From Vitis vinifera (taxonomy: Eukaryota; Streptophyta; Magnoliopsida; Vitales; Vitaceae): 64,000 bases of DNA. Where the stretch lies: the NCBI RefSeq assembly GCF_030704535.1, contig NC_081810.1:1674501-1738500 (forward strand), written 5' to 3'. A program made the position numbers and the translations under genes. The notes below the pieces were generated by a model that was not told the origin of the DNA, searched no databases, and saw only the letters and a program-made list of their open reading frames with translations. Below, piece by piece: positions 1 through 64,000 of the stretch; positions within the stretch are counted from its first letter, which is position 1; each line of letters starts with the position of its first letter.

Positions 1-2546
1 GAGCTCTGCCCTTCCAAAATTACTCTGATTCCTCTCCTTTGATAAACACCAAGTACACAAGGGAGCCATCCTCCAGACTTACTTCCTTCTTCCCACAAAA
101 CTGCCTCCCCAAGAACACCAAGGCAATCATAATAGACTGAGCTAGAAGCCAGGAAATTATGAATGGGAAAAACAGAAACACTAAAATAAATGTGATTTTC
201 CAACTTCTGCACCTTTTTGTATAAGCAACATCAGTTCACCAGAATAAAACCTCTATTCCATAATTGGTCTAAGGTAAGTATGTTTACAAAATTGTTTCTT
301 GCACAAAGAAACCAACAATGGATGTCCCACAGAAATCCTGCACACTAACCATGGGAAACCCTAACAAGAATGAAGGTGAGAGCGCCACACAATGTGAATA
401 ACTTGAGAAGTCTTTCTAGGCTGGATTCCAGACTTCAGTAGTCAATTGTCTCCACATTAACATGCTTGGAGTAAATGCAAGTCAAAAAGCTCCCTGCCTC
501 TTCTAGTTCTCAATCATGGGACCTCCTTATAAAACTCAGATTCCAATGACCATGGCAGCACTTCTGGCACTTGCAACCCACACTTTGCTGTTAACTACTA
601 AAGCATAAAAGGACAAGAACCTTGACTTCAAGTTCACCTCTCCATGTCATATTTTCAAGACAGAACCAAATCCTCTGCCCATAGTACACAAAAAGCAAAA
701 TGAAATTTTGAAAAACATTGTAATCCTTCCTGATAGGGTCCCGCAAAACCTGTGCCAGAGAACCACCCCTATCATTTGAACACCCCCCTTCCATCTCATT
801 AAATTTATCGGCCACCACCTTTCTCCATCTCCTTCTTTAGACGTCCACAATCGTTTATCTAGTAATGCTTTATTAAAACTGTAAAGCTTCTAATTCCTCC
901 TTTCTAGTAGAACACACTGAAGATCTTTTAAACCAAATGAGAGTTTTCCTTGCTTCTGTCTTGCAAAAATCCTCTTTGTGGCTTCTCCAACTTTAGGCAA
1001 ATCGAAGTCAGCATCACAAAAGTGGATCTGAAAACTGACAAGCATAAAAGAGTTCTATGAACCAGTGTGAGTCCACTCCCTAGATAAATATTGCCTCTTG
1101 CAAGACGCTAGACTTTTTTAAATCACTCAACCACCTGTTTGCTCACTGCATAGGTTTAACTGGAGCACGCAATGGCAATTTCAGATAAGAAGACAGAAGC
1201 TTACTTAACTCTACTTCAAATCAGTACTGCAAGAGCCTCTGTATCTGCAACCTCCTCTGAAGGAATTATCTCACTCTTAGACAGTTGAACTTAAGCTAGA
1301 GATACCTTCGAAATACAGGAGCATATGTCTAAGGTATAACAACAATGCAACACTCACCCCCCACAAGAACACATCTCTGAATCAATCTTAGCCTTCCGAT
1401 CATGTTTCATGGTGATGTTGTTTGAGAGTTTTATGTATTTCTATAAAACAATCATCTCATAAGAAGTTTTCATTCCATGAATGAAATCTGTCTGGATAAA
1501 AAGGTCATCAAAAGTCGATGATGTGTTTTTCATAGTTAAGGCATTGTCCTTTTGGTTACTTTATGTGCACTATATGCTTTGTTTTTAGAATGTTAGTTTC
1601 CTTGCCAAGTACTTCTTTTTCAATGTGTTTTTTCTTTTAATTGTTGGCTAGATATTTGTTATTTGACTGTTACCTAACAACTTAAAGTTGTAGGTTAACT
1701 AATAGCTTAACATGGTATAAGAGCTTCATTTTTCAAAAGGTCTTGGGTTTGAACATCATGTTTGTTTTCATAGTTTGCCCTTCCATGAATGACTTGTGGG
1801 CTGTACTTGAAGGTGTGGGCTAGGTTTAGGGGTCACATTTTTAAGGGTAGGCAGGAAAGTGGAGAAGTAGGGGATTGCATGTGAGCAGGTGCATGAGGTG
1901 GGAGGAGGGATGTTTGCCTTTTCACATTTGAGTTAGGGGTCGTGCATGTGGTGGTGTATGCTTTGGTGGTTTCTTGTTTTGTTTTGTTTTTTTTTTTTTT
2001 TTTTTTGTGCATATTAGGAATGTGGGGGGTTTATCACAAGATAAAATATTGATGGTCTATTATCTAATAGTTTAAGCTTTTGAGTTACTTGGTAGCTTAA
2101 CAATTGTTAAGGTTAGATGTGTGGATAACATATATAGCAAATATCTTGCAGATTTTATGTGTCATGGTTAGATGTATAAATAACATATATGACAAGTGTC
2201 TTACAAATTTTAGCATCTTAAATTTACTACCAGTGCTAAGTCTGTGCAATTTGTGTGAGAGCTGACTCATCCTTTGTAATTTATGGAAGAAAAATGAGAA
2301 CTTTACGACTTAGTTATCATTTATATTTTATCTTCTTAATGTACTTGTTTATTTATTTACTTCTCTTCTTCTCTTTTTCTTCCTTAGTTAATTTTTAGTA
2401 TTATATTTTACATTTTCAAATTTATTTTACTTAATGACCAATAACTCATTAAAACTACTTTACTTTGAAGCTAACTTTCAATTGAAGCATAATATTTAAG
2501 TTTGAGCTATTGATTTAACAGTTTAAAAGAATAGCTATGAGGCGTG
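1..2546. other. Left-edge region without a recognisable gene
   Basis: I see no convincing coding region. Short frames near 590-850 overlap on the minus strand and resemble no family I know. A 39-codon minus-strand frame near 30-150 is also unidentified. A long T run lies near 1987-2006. At 1713-1724 a sequence close to the plant initiator-Met primer-binding site (TGGTATCAGAGC, with one mismatch) follows AT-rich DNA and suggests an old LTR-element remnant, but I cannot define its ends. The rest looks like intergenic or intronic DNA. Confidence 0.5.
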
Positions 2547-2905
2547 TTAGCTGACTAAAAAGCTTAGATATCACACGTGTGGGCAATATATTGAGCAATG
2601 TGACCTTCAAAAAGGTTGCAGACTGGTGAGAGTGATGATGATATCATATCTTGCTTTTAAGTTAGTTTTAGTGTTGTCCACCATGGTTACTTTGTGCGCT
2701 TGTTAGCTAACTAAAAAGCTTAGATATCACACGTGTGGGCAATATATTGAGCAATGTGACCTTCAAAAAGGTTGCAGACTGGTGAGAGTGATGATGATAT
2801 CATATCTTGCTTTTAAGTTAGTTTTAGTGTTGTCCACCATGGTTACTTTGTGCGCTTGTTAGCTGACTAAAAAGCTTAGATATCGCACGTGTGGGCAATA
2901 TAATG
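2547..2905. repeat. 156-bp tandem repeat, about 2.3 copies
   Basis: The unit begins TTAGCTGACTAAAAAGCTTA and restarts at 2547, 2703 and 2859, exactly 156 bases apart each time. The first two units are almost identical across their full length. The third breaks off after about 47 bases. Such even spacing and high identity point to a recent local duplication, not to an old satellite. No coding potential is seen inside the unit. Confidence 0.9.
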
Positions 2906-3065
2906 GGCTCATAATAAGAAACCCTAGTTAGCTTTGTTTAAAACCACGTTGGTACTTACACATAAATAGAGGGCAATAATCTTTCTCATAAATCCCTCTC
3001 CAGAAGCATTCCTTCCTTAATATCCATTGATACCTTTTCCTCTCTACTCCTCTTTCCCATAAAAA

Positions 3066-4051
3066 ATGAAGTTTTGCAATCAACATCATCCTCTTTCTTT
3101 ACCTCCATTTCCAATTGTTGAGCATAAGCTTTCACAACGATCTTCTCGTTTTGGTGGCAATTTTCGAGTAGAAGAAGAAAATTGCCGCCTTGGATGGTCA
3201 TGGAATCCATCCAAAAGATCATTTGATTTATGTACAAGGAAGAAGAAACCTCATCTCGAGTTAATGCATCCAAACAAGGTGATAAATCTTTATAACTATT
3301 TTATTTCCACACCCTCTCTTTCTTTTTTACCTTTTAGGGATTTTAATTTATTGCAATTTGAGAACTTTCTTCATTGATCTATGCCATCATTGTCTATTAT
3401 GATCTAAGAGATTTTGTTTAAGCTTAATAAACATGCACCTAGTTTAATTATCTCATTTAACCCCGTGCTTGATTTAGTCTTCAATAGGGCAATTTGGAAA
3501 CAGTGAGGAGTATTATTCAACTTCAAGTACTACTTGCCAAAGGTATACTTATTTCTTGTCCTTTCATTTCTCTTATCATCATTCTATTGATTTACTTTTA
3601 TGGCTTCCTCATTTGTGATTAGCATGTCACTAGCATGCCTTTAGTATGCCATTAATACATATGCATTATTTATCTATATCTTTTCCTTTTCAATGCATAA
3701 CCTATATACAAAATTTATGTTCACTTTAATATATAGATGTGAACTTAAATTCTCAATATATTGAGTAAATTGTGCAAAGCTAAGCTAGTTCCTTACTTTT
3801 GGATATAAAATTCAATTCCCCTGAATAAGGTTTTCTCTCCTAATTAACTTCCCCTGTTTGGTGAAATAACAGGCATGAAAATCATGCAGCTCCAAGTGAG
3901 AGAATTGTGGTTCTTGCACTGCCTGCAACATCTTCTCCACAATGTGAATTACATATTATTTTCAATTAATGTTTGTTTTATTATGTTTTATAAGATAAGC
4001 ACTTTATTTCTTTCAGACACATTATCATTGGGATTTTTATTAACTAGCTAA
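3066..4051 (+). other. Candidate small multi-exon gene, unidentified
   Basis: A TATA-like ATAAATAG lies near 2961-2968. An ATG at 3066 opens a frame to a plausible splice donor (AAG then GTGATAA) at 3278/3279. A possible second exon covers 3488-3542, flanked by AG and GT, and a third starts at 3873 after AATAACAG. In the spliced phase the frame stays open to TAA at 4049-4051. I recognise no domain. Exons 2 and 3 are also open in another phase that reads as a Ser/Thr-rich peptide, which weakens the case for either reading. This could be a pseudogene or chance open frames. The splice sites are my reading only. Confidence 0.2.
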
Positions 4052-4487
4052 AATTCCTATATTGAAATTTCATATTAATTAGGTCCACACCGTAATTTCT
4101 TATAGAGTATGCATTACCCTTTTCTCTTGTATGTTATTTAGAATCTGATTGCTTGGCTAAATCATATAATAAAAATTAACATAGGAAAATAGCTTTGTTG
4201 AAGAGGGGAGGGGAGAGCTTTGTTGCTTGCTAAAGTTAGAAAAACCCGATTGTATAAATGTTATGAGCATTTTTTTAGGGAAATAGAAAATCCCTTTAGC
4301 TGTTTGGAATGAAAGTTAGAAGCATAGATTATTTTACTTTTTTTTTTTTTCATGAAATAACTCATCTCAAACTTTTTAATTTAATTTACCATTTACATGG
4401 CTTGATGTGATTTAACTTTCTTAAGGTAAAATTGTTTCTAGATCATCATAAAACTTAAGCTCATGTCATAAGTACCAATATTATGAT
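4052..4487. other. AT-rich spacer
   Basis: This is AT-rich DNA with homopolymer T runs between the candidate gene and the Copia fossil. I see no gene or RNA in it. Confidence 0.5.
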
Positions 4488-4743
4488 TGTAAGAATTTAA
4501 GAATAATTTCTCACTTTTTTTTTTGTTATATTCAATGCCAAAAAATGTACGATATATATAGGCATTTACAAAACAAAAAAAAAAAAAGAAACTATACTCT
4601 ATCACACCTTAAAAATAAGCACCAATCCCTATAAATCAGTAGGTATCAAAGATTACAAAATTATCTCATCTTTTAGCTCTTACAAATCAGTAATTAGTGG
4701 ACCTATCTAACTACTCAAAACAGGAAAATAACAAATCCTGACA
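4488..4743 (-). repeat. LTR-like end of the decayed Copia fossil
   Basis: The segment starts TGTAAGAATT and ends AATCCTGACA on the + strand. It directly abuts the purine-tract complement at 4744-4760, where a 3' LTR of a minus-strand element should lie. The partner LTR was not found, so the boundaries rest on the TG...CA ends and the tract only. Confidence 0.6.
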
Positions 4744-5844
4744 CTCCCACTCAAGCTGGTACATAGATATTCACAACTACTAGTTTGCATAAGACACTTT
4801 TGAATATAGCATCATTAACACCTTTAATTAATATGTCTGCAAGTTGCCCCTTAGAAGGTACTAATGTTATGCAAATTTGACTAATGGTAATCTTTTCCTT
4901 GGTGAAGTGTTCATCTATCTCCACATGCCTAATTTGGTCATGATGTACATTATTTTGAGTCATGCTAATGGCTGCATTATTGTCACAATACAATCTCAAA
5001 GGCTGCTCCACATTGACATGCAATTCTTTGATTAGATTTTTTTAACTATAGGAGTTCACATACACCTTGGGCTAGAGTTCGAAACTTTGCTTCTGCACTT
5101 GACCTAACTACCACAAATTCTTTTTTTTTTTTTTTAACTCCTTCATGTCACCAAATTGCCTCCAATAAAGGTGCAATATCCGGTGGTTGATCGTTGATCT
5201 ATCATAGAAACTGCTTAATATGCATCTATATGGACCTTAACTTTTAAATGATCGTTATTGCAAAACATTAAACTATGACTAGGTGTGGACTTTAAATATC
5301 TTAATATTCTTTGCACAACTTCCAATTGACATTCTTGTGGTAAGTGCATAAATTGGCTAACCATACTAATAGCTTATGCTATTTCTGGTCATGTATGAGA
5401 CAGATAAATAAGTTTACCCAATAGATTTTGATATCGTTCTTTTTTAACTGGTTCTTCTTTTTCTTGTTCAAGCCTACAATTTTGAACCATGGGAGTGTCA
5501 ACTAGTTTACAACCAAGTATCCTAGTTTCATTCAACAAGTCTAGGACATACTTTCTTTGAGAGAAGAAAATTCCCTTGGCTAATCTTGCAACTTGGATTC
5601 CAAGGAAATATCTTTACTTTCCTAGGTCTATGATTTCAAACTCTTTTACCAACATGCCTTTTAATCTCTCCCTTTCTTCATTGTCATCACTAGTAACTAT
5701 TATACTATCCACATAACTATTAGTGTCATGATTTTGTTTTCAGATGTATGGACAAAGAGAATGTGATCCCCTTAGCTTTGAAATGAGATATTTGATGCAA
5801 GTTTTAATTCCCTTATGGATACTATTGGAAAATCAAGATCATTA

Positions 5845-6035
5845 GTATGTGAAGTAGGAAATGAGTTTTGAGTTGTACCTAGCTTCAAGTTAGCAAATCA
5901 ACCATGAGAAAGAGAGAAAGAGAGAAAAAGAGAAATAGAGAGTATGTGAAGTAGGAAATGAGTTTTGAGTTGTACCTAGCTTTGGGTTAGCAAATTGACC
6001 ATGAGTAAGAGAGAGGGAGAGAGAGAGAGTCCTAT
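5845..6035. repeat. 97-bp direct repeat with GA-rich microsatellite
   Basis: The sequence beginning GTATGTGAAGTAGGAAATGA occurs at 5845 and again at 5942. Each copy ends in a GAGA-rich stretch (about 5905-5940 and 6006-6028). It lies within the decayed Copia region and may be a local slippage duplication. Confidence 0.75.
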
Positions 6036-7384
6036 CTGCAAAAGGTGTTTTTGACTTGTGAGATTGTTTTCTCCTTGAATAAACACTAAATTTTGAGTCA
6101 TCTCCTCACTTAACTTCTCTTGATGGAATGAGTGTGGCTAGCTCCACATTAGCAATGCTAACAACATTATTTCTTATGAGTTGTTTGCCTTTTTCCCTAA
6201 TGTTGATCTCACTCATAGAATCTCCAGCCTCTCTAACAACTATAGGCATAGGCATGAATGATTTTCCTAATATTTCTCGCCTTATAAGTCAAACTGTTAA
6301 AAGTGTGCTTGGTCCTCCTAAAATATAACATCCATAGACACAAATTTCCTTTGAGTGGGAGGGTGAAAACACTTGTAGCCCTTTTTTTTGTTGGATAATA
6401 ACCTAAAAAGAGGTATTATATAGCTTTAGGATCAAGTTTGGACCAATCTTTTCTAGGAACCTGCATAGACCACACAACTGAAGACACGCAGAGGAACAAA
6501 CCCATAAAGATGTGTGTTAGGAAAGAACCCTTTTATGGTATCAATAGGAGTTTTAGATGAAAGAATCTCTGAAAGCATACGATTAATGGGATAGGAAGTT
6601 GTAAGAATTGCATCTCCTTAGAAGTGTTTAGAAACGTTTCTAGAAAACATTGGGGTATAGGCAACTTCAAGAAGATGCTTATTTTTTCTTTTGGTTACAC
6701 CATTTTGTTGGGGTGTGTCAATATACGAATTTTGATGAATAATACCATTATCTTGAAAGTATAACCCAAAAACATGACCAATGTATTTTCATTTTCACCC
6801 ATTATCAGATTGAAAACACCTTGATGTTTGCATTGAATTGCTTTTTTTTATTTTATTATTAATCATATTTTGAAAACTTTTTTAATGGATACACTTTCAA
6901 AATTTTCTTTCGTCAAATAAATCTAGGTAACCCAAGTGCAATCATCAATAAGAGAAATAAACCACTTGAAACCACATAAAGAGAGACTTCTTGAGGATTG
7001 AACATTGTTATGAATCAAATAAAAAGGAATTTCCGATTTATTATTTCTAGAAGGAAAAAATACATGATGACTTTTTGATAACTCACAAACTTCACATCTA
7101 AGTTTAGAAATATCAACATTTAAACAAAAAATAGAATACAAAAGTTTTTGAGATAAGAAATTAGGATGGACCATATCTATTGTGTTGCAACCATATTTCT
7201 TCCCCCTGCTTCTTTTTGTCTCCACTAAATAACTCCCAAACACGTTGTCTTTCTTTTGGTTCAAGGAGATACAATCCCTCTCTCTCTTCAGCATTGCCAA
7301 TTTCCTCCTGTAACAAGGTCTTGAAAAACATAGGGATTTGGAAAGAAAGTAACAAAAAAATTCAAGGATTTGATTAGTTTGATG

Positions 7385-8695
7385 ATAAACAACAAATTAC
7401 TAGAATTTCTTTGGGGTGGTAGAGCTCTTGTGCAGAAAACACATCTTGTTAGGTGGAACACAGTTTGCTTGGAGAAAAGGAAAGGTTGTTTGGGTGTGAG
7501 AAATCTCTCTTTGATGAATATAACTCTCTTAAGCAAGTGGAATTGGCGGTATGCCAATGAAAGAGAGGCCCTTTGGAAGCAAGTCATTAGTCAAAAGTAT
7601 GGTGAAGAGGATGGGAGGTGGCACTCCTGTGAGGTGAGTGAGAGATATGATGTGAGATTGTGGAAAGCTATTAGGAATGAGTATAATTATTTGAGTGGCA
7701 GGTTGGCCTACCAAGTGGGTAATGGACAGAGAGTGATATTCTGGACGGACAAGTGGTGTGGAGATGAGCCACTTTGCGAGTCCTTGTGTTCCTTGTTTAC
7801 CCTTTCTTCGTCTAAGGAAGCTTGGGTGAATGGACCCCTCTTTTCTTGAAGACCTTCAATGATTGGGAAATAGAGTTGGTGGAACATTTTCTGCATAAGA
7901 TCCAAGCTTTTAGGGTGCGCAGGGATGTGGAAGATATAGTGATTTGGACAGTTTCGAGGTGTGAGACCTTTTCGGTCAATCTCTTTATTCTATCTTGGAG
8001 CCCAGAGATTCGACTTTGTTCCCTAGTGGTAGTGTTTGGAGATCGAACGTGCCTCCTAAGTTGGCTTTCTTTGCTTGGGAGACTTCCTGGGGGAAAGTCT
8101 TAACTCTGGACCAACTTCAAAGGAGGGGACACTCCTTGGCAAATAGGTGTTTTCTTTGCCTCTTAGAAGCATAGACGGTTGATCACCTTTTTCTTTACTG
8201 TGCAAAGATTTGGGTTCTTTGGAATCTTCTTTTCTCCCTCTTTGGTGTGTCTTGGATTCTTTCTTGTTCAATGAAGGAAACTCTTCTTAGGTGGCATGGG
8301 TCGTTAGTAGGTAAAGCTTATAAAAAGGCTTGGCAAGTGGCCCCCTTATGTATATTTTGGACAGTTTGGAAGGAAAGGGATTTGTTAGTGTTTGGCAATG
8401 AGGAGCTTTCGCTCCAAAGATTGAAAACTTCTTTTGTATGTAACCTGTGGTCTTGGGGTAGGTTGTTTGTAGATTTGAGCCCTTTTTCGCTTGTAAGTTT
8501 CATTGATTGGTTAGGCTCTAAGTAAGGGCAGATGATGTTTTTTGTTTTTATCCCTCCTCCTTTGGTTTGAGCATTTTGACTTCTTTTGTATACTTCCTGT
8601 ATACTCTGAGGGCACTGTTTTGGTGTCACCTCTTTTCTTTTTATATGACTTTTCTTTACCTATCAAAAAAAAAAATAAACAACAAATTACTAGAA
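7385..8695 (+). mobile_element. 5'-truncated LINE (L1-type) with target-site duplication
   Basis: A 21-base direct repeat at 7385-7405 and 8675-8695 (contains AAACAACAAATTACTAGAA) flanks the insert. The insert runs from 7406 to a poly-A run at about 8665-8675, the hallmark of target-primed reverse transcription. The frame at 7406-7849 encodes the C-terminal region of a plant LINE reverse transcriptase, with FLWGG, HLVRW and LGVRNL motifs. Further out-of-phase pieces near 8030-8525 resemble the zinc-binding zf-RVT region (PPKLAFFAWE, then RWHGSLVGK and FWTVWKERD). At least one frameshift after about 7830 and later stops make it dead. The 5' part of the LINE (endonuclease, most of the RT) is absent. 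It inserted into the older Copia fossil, so it is the younger of the two. Confidence 0.9.
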
Positions 8696-9602
8696 AGGTT
8701 AGGAACATATACAACTGAAGAGAGAGTTAAGGAAGGAGATACAAAAATTTCTCCTCTACCACTAACAGAAGTAAAAAGAACCATCTGAAACCTGAACTTT
8801 TTTTTTCTGAACAAGGACTATAGGAGAGAAAAGAGGTGTATTCATTAATCATGTGATCAATTGCTCCAGAATTAATGATCCATGGGCTAATCAAGGATAC
8901 TTTGGAAGTTTAAAAAATGGATTGAATGTTTTCTGATTGAGTAATGACACAAGAAGTGGATGCTTTTGAAGAAGAGTTCTCTGGTCGTTTAAATAGTTTA
9001 ATCACAACCAAGAGAGCCCTTATCCATTCCTGCCTTTTGTTCAGCCTTGTATGCACCATCCACCACTGTTTTAAGGGTTGATCCTTCGTTTATTAATGGA
9101 GAATTGAGCGTAACTTTCCTTATTTCTTCACCAGGGACTCAGGCATAAACATCTCGTAGAGATAGAAGTGATTTTTGTCCTATAATCTGTCCCCTGATCT
9201 GGTCTAACTCTGGATTTAAACCAGCCAGAAATAACAATTTCGCTCTTGGTCGACAATCTTAGCAAGCTTGACATTGTCAATCACAGATTCCATCCTGAAG
9301 TGCTGGTAGTGATACAATTCCAGCCACAAACTTCGAAGTTTGTTGTAGTAAACTGCCTCTGAAGAATTGAATCCTGCTGTTTGGAATCCCCAAACATATT
9401 TTTGACTAAAATATTGGGAAAAATCACCAACATTAGAATAAGTTTGAACCGCTGCACAGCCCATACTTCCTTTGCAGTTGAGAGGAATAAGTATGCCTTA
9501 CCTATTTCTGGTACCATAGAATTCAATATATATAAATATTCACAATGTTTTGAGCCCGTTTTGTTTGCTAATGTCTCATTTAGCATTTCCTTGTTTCAAT
9601 GA

Positions 9603-12180
9603 AAGTGCAAACATCCTGTTGAAACCTGAAATGAGATGTGAGTTCAGGCCATATCCTTGTTATTGCATACAGTTTGTACAAGATCAAAGTAATTTGTTGG
9701 TCCTTCCATATATATAGAAAAGGGGATGTGAAAAATCTCATGCTCGACCTGCAATTTTATACTTCTCTTTTTCATGAAACGATTTTATACTCTATTAAAA
9801 ATTTCAATATAATAGCCTAGAACTCCATTTATTCGAGTACTTATCATCACTTGAACTTCTTTACTTTCCATTTTACTTATCTCCTGAAAAAGCTGGTTGC
9901 CTTGTGTCCTATTTAATTTTTGAATTTATTTGAGTTCTGATAATTGGATGGTCTCTGTCAGGGAAGGAATTGAAACAACGGAAACCCAGACAACCGAGAA
10001 TCAAGTCCAAGAAAATAGAAATTCATGAGCAGGACAACAAGCAAAAGAGCCCCCCCTTTACTTTCATGTTTACTGAGTGAGTCAAAGTGAATGTAGATTT
10101 TATGCCTCTCTACACCTTTAAAATACAATAAATAACAGTGACTTAATGTGTGTTTCTGTATTATCATTAAACGACAAGCTCCATTTGTCTTCCATAGCAT
10201 TTGAAGTTGCAAATTTCTCAATGATAATAGACTCCTTCCATTACAGTATCATTTTTTGTTTCATTAGATCTTTGCATACAACTTGAGAACAATATGAAGA
10301 CTGGATCCTTAGAGAAAACATATAGCTGTACATTTTCATGGAGACTCAAAGCACTGCTTTAAGTCTTTTTTTCCTCTTTGTCTTCAAGATGATCACATTC
10401 TGTGTTTTGTATGATTTGATATGAAGGTGGCAAGGAAGGCAAAAGCGGGACACAAATAGGGTCAGACGAATGATAAAACGAGTATCGTCGGATATGCATG
10501 ATGTGCATGCACAAGTGTGACCATTTTCCTTCTCTTGTATCCTTTTGCTCCTGTATTTCTAATTAGAGACAAAACATTTCATTTATGTAGGTTTATGAAA
10601 TATGAAGGAAAGGAACAATGGAACAAGGGAGGCAAAGAAGATGATGGATGAGCATCTCTATGAGAAGAAGAGTAGTTTTCCTTTTGGTGAAGGGTGTTTT
10701 TTTTTTTTAATAAATAATTTGCTACAAGGGGATTATATTTTCTGTAAGCTTTACATGGTTTTGCGCAATCCTTTTGTTTCTTTTGTAGAGATAAATTATG
10801 AAAGTCCATTTTTCCTATTTAGTATGGGAATGAAGAATGAAATTGTAACAATACTTGTTGCTTTTCTCGATTTAGAGTGTATTTGATAATATTCTTATTT
10901 GAATTATTTTGAGTCAAAGTATTTTTTAAAAAAATAGAGGATCACCCTTCAAGTACTTTTCTAAGAAAAATTTCGGTTTTTCAAATTTTATCAAATACTT
11001 GATTTTTTTTCAAAACTGTTTTTATTTTTTTATTTATACTTTTTATACTTAGAAGTATTTTTTCTAAGTACAACTAGAGAGACTCTTATTCTTGGAAAAT
11101 TGCCCAAGGGGTTGGGTGTCGTCTCTCTTCATCGCACCTTAGGGATTTTGGATGGTATATTAAGAAATTGCATTCAATAAATTAAATAATTTCAAGTACA
11201 GTTATAAAATGAAATATATATATATATATTTGTGTATCAAATTTATGGGGAAAAAATTAAAATTAGTTTTCGAAATAATTTTTAAAAAATAGCAAGAAAT
11301 TTCATAAGAGAACTTTCAAATTTTTTTTGTAGTAAAAAAGGGCTAAGTTTTTATTTATTTGTTTATTATTTTAATAATAATTTCATTATAACTTGTAGAA
11401 AAATAATTAAATGAGAATTTGAGAGTGATAGATGGTTTAATTTAGGAATTATATGTGATAAGTTGATATCACTATTGCATCATCATTTATAGTATGTGTG
11501 ACAGTGATTTTAGAAAATGTTTCCACTATTTTTAATATTAGAACAATAAAAATTTTCAAATATTAAAAATGTTAAAAAAGCTTACTAAAATGACTGCTCA
11601 ACGAATTTTTAATATAAATGACTTTTTTGATGGAGTGAGTATAAGTTTTTTGTCATATTATTTTATTAAAATGAATTATAAACAAATAAAATTAAATTTC
11701 ATAAACATAGACTATAATTTAATATAGTCAAATAAGTCAATTATTAAATTAAATCTTGAATTTTTAGAAACTTTAAAAATCTCATAACAAAATTAAAATA
11801 GAAGAGAATTCACTATTAAAATAATTATTTAATAAGTATTAAATGCAAAATTATAAAAAAATTATTTAAATTATTGAATATATCAATATTTTAAAAAGAA
11901 AAAAAAAATACTAATAGAAAAAATAGAAAAAAAAAAGACAAATATGAGTGAAATAGATGTTATTTATTTTGATCTTAATTTGACCTTTAAGATTGTTATG
12001 TGAATCATAAAAAATAATAATGTGACATTTTTTTTAATAAGATTTAATTATAATTTTATTTATTTTTTAAATTCTATTTTAGGGAGGCAGGTTTCCTTTT
12101 TCTCTTTATTTTCAAACATTAATACACAAATTTTTATTATTTTAAATTTTTTTGGCGGGATTGTACCGGCCTGCCACATT
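9603..12180. other. AT-rich intergenic region, no gene recognised
   Basis: Short open frames occur (for example 10602-10886) but they show no family resemblance and run through T-rich DNA. A TA microsatellite lies near 11215-11230. A small inverted-repeat element is listed separately at 11495-11600. Nothing else can be supported. Confidence 0.5.
11495..11600. repeat. MITE-like inverted-repeat element, copy 1
   Basis: The left end contains CAGTGATTTTAGAAAATGTTT and the right end carries a diverged inverse (…AAAATGACTGCTC), with a TTTTTAATATT core in between. Similar elements lie at 28531-28648 and 31734-31855. The length and inverted ends suggest a non-autonomous DNA transposon. Target duplications are not clear. 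Confidence 0.5.
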
Positions 12181-12436
12181 GGCACAACGGTTATAAAAGC
12201 TTCCTGATCTTTTTCAGGGACTCATTGTTTCGGTCTACATCAGAGGCAAGCTCAAGCCCGCCGACCTTGGCACAACGGTAATAATTAATAAAAGCTTCCT
12301 AATTTTTCTCAGGTACTCATTGTTTCGATCTACATCAGAGACAATCTCAAGCAATCCAGCCCACCGAGCTTGGCACAAATGTAATAAAAGCTTCCTAATC
12401 TTTCTCAGGAACTAATTCTTTCTATCTACATCAGAC
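12181..12436 (+). repeat. Three diverged tandem units, each promoter-like
   Basis: The motif GGCACAA restarts at 12181, 12269 and 12372, spacings of 88 and 103 bases. Each unit carries an AT-box (TTATAAAAGCTTCCT, or AATAAAAGCTTCCT in later copies), then TTTYTCAGG and TCTACATCAGA. The first unit has a perfect TATAAAAG. The units stand directly before an open exon-like frame, so they could be a duplicated core promoter or a duplicated splice-acceptor region. Which it is cannot be told from sequence alone. Confidence 0.7.
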
Positions 12437-12675
12437 TGACCTTGAATTTATCTCTTGAAATCTGGAAGAAGAGGACTGACTTTGAGCCGCCAAAGTTGCA
12501 GGAAGAAATTGCCAAAATGAAGGGGCGGACTTTGGAGGGCGGAGTGGATGAGTTTTCCGATGAAGAACTGATGGAAATTATTGGTAAATTGTGTAAGAAG
12601 CTTGAAGAAGTGGAGAATATTATTGATTTCACTAAGGGAGAAACTAATTCGATGAATGAGGGTATTGTGCACTGA
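12421..12675 (+). other. Unidentified exon-like open frame
   Basis: A frame open from at least 12421 to TGA at 12673-12675 encodes an acidic and lysine-rich, probably helical peptide (FEPPKLQEEIAKM near its middle, then FSDEELMEIIGKLCKKLEEV). The first in-frame ATG is at 12517, giving only 52 residues. A splice acceptor-like ACATCAG at 12428-12434 could make this the last exon of a longer transcript. Codon choice and composition look more like coding DNA than the surroundings. I do not recognise the family, and no upstream exon was found. Confidence 0.3.
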
Positions 12676-13333
12676 TCTTAAATGCAGGGTTTCTCTGCAA
12701 TTCAGCCACTTGTTATCCATGTGTCCATGCAAGTCACCGAAACGTTGAATATGATTTGGGGTTTTCAGATCAAGGCACTGGAACTGTGGATTATGATCTG
12801 GATTTTCTTTTTGTCCCGTAATGCTTGTTTTGGTTCCCAAGAGAATGCTGGATTGCATATTTTGATGATATCCTATACTAAACTGTGCCTAATACTATTT
12901 AGCTTAGTTTAGGTGGAATTTTCTTCCTAAGGAGCCATAAAAATATACATGGGGTTCAAGTGTTTGTTTTGTTTGCCTCAATTTTCTTAGCAACCAATCA
13001 CAGGTTTAACATTTTCTATGAACAATTCTCTAATCACATCTTACTGTGGTCAAAGCAGTGTTATACACTATAAATCTCCCATGTCTTCACATCTATAATA
13101 TGTATATATATGCTCTGCAGTTTCTCAGTAGTGTAAGTTGTTGTAAGTTGATTATTGCTATTTTAGTAGTGCACCCTTCGGTCAGAAAGGATGGAAGTCA
13201 GATTATGCATATGACTGCATGCTTGGTTTTATGATTTCACCATTTAACCTGAATTCAGATGTAGTTTTGATAATTTCACAGAATTTTGGTTTTCCTAATC
13301 AGTCCGCATGACACTTAAAACAACTTCAAACCA
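12676..13333. other. Intergenic, nothing recognised
   Basis: No gene, RNA or element could be supported in this stretch. Confidence 0.5.
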
Positions 13334-13632
13334 CTTGAAGATGTTAAATCAGCCTTGCCTTGACCCAAGCTTCCTATGCTCAACTTTGCTTCTTCAAAGT
13401 GAACCAGGAAAAGACAACATCCGAACACTTCAAGATGATAAATTAGCCTTGCCCTGAACTGAAACTCCCAGCTTAGACCAAGCTTCCTTTGTTCAGCTTT
13501 GCTTATTCAAAGTAAACCAGGAAATGAGATATTCAAAGTTGCTAAGTTAGCCTTGCCCCGACCCAAGCTCCAAACTTACAACCCCAACTGCCTTTGCTTT
13601 GCGTTATTTATTTAAAGTGAACCAAGGAAAAG
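13334..13632. repeat. Three diverged tandem units of about 100-115 bp
   Basis: The phrase TTAGCCTTGCCCYGA (or close variants) is followed by CCAAGCTTCCT and TTCAAAGTRAACCAGGAAA. It recurs three times, with unit starts near 13334, 13427 and 13532. The copies differ at many positions, so this duplication is older than the 156-bp and 342-bp repeats of the window. No coding frame persists across the units. Confidence 0.7.
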
Positions 13633-14152
13633 AAAAACTTGAAGAGCTTGAAAGAATGAAGACTTTTATTGCACAAATAGCTTTACAAGACTTGACTGAA
13701 AATTCACAATATTTCTCTTTATGACTCCATAAACTTCCATCCAACTTTGGAAAACTCTAGATGGCCCAAAAAACTTATAGAATATTAGAAAATTTATAGA
13801 ATGTTAAAAAATTTATAGAATGTTCCGATCGTTTAAAGGGGGCTTTAGTTTGAAGGGTTATTGGTAGAAAAGTCAAGTGCGGGTTTGTTTGTGGAGGCTG
13901 TTACAATAAGTTAAGAGTGCACTTATGTCTTACTTGGTTTGATCAAGTATGGCATATCTAATATTAGAAATAATTGCAATGTTTGTTTAATATACACTAT
14001 CATTAGATTCCATTCTTGCTTAAACTTTGGGCCAGCTACAAGCTTTTAAAATGATATCATCTTAAGTTTGATTCTCTCTGTCTGTTAATTCCCTCACTTT
14101 TTGTTTGTCTCTGATCAATTGTTGGTCAACTAACATGTAAAGAAGGGTCTTG
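13633..14152. other. Intergenic, short local repeats only
   Basis: Apart from a run of short repeats near 13765-13825 (TATAGAATRTTA phrases), nothing could be recognised. Confidence 0.45.
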
Positions 14153-14829
14153 TTGGAAGCTAGCTATTCCAAATATGAATAAAAATTTCACAGTATATCA
14201 AGTATCTCACTGCAGTTTTATAATATGATTTATCCAGAAAAAAGGGGATTCCAATACATCATCACCTAAGAAAATTCAATGCAATGTGGAAAATTCAAAG
14301 TCAGGAAACTATGGGAATTGAAACCATTGGGTGGGAGTACAATCATGTTGTTAAAGCATGGAAAATTATTAGCCATGTGTCCCCAAGATTGTGACTAGGA
14401 TTGGAGATGGGTCATATCAGGTCAGATTCGTATCGGACTAAGTCTAAATATACATAACAATCATCTGAAGTGTTTGTGTGGATCGTATAAATTGTTGGAA
14501 GCTAGCTATTCCAAATATGAATAAAAATTTCACAGTATATCAAGTATCTTACTGCAGTTTTATAATATGATTTATCCAGAAAAAAGGGGATTCCAATACA
14601 TCATCACCTAAGAAAATTCAATGCAATGTGGAAAATTCAAAGTCAGGAAACTATGGGAATTGAAACCATTGGGTGGGAGTACAATCATGTTATTAAAGCA
14701 TGGAATATCATTAGTCATGTATCCCAAGATTGTGACAAGGATTGGAGATGGGTCATATCAGGTCAGATTCGTATCGGACTGAAGTCTAAATATACATAAC
14801 AATCATCTGAAGTGTTTGTGTGGATCATA
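14153..14829. repeat. 342-bp tandem duplication upstream of locus 1
   Basis: The sequence starting TTGGAAGCTAGCTATTCC at 14153 restarts at 14495 and runs to about 14829, with only scattered differences. The second copy ends about 310 bases before the locus 1 start codon, so the duplication lies in the likely promoter region. Both copies contain the phrase GGGTGGGAGTACAATCATGT. Similar but shorter phrases occur upstream of locus 2 (about 18760-18960), suggesting an ancestral shared promoter segment. Confidence 0.9.
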
Positions 14830-15140
14830 GAAATTTTCATTTTACAGTTTTGTTTGATTTGAAGTCATTGGATTCTTCATCAGAAACTGACAGAGGGATG
14901 AAGAAGACAAAACCTACAAAAGTTGCAAAGCTAACTGCCACCATTTATTCTTTTGGACCAATATGGAAGACTTACAGGTGACTTTAGTCACTGAAATTGG
15001 TGCTTGGAAGCAAAATTTCCAGCATATATGGATAAGATTTTCTTAATATCTGAGGCTTTCATGGGAAATTTCATCATTCCCTCCACCAGTTAAGCTTGAG
15101 AATTTTTGGTTTTTGGCTCAATCTTTGTAATCCAAATTAT

Positions 15141-17561
15141 ATGGCAACTACACTGGCTTCTCATTCTCTAGGCCATTGTCTTCTGCCTCTGCTGCTGCTG
15201 CTTCTGCTTCTGCTTCTGCTACTGCTGCTGTTAGTTTCAAGTGATGCTCAAATTTCTCGTAACTTTACTTCGGGCTCATCCCTCATTGCGAGAGACAACA
15301 ATTCCTTTTTGGCGTCCCCGAATGGTGATTTCGCTTTTGGATTCCAACAGGTTGGAAGTGGAGGCTTCTTGCTAGCTATTTGGTTCAACAAAGTACCTGA
15401 AAGGACCGTAGTTTGGTCAGCCAACGGCGATAGTCTGGTGCAAACTGGATCCAGAGTTCAACTTACCACTGATGGAGAATTCATGCTCAATGACCCTAAA
15501 GGTAAACAGATGTGGAAGGCTGATCTGAACAGTACTGGAGTTGCCTATGCAGCCATGCTGGACACTGGAAACTTTGTGCTTGCAGGCCACAATTCCACCT
15601 ATCTGTGGCAGAGCTTCAATCATCCAACAGACACAATATTACCCACCCAGATACTGAATCAAGACAGCAAACTTGTTGCTCGTTTCTCGGAGGTGAATTA
15701 CTCAAGTGGAAGATTCATGCTTATATTGCAAACTGACGGGAATCTTGTGCTTTACACCATTGATTTCCCAATGGATTCTAATAATTATGCATATTGGGCA
15801 ACTGCCACTGTACTCAGCGGGTTTCAGGTGATCTACAATGAGTCTGGTGACATATACCTCATAGGGAACAACAGGATAAAACTCAGTGATGTACTGTCAA
15901 ATAAAAAACCAACAGGAGAATTCTATCAGAGAGCAATTCTTGAATATGATGGAGTTTTCAGACAGTATGTCCACCCGAAGTCTGCTGGCTCAGGTGCTCC
16001 TATGGCCTGGTCCCCTTTATCCGCATTCATACCTGAAAATATCTGCACAAATATTACCGCAAGTACAGGCAGTGGAGCTTGCGGGTTCAACAGCTACTGC
16101 ACACTAGGAGATCATCAGAGACCTATTTGCAAGTGCCCTCCTGGTTACACCTTTTTGGATCCACACAATGAAGTGAAGGGATGCAGACAGGACTTTTATC
16201 CAGAGATTTGTGATGAAGGATCTCATGAAACAGGTAGGTTTGATTTTGAAAGGATGACAAACGTGGATTGGCCAACGTCAGATTATGACCGATTTCAACT
16301 ATTTACTGAGGATGATTGCAGAAAAGCTTGCTTGGAAGATTGTTTTTGTGCGGTTGCAATTTTCAGAGATGGGGATTGTTGGAAGAAGAAAATCCCTCTT
16401 TCAAATGGGAGGTTTGAGTCTACTAATGACCGAATAGCTCTCATTAAAGTAGAGAAGAAGAATTCTTCTTTCCCACATGGAGGTGAAGGTTTTAAGGACA
16501 AGCATGAGTCCATTCTGATCCTTGCTGGATCAGTGCTGCTAGGCAGCTCGGTGCTTCTGAATGTTCTTCTCCTCCTAGCAACTGCTACATTCATCCTCCG
16601 CTTGTATTGCAGAAAACCAGCAATCATTGAATCACAACAAGTCATGGTGGGAAGAAACCTACAAAGTTTCACTTACCATGAGCTGGAGGAGGCCACCAAT
16701 GGATTCAAGGATGAACTAGGAAAGGGGGCTTTTGGAACAGTCTACAAAGGGAGCTGCAATGGAAATCTGGTTGCAGTAAAAAAGTTAGAAAGGATGGTGA
16801 AAGAAGGAGAGCGGGAATTTGAAACAGAAGTGAGTGCGATTGTCAGGACAAATCACAAGAATCTAGTCCAACTTCTGGGGTTCTGCAATGAGGGGCTACA
16901 CCGGCTTCTAGTATACGAGTTCATGAGCAATGGCTCCTTAGCAACCTTCCTATTTGGAAGTTCAAGACCTAAATGGCACCAAAGAATACAGATTATCCTA
17001 GGAACTGCAAAAGGCCTTCTGTACTTACATGAAGAGTGCAGCATCCAGACCATACATTGTGACATCAAGCCTCAAAACATTCTCCTGGATGACTCCTTAA
17101 CAGCAAGGATATCAGACTTTGGATTGGCTAAGTTTCTGAAAACAGATCAGACGCGAACCATGACTGGAATCAGGGGAACCAAAGGCTATGTTGCCCCTGA
17201 GTGGTTCAAGACAGTGCCCATTACCGTCAAGGTTGATGTTTACAGCTTTGGAATTGTGTTGCTTGAGCTCATATTCTGCAGGAAGAATTTTGAAGTGGAG
17301 GCTGAGGACAAAAGTCCGGTCGTATTGGCTGAATTGGCATACTATTGCTACAAAGAAGGGAAACTGGATATGCTACTGGACAATGATGAAGAGGCACTGG
17401 AAGACATGGAGAGGCTGGAGAAGTTTGTGATGATAGCATTTTGGTGCATTCAGGATGATCCACATCAAAGGCCTGGAATGAAGAAAGTCACTCAGATGCT
17501 TGAAGGAGCCATTGAAGTTTCTTCTCCTCCAGACTCATCCTCATTTACCCTTTCAGTTTGA
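15141..17561 (+). CDS. Locus 1: G-type lectin receptor-like Ser/Thr kinase (LECRK/RLK1 clade)
   Basis: Intronless gene, 806 residues, the usual length for the clade. A longer frame from 15096 begins with TTG, so I chose the ATG at 15141, which aligns with locus 2 and locus 3. Order of parts: signal peptide 1-37 with fifteen leucines in a row; bulb-type lectin about 45-205 including the mannose-type signature QTDGNLVLY at 197-205; EGF-like CGFNSYC near 314-320; PAN/apple about 356-438; membrane span about 460-487; kinase about 520-790. The kinase has glycine loop GKGAFGTVYKG, Lys547, HCD with Asp641, DFG Asp659 and APE 685-687. All catalytic residues are present. HCD makes it a non-RD kinase, common among immune receptors. 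It probably senses an external ligand at the plasma membrane; the ligand is unknown. Confidence 0.93.
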   Translation: MATTLASHSLGHCLLPLLLLLLLLLLLLLLLVSSDAQISRNFTSGSSLIARDNNSFLASPNGDFAFGFQQVGSGGFLLAIWFNKVPERTVVWSANGDSLVQTGSRVQLTTDGEFMLNDPKGKQMWKADLNSTGVAYAAMLDTGNFVLAGHNSTYLWQSFNHPTDTILPTQILNQDSKLVARFSEVNYSSGRFMLILQTDGNLVLYTIDFPMDSNNYAYWATATVLSGFQVIYNESGDIYLIGNNRIKLSDVLSNKKPTGEFYQRAILEYDGVFRQYVHPKSAGSGAPMAWSPLSAFIPENICTNITASTGSGACGFNSYCTLGDHQRPICKCPPGYTFLDPHNEVKGCRQDFYPEICDEGSHETGRFDFERMTNVDWPTSDYDRFQLFTEDDCRKACLEDCFCAVAIFRDGDCWKKKIPLSNGRFESTNDRIALIKVEKKNSSFPHGGEGFKDKHESILILAGSVLLGSSVLLNVLLLLATATFILRLYCRKPAIIESQQVMVGRNLQSFTYHELEEATNGFKDELGKGAFGTVYKGSCNGNLVAVKKLERMVKEGEREFETEVSAIVRTNHKNLVQLLGFCNEGLHRLLVYEFMSNGSLATFLFGSSRPKWHQRIQIILGTAKGLLYLHEECSIQTIHCDIKPQNILLDDSLTARISDFGLAKFLKTDQTRTMTGIRGTKGYVAPEWFKTVPITVKVDVYSFGIVLLELIFCRKNFEVEAEDKSPVVLAELAYYCYKEGKLDMLLDNDEEALEDMERLEKFVMIAFWCIQDDPHQRPGMKKVTQMLEGAIEVSSPPDSSSFTLSV

Positions 17562-19226
17562 TGCTTTCCATATAGGCATATAGATAGATAATAATGATGG
17601 CAATTCACTTATTTTGGATTGTTGGTACTGTACTTCAGTTTTTAGTATCAGACATCATGAAGATATCAAGTTGTAATGTATAACTAATGTATGGTTTTGT
17701 GTTATTCTCTAGTCAATTATCAAGTTTTTAGTATTGTTTGGTGTCTGATTATATTCAAATCTTGCAAGTCCAGGTGATTGGAAGGCAATGACACCTTTCG
17801 ATATACAGTCTCAAAACATATTTCTTGATGTGAGTCTGATATGTATTGTTAAAACAATAAATTAACATGGTATCAGAGCTTTGGTTTCTATGAATCCCAA
17901 GTTCGACTATCTATATTCTCTTATTGTCATCTATTTTTTCTTTGATCCAAGTGTATGTGTTTGCCATGAAGAAAAGTGTTATACTAATATACAATGTTAG
18001 ACCATTATCTAATAACTAAGTGTTTTGGTTCTTTACTAGCTTGGCCTGATATTGGTGCTAGCTATACTAGACGTCTCAAGTTTGAGTTTATCCATCTATT
18101 TATTTTCCCATTTATTTTTAGGAATATTTGATTAAAAGAGTTAAAATATGATTTTATTTTACATAAATGATGTCCACTTTTTCGAAACAAGCAAAATGAT
18201 CTTTTATGGACAAAAATACCTTTCATCAAATTTTTTATACTCATTTCATATTAAAACATTTTTTATAAAATAACATAAAGGGCATTTTGGTCTATTTGAG
18301 GTTCTTTTTGCATTTCAAACATGAGAAGGTTATTTTTTCAAAGTGACGAATGTTTTAGCCTTTTAGCATAAACATTTCTTGTTACCATGTGATATGTGGT
18401 CGTAAAGGTCTTGATTTTAAATATCTTTGTCTTGTTCTCCCATTTCTGCCTTTCCATTCGCTATCCATTCTTTTTGATCCATTATTCTTATTTTTTTGGG
18501 GTTAAACTAGAGGTCTCGAGTTTGAGTCTTTCTATCTAATTATTCTTCTAGTTTATGGGATCTTAGTGTGGAAAGGTGTGAGCCTGATATACTTTGTTGG
18601 CTAAGCTTGTATACAATAAATTTACTTCATATGATTCATCATCATATTCAATTTGTAATGATGTTCTACAATTGAGAACTTGCTTTCAGGGTAGTTTTAA
18701 CCCACAACAAACCAACCATTCAATGAATAGAAATGTGGAAAAGTCGGACCAAAGTTTTGTTGAAAAGGCACCAGGAAAATTTGGGAATTGAGGCCATTGG
18801 CAGCAGCCTAGAAAAATCAGAGGACAACCATGTCAATGATGCAAGAAAACCACTGCTTGAGTAATGACAATGTTATCTAAATTTTCATGGAAACTTCCCC
18901 ACTGTGCCCTGCCTTCAACCTTATCTCAAGGGTTTGTGTGGATCTTATAACTTCCATTCAACATCTGACAATGACTCAGACCAAGAAAAGTTGAGCAGCT
19001 GCCATGCACCATTCATGTCCTTTTTTGGATCATTGAGGAGACCTGCTGTTGACTTAAAACTCACTACAAGAAAACAAATGTTGAAGAAGTAACCCTGCAA
19101 ATTTTCCAGCACATGTGAAGAAAATTTCCATGGAAAATTCAGTGTCTCCCACCAGTTGCAGCTTGGGGGATTCTGCAGTTTCAGTTCAATCTATGTAATT
19201 CAAAGTTATCAGTTAGCTTTCCCAGC
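17562..19226. other. Spacer between loci 1 and 2 with LTR-element relics
   Basis: The locus 1 3' flank is followed by AT-rich DNA. At 17868-17879 there is an exact TGGTATCAGAGC, the usual initiator-Met primer-binding site of plant LTR elements, just after AATTAACA, but no element body can be followed. Two similar phrases (CTAGACGTCTCAAGTTTGAG near 18068, CTAGAGGTCTCGAGTTTGAG near 18508) mark a degraded direct repeat. From about 18760 the sequence resembles the locus 1 upstream region. Confidence 0.5.
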
Positions 19227-21677
19227 ATGGCAACTTCATTGCCTAGTCATTCTCTATGGTATTCACTTCTGCTTCAGCTGCTGCTGCTGCTGCCTGTTCT
19301 GAGTGTTGCTAAAACTCCTGTGAAGTTTACTTTGGGCTCATCCCTCACTGCCATAGACAACAGTTCGTATTTGGCATCACCATCGGGTGAATTCGCTTTT
19401 GGATTCCAACAGATTGGAAGTGGAAGGTTCTTGCTTGCTATTTGGTTCAACAAAATACCTGAAAAGACCATAATTTGGTCAGCCAATGGCAATAATCTAG
19501 TGCAGAGAGGATCCAAGATTCGCCTTACCAGTGATGGTGAGTTCATGCTGAATGACCCAACAGGCAAACAGATATGGAAAGCTGATCCAGTCAGTCCTGG
19601 AGTCTCCCATGCGGCCATGCTCGACACTGGAAACTTTGTGCTGGCAAGCCAAGATTCCACCCTTCTGTGGGAGAGTTTCAATCATCCAACAGACACAATA
19701 TTACCTACCCAGATCCTGAATCAAGGCGGCAAACTTGTTGCTCGGATTTCGGATATGAGTTATTCAAGTGGGAGATTCCTGTTTACATTACAAGATGATG
19801 GAAATCTTGTGCTTTCCCACAGGGATTTCAGAAAGGGTTCTACTAGTACTGCTTATTGGTCTAGCCAGACAGAAGGTGGAGGCTTTCAGGTTATCTTCAA
19901 CCAGTCTGGCCATGTCTACCTTTCAGGGAGAAACAGCAGCATACTCAATGGGGTGTTTTCCACTGCAGCTTCCACAAAAGACTTCCACCAGAGAGCAATT
20001 CTTGAACATGATGGAGTCTTCAGGCAATATGTCTACCCAAAAAAAGCTGCTGTTTCAAGTGCCGGTAGCTGGCCTATGACCTGGACCTCTTTGGCCTCAA
20101 TAGCAACAGAGAAAATCTGCACCATCATCAATGCAGAAACAGGCAGTGGAGCTTGTGGCTTCAACAGCTACTGTATTTTGGGAGATGATCAGAGGCCTTA
20201 TTGCAAGTGCCCTCCTGGCTACACCTTCTTGGATCCACATGATGAAAAGAAGGGATGCAAGCAGAACTTTGTCCCACAGAGCTGCAATCAAGAATCACGA
20301 GAAACCAATGAGTTTGATTTTGAAAATATGACAAACGTGGACTGGCCGCTGGCAGATTATGAACACTTTAAAGAAGTAACTGTGGATTGGTGCAGAAATG
20401 CCTGCTTGGATGATTGTTTTTGTGCTGTTGCTATTTTTGGAGATGGGGATTGTTGGAAGAAAAAAAACCCTCTCTCAAATGGGAGGTATGATCCTAGTAA
20501 CGGAAGATTAGCTCTGATTAAAGTAGGAAAGGGTAATTTTACTTGGCCACCAAACTGGGAAGGCTTCAAGAAGAAAGATCGGTCAACTCTAATCACCACT
20601 GGGTCTGTGCTGCTAGGTAGCTCAGTTTTTCTGAACCTTCTCCTCCTCCTAGCAGCAATTATGTTCATCTTCTACTTGAATGACAGAAAATCAAAGGCTG
20701 TCGAACCAAGGCCAGCCATGGAAGGAGCCAACCTAAGAAGTTTCACTTACAGTGAGCTAGAAGTGGCTACTGATGGATTCAAGCATGAAATTGGAAGGGG
20801 GGCTTTTGCAACAGTTTATAAAGGGACGCTAGCCCATGACAATGGGGATTTTGTTGCAGTCAAGAGGTTGGACAGGAAGGTGGTAGAAGGAGAGCAGGAA
20901 TTCGAGACTGAAGCAAGTGTAATTGGCCGGACCAATCACAAGAATCTAGTCCAGCTCCTGGGGTTCTGCAATGAGGGACAACACCAGCTTCTTGTATACG
21001 AGTTTATGAGTAATGGTTCTCTATCAGCCTTCCTATTTGGAAAATCAAGGCCAAGTTGGTACCACAGGATACAGATTATCCTTGGGACTGCAAGAGGGCT
21101 CTTGTACTTACATGAAGAGTGCAGCACCCAGATCATACACTGTGACATTAAACCTCAAAATATACTCCTAGACGACGGTTTCACAGCAAGGATCTCCAAC
21201 TTTGGATTAGCAAAGCTTCTGAAGTCTGATCAGACTCGAACGATGACTGGAATCAGGGGAACCAGAGGGTACCTTGCCCCTGAGTGGTTCAAGACAGTGC
21301 CTATTACTGTCAAGGTTGATGTTTACAGCTTTGGAATTCTGCTGCTGGAGCTCATTTTCTGTAGGAAGAATTTTGAGCTAGAGCTGGAGGATGAAGATCA
21401 GGTGGTATTGGCTGATTGGGCATATGATTGCTACAAAGAAGGGAAACTGGATCAGATACTGGAAAATGATAAGGAGGCATTGAATGACATAGAGACAGTG
21501 AGGAAGTTTTTGATGATTGCATTCTGGTGCATTCAGGAGGATCCATCTAAAAGGCCTACCATGAAGACAGTCACTCAGATGCTTGAAGGTGCACTTGAAG
21601 TTTCTGTTCCTCCAGATCCGTCCTCATTTATCAGTTCAACTTGCTTCATTTCCACTCCAGGAAGTAATGGTGCTTGA
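19227..21677 (+). CDS. Locus 2: G-type lectin receptor-like kinase with altered DFG motif
   Basis: Intronless, 816 residues, ATG at 19227. Signal peptide about 1-28; lectin about 35-197, where the mannose-type signature reads QDDGNLVLS, with the final Tyr changed to Ser; EGF-like CGFNSYC at 310-316; PAN about 345-425; membrane span about 454-483; kinase about 515-790. Lys546 and HCD Asp640 are kept, but the metal-binding Asp of DFG is Asn658 (AAC at 21198-21200), giving NFG. Loss of this Asp normally abolishes or strongly lowers phosphotransfer, so this is probably a pseudokinase receptor able to bind ligand or partners but not to signal by itself. The C-terminus is about eleven residues longer than in its neighbours. 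It converges on locus 3. Confidence 0.92.
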   Translation: MATSLPSHSLWYSLLLQLLLLLPVLSVAKTPVKFTLGSSLTAIDNSSYLASPSGEFAFGFQQIGSGRFLLAIWFNKIPEKTIIWSANGNNLVQRGSKIRLTSDGEFMLNDPTGKQIWKADPVSPGVSHAAMLDTGNFVLASQDSTLLWESFNHPTDTILPTQILNQGGKLVARISDMSYSSGRFLFTLQDDGNLVLSHRDFRKGSTSTAYWSSQTEGGGFQVIFNQSGHVYLSGRNSSILNGVFSTAASTKDFHQRAILEHDGVFRQYVYPKKAAVSSAGSWPMTWTSLASIATEKICTIINAETGSGACGFNSYCILGDDQRPYCKCPPGYTFLDPHDEKKGCKQNFVPQSCNQESRETNEFDFENMTNVDWPLADYEHFKEVTVDWCRNACLDDCFCAVAIFGDGDCWKKKNPLSNGRYDPSNGRLALIKVGKGNFTWPPNWEGFKKKDRSTLITTGSVLLGSSVFLNLLLLLAAIMFIFYLNDRKSKAVEPRPAMEGANLRSFTYSELEVATDGFKHEIGRGAFATVYKGTLAHDNGDFVAVKRLDRKVVEGEQEFETEASVIGRTNHKNLVQLLGFCNEGQHQLLVYEFMSNGSLSAFLFGKSRPSWYHRIQIILGTARGLLYLHEECSTQIIHCDIKPQNILLDDGFTARISNFGLAKLLKSDQTRTMTGIRGTRGYLAPEWFKTVPITVKVDVYSFGILLLELIFCRKNFELELEDEDQVVLADWAYDCYKEGKLDQILENDKEALNDIETVRKFLMIAFWCIQEDPSKRPTMKTVTQMLEGALEVSVPPDPSSFISSTCFISTPGSNGA

Positions 21678-22931
21678 TACTGGTCTGCTGGTGAAAATGG
21701 ATTTAGTAGCAAGTATTATATAGATATCCAGTTATGTTGTACTTAATCTATGGTAAGCCATGGTTTTGAATCTTTATCTACTTCAACTAGTAGTCGTGTT
21801 AAATATTGATATTTGTAAAATTATATTTTCCTCTGGTCTAAATTATAGTATCAATATTGTGATATTTTTCATTTGAATCTTCAATCAATAGAATCATCAC
21901 TCAAGTTCAGGCAATTGGAAGGCATCAACACTAATACAGATCATGGTCTCAAGCCATCAACTGACTCCAAAAAGTTCAGGAAAGAAAAAAAAAAAAAAAA
22001 AATCCAAAAATCAGTAGCAGACAGAAACATACTGTAATCCAAAAATCAGAATTGATACATGTTATGTGATTGAAAATTGAGTCTAAAACATGAACAAGAA
22101 ATCAAAATTTGATCAGCCAGTTATGCAAATGGCAAACCAAAATAACATCTGAATAGAGATTACTCAGACCCAAAACCTTCTATGCAAGTCCCTCTGTGCA
22201 TTTTCAATATCTGAATTGAGGGATAATATATTGTTATAAGAATACATTCAATACATAGGCAATAGTGGAAAATTTTACTGAATCAAAACCAGCCATACAA
22301 GTCCTTCAGAGCACTTTTCATCTCAGAATGTAGAGCTGGTGGCAAAGGGAAATTAATCTGCCAATAAGGATACAATCTGCAGTAAAACAATAAATTCATC
22401 TTAGACCAATACTAAATAGAGATATTCATTTCTTTTAGCCTTGATGGTAGCCAAGCACAAGCCTACTATCATCAGTGAACTCTACTTTAGATCCCCTGTT
22501 CAGCAGGCTGATTTCCATCTGCATATTGGACTATGGTCTTCTGGGGTATCATGTTTTATCATCTTGAAGGTAAGATCAGATCCTCTTTGTCCAGTTGGTG
22601 AAATCACCAGGAGGAAAACAGCTAAACATGAGAGCAGAAGAAACAACATGAGAAGAGCAAGAGAAGTGAATTTGTTCTGATATTTTGCTGCTCACTTGAT
22701 GAACACTGACTTTTGAGTCCTCTTAGAATAGAAGTTAGGATAAAAAGAATGCAGAACTTTACCAATCCAAAGGGAATAATAACCCTAGATTGATTACTTA
22801 ATACACTTAGGCAAAACATCTCCACATTATTTCTTTCTACACACCAAAAGTACAACACCAGCAATCTAATACACCTTATTCATTATCAACCAATATTATA
22901 TGTCTATTTGGAAAGCATCAAGCTGAGCTGG
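21678..22931. other. Spacer between convergent loci 2 and 3
   Basis: This holds the 3' flanks of two convergent genes and a poly-A run near 21984-22002. Frames near 22441-22864 overlap on both strands and have no recognisable family. No gene is supported. Confidence 0.5.
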
Positions 22932-25316
22932 TCAATGAGGGTGGGTCTGGAGGACAGGAACTTCAGTGGCACCTTCCAGCATCTTCATGACTGTCTTCAT
23001 TGTCGGTCTCTGAGATGGATCCTCCTGAGTGCACCAGAATGCTACCATGACAAACTTCTCCAGCCTCTTTATGTCATCCAATGCCTCCTGATCATTTCCC
23101 ACTAATAGATCTAATTTCCCTTCTTTGTAGCAATCATATGCCCATTCTCCCAATACCATCTGCTTTTCATCCTCCACCTCTGGCTCGAAATTCTTCCTGC
23201 AGAAGATTAGCTCTAGCAGCACAATTCCAAAGCTGTAGACATCAACCTTGAATGTAATAGGCACCTTCTTGAACCACTCAGGGGCAGCATACCCTTTGGT
23301 CCCCATCACTCCAGTCGTAGTTCCAGTCTGATCCATCTTCAGAAGCTTAGCTAATCCAAAATCAGAAATCCTTGCTGTTAAAGAGTCATCAAGGAGTATA
23401 TTCTGAGGATTAATATCACCGTGAATAGCCTGGATGCTGCACTCTTCATGCAAGTACAAGAGCCCTCTTGCAGTTCCTAGGATAATCTCCATTCTTTTAT
23501 ACCAACTTGGTCTTGAATTGCCAAATAGGAAGGTTGCTAAAGAGCCATTGCTCATGAACTCATACACAAGAAGCCGGTGTTGCCCCTTATTGCAGAATCC
23601 CAGAAGTTGGACTAGATTTTTGTGAATTGTCCGGCCAATTGCACCCACTATTTTTTCAAATTCCTGCTTGTCTCCTTCTCCCACTGCTCTGTCCAGCTTC
23701 TTGACTGCAACAAGATTTCCATTATCATGGGCTAGAGTACCTTTGTAAACTGTTGCAAAAGCCCCAGTTCCCAGTTCATCCTTGAATCCATCAGTGGCCT
23801 CTTCTAGCTCATCATAAGCGAATCGTTTTAGATTTGTTCCCAGCATGACCAGGCGTGATTCATCAATCATCGGCTTTCTCTGATTCAAGCGGTAGATGAA
23901 CATGGCAGTTGCTAGGAGGAGAAGAATGTTGAGAAGCACTGAGCTACCTAGCAGCACTGATCCAGTGAGGATTAGAGTAGCCTGATCTTTACCTTCACTT
24001 CCAAGTGGGAAAGTAGAATTATCCTTTCTTACTTTAATCAGTGCTATTCGCCCGTTACTAGAATCAAACCTCCCATTTGACAGAGGGAATTTCTTCTTCC
24101 AACAATCCCCCTCTCTAACAATGGCAACAGCACAAAAGCAATCATCCAAGCAAGCTTTTCTGCACTCATCCTCAGTAAATAGCTGAAATCGGTCATAATC
24201 TGACAATGGCCAATCCACGTTTGTCATCCTCACAAAATCAAACTCACCTGTTTCATGTGATCCTTCACTGCAAATTTCTGGAAAAAAGTTCTGTCTGCAC
24301 CCCTTCACTTGATCATGCGGATCCAAGAAGGTGTAACCAGGTGGGCATTGGCAATAAGGCCTCTGATCATCTCCCAGAGTACAGTAGCTGTTGAACCCGC
24401 AAGCTCCACTGCCTGTCCCTGCTGTAATTGCTGTGCAGATGTTTTCAGGTATGAAAGAAGACAAACTGGACCACCCACCAGCCCTTGAGCCGGCAGTTTT
24501 TGGGTAGACATATTGCCTGAAAACCCCATCATATTCAAGAATCCCTCTCTGGTAGAAGTCTGGAGTTGAAGCCTTATTTGGCAGCACTTCATTGAGTATG
24601 CTTCCATTCCTCCCTATAAGGTAGATGTTACCCGACTGGTTGAATATCACCAGAAAGCCACTGCCTACAGTGTCACTTTCCCAGTAAGCAAAATTTGCAG
24701 AATCCATTGGGAAATCAGTGGTGTAAAGCACTAGATTCCCATCAGTCTGCAGCGAAAACATGAATCTTCCCCTTGAGTAATTCGTTTCTGAGTAACGAGC
24801 AACAAGCTTGCTGCCTTGCTCCAGTATCTGGGTGGGCAATATAGTGTCTGTTGGATGATTGAAACTCTCCCACAAATAGGTGGAATTCTGGCTTGCAAGC
24901 ACAAAGTTTCCAGTGTCAAGCATGGCTGCATACGCGACTCCAGGACCGATCAGATCAGCCTTCCACATCTGCTTGCCTTTCTGGTCATTGAGAATGAACT
25001 CTCCATCAGTGGTGAGTTCAACTTTGGATCCTCTTGGCTTTGGATTATCGCTGTTGGCTGACCAAATTATGGTCTTTTCAGGTACTTTGTTGAACCAAAT
25101 AGCTAGTAGGAAACCTCCATTTCCAATCTGTTGGAACCCAAAAGCGAAATCACCAGATGGGGATGCCCAAAAGGAATCGTTCTTCTGAGCAGTAAGGGAA
25201 GAGCCCAAGCTAAACTTCCCAGAAGTTTGAGCATAGCTTGAAACAGGTTTCAGCAGAAGAAGCAGAAGCAGAAGCAAATAGCAGAGAGGGTGATTACAAG
25301 GCAGTGTAGGTGCCAT
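22932..25316 (-). CDS. Locus 3: inverted G-type lectin receptor-like kinase with changed catalytic loop
   Basis: Intronless, 794 residues, and the only array member on the minus strand. Signal peptide about 1-30; lectin with intact QTDGNLVLY; EGF-like; PAN; membrane span about 447-475; kinase to about 785. The catalytic loop reads H632-G-D-I-N636 (codons at 23409-23423) where sisters have HCDIK. Asp634 is kept but the conserved Lys two positions later is Asn. DFG Asp652 and the nucleotide-binding Lys (about 539) are present. This Lys contacts the ATP gamma phosphate in active kinases, so activity is likely weakened. The C-terminal tail EVPVLQTHPH differs from the family tail (EVSVPPDP...) in a way that fits a one-base loss near 22955, affecting only about the last ten residues. 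The unusual features could mark early decay or a changed role. Confidence 0.9.
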   Translation of the reverse strand: MAPTLPCNHPLCYLLLLLLLLLKPVSSYAQTSGKFSLGSSLTAQKNDSFWASPSGDFAFGFQQIGNGGFLLAIWFNKVPEKTIIWSANSDNPKPRGSKVELTTDGEFILNDQKGKQMWKADLIGPGVAYAAMLDTGNFVLASQNSTYLWESFNHPTDTILPTQILEQGSKLVARYSETNYSRGRFMFSLQTDGNLVLYTTDFPMDSANFAYWESDTVGSGFLVIFNQSGNIYLIGRNGSILNEVLPNKASTPDFYQRGILEYDGVFRQYVYPKTAGSRAGGWSSLSSFIPENICTAITAGTGSGACGFNSYCTLGDDQRPYCQCPPGYTFLDPHDQVKGCRQNFFPEICSEGSHETGEFDFVRMTNVDWPLSDYDRFQLFTEDECRKACLDDCFCAVAIVREGDCWKKKFPLSNGRFDSSNGRIALIKVRKDNSTFPLGSEGKDQATLILTGSVLLGSSVLLNILLLLATAMFIYRLNQRKPMIDESRLVMLGTNLKRFAYDELEEATDGFKDELGTGAFATVYKGTLAHDNGNLVAVKKLDRAVGEGDKQEFEKIVGAIGRTIHKNLVQLLGFCNKGQHRLLVYEFMSNGSLATFLFGNSRPSWYKRMEIILGTARGLLYLHEECSIQAIHGDINPQNILLDDSLTARISDFGLAKLLKMDQTGTTTGVMGTKGYAAPEWFKKVPITFKVDVYSFGIVLLELIFCRKNFEPEVEDEKQMVLGEWAYDCYKEGKLDLLVGNDQEALDDIKRLEKFVMVAFWCTQEDPSQRPTMKTVMKMLEGATEVPVLQTHPH

Positions 25317-28300
25317 GTTAAGAGAGCTAAACTACAAAGACTGAACTGAAACTGAACCTCTCAAGTTGTAACTGGTGGGAGGAAGAGGAGCTATGAATTT
25401 AATATCCATGGAAATTTTCTTCTCATGGGCTAGAAATTTAGCAGATTTCTTTAACAAGTACTGCTGTCTTAGATCATCGTCTTCTAGTGACTTTACTCGA
25501 GTATATCACCTCATTGGTCCAAGAAAAAAGAATGGTGCACCTTGGCTAGACAATTCTTGTAGGTTTTAGTCTTAGTCAGCTGGGTCACTGTCAGTAATGA
25601 AAATCATATATACGTGCTTCAAACTGAATGAAAATTCATAGTATCCACCCATAAAATTCAGATAAGGTTGCAGACTCGCAGGTAGGGTACATGAAGATCC
25701 AATGGAAATTTAGAAACCCCTGTTCATTACTTGAACTTTGACCTTTAGTTGTAGCTCTGAGGCAAATTTTCTGTCTCTTTCGGTTCATCTTGGACATTAG
25801 CAACCAATATGTAAATACACTGGCATCCCATCAGTGGAGGATCAGCAACTCTTAAAGAGTTCGTTTGTCTGCCATTTTGGAAGCGCTTCTAGCGTAAAGA
25901 AATATTTTTGAAGAAAAATAAGACCTTTGATAAAATTTTAAAAATACTTTTAAAAAATTTAAAAATTGTTTGCAGTGCTTCATGAAAATTAAAATTAAGC
26001 TCAAGACATGTCTTCAAAAAGAACTTTATTTAAAAATAGGAAAATGTGAGGGAAAGAAAAGAGAGAGGAAAAGTAGAAAGAAAGAAAAAATGAAGGAAAA
26101 TAAAAAATAGGTTTAGGTTATTGAAAATTATTAAGGAAAAAAAATGTTAAAGAAAATGATTTTTTAATGTTTGGTTTTAACATAAAATATAAAAAAATAT
26201 AATTAAAATTAGTTAAAAATCTATACATTTTTTAAATTATTTAATTTTTATATAGAAGAAGAAAATAAGAGAAATGAGTTTACGATAGCATATGAAATAA
26301 TTTATTGATTTTAATTTTTTAAAATTTTTTTTCTTCACTTTATTTTTTAAAATTTTTCTTCATTTTTTTTCCTTTAACTTTTTCTTTCTATTTTCTTTCC
26401 TTCGTATTTTCCCTCACATTTTTAGGGAACCAAATATAGCCTTAAACTCAGTAAATTATTTTTATAGACTTCTTAAAACTCATTTGACTTATTTTTGGTT
26501 ATTATATAAAGATTAAATAATTTAAAAATATATAAAATTTTAACAATAATTATATTTGATTTTCTTTTGTATTTTTCATGGTAAAACTAAATATGAAAAA
26601 ATCATTTTTCTTTAACACTTTTTATTTCTTTAATACTTTTCTACAACCAAACATAGTTTTAATGAAAGAAAAATATTAAATGAAATTTATTTTTTTTCAT
26701 ATTTGATCGTCTTATAAAAAAATTCCAAAGAAAATTAAATATAATTAAAATCAGTTAACAACTTATATATTTTTAAATTATTTAATCTTTATATCAAATA
26801 GTTTGAAATAATATATAAAAATAATTTATTAACTTTAAATTTATTTTTTATTTTTCTTTGTTTTAACTTCCTTTTACTTTTAGGTTATGTTTGATTATTG
26901 AAACATAACGAGAAAAGAAAAAAATTGATGGAGAAAACAATTTAATTTTTATATCAAAAAATTAAAGTAATAAAATGACTTTGAAGCGGTATATATAAAT
27001 AATTTATGAACTTAAATTTATTTTTCATATTTTCTTTTCTTTTACTTTTCTTCTATTTTCTTACCTTTATATTTTTCTTTCATATTTTCAAGAACCGAAT
27101 AGAGCCGTGGTCTTCATTTTTTTTTTCTTTACATCTTCTCTTAAATTTTCTGGAAACTAAACATAGCCTTATGTTAATCAATTTTCCAAATTTGTCTATT
27201 GCTAATGTAATTTTGATTCGTTCCCTCGACTATAGGTTGGATTCATCTTTGATCACTAGTATCTTTCTTTGATAGATCAAATAGAAGAAAATTATTTTAT
27301 TTATTTATTTTTATCATCCTTATACTTTTGAGAACCAAAGATAATTTTTCTTTGATGACTGGCTGGCTGGGGGCGGCTCCAAGACTCTGGACTTTTCAAT
27401 AAGATTGAGACAATGACACTAGGAAAGGGTCATATATGTACTCAAGGAATAGCTTCATTTGTATTTGTTAATTGATTAGATAAGTGTTGGTATGATATTT
27501 CATTCAATAAATTATAAGGTGGGTGGAGTTATTTTCAAATTGTATCTATAAACCCTTTTTTATTAAATATTTTTTAAAGAATAGAAAATAATTAATGTTA
27601 GGCTTAGTTTTGATACACTTGTTTTTTTTTAAATAAAACTTCTATGTAAAAAGAAAGAACCTGAAAATCATTAAAAATAGTCTTATGTGATTGGTTTTGT
27701 AAAAAAATTGAATTTATCCCTCATTGTATGAAAATACTCATTGATTAATTAAGAAAAGTTACTCTTTATCCGCTTAAATAGTCCAATATAAAAAGATTTA
27801 GTTTATAAAAGTATTTTCGAGATTATGTCAACTGCTTCATTAAACAATGAGATGTAGGTACAAAGCAAAATAATTAAGGTACAATACAGTGAAATTTAGA
27901 TGTAAAACAATGAAATTAAAGTCATAAAGTAATGAGATTGGAGTTCAAAACAATAAGCCCAATTGATAATGATGTGATTTTATCTTTTAGAGTGAAATCA
28001 TGAATTTATGGAGTAGATTGACTAATCTTGAGGGTATTATTTGTAATTTTGTGAGTGTTTTTACTACTTTTAGAAGTGGAATTACATGTCCTGGGTGAAG
28101 GGACGGGTTGTGACAATTTACCTCTATATTCAACAATTTCTTTGTTACTTCATTTTCTTCAATTTTATGAACAAAATTTTAATTTTTCTATGGTATTAAT
28201 AAATAAATTTTATTTTATTTTTTCAAATTGTGGCTTGTGATTTTCTTTATGAAATAAATATATAGATATTTTTATAATTTTTCTTTAATACAATTTTTTT

Positions 28301-28956
28301 TTTAAGATAATATTTTATTTCAGTTAATTAAAAAACTCTTCCTTTTTTTTTTTTAATCTCTACATTAGGTAATCTCTTAAAAATAAGAAAGAGGAATTTC
28401 ATGTAAATCTCTTTAATGCCCCACAGAAGGTTTGGACTGGGTCTCCAAAAATCCACCTCTCCCCTTGGTAACCAAAGATCTTTACTTTGAATGATCAAAA
28501 TTTTGAATAATTTTCTAGAATATTAAAAATTTGTTTGTTGGTGATTTTAGAAAATATTTTTAATATTTTTAATATTTTAAAAATTTTATTATTTAAGTTT
28601 TAAAAATTTTAAAAATATTTTTTAAAATTATTGTGAAACACACCTAAATGAACGGCAACTTTCAATGATTTCTGTACAAACAGTGACAGGCAAGACCATG
28701 ACCCAAAACTGCTACTAAATTTCCATGGCTGGGACGCACCAATAATCATCTGTCGGCCATGAGTTGACTCTCTTTAAGTCAGGTCCATGGAAGATGATGC
28801 AGGGAAGGAAAAGTGGAATCGGCCTGCAACCTTCCCAGGAATTAAATTTTCTTTCTAAAAAACTTTCATGGAAAATCCATCATTCATTGTAACTGTTACA
28901 GCTTGAGAGATTATCTTCCAGTTCAATCTTTGTAATTCAAGCTAGTTTTTCCCAGC
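25317..28956. other. Shared upstream region of divergent loci 3 and 4, rich in nested repeats
   Basis: This 3.6-kb AT-rich spacer separates two divergently transcribed receptors. From about 25855 it contains phrases such as GAGTTCGTTTG and GCGCTTCTAGC that recur after loci 4 and 5. Between about 26030 and 27170 phrases of the type AACCAAACATAGCC and their inverse recur several times (near 26424, 26642, 26882, 27088, 27155). This fits nested or clustered MITEs. Near 27840-27960 short variants of AAAACAATGAAATT recur, similar to 32110-32250. No coding region is supported. Confidence 0.5.
28531..28648. repeat. MITE-like inverted-repeat element, copy 2
   Basis: The left end TTGGTGATTTTAGAAAATAT and the right end (…AATTATTGTGAAACACACC) form an imperfect inverted pair around an AT-only core. 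It resembles the elements at 11495 and 31734 and lies about 300 bases before the locus 4 start. Confidence 0.45.
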
Positions 28957-31359
28957 ATGGAAAATCCTCTGCGCTATTTGCTTCTGCTTTTGCCTCTTCT
29001 GCTGCTGCTGCCTGTTTCAAGCGTTGCTCAATCTTCTGGGAACAATATTACTTTGGGCTCATCCCTCACTGCTCGGGACAATGATTCGTGGGCATCCCCA
29101 TCTGGAGAATTTGCTTTTGGATTCCAAGAGATTATACCTGGAGGGTTCTTACTAGCTATCTGGTTCGACAAAATACCTGAAAAGACCATAGTTTGGTCAG
29201 CCAATGGCGATAATCTAGTGCAGACAGGATCCAGGGTTGAGCTTACCAGTAATGGTGAGTTTGTGCTGAATGACCCATCAGGGAAAGAGGTTTGGAGGGC
29301 TGATTCTGGGGGGACTGAAGTCAGCTATGCAGCCATGCTCGACACTGGAAACTTTGTGCTGGCGAGCCAAGAATCCAGCAATCTGTGGGAGAGTTTCAGT
29401 CATCCAACAGACACGATCTTACCAACCCAGATACTGAATCTAGGCAGCCAACTTGTTGCTCGTTTCTTGGAGACGAATTACTCAAATGGAAGATTCATGT
29501 TTGCGTTACAAAGCGATGGGAATCTAGTGCTTTACACCACTGATTTCCCAATGGATTCTAACAATTTTGCTTATTGGTCTACTCAGACAATGGACAGTGG
29601 ATTTCAAGTGATCTTCAACCAGTCTGGCCGCATCTATCTTATAGGGAGGAACAGAAGCATACTCAATGATGTGCTGTCAAATGAGGTGAATATGAGAGAG
29701 GATTTCTACCAGAGGGCAATTCTTGAATATGATGGGGTTTTCAGGCAATATGTCTACCCAAAATCTGCAGCCTCAGGGACTATGGCCTGGTCCTCCTTGT
29801 CCAAATTCATACCTGAAAATATCTGCACGAGAATTGGAGCGAGTACCGGCGGTGGAGCTTGCGGGTTCAACAGCTACTGCAGACTGGGAGACAATCAGAG
29901 ACCCAGTTGCCACTGCCCTCCTGGTTACACCTGGTTGGATCCACTTGATTCTTTGGGTGGATGCAGACAGAACTTTGTACAGCAGAGATGTGATGCAGGA
30001 ACACAAGAAGCGGGCCTGTTTTATTTTTCAGAGATGCTGGGTGTGGATTGGCCGTATGCCGACTACCAACATTTTAAAGGTGTAACTCAGGATTGGTGCA
30101 GGCAAGCCTGTTTGGGTGACTGTTTCTGTGCTGTGGCCATTTTCAGAGATGGGGACTGCTGGATGAAGAAAGTCCCTCTCTCAAATGGGAGGTATGATCT
30201 TAGCAATGAAAGAAGAGCTATGATTAAAGTGAGGAAGGATAATTCTACCTTGCCACCCATAGATGAAGGTTCGAAGGGGAAGGATCAGTCAACTTTGATC
30301 CTCACTGGATCGGTGCTGCTCAGTAGCTCAGCGTTCTTTAACTTTCTCTTCCTCCTAGCAATTGTTCTGTTCATCCGCCGCTGCAAGCACAGAAAAACAA
30401 GTGTTCTTCAGACATCCCCAGCCATGGAGGGAACAAATCTCCGGAGCTTCACTTACGAAGAGCTAGAAGAAGCCACCAATGGATTCAGAGATGAACTGGG
30501 GAGCGGGGCTTTTGCAACAGTTTACAAAGGGGCTCTACCCCATGATGATGGAATCAATTTGATTGCAGTGAAAAAGCTGGAGAGGATGGAGAAAGAAGGA
30601 GACAAGGAATTTGGGGCAGAAGTGAAAGCAATTGGCCGGACAAATCACAAGAACCTAGTCCAACTCCTGGGGTACTGCAACGAGGGGCAACACCGGCTTC
30701 TAGTATACGAGTTCATGAGCAATGGTTCTTTGGCAACCTTCCTATTTGGAAATTCAAGGCCAGATTGGTGTAAAAGAACACGGATCATCCTAGGAACTGC
30801 AAGAGGGCTCTTGTACTTGCATGAGGAGTGCAGCACCCAGATCATACACTGTGACATCAAGCCTCAAAACATACTTTTAGATGACTTTTTAACAGCAAGG
30901 ATTTCAGATTTTGGGCTAGCCAAGCTTTTGAAGACGGATCAGACGCGAACCATGACTGGAATCAGGGGAACCAAAGGGTATGTTGCGCCTGAATGGTTCA
31001 AGACAGTGCCTGTTACAGCCAAGGTTGATGTTTACAGCTTTGGGATTGTGTTGCTAGAGATCATTTTCTGCAGGAAGAACTTCGAACCCGATGTAAGGGA
31101 TGAAAGTCAGATGATCCTGGCTGATTGGGTGCAAGACTGCTACAAAGAGAAGAGATTGGATTTGCTGGTAGGAAATGATGAAGAGGTATTTGGTGATATG
31201 GAGAAACTGGAGAAGTTTGTGATGATAGCAATATGGTGTACGCAGGAGGATCCATCTCGAAGACCCACCATGAAGAAAGTTGTGCAAATGCTAGAAGGAG
31301 CTGCTGAAGTTTCTATTCCTCCAGACTCATCTTTCTCATCTGCCAGTAGTTCAATCTAA
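28957..31359 (+). CDS. Locus 4: G-type lectin receptor-like Ser/Thr kinase
   Basis: Intronless, 800 residues, ATG at 28957 in the same context (CCCAGCATGG) as locus 2. Signal peptide about 1-25; lectin with intact QSDGNLVLY; EGF-like CGFNSYC; PAN; membrane span about 452-476; kinase about 505-785. Catalytic residues are complete: glycine loop GSGAFATVYKG, Lys539, HCD Asp633, DFG Asp651. From the glycine loop onward it is nearly identical to locus 5, with only three or so residue differences to the end, and the match continues about 180 bases past the stop. Its ectodomain is not close to locus 5. It is therefore a likely source or recipient of a recent sequence exchange. Predicted active non-RD receptor kinase at the plasma membrane. 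Confidence 0.93.
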   Translation: MENPLRYLLLLLPLLLLLPVSSVAQSSGNNITLGSSLTARDNDSWASPSGEFAFGFQEIIPGGFLLAIWFDKIPEKTIVWSANGDNLVQTGSRVELTSNGEFVLNDPSGKEVWRADSGGTEVSYAAMLDTGNFVLASQESSNLWESFSHPTDTILPTQILNLGSQLVARFLETNYSNGRFMFALQSDGNLVLYTTDFPMDSNNFAYWSTQTMDSGFQVIFNQSGRIYLIGRNRSILNDVLSNEVNMREDFYQRAILEYDGVFRQYVYPKSAASGTMAWSSLSKFIPENICTRIGASTGGGACGFNSYCRLGDNQRPSCHCPPGYTWLDPLDSLGGCRQNFVQQRCDAGTQEAGLFYFSEMLGVDWPYADYQHFKGVTQDWCRQACLGDCFCAVAIFRDGDCWMKKVPLSNGRYDLSNERRAMIKVRKDNSTLPPIDEGSKGKDQSTLILTGSVLLSSSAFFNFLFLLAIVLFIRRCKHRKTSVLQTSPAMEGTNLRSFTYEELEEATNGFRDELGSGAFATVYKGALPHDDGINLIAVKKLERMEKEGDKEFGAEVKAIGRTNHKNLVQLLGYCNEGQHRLLVYEFMSNGSLATFLFGNSRPDWCKRTRIILGTARGLLYLHEECSTQIIHCDIKPQNILLDDFLTARISDFGLAKLLKTDQTRTMTGIRGTKGYVAPEWFKTVPVTAKVDVYSFGIVLLEIIFCRKNFEPDVRDESQMILADWVQDCYKEKRLDLLVGNDEEVFGDMEKLEKFVMIAIWCTQEDPSRRPTMKKVVQMLEGAAEVSIPPDSSFSSASSSI

Positions 31360-31733
31360 TGCTAATTTCCATTTGGGTATGTATTTTCGGTTACTGTTCA
31401 GTGACAAACAAAGGAGACAGTTATGTTGTGCTCCTAGCATATGAATAATCCATATGGTTTTGGATCATTTTTTACATCAACCTCTGCTCATCTCTCAATT
31501 CAAATTATTATTCCCTTTGAAGAAGTTAAATTTTGGCTATTTTTATCCAATCAATAGTTATTTACGAACTAGCAACAAAAATAACAGTCACTAAGAGTTC
31601 ATTTGATAGTGTTTTTAAAAATTACTTTTAGCCTAAAAAGGGTTTTTGACAAAATTTATGAAACTCTTAAAAATTTTAAAAATTATTTAAGGTATTAAAA
31701 AATCACTTGTAGTGTTTTTTTTAGAAATACTTA

Positions 31734-31855
31734 GAACCCGTTTAGTAGTAATACTAGAAAGCGCTTTTAATATTTTTAATACCTGAAAATTTTCATCATT
31801 CAAATGATAGAAATACTAGAAACGTTTTCTAAAATCACTCCCAAATGCATTCTTA
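31734..31855. repeat. MITE-like inverted-repeat element, copy 3
   Basis: The left end GAACCCGTTTAGTAGTAATA and the right end, inverted, pair over about 40 bases (both continue into TAGAAA.CG.TT and a TTTTAATATTT-like core). This is the clearest of three related short elements in the window. It lies in the locus 4 3' flank and is not seen at the matching place after locus 5. Confidence 0.6.
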
Positions 31856-34800
31856 GATTAAAAAGTATATAATTTGATTAAATAAATACCATGGTTAAGA
31901 AAAGAAACAACTTAACTCTTACTACATCATGCAATATTTGGCATAACCAATTTTTTTGACTTCCATTAACCTCTTTGTATATGCTCAATAAGATGGCATC
32001 ACTTGAATCACCTTCTACCTATAGGTTAAAGATAAGAAAATGTTAGTGTACTAATTGATACCTATCGAACTTATCATCCCAACCATCCAAACTGTATGAT
32101 GAAATCTAAGTTAATGAATATAGATGCAAATAATGGGATTAAAGTACAAAAGAATGGAATTGCATATAAACAATGAGATCAATATTATATAAAAGAATGT
32201 GACCAAAATACAAAGCAATGTTTGGACTTGGACATAAAACAATGAAACCCAGTTGTGCACATGGCACATTATAATTGGTTTTGTTTTTCGGTACATACCA
32301 ATTCGATATTGTAGTGAGACCCTTAAATATATCCATGACCTTTGCCTTATAATTTTATGTGTGATATCTAAGAAATGTGTAATTTGATTTGATAAGAAGG
32401 GAAAGTTTTCTATGCCTTATGGGAGTAGCATATGGATTAGCCTTATCACAAAATTATGTGGTATATAAGATGTGTTTTATAGACTTGAAATTGCAGGAAA
32501 AGGTAACCCACAAGGAGTTCTTTAGTGAAAGTACCATGGCAACCTCATGGAGTGGAAAAAGCTATATTATAGTTATCCTAGGCTTTTCATAGGTTTACTC
32601 TTATAAATTAGAAGGAGAAGTTCTTTTTTTTTGCTTGCAGGGAAGGGGATGTAATACTTGGTTATTAAAAAATGTTAATTTTTATGCTTAATGTTAATTA
32701 GATTGAATTTAGATATTAAAACTAGTTTAAGGTTGATAATTTTAATTATAAGTTAGACCCAATTTAATGCTAATTATAATTAATTGATGGCTTAAGTTTG
32801 TGTGTTAAGGATGTGGGGCCTAATTACAATTATGAGAACTTTAAAAGGATGGACCATTTAAGAAATCTTAAAAAGTAAAAAGTAGGGGACTTCAATGTAA
32901 AAAATAAGTTGGTTTGTATTAGCTCTAGGGCATTGCTCCAAAAGTATTTAAGAAACTAACAACTATAATAAGAAGTCTTACTTAGAAGAAGTCTTGCTAA
33001 ATTTAAAGATAAAAATTTTTAGAAAAGTAATTGTAATTAGATTGGTTAAATAAATTCCACGCCATCTATGTCATGTCAAATTTTGTATGTTGACCCATTT
33101 TCTTGTGTGCAAATATTATTATTTTGAATTTAATGTTTGTATAACTTTAAAACATGTTTACATAGTTAAAATGAGTCCGTTATATATAAAATATAAAAGA
33201 CTTCTCTTCCTAGTTGATATGGTATCTCATCAATCACCCTCTCTCTCGTGCATATATGACTTTCTTGTTACATTCCATGGTACAAAATTCATACATTAAG
33301 AAGTTGATCATTGTAGGTGGTATCGTGCAATGGCATGGGACATGATGAGGTCATCATTTAGGCTATAAGAACTCATTTAGATATGGGATGATTATGAGAA
33401 CTTATTTAGGTTATAAGGAAAAGTTCTTGACAATTTATATACAATGTGTTCCTCTAAACTATATAAACATATTTTAAAACAACTAGGTTATTTAAGGTTT
33501 GAACTTGAAGAAGACGATATTTGTACAAAAGGAAGAGTGTCATTACAAATTGAATACCTCATTAAATTTGGAAATTTAAAATCTATTTGTCCTCATTTTG
33601 TCCACATAGGACAAGACAAGAACATTTTGTCCATATATGTGAATGATTATGAGATCCAATGTCATGTGCGACACATGACCAAAAGTTTCTAATATTCCAT
33701 ATATAGTGAGATCTCCTTATTTGTGTTGATGTGTTTTAAAACTTCGAGATCCATAGACATTAAGTCCGAGACACAAATCAAAGCAATCCTTCATCAAATG
33801 TGGGAGTGTATAAAAGCTAATCCTCCACATATGGAAGTTTGTCCAATCCTACAATTCCATAGGATATGAGAGTTTGTTTGGGAGGGTTAGAGGAAATAGT
33901 TGTGAGATCTTATATTGGTTATTTAGGGAGATATAATATTTTATATATGGTAGACTTTTTTTTAGCCATATAGACGTATTTTAAATTCACACAGACCTTA
34001 AGCTTAGAGCAGATGATATTTAAATATAAAGGATATATTCATTACAAATGGTATTATAGTTAGATATAAAAGTCTTTTTTATTGGTCTTGTGGGATCCCA
34101 TATTAGTTAGGAAGAGAAGTTCTTGACACTTCATATGTAGAGAACTCCTTTTGATCATATATAGATGTGTTTTCAAGCCATGCAAGCCTTAAGTTGATAA
34201 CAGTCAATATCTACCAAGAGCATATTATTACAAATTGTTTTTTAGTGAATTTTTAGACAAGTTGAATCTAACCTTAGAAAGAATTAGATCGGCAGAATTA
34301 TTTGACATTTAAATTTGATTTAAGTTTATGGTAAATGGAGTTAATCAAGAGCAAGAATGAGCAAACTCCACTTGTTATTACATCATTGTTGGACAACCCT
34401 ACCTCAGATGCCCATACACCCCCTATGCTCTGTTCCCATTGTTTGAGATCTGAGAGCAGGGAAGCTTGGCCATATTGCAAGGGGCCTGTACCATCGCCCA
34501 GCTGCATGCTACAGAAAACATGTGCCACGACCATGGAACACTCACTGAATTTGTGCAGAGTTGTATAGTTTTTGCTACCTTGCTGCTAGAGAACAGTTCC
34601 TTGTATATCCAATTTCTGTATGAAATTGTGGAATCCCAAGAAAAGAAAATGGAGAAATTCAGTTCAATTTGGAAAAGTCAGACTTCTAGAAGAGTCGAAC
34701 AACTTAGGGAATGAAAATCTTAAAATTCAATGCAGAAAGGTTTGGAAAAGTTATTAGCCATGTCTGAAGTATATTTTTGACATTGTCAATGCCCCTGAAG

Positions 34801-35049
34801 TATATTTTTGAAGTCTATGAACTATTTTGACCGGAAGCCACCTTAATAAACTCTACAAGACCAATTCATAAGGCATTTTGTTGAGGTTAGAAATTTCCTC
34901 AACAGCGCATAGATTAATCTGTGTTGATGCTTGTTCCAACCATTCTGGATGGCGGTCAAGGTTAAGGGATCAGCCAACAAGGCTTATATCATACCCTAAT
35001 CAATCTCTAGTTGCGTAATTTTCAATTTCGGTTCATTTTTTTATCAGTT

Positions 35050-35530
35050 TAGTTGGGTGCAACAAAGTCACTTTTGAACTTGAGAATGGATCATTCCAAT
35101 GACAACTCTTAGAACAATCTATAGGATATGATGTTAAATGTTAATAAAAAGTTAACTTCTGGATACCAATTGACTTCCATGATCCTAGAATTCATATCAG
35201 AGTCAAGGATTATGATTCAAGTCATGAGAGCATCATGTTAAGATGCAGCAACATCACTTTAGGGATAGATCACCCAAAACTCTTAAAACAAACTTATGTG
35301 GTATGATGTTGAATGCTATAAAAAGTTTGGCCTATATTAACCTATAGGTTTTTCGAATGAGATGATCAAAACCCCTGATCCAACAATTGATATTAGAGCC
35401 GAGAGTCACGGTCAAGTCATGGGAGTGTCATGTTGGTGCACAATAATGCTGCTACAGAATGATGACTCACTCAAACGACAACTCTTAGAACAGGTCTAGA
35501 GGGCACGATGTGAAATATCTTAAAAAGAAT
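35050..35530. repeat. Three diverged units of about 175-205 bp upstream of locus 5
   Basis: The phrase AACTCTTARAACA recurs near 35104, 35278 and 35482. Each time it is followed by a form of TATGATGTTRAATGYTATAAAAAGTT and then by a sequence resembling the plant primer-binding site (TGATATTAGAGCC at 35388-35400). The same three units lie upstream of locus 6 (about 41020-41480). They may derive from an old LTR-element junction that was duplicated before the promoter itself was copied. Confidence 0.6.
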
Positions 35531-35909
35531 TGCTGGCCTACCTCACTGGCAATTGGGTTTCAGCCAGAAATGCTTCTGTTGCGTACTCTGCATTAATGTC
35601 CCCATCCAAGGGTGGTTCAGCACAACAAGCAATCCATAAACAAAGCAAGTAAATACATTCTAACTCTAAAAAATCAAAGTTTGAAATCAAGTAAATACAT
35701 GGCAGCTTCAAGTCGAAGAAAGTTTGGAATCATTAGGAGACTGATTATTAGAACAAGTCAATGGAAGAAAACAAATTGAAAACCATCTATAAAATTTTCA
35801 AGCACACCTGAACAAAATGGAGATTTCATCATTTCTCTAGTGATTTACAATCTAGAGATTTTGGCTTAAATTCTTGAAGTTCACGTCTTTGTAATTTTAT
35901 CTTCCTGCA

Positions 35910-38321
35910 ATGAAAACTGCAGTACCTTATTGTCTCTGCTGGTTGCCTCTCCTCCTCCTCCTCCTCCTCCTCCTGCTGCTGCTCCCAGCGTCGGTTGTTG
36001 CTCAAGCTTACAGTAACAAAACTCTGGGCTCGTCCCTCACAGCAGGAGACAATGAATCTTGGGCATCAGAGTCTGGCGAATTCGCTTTTGGATTCCAAGA
36101 GATTGGAACTGGGGGTTACTTGCTGGCTGTTTGGTTCAACAAGATATCTGAAAAGACGGTAGTTTGGTCAGCCAATGGGGGTAATCTAGCGAAAAAGGGA
36201 TCCAAAGTTCAACTTACTAGTGATGGAAGTTTTGTGCTGAACGATCAGGAAGGTGAAAAGATATGGCCGGTTGATTCTACGATTACTGGTGTGGCCTATG
36301 CAGCCATGCTCGACAGTGGAAACTTCGTGCTGGCAAGGCAGGATTCCATGAATTTGTGGGAGAGTTTTGATAATCCAACAGATACGATATTGCCCACACA
36401 GGCAATGAATCAAGGCAGCAAGCTGCTTGCTCGTTTATCAGAAACGAATTACTCAAGTGGAAGATTCATGTTTACACTAGAATCTACTGGAAATCTGGCG
36501 ATGTACACCACTAATTTCCCACAGGATTCTGAAAATTTTGCTTACTGGTCATCAAAGACTACTGGCAGTGGCTTTCAAGTGATTTTCAACCAGTCTGGTT
36601 CCATCTACCTTATGGCGAGCAATGGAAGCAAACTTATGGATGTGCTCACAAATGAAGCTTCAACAGAAGACTACTACCAGAGAGCAATTCTTGAATATGA
36701 TGGAGTTTTCAGACAATATGTCTACCCAAAGTCTTCTGGCTCAAGTGCTGGGAGGCCTATGGCATGGTCCTCTTTAACCTCGTTTGTGCCTGACAATATC
36801 TGCACAAGTATCAGGGCAGAGACAGGCAGTGGAGCTTGTGGCTTCAACAGCTACTGCACAATGGGAAATGATGACAGACCATACTGTCAGTGCCCTCCTG
36901 GTTACACCTTCTTGGATCCACAAGATGATATGAATGGATGCAAACAGAACTTTGAACCAGAGAGTTGCAGTGAAGAATCACAAGAGAAGGGTCTGTTTGG
37001 TTTTGAAGAGATGACGGATGTGGACTGGCCGCTGTCAGATTATGGGCATTTTACAGAAGTAACAGAGGATTGGTGCAGACAAGCTTGCTTGGATGATTGT
37101 TTTTGTGATGTTGCCATTTTTGGAGATGGGGGGGATTGTTGGAAGAAGAGAACCCCTCTCTCAAATGGGAGGACTGAGTCTAATAATGGACGAAGAATTC
37201 TGATTAAAGTACGGAAGGACAATTCTACTTCGGAACCCAGAAATGAAGGTAAAAAAGATCAGTCAACTTTGATCATCACAGAATCTGTGCTGTTAGGTGG
37301 CTCTGTTTTTCTGAATTGCCTCCTCCTCCTAGCAGCTTTTATTAAGAGAAAGTCAAAGACTCTTCAGCCACACCAGGCCATGGTGGGGGCAAATCTAAAA
37401 ACTTTCAGTTACAAGGCGCTAGAAGTGGCTACTAATGGCTTCAAGGATGAGCTGGGAAGGGGAGCTTTTGCAACAGTTTACAAAGGGGCTCTACCCCATG
37501 ATGATGGAATCAATTTGATTGCAGTGAAGAAGCTGGAGAGGATGGAGAAAGAAGGAGACAAGGAATTTGGGGCAGAAGTGAAAGCAATTGGCCGGACAAA
37601 TCACAAGAACCTAGTCCAACTCCTGGGGTACTGCAATGAGGGGCAACACCGGCTTCTAGTATACGAGTTCATGAGCAATGGTTCTTTGGCAACCTTCCTA
37701 TTTGGAAATTCAAGGCCAGATTGGTGTAAAAGAACACGGATCATCCTAGGAACTGCAAGAGGGCTCTTGTACTTGCATGAGGAGTGCAGCACCCAGATCA
37801 TACACTGTGACATCAAGCCTCAAAACATACTTTTAGATGACTTTTTAACAGCAAGGATTTCAGATTTTGGGCTAGCCAAGCTTTTGAAGACGGATCAGAC
37901 GCGAACCATGACTGGAATCAGGGGAACCAAAGGGTATGTTGCCCCTGAATGGTTCAAGACAGTGCCTGTTACAGCCAAGATTGATGTTTACAGCTTTGGG
38001 ATTGTGTTGCTAGAGATCATTTTCTGCAGGAAGAACTTCGCACCCGATGTAAGGGATGAAAGTCAGATGATCCTGGCTGATTGGGTGCAAGACTGCTACA
38101 AAGAGAAGAGATTGGATTTGCTGGTAGGAAATGATGAAGAGGCATTTGGTGATATGGAGAAACTGGAGAAGTTTGTGATGATAGCAATATGGTGTACTCA
38201 GGAGGATCCATCTCGAAGACCCACCATGAAGAAAGTTGTGCAAATGCTAGAAGGAGCTGCTGAAGTTTCTATTCCTCCAGACTCATCTTTCTCATCTGCC
38301 AGTAGTTCAATCCAATTCTAA
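35910..38321 (+). CDS. Locus 5: chimeric G-type lectin receptor-like kinase
   Basis: Intronless, 803 residues, ATG at 35910 in the same context as locus 6. Signal peptide about 1-31 encoded by a CTC/CTG repeat; lectin about 35-200; EGF-like; PAN; short membrane span; kinase. The mannose-type signature has become ESTGNLAMY (191-199), missing three key residues. Up to the glycine loop (about 37460) the gene matches locus 6, apart from a 12-base deletion that shortens the inner end of the membrane span. After the loop (from about 37485) it matches locus 4 through the stop and 3' flank. All kinase residues are present: GRGAFATVYKG, Lys540, HCD Asp634, DFG Asp652. It joins a locus 6-type sensor and promoter to a locus 4-type kinase, and its open frame suggests it works. 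Confidence 0.93.
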   Translation: MKTAVPYCLCWLPLLLLLLLLLLLLPASVVAQAYSNKTLGSSLTAGDNESWASESGEFAFGFQEIGTGGYLLAVWFNKISEKTVVWSANGGNLAKKGSKVQLTSDGSFVLNDQEGEKIWPVDSTITGVAYAAMLDSGNFVLARQDSMNLWESFDNPTDTILPTQAMNQGSKLLARLSETNYSSGRFMFTLESTGNLAMYTTNFPQDSENFAYWSSKTTGSGFQVIFNQSGSIYLMASNGSKLMDVLTNEASTEDYYQRAILEYDGVFRQYVYPKSSGSSAGRPMAWSSLTSFVPDNICTSIRAETGSGACGFNSYCTMGNDDRPYCQCPPGYTFLDPQDDMNGCKQNFEPESCSEESQEKGLFGFEEMTDVDWPLSDYGHFTEVTEDWCRQACLDDCFCDVAIFGDGGDCWKKRTPLSNGRTESNNGRRILIKVRKDNSTSEPRNEGKKDQSTLIITESVLLGGSVFLNCLLLLAAFIKRKSKTLQPHQAMVGANLKTFSYKALEVATNGFKDELGRGAFATVYKGALPHDDGINLIAVKKLERMEKEGDKEFGAEVKAIGRTNHKNLVQLLGYCNEGQHRLLVYEFMSNGSLATFLFGNSRPDWCKRTRIILGTARGLLYLHEECSTQIIHCDIKPQNILLDDFLTARISDFGLAKLLKTDQTRTMTGIRGTKGYVAPEWFKTVPVTAKIDVYSFGIVLLEIIFCRKNFAPDVRDESQMILADWVQDCYKEKRLDLLVGNDEEAFGDMEKLEKFVMIAIWCTQEDPSRRPTMKKVVQMLEGAAEVSIPPDSSFSSASSSIQF

Positions 38322-41019
38322 TTTCCATTTGGGTATGCATTTTTGGTTACTTTTTAGTGACAAATAAAGGAGACAGTTATGTTGTGCTCCTAGCATATGA
38401 ATAATCCATATGGTTTTGGATCATTTTTTACATCAACCTCTGCTCATCTCTCAATTCAAATTATTATTCCCTTTGAAGAAGTTAAATTTTGGCTATTTTT
38501 ATCCAACCATTTATTATACATAAATGACTTAAATCAATGGTTATTTGCGAACCCACAACAATAACAAGTCATTAAGAGTTCATTTGATAGTGCTTTTTAA
38601 AAATACTTTTAAGCTTAAAAAGCATTTTTAAAGAAAAATAGGGTATTTGACAAAATTTAGAAAACACTTTAAAAAATCATTTATGGTAATAAAAAATCAC
38701 TAATAATATTTTTTGGAGAAACGCTTGACTGAAAAGTATATGACTTGATTAAATAAATACCATGGCTAAGAAAAGAAACATTTTAACTCTTACTATATAC
38801 TGCAATATTTGGCAAAACCAAAGTTTTTGCCTTCCATTAGCCTCTCTCCATTTTACATATACTTAATAAGATGGTATTGGTCGAATCACCTTTTACCTAT
38901 AGGTTAAAGATAATAAAATGTTAGGGTACTAATTGATGCCTATGAAACTTATTATTCGAACTGTCCAAATCGTATAATAAAATCTAAGTCAATGAATATG
39001 GATACAAATAATGGAATTAAAGTACAAAAGAATGGAATTGTATATAACCAATGAGATCAATATTGAATAAAAGAATGTGATCAAAATGCAAAGCAGTGTT
39101 ATGCTCAAGCTAACATATAAATAATCCATATGGTTTTGGATCATTATCTACCTTCACTCATCTCTCATATCATTATCCACAGTTTTGTTAAATTCTGACC
39201 ATCAAGATGACCCAAATCAATGTGCATTTTTAGCACCCACAACAAAAGTCATTAGTTTCAATAGTAGGTTGCAGTTTGTAAAAGATACCTAAGAGATGTA
39301 CAATCCCCTAAATTTGCTATTTAAACCCATGGTGGCGAAAGAAGTTCGCATACAAAAAGAAAAAAATGTATCTATTTTGCTCTATGCTAGACTAAATAGT
39401 ATAACTTGATTAAATAAATATGATAATTAAGTAAACAGATGGCTTAACTCTAAACAAGGTCCAATATTTGGCAAAATCAAACTATCTGACTTCCATTAAC
39501 CTCTCTCTCCATAGTCCATATTATATGTGCTCTACAAGATGATAACAATTGAATTACCTTCATAAGGAAAATGCTAGGGTATAAGTCAATAGCTATTGAA
39601 CTTGCCATTCCAATAGTCCAAGATGCATGATGATATGTAGGGTACAAAAGAATTAAAATATATTAGGATCAACTCATAAAATAATGACATCAAGATATGA
39701 TGAAACGAATTTGGGTATGAAGCAATAAGGCCTAATTGTTCATGTGACACATTATGATTGATCCTACTTTTCAATATTTATTGATTCAATACTATAGCAG
39801 AACCCTCCAATATATCTATGATCTCTACCATATAATTTTATGTGTGATATCTAAGAAATGTGTACTTTGATCTTAGAAGAAGTGAGTTTTTTTCCAAGCT
39901 GCATTGAGTAACTTGAGATTCTCATATCCAAGTAGCATAGAGAGTAGCCTTACCACAAAATTATATGGTCTATATGACGTGTTTTATGTGTTCTAATATA
40001 TTTCAAATGACTTGGTTTTGTGTGGCTTGAACTTGCAAGAAAAGGTAATGTATAAGGAGGGACATATGTAGATTTTGGATGGAAAGTAACAAATATTGTA
40101 ACTAAGGTTATTTCTTTGGTGGAAGTACCATAGCAATCTCATGGAGTGGAAAAAGATATATCAAAGTTGTCCTAGGCTTTTTATACTTTTATTCTTTTAA
40201 ATTAGAAGGACAAAATTTTTGTTAGGGGAGGGGATGTGATATTTGGTTGTAAAAAATGTTAATTTTTATGCTTAATGTTGCCTTTAATTAGATGTTAAAA
40301 CTGGTTTAAGGTTGATCATGGTTAGGCCTAATTTAAGATTAGTTATAATTAATTGATGACTTAAGTTTATGTGTTGGGATGATTGACCTAATTACAATTA
40401 TGAGAACTTGAAAAGATGAATTATTTAGGAAGTCTTAAAAGTAAAAAGTGGGGACTTCAGTGTAAAAAGTAAGTTTTGTAGTAGCTCTACAGCATTGGCA
40501 CCTAAAACTTTCTCTGCAGAGTATTTAAGAAGCTAATAATTTTTATAAGTCTTGCTTTAGAAGAAGACTCACTAATTCTTAAGTAATAAAATTATCATTA
40601 AAATTGTGGAATCCCAAGAAAAGAAAATAGAGAGATTCAGTCCAATTTGGAAAAGTCAGACTTCTAGAATTCAATGCAGAAAGGTTTGGAAAAGTTATTA
40701 GCCACGTCTGAAGTATATTTTTGACATTGTCAATGCCCCTGAAGAACAGTCTTTTATTTATTATATTCAAAAATCTTGAAGTCTAAGAACTCTTTTGACC
40801 AGAAGCTACCTTAATAAACTCTACAAGACTAAGTCATAAGCAATTTGTTGAGGTTAGAAATTTCGTCAACAGCACATGGATTAATCTGGTGTTGATGCTT
40901 GTTGCAAGCATTCTGGATGGCCGTCAAGGTTAAGGGATCAGCCAACAAGGCTTATATCATACTCTAATCAATCTCTAGTTGTGTAATTTTCAATTTTGGT
41001 TCATTTTTATCAGTTTTGT

Positions 41020-41480
41020 TGGGGTGCAACAAAGTCACTTTTAAACCCGGATGGATCATTCAAATAACAACTCTTAGAACAACTTGTAGGATATGATGTC
41101 AAATGTCAATAAAAAGTTTGAATTATTGATACTAACTGACTTTCATGATCCTAGAATTCATATCAGAGTCGAGGATCATGATTCAAGTCATGGAGCATCA
41201 TGTTAAGATACAACAACGTCAATTTGGGGGTAGACCACCCAAATGACCGAATCTTAAAATAAACTTATGTGGTATGATGTTGAATGCTATAAAAAGTTTG
41301 ACCTACATTAACACCAATTGGTTTTTCAAATGAGATGATCAAAATCCCGGATCCAACAATTGATATTAGAACTGAGAGTCATGGGAGTGTCATGTTGGGG
41401 TGCAACAATGCTGCTACAGGATGACTCACTCAAACAGACAACTCTTAGAACAGGCCTAGAGGGTACGATGTGGAATATCT
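41020..41480. repeat. Three diverged units upstream of locus 6
   Basis: This is the counterpart of the repeat at 35050-35530, with AACTCTTAGAACA or variants near 41069, 41248 and 41439. It shows that the triple arrangement predates the copying of the promoter between loci 5 and 6. Confidence 0.6.
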
Positions 41481-41713
41481 TGAAAAGAATTGCTGGCCTA
41501 CCTCACTGGCAATTGGGTTTCAGCTAGAAAGGATTCTGTTGCGTACTCTGCATTGATGTCCCCATCCAAGGGTGGTTCAGCACGACAAGCAAACCATAAA
41601 CAAAGCAAGTAAATACATTCTAACTCTGAAAAATCAAAGTTTGAAATCAAGTAAATACATGGAAGCTTCCCCCACAATTTCAGTAGACAGTGACACAAAT
41701 GTCAAAGACTCAG

Positions 41714-41987
41714 GCGGTGTTTATTTTTTTACTTAATTCTAAATAGAACCTTAATACTTAATAGTATTAAATATTAGGTTGTTTGTTTTTTAGTATTTTA
41801 TTTCTATTAAGTATTAAAAAGTAAAAAAAATCATTATGTTATTTTTTCTATTTAGAAAAAACCACATATTTTGGCTTTTTCTATTTAGTAAAAAGTTTAT
41901 AATAAGTCATGAAAAAGTAAAAAAACAAACAACCTAAATTCTAAAACTAAATGGTTTTCAGTAAAAAGCCAAAAAAACAAACACCAC
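41714..41987. mobile_element. MITE-like DNA transposon (274 bp) upstream of locus 6
   Basis: The ends GCGGTGTTTATTTTTTT and AAAAAAACAAACACCAC form an imperfect terminal inverted repeat. CTCAG stands on both sides (41709-41713 and 41988-41992) and may be a 5-base target duplication. The inside is AT-rich with further partial inverted pairing (TTAAGTATTAAAAAGTAAAA phrases). The locus 5 upstream region lacks this insert, so it probably arrived after the promoter was duplicated, although a nearby deletion in the locus 5 copy blurs the comparison. It ends about 200 bases before the locus 6 start codon. The superfamily is uncertain. Confidence 0.65.
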
Positions 41988-42190
41988 CTCAGTCTAAGAA
42001 AGTTTGGAACCACTAGGAGACTGATTATTAAAACAAGTCAATGGAAGACAACAAACTGAAAACCCTCTATAAAATTTTCAAGCACATCTGAACAAAATGG
42101 AGATTTCATCATTTCTCTAACGATTTAGAATCTAATAGATTTTCGCTTAAATCCTTGAAGTTCATGTCTTTGTAAGCTTATCTTCCTGCA

Positions 42191-44605
42191 ATGAAAACTG
42201 CAGTACCTTATTGTCTCTGCTGGTTGCCTCTCCTCCTCCTCCTCCTCCTCCTGCTGCTGCTGCTCCCAGCGTCGGTTGTTGCTCAAGCTTATAGTAACAA
42301 AACTCTGGGCTCATCCCTCACAGCGGGAGACAGTGAATCTTGGGCATCAGAGTCTGGCGAATTCGCTTTTGGATTCCAAGAGATTGGAACTGGGGGTTAC
42401 TTGCTGGCTGTTTGGTTCAACAAGATATCTGAAAAGACCGTAGTTTGGTCAGCCAATGGGGGTAATCTAGTGAAAAAGGGATCCAAAGTTCAACTTACTA
42501 GTGATGGAAATTTTGTGCTGAATGATCAGGAAGGTGAAAAGATATGGCCGGTTGATTCTACGATTACTGGTGTGGCCTATGCAGCCATGCTCGACAGTGG
42601 AAACTTCGTGCTGGTAAGGCAGGATTCCATTAATTTGTGGGAGAGTTTTGATAATCCAACAGATACGATATTGCCCACACAGGCACTGAATCAAGGCAGC
42701 AAGCTTGTTGCTCGTTTATCAGAAAAGAATTACTCGAGTGGAAGATTCATGTTTAAGCTACGGTCAAATGGAAGTCTGACGATGTACACCACTGATTTTC
42801 CACAGGATTCTGAAAATTTTCCTTATTGGTCATCACAGACTACTGGCTTTCAAGTGATTTTCAACCAGTCCGGTTCCATCTACCTTATGGCGAGGAATGG
42901 AAGCAAACTTATGGATGTGCTCACAAATGAAGCTTCAACAGAAGACTACTACCAGAGAGCAATTCTTGAATATGATGGAGTTTTCAGACAATATGTCTAC
43001 CCAAAGTCTGCTGGCTCAAGTGCTGGGAGGCCTATGGCATGGTCCTCTTTAACCTCGTTCGTGCCCAAGAATATCTGCAAAAGTATCAGGGCAGAGATAG
43101 GCAGTGGAGCTTGTGGCTTCAACAGTTACTGCACAATGGGAAATGATGACAGGCCATACTGCCAGTGCCCTCCTCGTTACACCTTCTTGGATCCACAAGA
43201 TGATATGAGTGGATGCAAACAGAACTTTGTACCAGAGAGTTGCAGTGAAGAATCACAAGAGAAGGGTCTGTTTGGTTTTGAAGAGATGACAGATGTGGAC
43301 TGGCCGCTGTCAGATTATGGGCATTTTACAAAAGTTACAGAGGATTGGTGCAGACAAGCTTGCTTGGATGATTGTTTTTGTGATGTTGCCATTTTTGGAG
43401 ATGGGGGGGGTTGTTGGAAGAAGAGAACCCCTCTCTCAAATGGGAGGACTGAGTCTAATAATGGACGAACAATTCTGATTAAAGTACGGAAAGACAATTC
43501 TACTTGGGAACCCAGAAGTGAAGGTAACAAAGATCAGTCAACTTTGATCATCACAGAATCTGTGCTGCTAGGTGGCTCTGTTTTTCTGAATTGCCTTCTC
43601 CTCCTATCAGCTTTTATGTACATCTTCCGTAAGAGAAAGTCAAAGACTCTTCAGCCACACCAGGCCATGGTGGGGGCAAATCTAAAAAATTTCAGTTACA
43701 AGGCGCTAGAAGTGGCTACCGATGGCTTCAAGGATGAGCTGGGAAGGGGAGCTTTTTCAACAGTTTACAAAGGGACTCTAGCCCATGATAATGGAAAATT
43801 AGTTGCAGCAAAGAAGTTGGACAGGATGGTGAGAGGAGTGGAGGTGGAATTTGAAACAGAAGTGAGTGCAATTGGCCGAACAAATCACAAGAATCTAGTC
43901 CAGCTCCTGGGGTTCTGCAATGAGGAGCAACACCGGCTTCTTGTATACGAGTTCATGAGCAATGGTTCTTTGGCAACCTTCCTATTTGGAAACTCAAGGC
44001 CAGACTGGTATAGAAGAACACAGATCATCTTAGGAACTGCAAGAGGGCTCTTGTACTTGCATGAAGAGTGCAGCACCCAGACCATACATTGTGACATCAA
44101 GCCTCAAAATATACTCCTGGATGACTTTTTAACAGCGAGGATTTCAGATTTTGGGCTAGCCAAGCTTTTGAAGACGGATCAGACTCAGACTACGACTGGA
44201 ATCAGGGGAACCAAGGGGTATGTTGCCCCTGAATGGTTCAAGACAGTGCCAGTTACCGCCAAGGTTGATGTTTACAGCTTTGGAATTGTGCTGCTAGAGC
44301 TCATTTTCTGCCGGAAGAACTTTGAACCAGCAGTGGAGGATGAAAATCAGATGGTATTAGCTGATTGGGCATATGACTCCTACCTAGAAAGGAAACTGGA
44401 TCTATTAGTGGAAAAAGATCAGGAGGCACTGGATAACATGGAAAAGCTGGAGAAGTTTGTGATGATAGCAATATGGTGCATTCAGGAGGATCCATCTCAA
44501 AGACCAACCATGAAGAAAGTCACACAGATGCTAGAAGGAGCCATCGAAGTTCCTCTTCCTCCAGACCCATCCCCATTCTCCAAATCATTTCCGCATCAAC
44601 CATAA
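42191..44605 (+). CDS. Locus 6: G-type lectin receptor-like kinase with lost mannose signature
   Basis: Intronless, 804 residues, ATG at 42191. Signal peptide about 1-31 made by a CTC/CTG repeat; lectin about 35-200; EGF-like, where the family CPPGY has become CPPRY; PAN; membrane span about 455-478; kinase to about 785. The mannose-type signature QxDxNxVxY reads RSNGSLTMY at 191-199, with four of five key residues changed, so mannose binding at this site is unlikely. The kinase is complete: GRGAFSTVYKG, Lys541 (in VAAKK), HCD Asp635, DFG. The ectodomain and promoter are close to locus 5 but the kinase is clearly different from it. Likely an active non-RD receptor kinase with a changed ligand. 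Confidence 0.93.
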   Translation: MKTAVPYCLCWLPLLLLLLLLLLLLPASVVAQAYSNKTLGSSLTAGDSESWASESGEFAFGFQEIGTGGYLLAVWFNKISEKTVVWSANGGNLVKKGSKVQLTSDGNFVLNDQEGEKIWPVDSTITGVAYAAMLDSGNFVLVRQDSINLWESFDNPTDTILPTQALNQGSKLVARLSEKNYSSGRFMFKLRSNGSLTMYTTDFPQDSENFPYWSSQTTGFQVIFNQSGSIYLMARNGSKLMDVLTNEASTEDYYQRAILEYDGVFRQYVYPKSAGSSAGRPMAWSSLTSFVPKNICKSIRAEIGSGACGFNSYCTMGNDDRPYCQCPPRYTFLDPQDDMSGCKQNFVPESCSEESQEKGLFGFEEMTDVDWPLSDYGHFTKVTEDWCRQACLDDCFCDVAIFGDGGGCWKKRTPLSNGRTESNNGRTILIKVRKDNSTWEPRSEGNKDQSTLIITESVLLGGSVFLNCLLLLSAFMYIFRKRKSKTLQPHQAMVGANLKNFSYKALEVATDGFKDELGRGAFSTVYKGTLAHDNGKLVAAKKLDRMVRGVEVEFETEVSAIGRTNHKNLVQLLGFCNEEQHRLLVYEFMSNGSLATFLFGNSRPDWYRRTQIILGTARGLLYLHEECSTQTIHCDIKPQNILLDDFLTARISDFGLAKLLKTDQTQTTTGIRGTKGYVAPEWFKTVPVTAKVDVYSFGIVLLELIFCRKNFEPAVEDENQMVLADWAYDSYLERKLDLLVEKDQEALDNMEKLEKFVMIAIWCIQEDPSQRPTMKKVTQMLEGAIEVPLPPDPSPFSKSFPHQP

Positions 44606-45807
44606 TTGTGTCGTAGAAACTGATTCAACAGCAATCCTTGTAGGGTTATTAATTCTTCAAATCTTTGTAGGGATTCTTTTTTCTCTTTTCTTTTTTCTTT
44701 TTTTCCTTTTTGTTCATCCCTCAACATTAAGATGAATAAATTCATTCTCATTGGCAACTCATCATTTTCTTGAAAATACGTTTCATACTGCTTTGCATAT
44801 CATAATCGCAAAGTTAGAAATTTTAATTATTAAGATGTGTATGTGCCGTGGGCACACATCAACCCACAAATACAAATCAAGAATGTCATGACTTTTGAAC
44901 ATAGAGTGAGTCTACAGCATAAACAAGTACCAACATTTCATAAGCCAATTGTCCAAATGACTTATCAAAAGAACAAAATAGAAGTTCATATAATCCCAAT
45001 GAGGGAAACTTTTTGGGTTTAATTTTCATATCAGTGCCAATAAACACAGCTGTCTCAAAAGCTTTAGCTGTTAAGAAATCACCAACAATGTAAAGAAAGC
45101 TTAAACTGTTGTCCTTAGCCATACATAGGGAAAGAAAAGAGAGTTTTTCTTTGTGAGATTCAAAGCACTCCTGGCAGCATTGGGATGAATTGGTCAAAAA
45201 ACTACAGATATCAGGAAGAAGAATAACTCTATTCATCTAGAAACTTTGTTATAATATGTGATTTGCCAAGCATCATCCTACTATTCAAATTACCTCGAAT
45301 TGTATACCAAGAAAGTATTACTTCTTCAAAATTGTAAAGCATACGGATGAGACCTTCTAGATTTTGTCGAACCTTATGTCTGCCAGTTATTATTTAAGTT
45401 GATGTATGCAGTTGATGTTAGGCACTTAGCTCTTCCTTGTTGAAGAAAATTGTCCTTGGTCACTGATACTGCCAAAAATAAACACCTTTGAAACGCATGC
45501 TATTCAAAATACATTCAACCATAATCAAGCACCTAAAACACCTTTATGTAAAAGAAGCACTTAGGATTAAGGTCTTCCATAAGAGATGACCTTCAATCAG
45601 CACCAGCTGGCTTTCCACTTTTTGGCCGCTAATGGCCAAAGTCAACAATGGCAGCAGAAGGTTAGCTGGATACCCCCATAGGAAAACTCTCTAAACCCTG
45701 AAGCCCATTTCTTTATTAAGAAACCTCCTTTGAATCCTTTGAATCTAGAAATGGTGGAACCAAAATTTTCAATTATTCCTGAAGATTTTTGAGCATCTTC
45801 AGTCACC
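44606..45807. other. Spacer between loci 6 and 7
   Basis: A T-rich stretch follows the locus 6 stop (44677-44710). A minus-strand frame of 116 codons at 44886-45236 starts with ATG but resembles nothing I know and is probably chance. The immediate upstream region of locus 7 has a Leu/Lys-poor, unremarkable composition. No other gene is supported. Confidence 0.5.
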
Positions 45808-47091
45808 ATGGCTGTTGCACTGCCTTTTGCTCTTTCCCTCATGCTATTGTCTCTGCTGCCATATCACACCCATGCTCAAACTTACAGCAATGTGACTCTG
45901 GGGTCATCCCTCACTGCAGAGGGCAACAATTCTTTTTGGGCTTCACCATCTGATGAATTTGCTTTCGGGTTCCAACAGATCAGAAATGAAGGTTTCTTGC
46001 TGGCTATTTGGTTCAACAAAATACCTGAAAAGACAATAGTCTGGTCGGCCAATGGCAATAATCTAGTGCAAAGAGGATCCAGAGTTGAACTCGCCACTGG
46101 TGGCCAGTTTGTGCTCAATGACCCAGAAGGGAAACAGATATGGAATGCCGTTTATGCCAGTAAAGTCAGCTATGCAGCTATGCTAGATACTGGAAACTTT
46201 GTGCTGGCAAGCCAAGATTCAATCTATTTGTGGGAGAGTTTTGATCATCCAACAGACACTATACTACCCACACAGATGCTGGATCTAGGCAGCCAACTTG
46301 TTGCCAGATTCTCAGAAAAAAATTACTCAAATGGAAGATTCCTGCTCATATTACAAGCTGATGGAGATCTCATTCTTTACACTACAGCTTTCCCAACAGA
46401 TTCTGTAAATTTTGATTATTGGTCAACTGGAACTCTGGGCAGTGGCTTTCAGTTGATTTTTGACCAGTCTGGCTACATTAATCTTGTCACGAGGAACGGA
46501 AACAAACTTTCTGTATTATCATCAAATACAGCTTCAACAAAAGATTTTTATCAGAGAGCAATTCTTGAATATGATGGAGTCTTCAGGCACTATGTCTACC
46601 CAAAGTCAGCAGACTCTAGTAGAGAGAAGTGGCCCATGGCCTGGTACCCCTTGTCATTCATACCTGAAAATATCTGCATGAGTATTACAACAAGTACAGG
46701 CAGTGGAGCTTGTGGGTTCAACAGCTACTGTGAACTAGGAGATGATCAGAGACCAAACTGCAAGTGCCCACCTGGTTACAGCTTCTTGGATCCAGATAAC
46801 ACAATGAGTGGATGCAAACAGAACTTTGTGACACAAAACTGTGAAAAAGCATCACAAGAAAAGGATCAGTTTTATCTTGAAGAGATGATTAATACAGACT
46901 GGCCTCTTGCTGATTATGAATACTTTCGACCAGTGACTGAGGATTGGTGCAGAGAAGCCTGCCTTGGGGACTGTTTCTGTGCTGTTGCCATTTTTAGAAA
47001 TGGTAAATGTTGGAAGAAGAAAATCCCTCTCTCAAATGGGAGGATTGATCCTAGTGTTGGGGGCAAAGCTCTTATCAAAACAAGGATTTGA
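45808..47091 (+). CDS. Locus 7: lectin-EGF-PAN protein lacking membrane span and kinase
   Basis: Intronless, 427 residues, ATG at 45808. Signal peptide about 1-24 (cleavage likely after AHAQ); bulb-type lectin; EGF-like CGFNSYC; PAN with its cysteines in place, ending GGKALIKTRI. The frame stays open and well conserved but ends where full-length sisters continue into the juxtamembrane region. Just after the stop the sequence resembles the normal 3' end of the family (TTATCAGTT, then CCTTCCATAT), so about 1.1 kb encoding membrane span and kinase was deleted. The mannose-type signature reads QADGDLILY, slightly changed. The product should be secreted, and could act as a decoy or co-receptor, but it may also be an early pseudogene. 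Locus 8 shares the truncation. Confidence 0.8.
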   Translation: MAVALPFALSLMLLSLLPYHTHAQTYSNVTLGSSLTAEGNNSFWASPSDEFAFGFQQIRNEGFLLAIWFNKIPEKTIVWSANGNNLVQRGSRVELATGGQFVLNDPEGKQIWNAVYASKVSYAAMLDTGNFVLASQDSIYLWESFDHPTDTILPTQMLDLGSQLVARFSEKNYSNGRFLLILQADGDLILYTTAFPTDSVNFDYWSTGTLGSGFQLIFDQSGYINLVTRNGNKLSVLSSNTASTKDFYQRAILEYDGVFRHYVYPKSADSSREKWPMAWYPLSFIPENICMSITTSTGSGACGFNSYCELGDDQRPNCKCPPGYSFLDPDNTMSGCKQNFVTQNCEKASQEKDQFYLEEMINTDWPLADYEYFRPVTEDWCREACLGDCFCAVAIFRNGKCWKKKIPLSNGRIDPSVGGKALIKTRI

Positions 47092-48162
47092 ACCTCCTTA
47101 TCAGTTAAACTTAAACCCTTCCATATGAATATGTACTGTGTATTGTTTGTATTTTCTATTGTTGCTACTCTTATTCTATATGATAGTTAATAAAGCAATG
47201 GTGCATTTAAAATAACCATTCAGCCAAGTATGCCTAAGACAAAAGGAACAGCTATCTCATGTGTTCAACATTTTGTCTATATTATATATTGAAACCCGAT
47301 ATACAGGTTACTAATAAGATCAAGAATGATGTTTGTGCTTGAAGAAATTCAGACCTTGAATGAAAGCCAACAACACCTTACATTAGTAGTGAGAGAAGAA
47401 TAGAAATATGTAACTGCAGCACACTTGACAGAAAAGAACCTTACTCCAAACAATAACTCAAATTGGCAAGCACAGATAGGTCAGGTAAAACTACAGATGA
47501 CAGTTCTTTTCAGAAACTCTACTTCTTTCAGGAAGACGAAGAAGAGAAGGGAGATCTGATTTTCCAGGCATCATCCTAGAACTCAACTTCCTAATGTGTT
47601 TCAACCATTCAGTGGAATTTGGATTCAGGCAGAGTGGCAAATAAAGTACAGATAACGATGAAGTAAGTTTGGATTTTCCTTGCAAGATTTGAAGAATGAT
47701 AAAAAGTTCAGACAAAAAGGTTAACAACAATTGGTGACATTAACATTTAAAAGATTGGTCTACCAAAATCAAGCCTTTGTTGTGACTGTTAAAAAAGCGA
47801 GATTAAAATTAGATTTCAATATCCAATATGTCCATGTAATAGGTAGAGGACTAAAATGAATGCTAAATGAAACCAAGAAAGTGTCATCCATGTGATGGGA
47901 AAATTCATTTCCTCTTCTCTTAAAACGGGGGATTTTGTAATTGTTTTTCAAAAATAGATTTCTAAAAATAGGTAGCCAACAAAATATGCACTGACATTTT
48001 ATTACAAGTTATTTTTTAAATTTGGCTGCATGTGAGAGGAGCTTGTAGATTTCATTGAAACTTCATTGATGCCTCTACTAGTTTCTATTTTAGTTAGATA
48101 TCTGCAATTCACCTCAGGAGCTTTAACTAGGAGAAAAAAAAGAAAGAAGCTTTTTTCTCACT
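47092..48162. other. Spacer between loci 7 and 8
   Basis: Parts near 47330-47400 resemble the 3' flank of locus 10 (about 62160-62250), consistent with copying of whole gene-plus-flank modules. No gene is supported. Confidence 0.5.
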
Positions 48163-49404
48163 ATGGCCTCTGCACTGGCTTATCCTCTGCTCTTCATGAT
48201 ACTTTTTTCTGCTGCTACATTCCACCATTTTCAAACTTAGAGCAACATATTTTTGGGCTCATCCCTCACTGCAATGAACAACAGTTTCTTTCTGGCACCC
48301 CCATCTGGTGAATTTGATTTCAGATTCCAACAGATCAGAGCTGGAGGTTTCTTGATAGCCAGTTGGGGCAAGAAGATACCTGAAAAGACCATAGTTTGGT
48401 CAGCCAATGGAAACAATCTAGTCCAAAGAAAATCCAAAGTTCAACTTACCACTGATGGCTAGTTTGTGCTCCATGACCTAAGAGGCAAGCAGGTCTGGAA
48501 TGCCGATTGTTCCAGTACTGTCAGCTATGCACCCAGGCTAGATACTGGAAAACTTGGCTGCCAGACTAAGATTCTATCAATTTGTGGGAGAGTTTCAATC
48601 AACCAATTGAGACTATCCTACCAACTCAAAACAATGAATCAAGACAGCAGATTTGTTGCATGCTTCCCTGAAATGAATTACTCAAGTGGAAGACTACTGC
48701 TCATGTTACAAGCTGATGGAGGTACCCTCCTTTACACCACAGCTTTCCCAACAGATTTTGTAAATTTTGCTTAGTGGTCAACTGGAACTGAAGGCAGTGA
48801 CCTTCAGTTGATTTTCGACTAGTCTGGCTGCATCAATGTCATAGCAAGGGATGAGAGAAGCATGATTTTTTTTTTTTTTTTATCATCAAATGCAACTTCA
48901 ACTTGAAGACTTTTAAAAAAGAGCCAATTCTTGAATATGATGGAGTTTTAGGGAAACTATCTCTACACAAAGTCAGCTAACTCAGAAAGTGAGAGGTGAC
49001 CTAGAGCTTGGTTCCCATTGTCATTTATACTTGAAAAATATCTGGATGAGTGATACAAAAAATACAGGCAGTGGAGCATGCAGGTTCCACAGCTGCTCAA
49101 CGATGAAATGATCAGAGACCAAAATGTAAGTGTTTATGACTTCTAGGATCCAAATAACAACATTAGCAGATGCAAATCAAATTTGTAATACAAAATTATG
49201 ACAAATAATTAGAGAAGAAGGAACAGTTTTATCTTGAAGAAATGATTAATATAGATTGGCTGCTTTCTGATTATGAATTATTTCAGCCAGTGACTGAGGA
49301 TTGGTGCAAAGAAGCTTGCTTGGGAGATTGTCTTTGTGCTGCTTCCATTTTCTGAAATGGCAGATGTTGGTTGCAAAGTTCTGATTAAGATAAGGAGCAG
49401 TTGA
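48163..49404 (+). pseudogene. Locus 8: decayed lectin-only copy related to locus 7
   Basis: An ATG at 48163 opens a signal peptide-like start, but a stop follows almost at once (TAG at 48238-48240). Further lectin, EGF-like and PAN pieces carry several more stops and frameshifts (for example TAG at 48460-48462 and 48773-48775). A run of T at 48865-48880 expands the middle, and the last PAN segment has lost about 60 bases. The end (GTTCTGATTAAGATAAGG, then TTATCAGTTCAAGTTAAG and CCTTCCATA) matches the truncated end of locus 7, so the kinase was lost before these two loci separated. Clearly not coding a full protein. Confidence 0.9.
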
Positions 49405-50450
49405 ACTCTTTTATCAGTTCAAGTTAAGTCCTTCCATAAAAATAAGTATCATTTGAAGGTGTGTCTTTTACTATTTGTACTTCTCAATGAGCAAAACGTT
49501 GTGCTTATGGGTATCTCATCATCCATGGATTTGAATGTATTACCTAAGAATTTCTGGAACAAAAGAACAGTGGAGAATCAAAGTAAGGATGAATAAAAAT
49601 GAAATGAATCTGGATTAAACTCTATAGCAAATTGAGAATCAGTGATTTTTAACAACACACTCATACCTACATATGATTTCAAAATTTAAAAGATGAATAC
49701 AGAGTGACGACGGTATATCAAGAATCAGCAACAATTAAGAATTGAGTAAGCTAATTAGATGGCAACACCAACCAAGATTATAATAACTTAACCTGCAATT
49801 GAAGCCTTCAAATTTCCACAACTAACATGGACCATGTCAAGTGCTTGGACAAGATTTTAATTCAATGGTTTACACTCGGTCAAACTAGAAACTACTTTTT
49901 GTCACATATCTCATTTCTAGACATCCAGAGCATTGGAATTTCATGCATTGAACAAGAAAATAATAGCCGGCACTTTTCTTAGCATATAGTTCACCTGACA
50001 TACTGAAATATTGATCATTTTTTCCACGTTCTTCCAAGGATACATCTTGAAGTCATCTCTAGGACTCCAAATCCTTTAAATCTTGATAGTGAAAAACTTC
50101 AGTTATGAAGTTGTATCATTGAAAGTTTTAAGATGTTAGCTAATGGGTCATTAATGTATATGAAGTCGGCTTACTGTATACAGTAAATCATCTGAGTTGA
50201 CTGAATTTTAACTCATTGTTAGGAGCTTCAGATTGACTCATAGTTCAAAATGATGAAAGAAAGTCAATGCCATTTTCTTAATAATATAGGACAGATAGAG
50301 ACTCATTACCTGCAATGAAAGCTACAAATTTTCTAGTTAAATGGATGCTCAAGGAACATTCATCTTCAGTGGTATAAACTTCGTTTTGATTTCTGCAATT
50401 CATATCAAATCTTTAGCTTTTCCTTGTTTAAGAAAATTTTCTCTTTTTAC
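49405..50450. other. Spacer before locus 9, copied before locus 10
   Basis: The stretch about 49690-50440 parallels about 58795-59570 upstream of locus 10 (for example AAGAATCAGCAACAATT, CTAACATGGACCAT, CTCATTACCTGCAATGAAAG). The two genes therefore descend from one duplicated gene with its promoter. No separate gene is seen. Confidence 0.6.
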
Positions 50451-50815
50451 ATGGATTTTTCACTTCCTTCTGCTTTGCCCCTCTTGATAACTTTTCTTCT
50501 GCCATTTTTGAGCATTGCTCAAATATATAGTAACATAACTTTGGGATCATCCCTCACTGCACTGGACAACAATTCTTTTTGGGCATCACTTTCTGGTGAT
50601 TTCGCTTTTGGATTCCAACAGATTGGAGGTGGAGGTTTCTTACTGGCTATTTGGTTCAACAAAGTACCTGAAAAGACAATAATTTGGTCATCGAACCGCA
50701 ATAATGTCGTACAAAGCGGATCCAAAGTTCAACTTACCACTGATGGTTTGTTTGTGCTCACTGACTCGACAGGTGAGCAGGTATGGATGGCTGATCCAGC
50801 TGGTAATGGAGTTGC

Positions 50816-51065
50816 TGTTGGAGAAATTACAGGTATGAAACTGCAAGTTAATGAAGAAAAAGCTACAGATATGATAGAGAGAAGCTGATAATTTTATTCC
50901 ATTTGAGATGAGATATTTATACAAGAAAAATAACAAATTCTTCCTATCTTTCCTGCATATTTATTTAGGCTGTTACACCTATTTTTGAAATTTAAAAAAA
51001 GTCATAACAAACTTGAGCTAAGTCGATCTTCAAGGATTGGAATCTGGAATGCCAACAACTGAACA
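50816..51065 (-). repeat. Left LTR (3' LTR of the minus-strand Copia element)
   Basis: Starts TGTTGGAGAAATTACAGG and ends AACAACTGAACA. About 250 bases long, slightly shorter than the right LTR because of small indels in its last third. It directly follows the GTTGC target duplication. Confidence 0.93.
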
Positions 51066-54000
51066 CTCTTCCTTGGCATCTGGATGACAAACACCTATCT
51101 TCTGCTTAAGAGCTTCAAACCTTTCCATTGGTAAAGGCTTTGTGAATATATCTGCGAGTTGATTTTCAGAGGAACAATGAACAAGTAACACTTCATTGGA
51201 TTGTTGAACTTCTCTAATAAAATGATACTTGATCTTAATATGCTTTGTTCGACCATGAAACACAGGATTTTTCGAAATTGATACTGCAGAAATGTTGTCA
51301 CACATAATGTTGGTTGCTTCAACTTGCCCTTGCCCAAGTCTTTCAGTATTTTTCTTAACCATAAAGCTTGATTTACAGTAGATGCAGCAGCAATGTATTC
51401 TGCCTCTGCTGTTGATTGGGTTGTGGTTTCTTGTTTCTTTGAGCTCCAAGTGAAAAAACCTGAGCCTAAGGAGAATAAGTACCCTGAAGTACTTCTTGAA
51501 TCATCAACACAGCCTCCCCAATTGCTGTCGGAGTAGCCTAGCAGCTTCAAATCACCTTCTGCAGATTTTGAAAATTGAACTCCAAGATCAATTGTTCCCT
51601 TGATGTACCTTAATACACTTTTAGCTGCCAAAAAATGTTTCTCACTTGGTGAGTGCATGAACCTGGAAAGCACACTAACAGCAAACAATATTCAGGTCTG
51701 CTAGCTGTTAGGTATAAAAGGCTACCAATTAAGCTTCTATATAAGCCTTCATCTATTTTCTCAGAGTCGTCATCCTTGCTTAACTTCTCGCTGGTTGTCA
51801 TAGGAGTAGACACAGGCTTGCAATCTTGCATTTTAAATTTTTTCAGCATATCCATAGCATACTTCTGTTGGCATATGAAAATTCTTGAACATGACTGCAT
51901 CACTTCCATTCCCAAAAAGTACTTCATGCCTCCAAGATCGGTCATTTCAAAGACTTTGTTTATCTCATCCTTGAAGCTTTGAATTAACCTGGGCTGATTT
52001 CCTGTTACAAGCATGTCGTCTACATAAAGAGAGACTATTAAAAGCTGGACATCATCAGTTTTTACATATAAGGTTGCTTCACTCTGACTTCTAACAAAAC
52101 CAAGTTTAGTTAGATGCTTGTCCATGATTTCATAACAAGCCCTGGGGGCTTGTTTCAAGCCATACAATGCCTTCCTTAGAAGGTACACATAGTCCTCTTT
52201 GCCTGGAGCCACAACCCCATCTGGTTGCTCTACATATATCTTTTCATCAACAAATCCATTTAAGAAGGCAGATTTAACATCTAATTGATGAATATGCTAA
52301 GAATTTTGAGCAGCAAGTACAAAAAGTAGCCTGATAGTGTCATACCTTGCCACAAGAGCAAAAGTTTCTTGATAATCAACACCATAATGTTGAGCATATC
52401 CCTTCACCACTAGCCTAGCTTTGTGCTTGCATATCGAACCATCAGAATTGAGTTTTGTTTTGAAAACCCATTTCACTCCGATCACCTTGTGATTTTTAGG
52501 TCTCTCCACAAGCTGCCAGGTTTCATTCTTGTTAATCATCTTCAATTCTTCTTGCATTGCTCTCCTCCATGCTTCAGAATCTTTGGCTTCTACATAACTT
52601 GTTGGTTCAATTATTGCTAAATTGCACCTTTGATAGATGTCCTCCAAGATTCTCGTGCCCTCACTGGAAAATCATCTATGGATTTAGAAGTTTGAAAATC
52701 TTCATGATTATCGAAGCCGACATCAGATTGTGCATCTTTTTTATTTTGCCATTCCCAAGTTGTCATTTCATCAATTTTTACATTCCTGCTCAAGACAACT
52801 TTGTTGGTTTGCAAACAAAATATTCTATAGCCCTTGGTTGATGTCCCATAGTCAATGAGAATGCCCTTTTGAGCTTTGCTGTCCAACTTGCTTCTTTTAG
52901 GTTCTGGTACATGATAATAGCATATGCTTCCAAATATTTTAAGATGATTAACTAAGGGCTTGACACCATACCATGCTTCATATGGTGTTTTGTTCTTCAA
53001 GGATTTTGTAGGCAATCTGTTCAGAAAATATACTCTGCCTAAAAATTACTTGGCATTTTTTTCTCAAATAGAAGACACCTGGCCATCTCCATTATGGTTC
53101 GATTCTTCCTCTCCGAGACACCATTTTGTTGTGGAGTGTATGGAGTTGTTAGTTGACATTCGTTACCTGCAGTGCTACAAAACTCAACAAATTGACTGGA
53201 GGTATATTCCGAACCATTGTTGGACCTTAAGATTTTAATGCTCAAGTTGCTTTGATTTTCTACAAGGGCTTTGAATTTTTTGAAAATAGAGAAAACTTCA
53301 TTCTTTAGTTTGATAAAATATACCCAACACATTCTGGTATAGTCATCTATAAAGAGAATGAAGTATTTGTTACCACTCAAAGAAGTTGTTTTCATGGGAC
53401 CACAAACATCGGTGTGTATGAGTTGAAGCTTTTCAGTGGCTCTCCATGCTTGATTATTTTTGAGTGGCAACCTTGCTTGTTTGCCTTGTTGACAAATCTC
53501 ACATATTTGAGCTTCATCAGATACGTTTGGCATTTTTCCACCAGCTCAAGTTTTTTAGCTCTACTAAGCTCCTTTGGTTATAGTGTCCAAACCGTTTATG
53601 TCATAGGTCTGAAACACTTTGAGTAACTCCAACATATGCATATTCAGCAGCATTCTCCCAATTGATGGCAAAACTCTTGCTTTTCATCTTCATACAAAGC
53701 AATTTCTCTCCATAGGGTTCAAAGATGATGCATTGGTTGTCTTTGAATTGCAGGGAATATTGCTTTTCAAGCATTTGACCTACACTCAATAGATTTTGAC
53801 TAATATCAGGTACAAATAACACATTAGAGATGAGCTTGATACCTGAATTTGTTTTGACAGCAACCGTGCCCCTTCCCTTGACATCCACGTATCCACCATT
53901 GCCAACTTTCACCGTAGAGTTATAGGTTTTGTCAAGGTCCTTGAATATTGTAGCATTGTGACACATGTGGTGTGTGCATCCACTATCAATGAGCCAAGCA

Positions 54001-54979
54001 TTATAAGAGTCTTGACTTGAGAAACATGATGCTACAAAGAGTTTCTTCTCCTGAGAATCTGCATCAGCAACTTGTGCTTGCTGAGATTGAGGACCTTTAT
54101 TTTTATATTTGCAGACTTTGTAACATGCCCAAGCTGTTTGCAGTTGCCGCACATTGCGTCTAGCCTCCACCAACAGTATTTCTCTAGATGCGTAGTCTTC
54201 TTGCAATGTGAGCAGGTTGGATATTTTTTTTGTTGGGCCCCTTCTTTGCTGCTCTTCTCTCTGCTTTTACTTTTCTTCTTGCTGAACTAGTTTTTGTTTT
54301 TATTAGATTGTAGGGTCTGCATTTGAAAAACACCTTCTGTGACGTTCTCTTGCCTCAAAGCTCTTCTTTGCTCTTGTGCTTGGAATGCATTCATTAGTTC
54401 AGCAAGTGAAATTTGTGAAAGGTCCCTAGATTCTTCAAGAGATGAAATCTTGGACTCAAACCTCTCAAGAAGTGTCACAAGAACCTTCTCCACGATCCTT
54501 GCATTAGGAAATTCTTCACCAAGCAACCTGATTTTGTTAACAATCAAAGCAATTCTGTCAGAATACTTGGTGATAGTTTCATCTTCTTGCATGGTTAGAG
54601 ACTCAAAGTCCCTTTTCAAATTCAGCACTTGCATTTGTTTGGTTCTATCACTTCCTTGATACTCCAATTTAAGCTTGTCCAAGGCTTCTTTGGCTGTCCT
54701 GCAATTCATAATTCTATGAAATACTGAGTCAGCAACTGAATTTTGGATTAAATTCTTAGCTTTAAACTTTTTGGTCTTTTTGTCAGTATGAGCTCTGATT
54801 TGTGCTAAGGTAGGATTCGCCGGAAGTGGAGCTATTGGTTCGTCTTTAGCTACAACTTCCCAAAGATCAAATGCTTCCAGGTACGTTTGCATCTTTACGG
54901 ACCAAATTTGATCGCAAAGATTTGAGGAGCTAACAAAGAGATGCTGCTGGTTGCCATTTTCTAGTGTGGTTTCAAATGG

Positions 54980-56702
54980 GTTATGAAGTGAACTTTCTTG
55001 GTTTTCACTCAAAATACAGGTCCTGTAAGACCAACTGTGGCTCTGATACCACTTGTTGGAGAAACTACAGGTATGAAACTGGAAGTTAATGAAGAAAAAG
55101 CTACAGATATGGTAGAGAGAAGCTGATAATTTTATTCCATTTGAGATGAGATATTTATACAAAAAAATAACAAATTCTTCCTATCTTTCCTACATATTTA
55201 TTTAGGCTATTACACCTGTTTTTGAAATTTAAAACAAACAAAGTCATAACAAACTTGAGCTAATCTTCAGCAAAGACTAGTCTTCAAGGATTGGAATCTA
55301 GAATGCCAACAACTGAACAGTTGCCTATGCAGCCATGCTTGACACTGGAAACTTTGTGCTGGCAAACCAAGATTCTACCAACTTGTGGGAGAGTTTTGAT
55401 CATCTGACAGACACACTATTACCCACACAGATGCTGAATCAAGGCAGCAAACTTGTTGCTCGTTCCTCAGATGTGAGTTACTCAAGTGGAAGATTCATGT
55501 TTGCATTGCAAACTGATGGAAATCTCGTGATGTACACCACAGATTTTCCAATGGGTTATGAAGTGAACTTTCTTGGTTTTCACTCAAAATACAGGTCCTG
55601 TAAGACCAACTGTGGCTCTGATACCACTTGTTGGAGAAACTACAGGTATGAAACTGGAAGTTAATGAAGAAAAAGCTACAGATATGGTAGAGAGAAGCTG
55701 ATAATTTTATTCCATTTGAGATGAGATATTTATACAAAAAAATAACAAATTCTTCCTATCTTTCCTACATATTTATTTAGGCTATTACACCTGTTTTTGA
55801 AATTTAAAACAAACAAAGTCATAACAAACTTGAGCTAATCTTCAGCAAAGACTAGTCTTCAAGGATTGGAATCTAGAATGCCAACAACTGAACAGTTGCC
55901 TATGCAGCCATGCTTGACACTGGAAACTTTGTGCTGGCAAGCCAAGATTCTACCAACTTGTGGGAGAGTTTTGATCATCTGACAGACACTATTACCCACA
56001 CAGATGCTGAATCAAGGCAGCAAACTTGTTGCTCGTTCCTCAGATGTGAGTTACTCAAGTGGAAGATTCATGTTTGCATTGCAAACTGATGGAAATCTCG
56101 TGATGTACACCACAGATTTTCCAATGGGTTATGAAGTGAACTTTCTTGGTTTTCACTCAAAATACAAGTCCTGTAAGACCAACTGTGGCTCTGATACCAC
56201 TTGTTGGAGAAACTACAGGTATGAAACTGGAAGTTAATGAAGAAAAAGCTACAGATATGGTAGAGAGAAGCTGATAATTTTATTCCATTTGAGATGAGAT
56301 ATTGATACAAAAAAATAACAAATTCTTCCTATCTTTCCTACATATTTATTTAGGCTATTACACCTGTTTTTGAAATTTAAAACAAACAAAGTCATAACAA
56401 ACTTGAGCTAATCTTCAGCGAAGACTAGTCTTCAAGGATTGGAATCTAGAATGCCAACAACTGAACAGTTGCCTATGCAGCCATGCTTGACACTGGAAAC
56501 TTTGTGCTGGCAAGCCAAGATTCTACCAACTTGTGGGAGAGTTTTGATCATCTGACAGACACACTATTACCCACACAGATGCTGAATCAAGGCAGCAAAC
56601 TTGTTGCTCGTTCCTCAGATGTGAGTTACTCAAGTGGAAGATTCATGTTTGCATTGCAAACTGATGGAAATCTCGTGATGTACACCACAGATTTTCCAAT
56701 GG
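54980..56702. repeat. Tandem triplication of LTR plus lectin segment (573-575 bp units)
   Basis: Three head-to-tail units lie at 54980-55554, 55555-56127 and 56128-56702. Each contains about 74 bases of element leader with the primer-binding site, one 266-base LTR and about 235 bases of lectin coding sequence. At each internal joint the lectin phrase CCAATGG runs directly into element leader GTTATGAAG. Both parent sequences share AATGG at that point, so the first joint looks like a microhomology event, later expanded by unequal exchange. Units are nearly identical (the second lacks two bases), so the event is younger than the Copia insertion. Confidence 0.93.
55054..55319 (-). repeat. Right LTR (5' LTR of the Copia element), first of three array copies
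   Basis: A 266-base LTR starting TGTTGGAGAAACTACAGG and ending CAACTGAACA, followed by the GTTGC target duplication and resumed lectin codons. Almost identical copies at 55629-55894 and 56202-56467 arose by the tandem triplication and are not separate insertions. Confidence 0.93.
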
Positions 56703-58506
56703 ATTCTGCAAATTTTGCTTACTGGTCAACACAGGCTATTGGCTCTGGCTTTCAAGTTATCTTCAACCAGTCTGGCCACATCTACGTCGTGGTGAGGAAA
56801 GAAAGCATACTTAGCGATGCTTTATCGAATGAAGTTTCAATGAGAGACTTCTACCAGAGAGCAATTCTTGAATATGACGGGGTTTTCAGGCAATATGTCT
56901 ACCCAAAGACTGCTGGCTCAAGGTCTGGTAGGTGGCCTATGGCCTGGTCCACTTTATCTTCATTTATACCTGACAATATCTGCAGGATAATTAGGGCAGA
57001 CACAGGAAGTGGAGCTTGTGGCTTCAACAGCTACTGCACACAAGAAGATGATAAGACACTGCACTGCCAGTGCCCTCCTGGTTACAGCTTCTTGGATCAG
57101 AAAAATGAAATGAAAGGATGCAAACAGGACTTTGTACCAGAGAGTTGCGATGAAAAATCACAAAAGATGGGTCTGTTTCACCTTGAAGAGATAACAAATG
57201 TGGATTGGCCATTGTCATATTATGAATATTTTCAACCAGTAACAGAGAATTGGTGTGGAAAAGCTTGATTGGATGATTGCTTTTGTGCGGTAGCTATTTT
57301 TGGAGGAGGAAAATGTTGGAAGAAGAAAATCCCTCTAACAAATGGAAGGTTTGATCCTAGTAGTGGACGTAAAGCTCTTATTAAAGTAAGGAAGGAAAAT
57401 TCTACTCTGCAACCCAGAAGTGAAGGTTTGAAGAAGAAAGATCAGTCAACTCTGATCCTTACTGGATCAGTGCTGCTAGGTAGCTCTGTTTCCTGAACTT
57501 GCTTCTCCTCCTTGCAACTATTATATTCATCTTTCTCTTGAATCACAGAAAATCGAAGATTCTTCAACCACACCCGGTCATGGTGGGCAGAAATCTACAA
57601 ATTTTCACATACAACAAGCTAGAAGAAGCCACCAATGGATTCAAGGATCAACTGGGGAGGGGGGCCTTTGGAACAGTTTACAAAGGTGTTCTAAACCATG
57701 AGAATGGAAATTTCAATGCAGTCAAAAAGTTGGACAAGATGGTGAAAGAAGGAGAGCAAGAATTTGAAACAGAAGTGAAAGCAATTGGCCGGACAAATCA
57801 TAAGAATCTAGTCCAACTTCTGGGTTTCTGCAATGAGGGGCAAAACCGGCTTCTAGTATACAAGTTCATGAGCAATTGTTCTTTGGCAACCTTCCTATTT
57901 GGAAATTCAAGGCCAAATTGGTATAAAAGAATACAGATTGTCCTAGGAACTGCAAAAGGGCTCTTGTACTTGCATGAAGAGTGCAGCACCCAGATCATAC
58001 AATGTGACATCAAGCCTCAAAATATACTCCTAGATAGCTTTTTAACAGCAAGGATTTCAGATTTTGGGTTAGCCAAGCTTTTGAAGACAGACCAGACTCA
58101 GACGATGACTGCAATCAGGGGAACCAACGGATATGTTGCCCCTGAGTGGTTCAAGACAGTGCCTATCACATTCAAGGTTGATGTTTACAGCTTTGGAATT
58201 GTGCAGCTAGAGCTCATTTTCTGCAGGAAGAATTTTGAACCAGAGTTGGAGGATGAATATCGGATGGTATTGGCTGAATGGGCATATGATTGCTACCATA
58301 AAGGAAAACTGGATCTACTATTGGAAAATGATCAGGAGACATTGAATAAGATGGAGAAGCTGGAGAAGTTTGTGATGATAGCAATCTGGTGCATTCAGGA
58401 GGATCCATCTCGAAGACCTACCATGAAGAAAGTCATACAGATGCTAGAAGGAGCCATTCAAGTTCCTCTTCCTCCAGACCTTTCCTCGTCTATCAGTTCA
58501 TTTTGA

Positions 58507-59580
58507 TCCCTTTCATATAGGTATTCAATGGTGTTTGATACTGGTTTATGTATTTTAGCTTGTTTGTGCTTTACTTTGAATCATTATGTACATCAACCAT
58601 CATCATCTCTCATAAAATATCTGAACAGAAAGCCATGTAGTGTTAATTTAGAATGGCATAATTGTGGTTTGAAGACTTGGTATTGGAAGGCAATGACACC
58701 ATACCAGATTCCCAACAAATATCAGTATCCAACAGAGCCAATATAAAGGTCCAAACCCATCTAGAAGCTCCAAAGCATTTAGAAAAGAGAAATTGAAAAG
58801 GATGAGGACAACATAACAAGAATCAGCAACAATTGAATACAGAGTAAACTAATGTTTTCCAGCTACATCAACCAAGATATAATAACTCAATCTACAATAC
58901 AAAACTCCAAATTTTGAAAGCTAACATGGACCATTTTAAATACCTGTTCCAGATTTTAACTCTATGGGCTTCACTTAGTGAAAACAGATCCTAGAGCTAG
59001 CCCTTCCCTTAGCATAAAATTCATCTGAAAGAAAAAATATTGATAGTCTTTTTCACAATCTTCCAAAAATAGATCCTAAATAAATTTCTAGGAATCCAAA
59101 TCCTAAGATCATTTGTACTGATTGATCAGGCAACATATACCAAAATGCAAGCATTCCCAGGAGAAGTACTAATTTGAGAGGGTGTTTGATAAAACTGAAA
59201 TTTTATACCGGATCATACATAGGAGTGTATTTAGTGTTTAGCAACAGCATATCTTAACCTGATGTTGTCTACATCAATTGGATTATCATATATATATATA
59301 CTGTGTTTGAGCTGAGGAGGATCTGAATTTGTTGTTGGGAGCTCAAAGTTGACCTAAGGTTCATAGACAATGAAGGGAAGTCACTGGCCTGCTTTATTAC
59401 ATAAAACAGATAGGGACTCATTACCTGCAATGAAAGCTACAATTTTCCTAGATATATGGAGAAGACTTATGTTTTATTGAGCATTCATCGTATATACCTT
59501 GAGTAGTTAAATTTAGTTTGATTTCTGCAATTAATGTTAAGTCTTTAGCTTTCCTTGTCTAAGAAAATTAGCTCCTGGCC
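58507..59580. other. Spacer between loci 9 and 10
   Basis: From about 58795 it parallels the region upstream of locus 9. A TA microsatellite lies at about 59286-59300 and could be a TATA-like region, but it sits almost 300 bases from the start codon. No gene is supported. Confidence 0.55.
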
Positions 59581-61968
59581 ATGGTTTCTGCACTGCCTTA
59601 TACCCTCCTCTTCATGCTGTTTCTCCTGCTGCCTTTTTCCACAATTGCTCAAACTTATAGCAACATAACTCTGGGATCGTCACTCACTGCACAGAACAAT
59701 GGTTCTTTTTGGGCATCGCCTTCTGGTGAATTTGCTTTTGGATTCCAACAGGTTGGGGCAGGAGGTTTCTTACTAGCTATTTGGTTCAACAAGATACCTG
59801 AAAAGACCATAATTTGGTCAGCTAATGGTAATAGTCTAGGGCAAAGAAGATCCATAGTTCAGCTTACTGCAGATGGCCAGTTGGTGTTGACTGATCCGAA
59901 AGGCAAACAGATATGGGATGCTGGTAGTGGAGTCTCCTATGCAGCCATGGTTGACACTGGAAATTTTGTGCTGGTGGGCCAAGATTCTGTCACTTTGTGG
60001 GAGAGTTTTGGTGAGCCAACTGACACAATATTACCCACACAGGAGTTGAATCAAGGCGGCAAACTGGTTGCTCGATTCTCAGAAACAAATTACTCAAATG
60101 GGAGATTCATGTTTACACTACAAGCTGATGGAAATCTCGTGATGTACACCAGAGATTTCCCAATGGATTCTACAAATTTTGCTTATTGGTCAACCCAAAC
60201 TGTGGGCAGTGGCTTTCAGGTAATCTTCAACCAATCTGGCTACATAGTTCTTACTGCCAGGAACAAAAGCATACTTAATCTAGTATCATCAAGTGAAACA
60301 TCCACAGAAGACTTCTATCAGAGAGCTATTCTTGAATATGATGGAGTCTTCAGGCAGTATGTATACCCAAAGTCTGCTGGCTCAAGTTCAGGGAGGTGGC
60401 CCATGGCATGGTCCCCTTCGCCCTCCATACCTGGAAATATCTGTATGAGAATTACAGAAAATACAGGTGGTGGCGCTTGCGGGTTCAACAGTTACTGCAT
60501 ATTAGGAGATGATCAGAGACCAAATTGCAAATGCCCCACAGGTTATGACTTCCTAGATCAAAGTGACAAGATGAGTGGATGCAAACAGAATTTTGTCACA
60601 CAAAATTGTGATCAAGCATCACGAGAAACAGATCAATTTTATTTTCAAGAGATGCCTAATACAGATTGGCCACTATCTGATTATGGATATTTTCAACCAG
60701 TGTCTGAGGATTGGTGCAGAGAAGCTTGCCTGACAGATTGTTTTTGTGCTGTTGCCATTTTCAGAGATGGTAATTGCTGGAAGAAAAAAATTCCACTCTC
60801 AAATGGGAGGATTGATCCTAGTGTTGGTGGAAAAGCTCTGATTAAGTTAAGGCAAGGCAATTCTACCACAAAACCTGGAGATGGAGATTCAAATAAGAAG
60901 CATCAATCAACCCTGATTCTCACTGGATCAGTGCTGTTAGGTAGCTCAGTGTTTCTGAACTTCCTTTTCTTTCTAGCAACTGTTCTATTCATTTTCCGCT
61001 TCAATAATAGAAAAACGAAGATGCTTCACACATATCTTTCCACTCTGGGAATGAATCTGCGAAGTTTCACTTACAATGAGCTAGATGAAGCTACAGATGG
61101 ATTCAAGGAAGAACTGGGGAGAGGTGCTTTTGCAACAGTATACAAAGGGGTCCTTGCTTATGAAAAAGGGAAACTTGTAGCAGTCAAGAAGTTTGAGAAG
61201 ATGATGAGAGAAAACGAGCAGGAATTCCAAACAGAAGTGAAAGCAATTGGCCAGACAAATCACAAGAATTTAGTCCAACTGCTAGGATTTTGCAAGGAGG
61301 GGGAACACCGGCTTCTGGTATATGAATTCATGAGCAATGGTTCCTTGGAAAAATTTCTCTTTGGAAACTCAAGGCCTAATTGGCACAAAAGAATACAGAT
61401 TGCCTTTGGAATCGCAAGAGGGCTCTTTTACTTGCATGAAGAGTGCAGCACTCAAATCATACATTGCGATATCAAGCCCCAAAACATACTTCTAGACGAC
61501 TCATTCAGTGCAAGAATTTCTGACTTCGGATTAGCCAAACTCTTGAAGACAGACCAAACTAGAACCACAACTGGAATCCGGGGAACCAAAGGTTATGTTG
61601 CCCCTGAATGGTTCAAGAGCATGCCTATTACAGTCAAGGTTGATGTTTACAGCTTTGGTATTTTGTTACTAGAGCTCATTTGCTGCAGGAAGAATCTTGA
61701 GTTTGAGGCAAAGGATGAAACTCAGATGATTTTAGCTGATTGGGCGTATGATTGCTACAAAGGAGGATTGCTAGAAGTGCTAGTGGGATATGATCAGGAG
61801 GCAATAGTTGAAATGAAGAGACTAGAGAAGTTTGTGATGATTGCAATATGGTGCATCCAGGAGGATCCATCTCTAAGGCCTACCATGAAGAAAGTCACCC
61901 AGATGCTTGAAGGAGCTGTTGAAGTCTCTGTTCCTCCAGACCCCTGCTCTTTCATCAGTTCAATCTAA
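59581..61968 (+). CDS. Locus 10: G-type lectin receptor-like Ser/Thr kinase
   Basis: Intronless, 795 residues, ATG at 59581. Signal peptide about 1-24; lectin about 28-190 with intact mannose signature QADGNLVMY at 181-189; EGF-like CGFNSYC at 300-306; PAN about 334-415; membrane span about 446-473; kinase about 507-780. Catalytic residues are complete: GRGAFATVYKG 513-523, Lys536, HCD Asp630, DFG Asp648, APE 674-676. It is the last member of the array and the closest intact relative of pseudogene locus 9, with which it shares upstream sequence. Predicted active non-RD receptor kinase at the plasma membrane. Nothing about it looks damaged. Confidence 0.94.
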   Translation: MVSALPYTLLFMLFLLLPFSTIAQTYSNITLGSSLTAQNNGSFWASPSGEFAFGFQQVGAGGFLLAIWFNKIPEKTIIWSANGNSLGQRRSIVQLTADGQLVLTDPKGKQIWDAGSGVSYAAMVDTGNFVLVGQDSVTLWESFGEPTDTILPTQELNQGGKLVARFSETNYSNGRFMFTLQADGNLVMYTRDFPMDSTNFAYWSTQTVGSGFQVIFNQSGYIVLTARNKSILNLVSSSETSTEDFYQRAILEYDGVFRQYVYPKSAGSSSGRWPMAWSPSPSIPGNICMRITENTGGGACGFNSYCILGDDQRPNCKCPTGYDFLDQSDKMSGCKQNFVTQNCDQASRETDQFYFQEMPNTDWPLSDYGYFQPVSEDWCREACLTDCFCAVAIFRDGNCWKKKIPLSNGRIDPSVGGKALIKLRQGNSTTKPGDGDSNKKHQSTLILTGSVLLGSSVFLNFLFFLATVLFIFRFNNRKTKMLHTYLSTLGMNLRSFTYNELDEATDGFKEELGRGAFATVYKGVLAYEKGKLVAVKKFEKMMRENEQEFQTEVKAIGQTNHKNLVQLLGFCKEGEHRLLVYEFMSNGSLEKFLFGNSRPNWHKRIQIAFGIARGLFYLHEECSTQIIHCDIKPQNILLDDSFSARISDFGLAKLLKTDQTRTTTGIRGTKGYVAPEWFKSMPITVKVDVYSFGILLLELICCRKNLEFEAKDETQMILADWAYDCYKGGLLEVLVGYDQEAIVEMKRLEKFVMIAIWCIQEDPSLRPTMKKVTQMLEGAVEVSVPPDPCSFISSI

Positions 61969-63890
61969 ATCCTGATACATAAATGTGTGTTTCAATTATT
62001 GGTAGTTTTGGCTTGTTTGTATGATAAGTAAATATGGTGTGGTTAGGGACATCTGTCATTAGTAGAATTGGATGATTATCACCATCATCCAAGTATGTAT
62101 AAAGCAAAAGAAACAGCTATGTTCTTGCTTGAAAAGAGTAAATCCAATAGTCTAGTTACTCAAATCTATAATTTTGTGATTGGGGAATTTTAGACCTTAC
62201 ATGAGATCCAGCACTACATGATGATTATACAAGAAAAGATGGTATTTACACCCCTTTTTCCCCAAACAGCTTATGCAAACTTCAAAGACCACCTAGAACC
62301 AAGCAACTGTGTGTGTAGAAAACAAGTTTTGGAGGAGATGGTTCAAATTATACAATTATTCATGACTATAAAAGCTTCAATTCTCTAGTAGCCTAATGGG
62401 TCCACTTTGATAATCTAGATGCTTTAAACTCAAACCCTTAAGTTAGCTTCACATCTAAATTTTCCTTACTGCTAAGTGCAAACAAGGCTGCTCCCCTAAG
62501 AACAACAACCTATGAGGTATATATTCTATGTTATAAGCATCAAAACCAGGTACCTATAGCAGGGACTGTGTCAAAACAGAAATACATTATAGAAAACATC
62601 AAGGAGACCCTTTAATAAAACCAGGTAAAGATGTATTTGCTACACAAATCAATGCACTGAGCAAGAATGCTAAGAAGGGTATGAGCATAAAAAAAAATTG
62701 TTTCCACATTGGAAATAGAGCAAACAGGTGGTAGATAAAAGTTAGAAGCACCAAGTCACGTGGAAGATATGGTTCTACACTCACTTCTATGTTGAAGATT
62801 TAAAAAAAAAAAAAAAGTACTGGAAAGGCTCTAACCACCCAAATGAGGACCTCCTAAAGAATATTATTCTGATATATCTTTGAGCAAAAAGAGGTCTGTA
62901 CTGAGCAATACCCCAGAAAAACAGCACATGAAACTAAGCATTACACAAGTGCCCACTCATTTATTTTTTTAGGGAAATTAGCTTGTAAACCTCAAATCTA
63001 GAGCTACCCATGATCCAACACACAGAATCTGGCACAATTATTCATGATCCAAGTCCAACACACACATATCTCGACACCCTTACAGTGAAGATGGGTCAGG
63101 CCGTGAGGGCTTTAGCCCAAATCTGGTTCACCATTGCTTAATAACTTAAGTTTTTAGGTTAAATTATTAGCTCAATTAATTTATTAACAGCTTAAGTTAT
63201 TGGTAACCAGCTCCTAATATATATCAAATCAAATAATGTTTCAACAAAACATGGAAATAAGCTGATTTTGATATGCTTTCAGCTGAATTGGAGCCATGGG
63301 AATTAGCCCAAATGAATGGTTTGGACAGTGGAGGTTGAGGCTGAAGTTGAAGGCTTGTTTCTCAGTAGAGTTGAATGATCCCACCCGCAAGAAGTAGCCA
63401 TTCACAAGGGCCCAAAACCAAAGCTTACTGAGGATTAAAACGACACCGTTTTCATGCCTTTAAAACACTCCCTTTGGCACCCAGGTAATCAAAATTCATT
63501 AATTGGCGCAATCTTTGGTAATATTTTCTTATGATAGTTTTTTCTTTTTAAGCTAGTTTGAAAAACAAGAACTACTAGACAGTTTTTTTTTTTAAATTTA
63601 TATTTTATTATTTTCAGAATTATTCTCAAGTTCTATAGTTAAATAAAACTCAATTTTTTTTTCTTTTTTCTTCTGTCCAAATAACCCTTTTTCAAATGTG
63701 CTTCACATACAGAATCAAAATACTCCTAATTCTAATTGAAAAAAGGTTTCTGAGTTTGTGGAAAGGAGTCACATACACTCAATTTTCTTGATGTTAATCA
63801 ACCCCCTCTTTCAAATCTGCAATCTTTGTATGATATTAATCACAAATCTTTGTTGTACAAAATGGGTTTGTGATAGATTGTTGGGTTTGG
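61969..63890. other. Right flank without a recognisable gene
   Basis: The 3' flank of locus 10 is followed by AT-rich DNA. A near-palindrome AAAACGACACCGTTTT lies at 63437-63452. Phrases such as AACTTAAGTTTTTAGGTTAAA near 63144 look like old LTR-element ends. No gene or RNA is supported. Confidence 0.5.
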
Positions 63891-63900
63891 ATTGTAGCAG

Positions 63901-64000
63901 GCAATTCATGGGGGACTTCTGCTGAAAATGATAAAACCATTACTTTCTCCAAATGCCTTGTTTTCAGACCATTTGGGATTTCTATTGCAAAGATGCCTGA
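63901..64000 (+). other. Possible exon start of a gene running off the right edge
   Basis: After a T-rich stretch and TTGTAGCAG (acceptor-like, ending at 63900) the sequence is open to the window end in two frames. I recognise no family in either. It could be an internal exon of the neighbouring gene or chance. Confidence 0.15.

Follow-up and report, generated by a model that had tools for sequence, protein, structure and literature searches.

A 64-kb window, the whole stretch of DNA analysed here (C6, positions 1674501-1738500 of one 495.6-Mb assembly of 21 contigs, which was also the genome searched), contains a tandem cluster of receptor kinase genes. Seven of them, R1, R2, R3 (on the reverse strand), R4, R5, R6 and R11, are single open reading frames, and partial or decayed receptor kinase copies lie beside them. 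Pfam detected B_lectin and kinase domains in the six of these genes that were submitted to it, and R3 was placed by similarity. On another contig, C16, dozens of chalcone/stilbene synthase matches at 21.0-21.5 Mb suggest that the genome is that of a grapevine (Vitis). The genes R4, R5 and R6, which an initial annotation had called loci 4, 5 and 6, follow one another on the forward strand, and R5 is the subject of this analysis (Table 1).

Table 1. Receptor genes and sequence blocks at the R4-R6 locus, in window coordinates.
Feature	Coordinates	Strand	Remarks
R4 (locus 4), G-type lectin receptor kinase, 800 aa, open frame	28957..31356	+	PF01453, PF00069; kinase partner of the chimera
R5 (locus 5), chimeric receptor, 803 aa, open frame without stops	35910..38318	+	
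R6 (locus 6), G-type lectin receptor kinase, 804 aa, open frame	42191..44602	+	Ectodomain partner of the chimera
R10, decayed relative	56465..58506	+	DNA comparison only; tried for polarising the swap
R5, R6-type half: hydrophobic N-terminus, B_lectin ectodomain, hydrophobic membrane segment, juxtamembrane region, start of glycine loop	35910..37463	+	
R5, switch interval within the glycine loop GRGAFATVYKG	37464..37469	+	
R5, R4-type tract: kinase and about 190 bp of 3' sequence	37470..38504	+	Likely recent R4/R5 conversion tract
R5, R4-type 3' flank and intergenic sequence	38505..40591	.	Older divergence; extra sequence absent from the R4 spacer
R5, R6-type 5' flank and promoter	34623..35909	.	
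1.6-kb stretch found only in the R4-R5 spacer	33015..34622	.	Divergence changes here
MITE-like insertion in the R6 promoter	41704..41992	.	R5 without it

With a B_lectin domain (PF01453, E = 5.7e-17, residues 83-167), a membrane segment at residues 459-478 placed by hydropathy and a kinase domain (PF00069, E = 6e-48, residues 512-778), R5 is a G-type (B-type) lectin receptor kinase. By hydropathy, its N-terminus and hydrophobic segment look like a signal peptide and a transmembrane helix. The kinase motifs are complete (GRGAFATVYKG, IAVK, IHCDIKPQN, DFGL and APEW), as predicted for an active kinase, and the catalytic loop reads HCD instead of HRD, which makes R5 a non-RD kinase. Elsewhere in the cluster, the catalytic loop of R3 (22935-25316) reads HGDINPQN and R2 (19227-21674) carries NFG instead of DFG; each may be a weak or inactive kinase.

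The initial annotation had proposed that locus 5 is a chimera, with a sensor of the locus 6 type on a kinase of the locus 4 type, and our analysis confirms that R5 is a mosaic of an R6 sensor half and an R4 kinase half, R6 being the next of the three genes downstream and R4 the next upstream. Synonymous divergence is discordant in both directions: Ks between R5 and R6 rises from 0.077 before the switch to 0.436 past it, and that between R4 and R5 falls from 0.768 to 0.022. In a three-way alignment of R4, R5 and R6, the last R6-type site is at 37463 and the first R4-type site at 37470, inside the glycine-loop codons (about 37460-37485) to which the switch had been assigned. Before this point the informative coding sites are 357 R6-type and 29 R4-type, and after it 5 R6-type and 131 R4-type, with lone exceptions to the switch at 37434 (R4-type) and at 37529 and 37637 (R6-type). 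The best single breakpoint among the 522 informative sites is this same switch (hypergeometric log10 p about -83 after correction for the choice of breakpoint, an overstated value as the sites are non-independent), and none of 200 shuffles reached the observed run.

A genome search for receptor relatives returned 86 matches, fragments included, and we scanned 24 genes for mosaics, seven from the window and 17 of 20 that were fetched (three with frames below 700 amino acids were dropped). R5 gave the strongest signal of the 596 within-cluster triplets with at least 60 informative sites. Identity in 100-column windows showed the sharp change at the glycine loop that the initial annotation had anticipated: over the ectodomain R5 and R6 are mostly 93-98% identical, with two lower windows (87/100 and 89/94), and R4 stands at about 64-83%, whereas past the switch in the coding sequence R5 and R4 are 98-100% identical and R6 falls to 75-95%. 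A smooth identity profile across R5 is ruled out by these values. The trees disagree as well, uniting R5 with R6 in the ectodomain and R4 with R5 in the kinase, each with a support of 100 (L020 was left out of both trees, and the truncated L018 also out of the kinase tree).

Base by base, R5 is identical to R6 at 1488 of 1548 positions before the switch (60 substitutions; 482 of 516 residues in the ectodomain half), in line with the claim that its ectodomain and membrane region follow locus 6, and to R4 at 842 of 849 positions of the kinase coding sequence (7 substitutions; 280 of 283 residues). The kinase halves of R4 and R5, which had been put at about three residues apart, differ by three residues and a two-residue C-terminal extension. 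Genome-wide, the R4 kinase and 3' stretch matches R5 at 98% and the next best locus, R6, at 86%. The place of the switch is explained well enough by local similarity, as R4 and R6 differ at a single base within 37464-37487 (24 bases). A separate patch at 36440-36640, where R5 and R6 are 88% identical, lies below the rest of the ectodomain; no clear donor for it was found within the window, the best match after R6 being R10 at 82%.

As expected of an unequal crossover, R5 has the flank of one parent on each side. Among the cluster flanks compared, its 5' flank matches that of R6 alone (958/1032 and 182/199 bases identical to 40601-41669 and 41991-42190). Its 3' flank matches that of R4 in blocks over about 2.2 kb; its other matches, to R2 and R10, span just 39-64 bp. 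The R4-side blocks are 31549-31727, 31861-32222 and 32518-33014, of which the last two are 86-87% identical to R5. Together with the kinase coding sequence, these blocks bear out the claim that R5 follows locus 4 through the kinase and 3' flank. The 1.2 kb of R6 3' flank at 44606-45792 had no match to the R4 and R5 3' flanks, and the 2.1 kb of R4 5' flank compared had none to the R5 and R6 5' flanks.

Comparison of the flanks also upheld the proposed order of locus 4, chimera and locus 6 with duplicated flanks in between. The two spacers are duplicated and collinear, again as an unequal crossover would have them, apart from a 1.6-kb stretch in the R4-R5 spacer and additional sequence in the R5-R6 spacer. 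The 1.6-kb stretch is absent at 40591/40601 of the R5-R6 spacer and matches the genome at full length only at its own place, its 38 other matches being short pieces. Identity rises abruptly at 34623/40601. That the promoter follows locus 6 holds over 34623-35709 and 35711-35909 and fails at an insertion of about 290 bp, MITE-like and partly self-complementary, that is present in R6 and missing from R5, so the R5 promoter is not fully that of R6. Among 40 candidates scored, this insertion has 39 other copies at 96-99% identity.

To date the blocks relative to one another we used separate block alignments, since a whole-spacer MAFFT alignment forced non-homologous stretches together. The shared blocks fall at three levels of divergence, about 0.02, 0.075 and 0.15. 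The R5/R6 5' flank (0.075; promoter 0.091) and ectodomain share one level (Fisher test, 5' flank versus ectodomain synonymous sites, p = 0.90), and R4/R5 3' blocks ii and iii have diverged by 0.146 and 0.151. Fisher tests on the differences set the spacer blocks apart from the R5/R6 5' flank (p = 8e-6) and from the kinase synonymous sites (p = 1e-6), and point to a modest age difference between the kinase and ectodomain synonymous sites (p = 0.015). The kinase with its 3' tract is the youngest of the shared blocks.

The near-identical stretch of R4 and R5 ends at about 31548/38504, as counted by eye on the alignment: seven differences lie around or just past the stop codon, followed by 139 identical bp and then by an indel and lower identity. 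Downstream, identity is 95% over the first 108 bp and then 92%, 87% and 86%, as the initial annotation had said in noting that the flanks differ more further downstream. It had suggested an added gene-conversion tract on these grounds, and the interval 37464-38504 has the profile of one, with a Ks of 0.022 against 0.768 on the 5' side and about 0.15 on the 3' side (blocks ii and iii).

We consider it probable that R5 arose by an older duplication of the crossover type, followed by a later R4/R5 conversion of about 1 kb over the kinase. Judging from the anatomy of the locus, an R6-type and an R4-type gene would have undergone an unequal crossover in the conserved start of the kinase, yielding the order R4, a gene with an R6 5' half and an R4 3' half, and R6, together with a duplicated spacer. 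Judging from the divergences, gene conversion between R4 and R5 would later have homogenised about 1 kb comprising the kinase and the start of the 3' flank. Upstream of the old junction R4 and R5 are only about 74% identical, which is probably why the conversion halted there, and the halt would keep the switch sharp today. Duplication by unequal crossover fits better than a conversion of the kinase alone because of the gene order and the flanks exchanged on both sides; kinase-only conversion is ruled out by the likeness to R4 in blocks across the 3' flank and by the unmatched 3' flank of R6.

The initial annotation had invoked one unequal crossover, a proposal that accounts for the exchanged flanks and the duplicated spacer and falls short on the ages of the blocks. 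A single event would give all duplicated blocks one age, and we found three; with the R4/R5 intergenic blocks (0.15) twice as diverged as the R5/R6 5' flank (0.075), a single crossover of one date is insufficient, and it would need unequal local rates, diverged parental haplotypes or a further exchange near 34623/40601. The three levels of divergence and the abrupt rise in identity at that point would also follow if no crossover took place and an old array of three genes underwent two separate gene conversions, the spacers being old whole-unit duplicates (0.15). One tract would cover the R6/R5 5' flank and ectodomain (about 2.8 kb, 0.075) and a later one the R4/R5 kinase (about 1 kb, 0.02), and the gene C5c of the same genome does contain a tract bounded by two internal breakpoints, as conversion without crossover typically leaves behind (see below). 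We nevertheless think this history rather unlikely, as it requires extra losses to leave the R6 3' and R4 5' flanks unmatched, an absence that a crossover predicts.

The same order of R4, hybrid and R6 with a duplicated spacer would also be expected if two haplotypes of an R4-R6 pair had been joined head to tail within the kinase during assembly, creating a false middle gene. Such an artefact is highly improbable: the copies diverge by 4% in the ectodomain, 7% in the 5' flank, about 14% in spacer blocks ii and iii and 0.8% in the kinase, and ordinary allelic differences are far below the 4-14% seen here. The 1.6-kb stretch and the MITE-like insertion also separate the copies, and a simple misjoin of these two copies would not give R5 its 60 substitutions relative to R6 and 7 relative to R4. 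We conclude that R5 originated by recombination between tandem paralogues, with further exchange possible. Events of this kind are well known and their mechanism is ordinary, and R5 is an unusually clean instance. In clusters of NLR and Xa21-type genes, chimeric immune-type receptors arise by unequal crossing over and conversion; the class of mechanism is the same as in R5 and the receptor classes are others.

We used R10 to polarise the swap. Its ectodomain identity is 0.806 to R5, 0.798 to R6, 0.791 to R3 and 0.759 to R4. In the first part of the kinase R10 is slightly closer to R4 and R5 (0.886) than to R6 (0.876), and in the last part it is closer to R6 (0.841) and R3 (0.833) than to R4 and R5 (0.724 and 0.726). 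At kinase sites that differ between R5 and R6, R10 has the R6 base 76 times and the R5 base 44 times (p = 0.004). This pattern mainly marks the kinase end of R4 and R5 as the unusual one and weakly favours R6 as the older pairing, R3 being almost as near to R10 as R5 and R6 are, so that the recipient gene of the swap is only weakly polarised.

Between the kinases of R4 and R6 (about 30508-31040 versus 43751-44285), Ks is 0.17-0.40 in the first 180 codon columns and 0.70-1.33 beyond them, which suggests an older exchange between them and calls for more caution on the direction of the swap. Overlapping with the histories considered above is the reverse direction, in which the kinase moved from R5 to R4 and the difference between the R5 and R6 kinases reflects another exchange. 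R4 and R5 by themselves cannot tell the direction, and the unusual closeness of the R4 and R6 kinases over those 180 columns would fit; an extra event is required, however, and R10 sides, if weakly, with R6 in the kinase by the margin given above, which leaves this direction doubtful. R2 and R4 are close at the start of the ectodomain (Ks 0.25-0.35).

The R4-type and R6-type kinases are identical at 226 of 282 residues (80%) and have the same HCD, DFG and APE motifs. Their glycine loops read GSGAFA and GRGAFS, respectively, and the beta3 motif is IAVK in R4 and R5 and VAAK in R6, with the lysine kept. The remaining differences cluster around beta3-alphaC and within the C-terminal lobe. On this comparison of sequences, R5 most likely presents an ectodomain of the R6 type and signals through a kinase of the R4 type, and its output may be hardly changed, the kinases of the family being similar. 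The initial annotation had described a natural domain swap that wires one sensor to another kinase. The new pairing of sensor and kinase is a fact of the sequence; that it alters signalling is no more than possible, given the similarity of the kinases and the broad equivalence of cytoplasmic domains swapped between alleles in Arabidopsis OAK (PMC3136440). Nature has already set up an experiment here, as R5 and R6 have an ectodomain half in common and R4 and R5 a kinase, and comparing the three would separate the contributions of sensor and kinase. Such genes also carry a warning, as trees of G-type lectin receptor kinases built from whole proteins or from kinases only can misplace them.

OAK is, like R4-R6, a tandem receptor-like kinase cluster, and swaps of extracellular and cytoplasmic regions were built in which, between alleles, the ectodomain mattered more (PMC3136440). 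Unlike R5, the OAK receptors have malectin-like and LRR regions, and the change described there combines a promoter newly recruited from coding sequence with ectodomain divergence, whereas in R5 a kinase half was exchanged between paralogues (PMC3136440). By class and size, R4-R6 can also be likened to OsLecRK1-3 of rice BPH3, a lectin receptor kinase cluster with coding sequences of 2436-2442 bp that is reported for brown planthopper resistance; unlike R5, no chimera is described in the portion of the source at hand (PMC6424995). In open-licence literature on lectin receptor or receptor-like kinase chimeras, grapevine lectin receptors, BPH3 and Xa21, the locus appeared in no title or abstract start among the matches listed.

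R5 is not an isolated case of a mosaic receptor in this genome. A second mosaic lectin receptor kinase, C5c (L064, with L062 and L063; C5:5205000-5208827, minus strand), has an open frame of 782 amino acids with a full kinase match (L001). Over ectodomain residues 127-395 it is identical to its neighbour C5b at 804 of 805 bases, and outside this tract it is nearer to C5a (337/376 before and 1116/1159 after) than to C5b (277/373 and 920/1162). Like R5, C5c is a G-type lectin receptor kinase in which the nearest relatives of ectodomain and kinase differ within one cluster; unlike R5, it has two breakpoints in the ectodomain half, an internal tract and no switch at the glycine loop, so that its sensor was exchanged by a different route. 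The glycine-loop pattern of the window genes has no match in C5c. Exchange at the glycine loop is weak as a rule, given that C5c breaks elsewhere. The C13 cluster gives mosaic signals too, weaker ones. R5 and C5c might be taken to mean that G-type lectin receptor kinase clusters here routinely re-pair sensors and kinases by ectopic exchange, that recognition and output would be separately inherited modules, and that R5 would give an R6-type ligand another output or expression, a generalisation that we regard as speculative and improbable.

Ten short lectin-domain fragments are dispersed over C10, C11, C2, C7, C13, C15, C16 and C18; they cover query residues from about 122 to 218 at 54-63% identity, a pattern suggestive of capture and dispersal by a mobile element. 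Within the window, a unit of about 575 bp that contains an early ectodomain piece occurs three times in tandem ahead of R10 at 54970-56708, the copies being about 99% alike, and direct repeats outside the receptor genes, at 14150-14835 (about 345 bp) and 2542-2908 (about 211 bp), are 97% identical.
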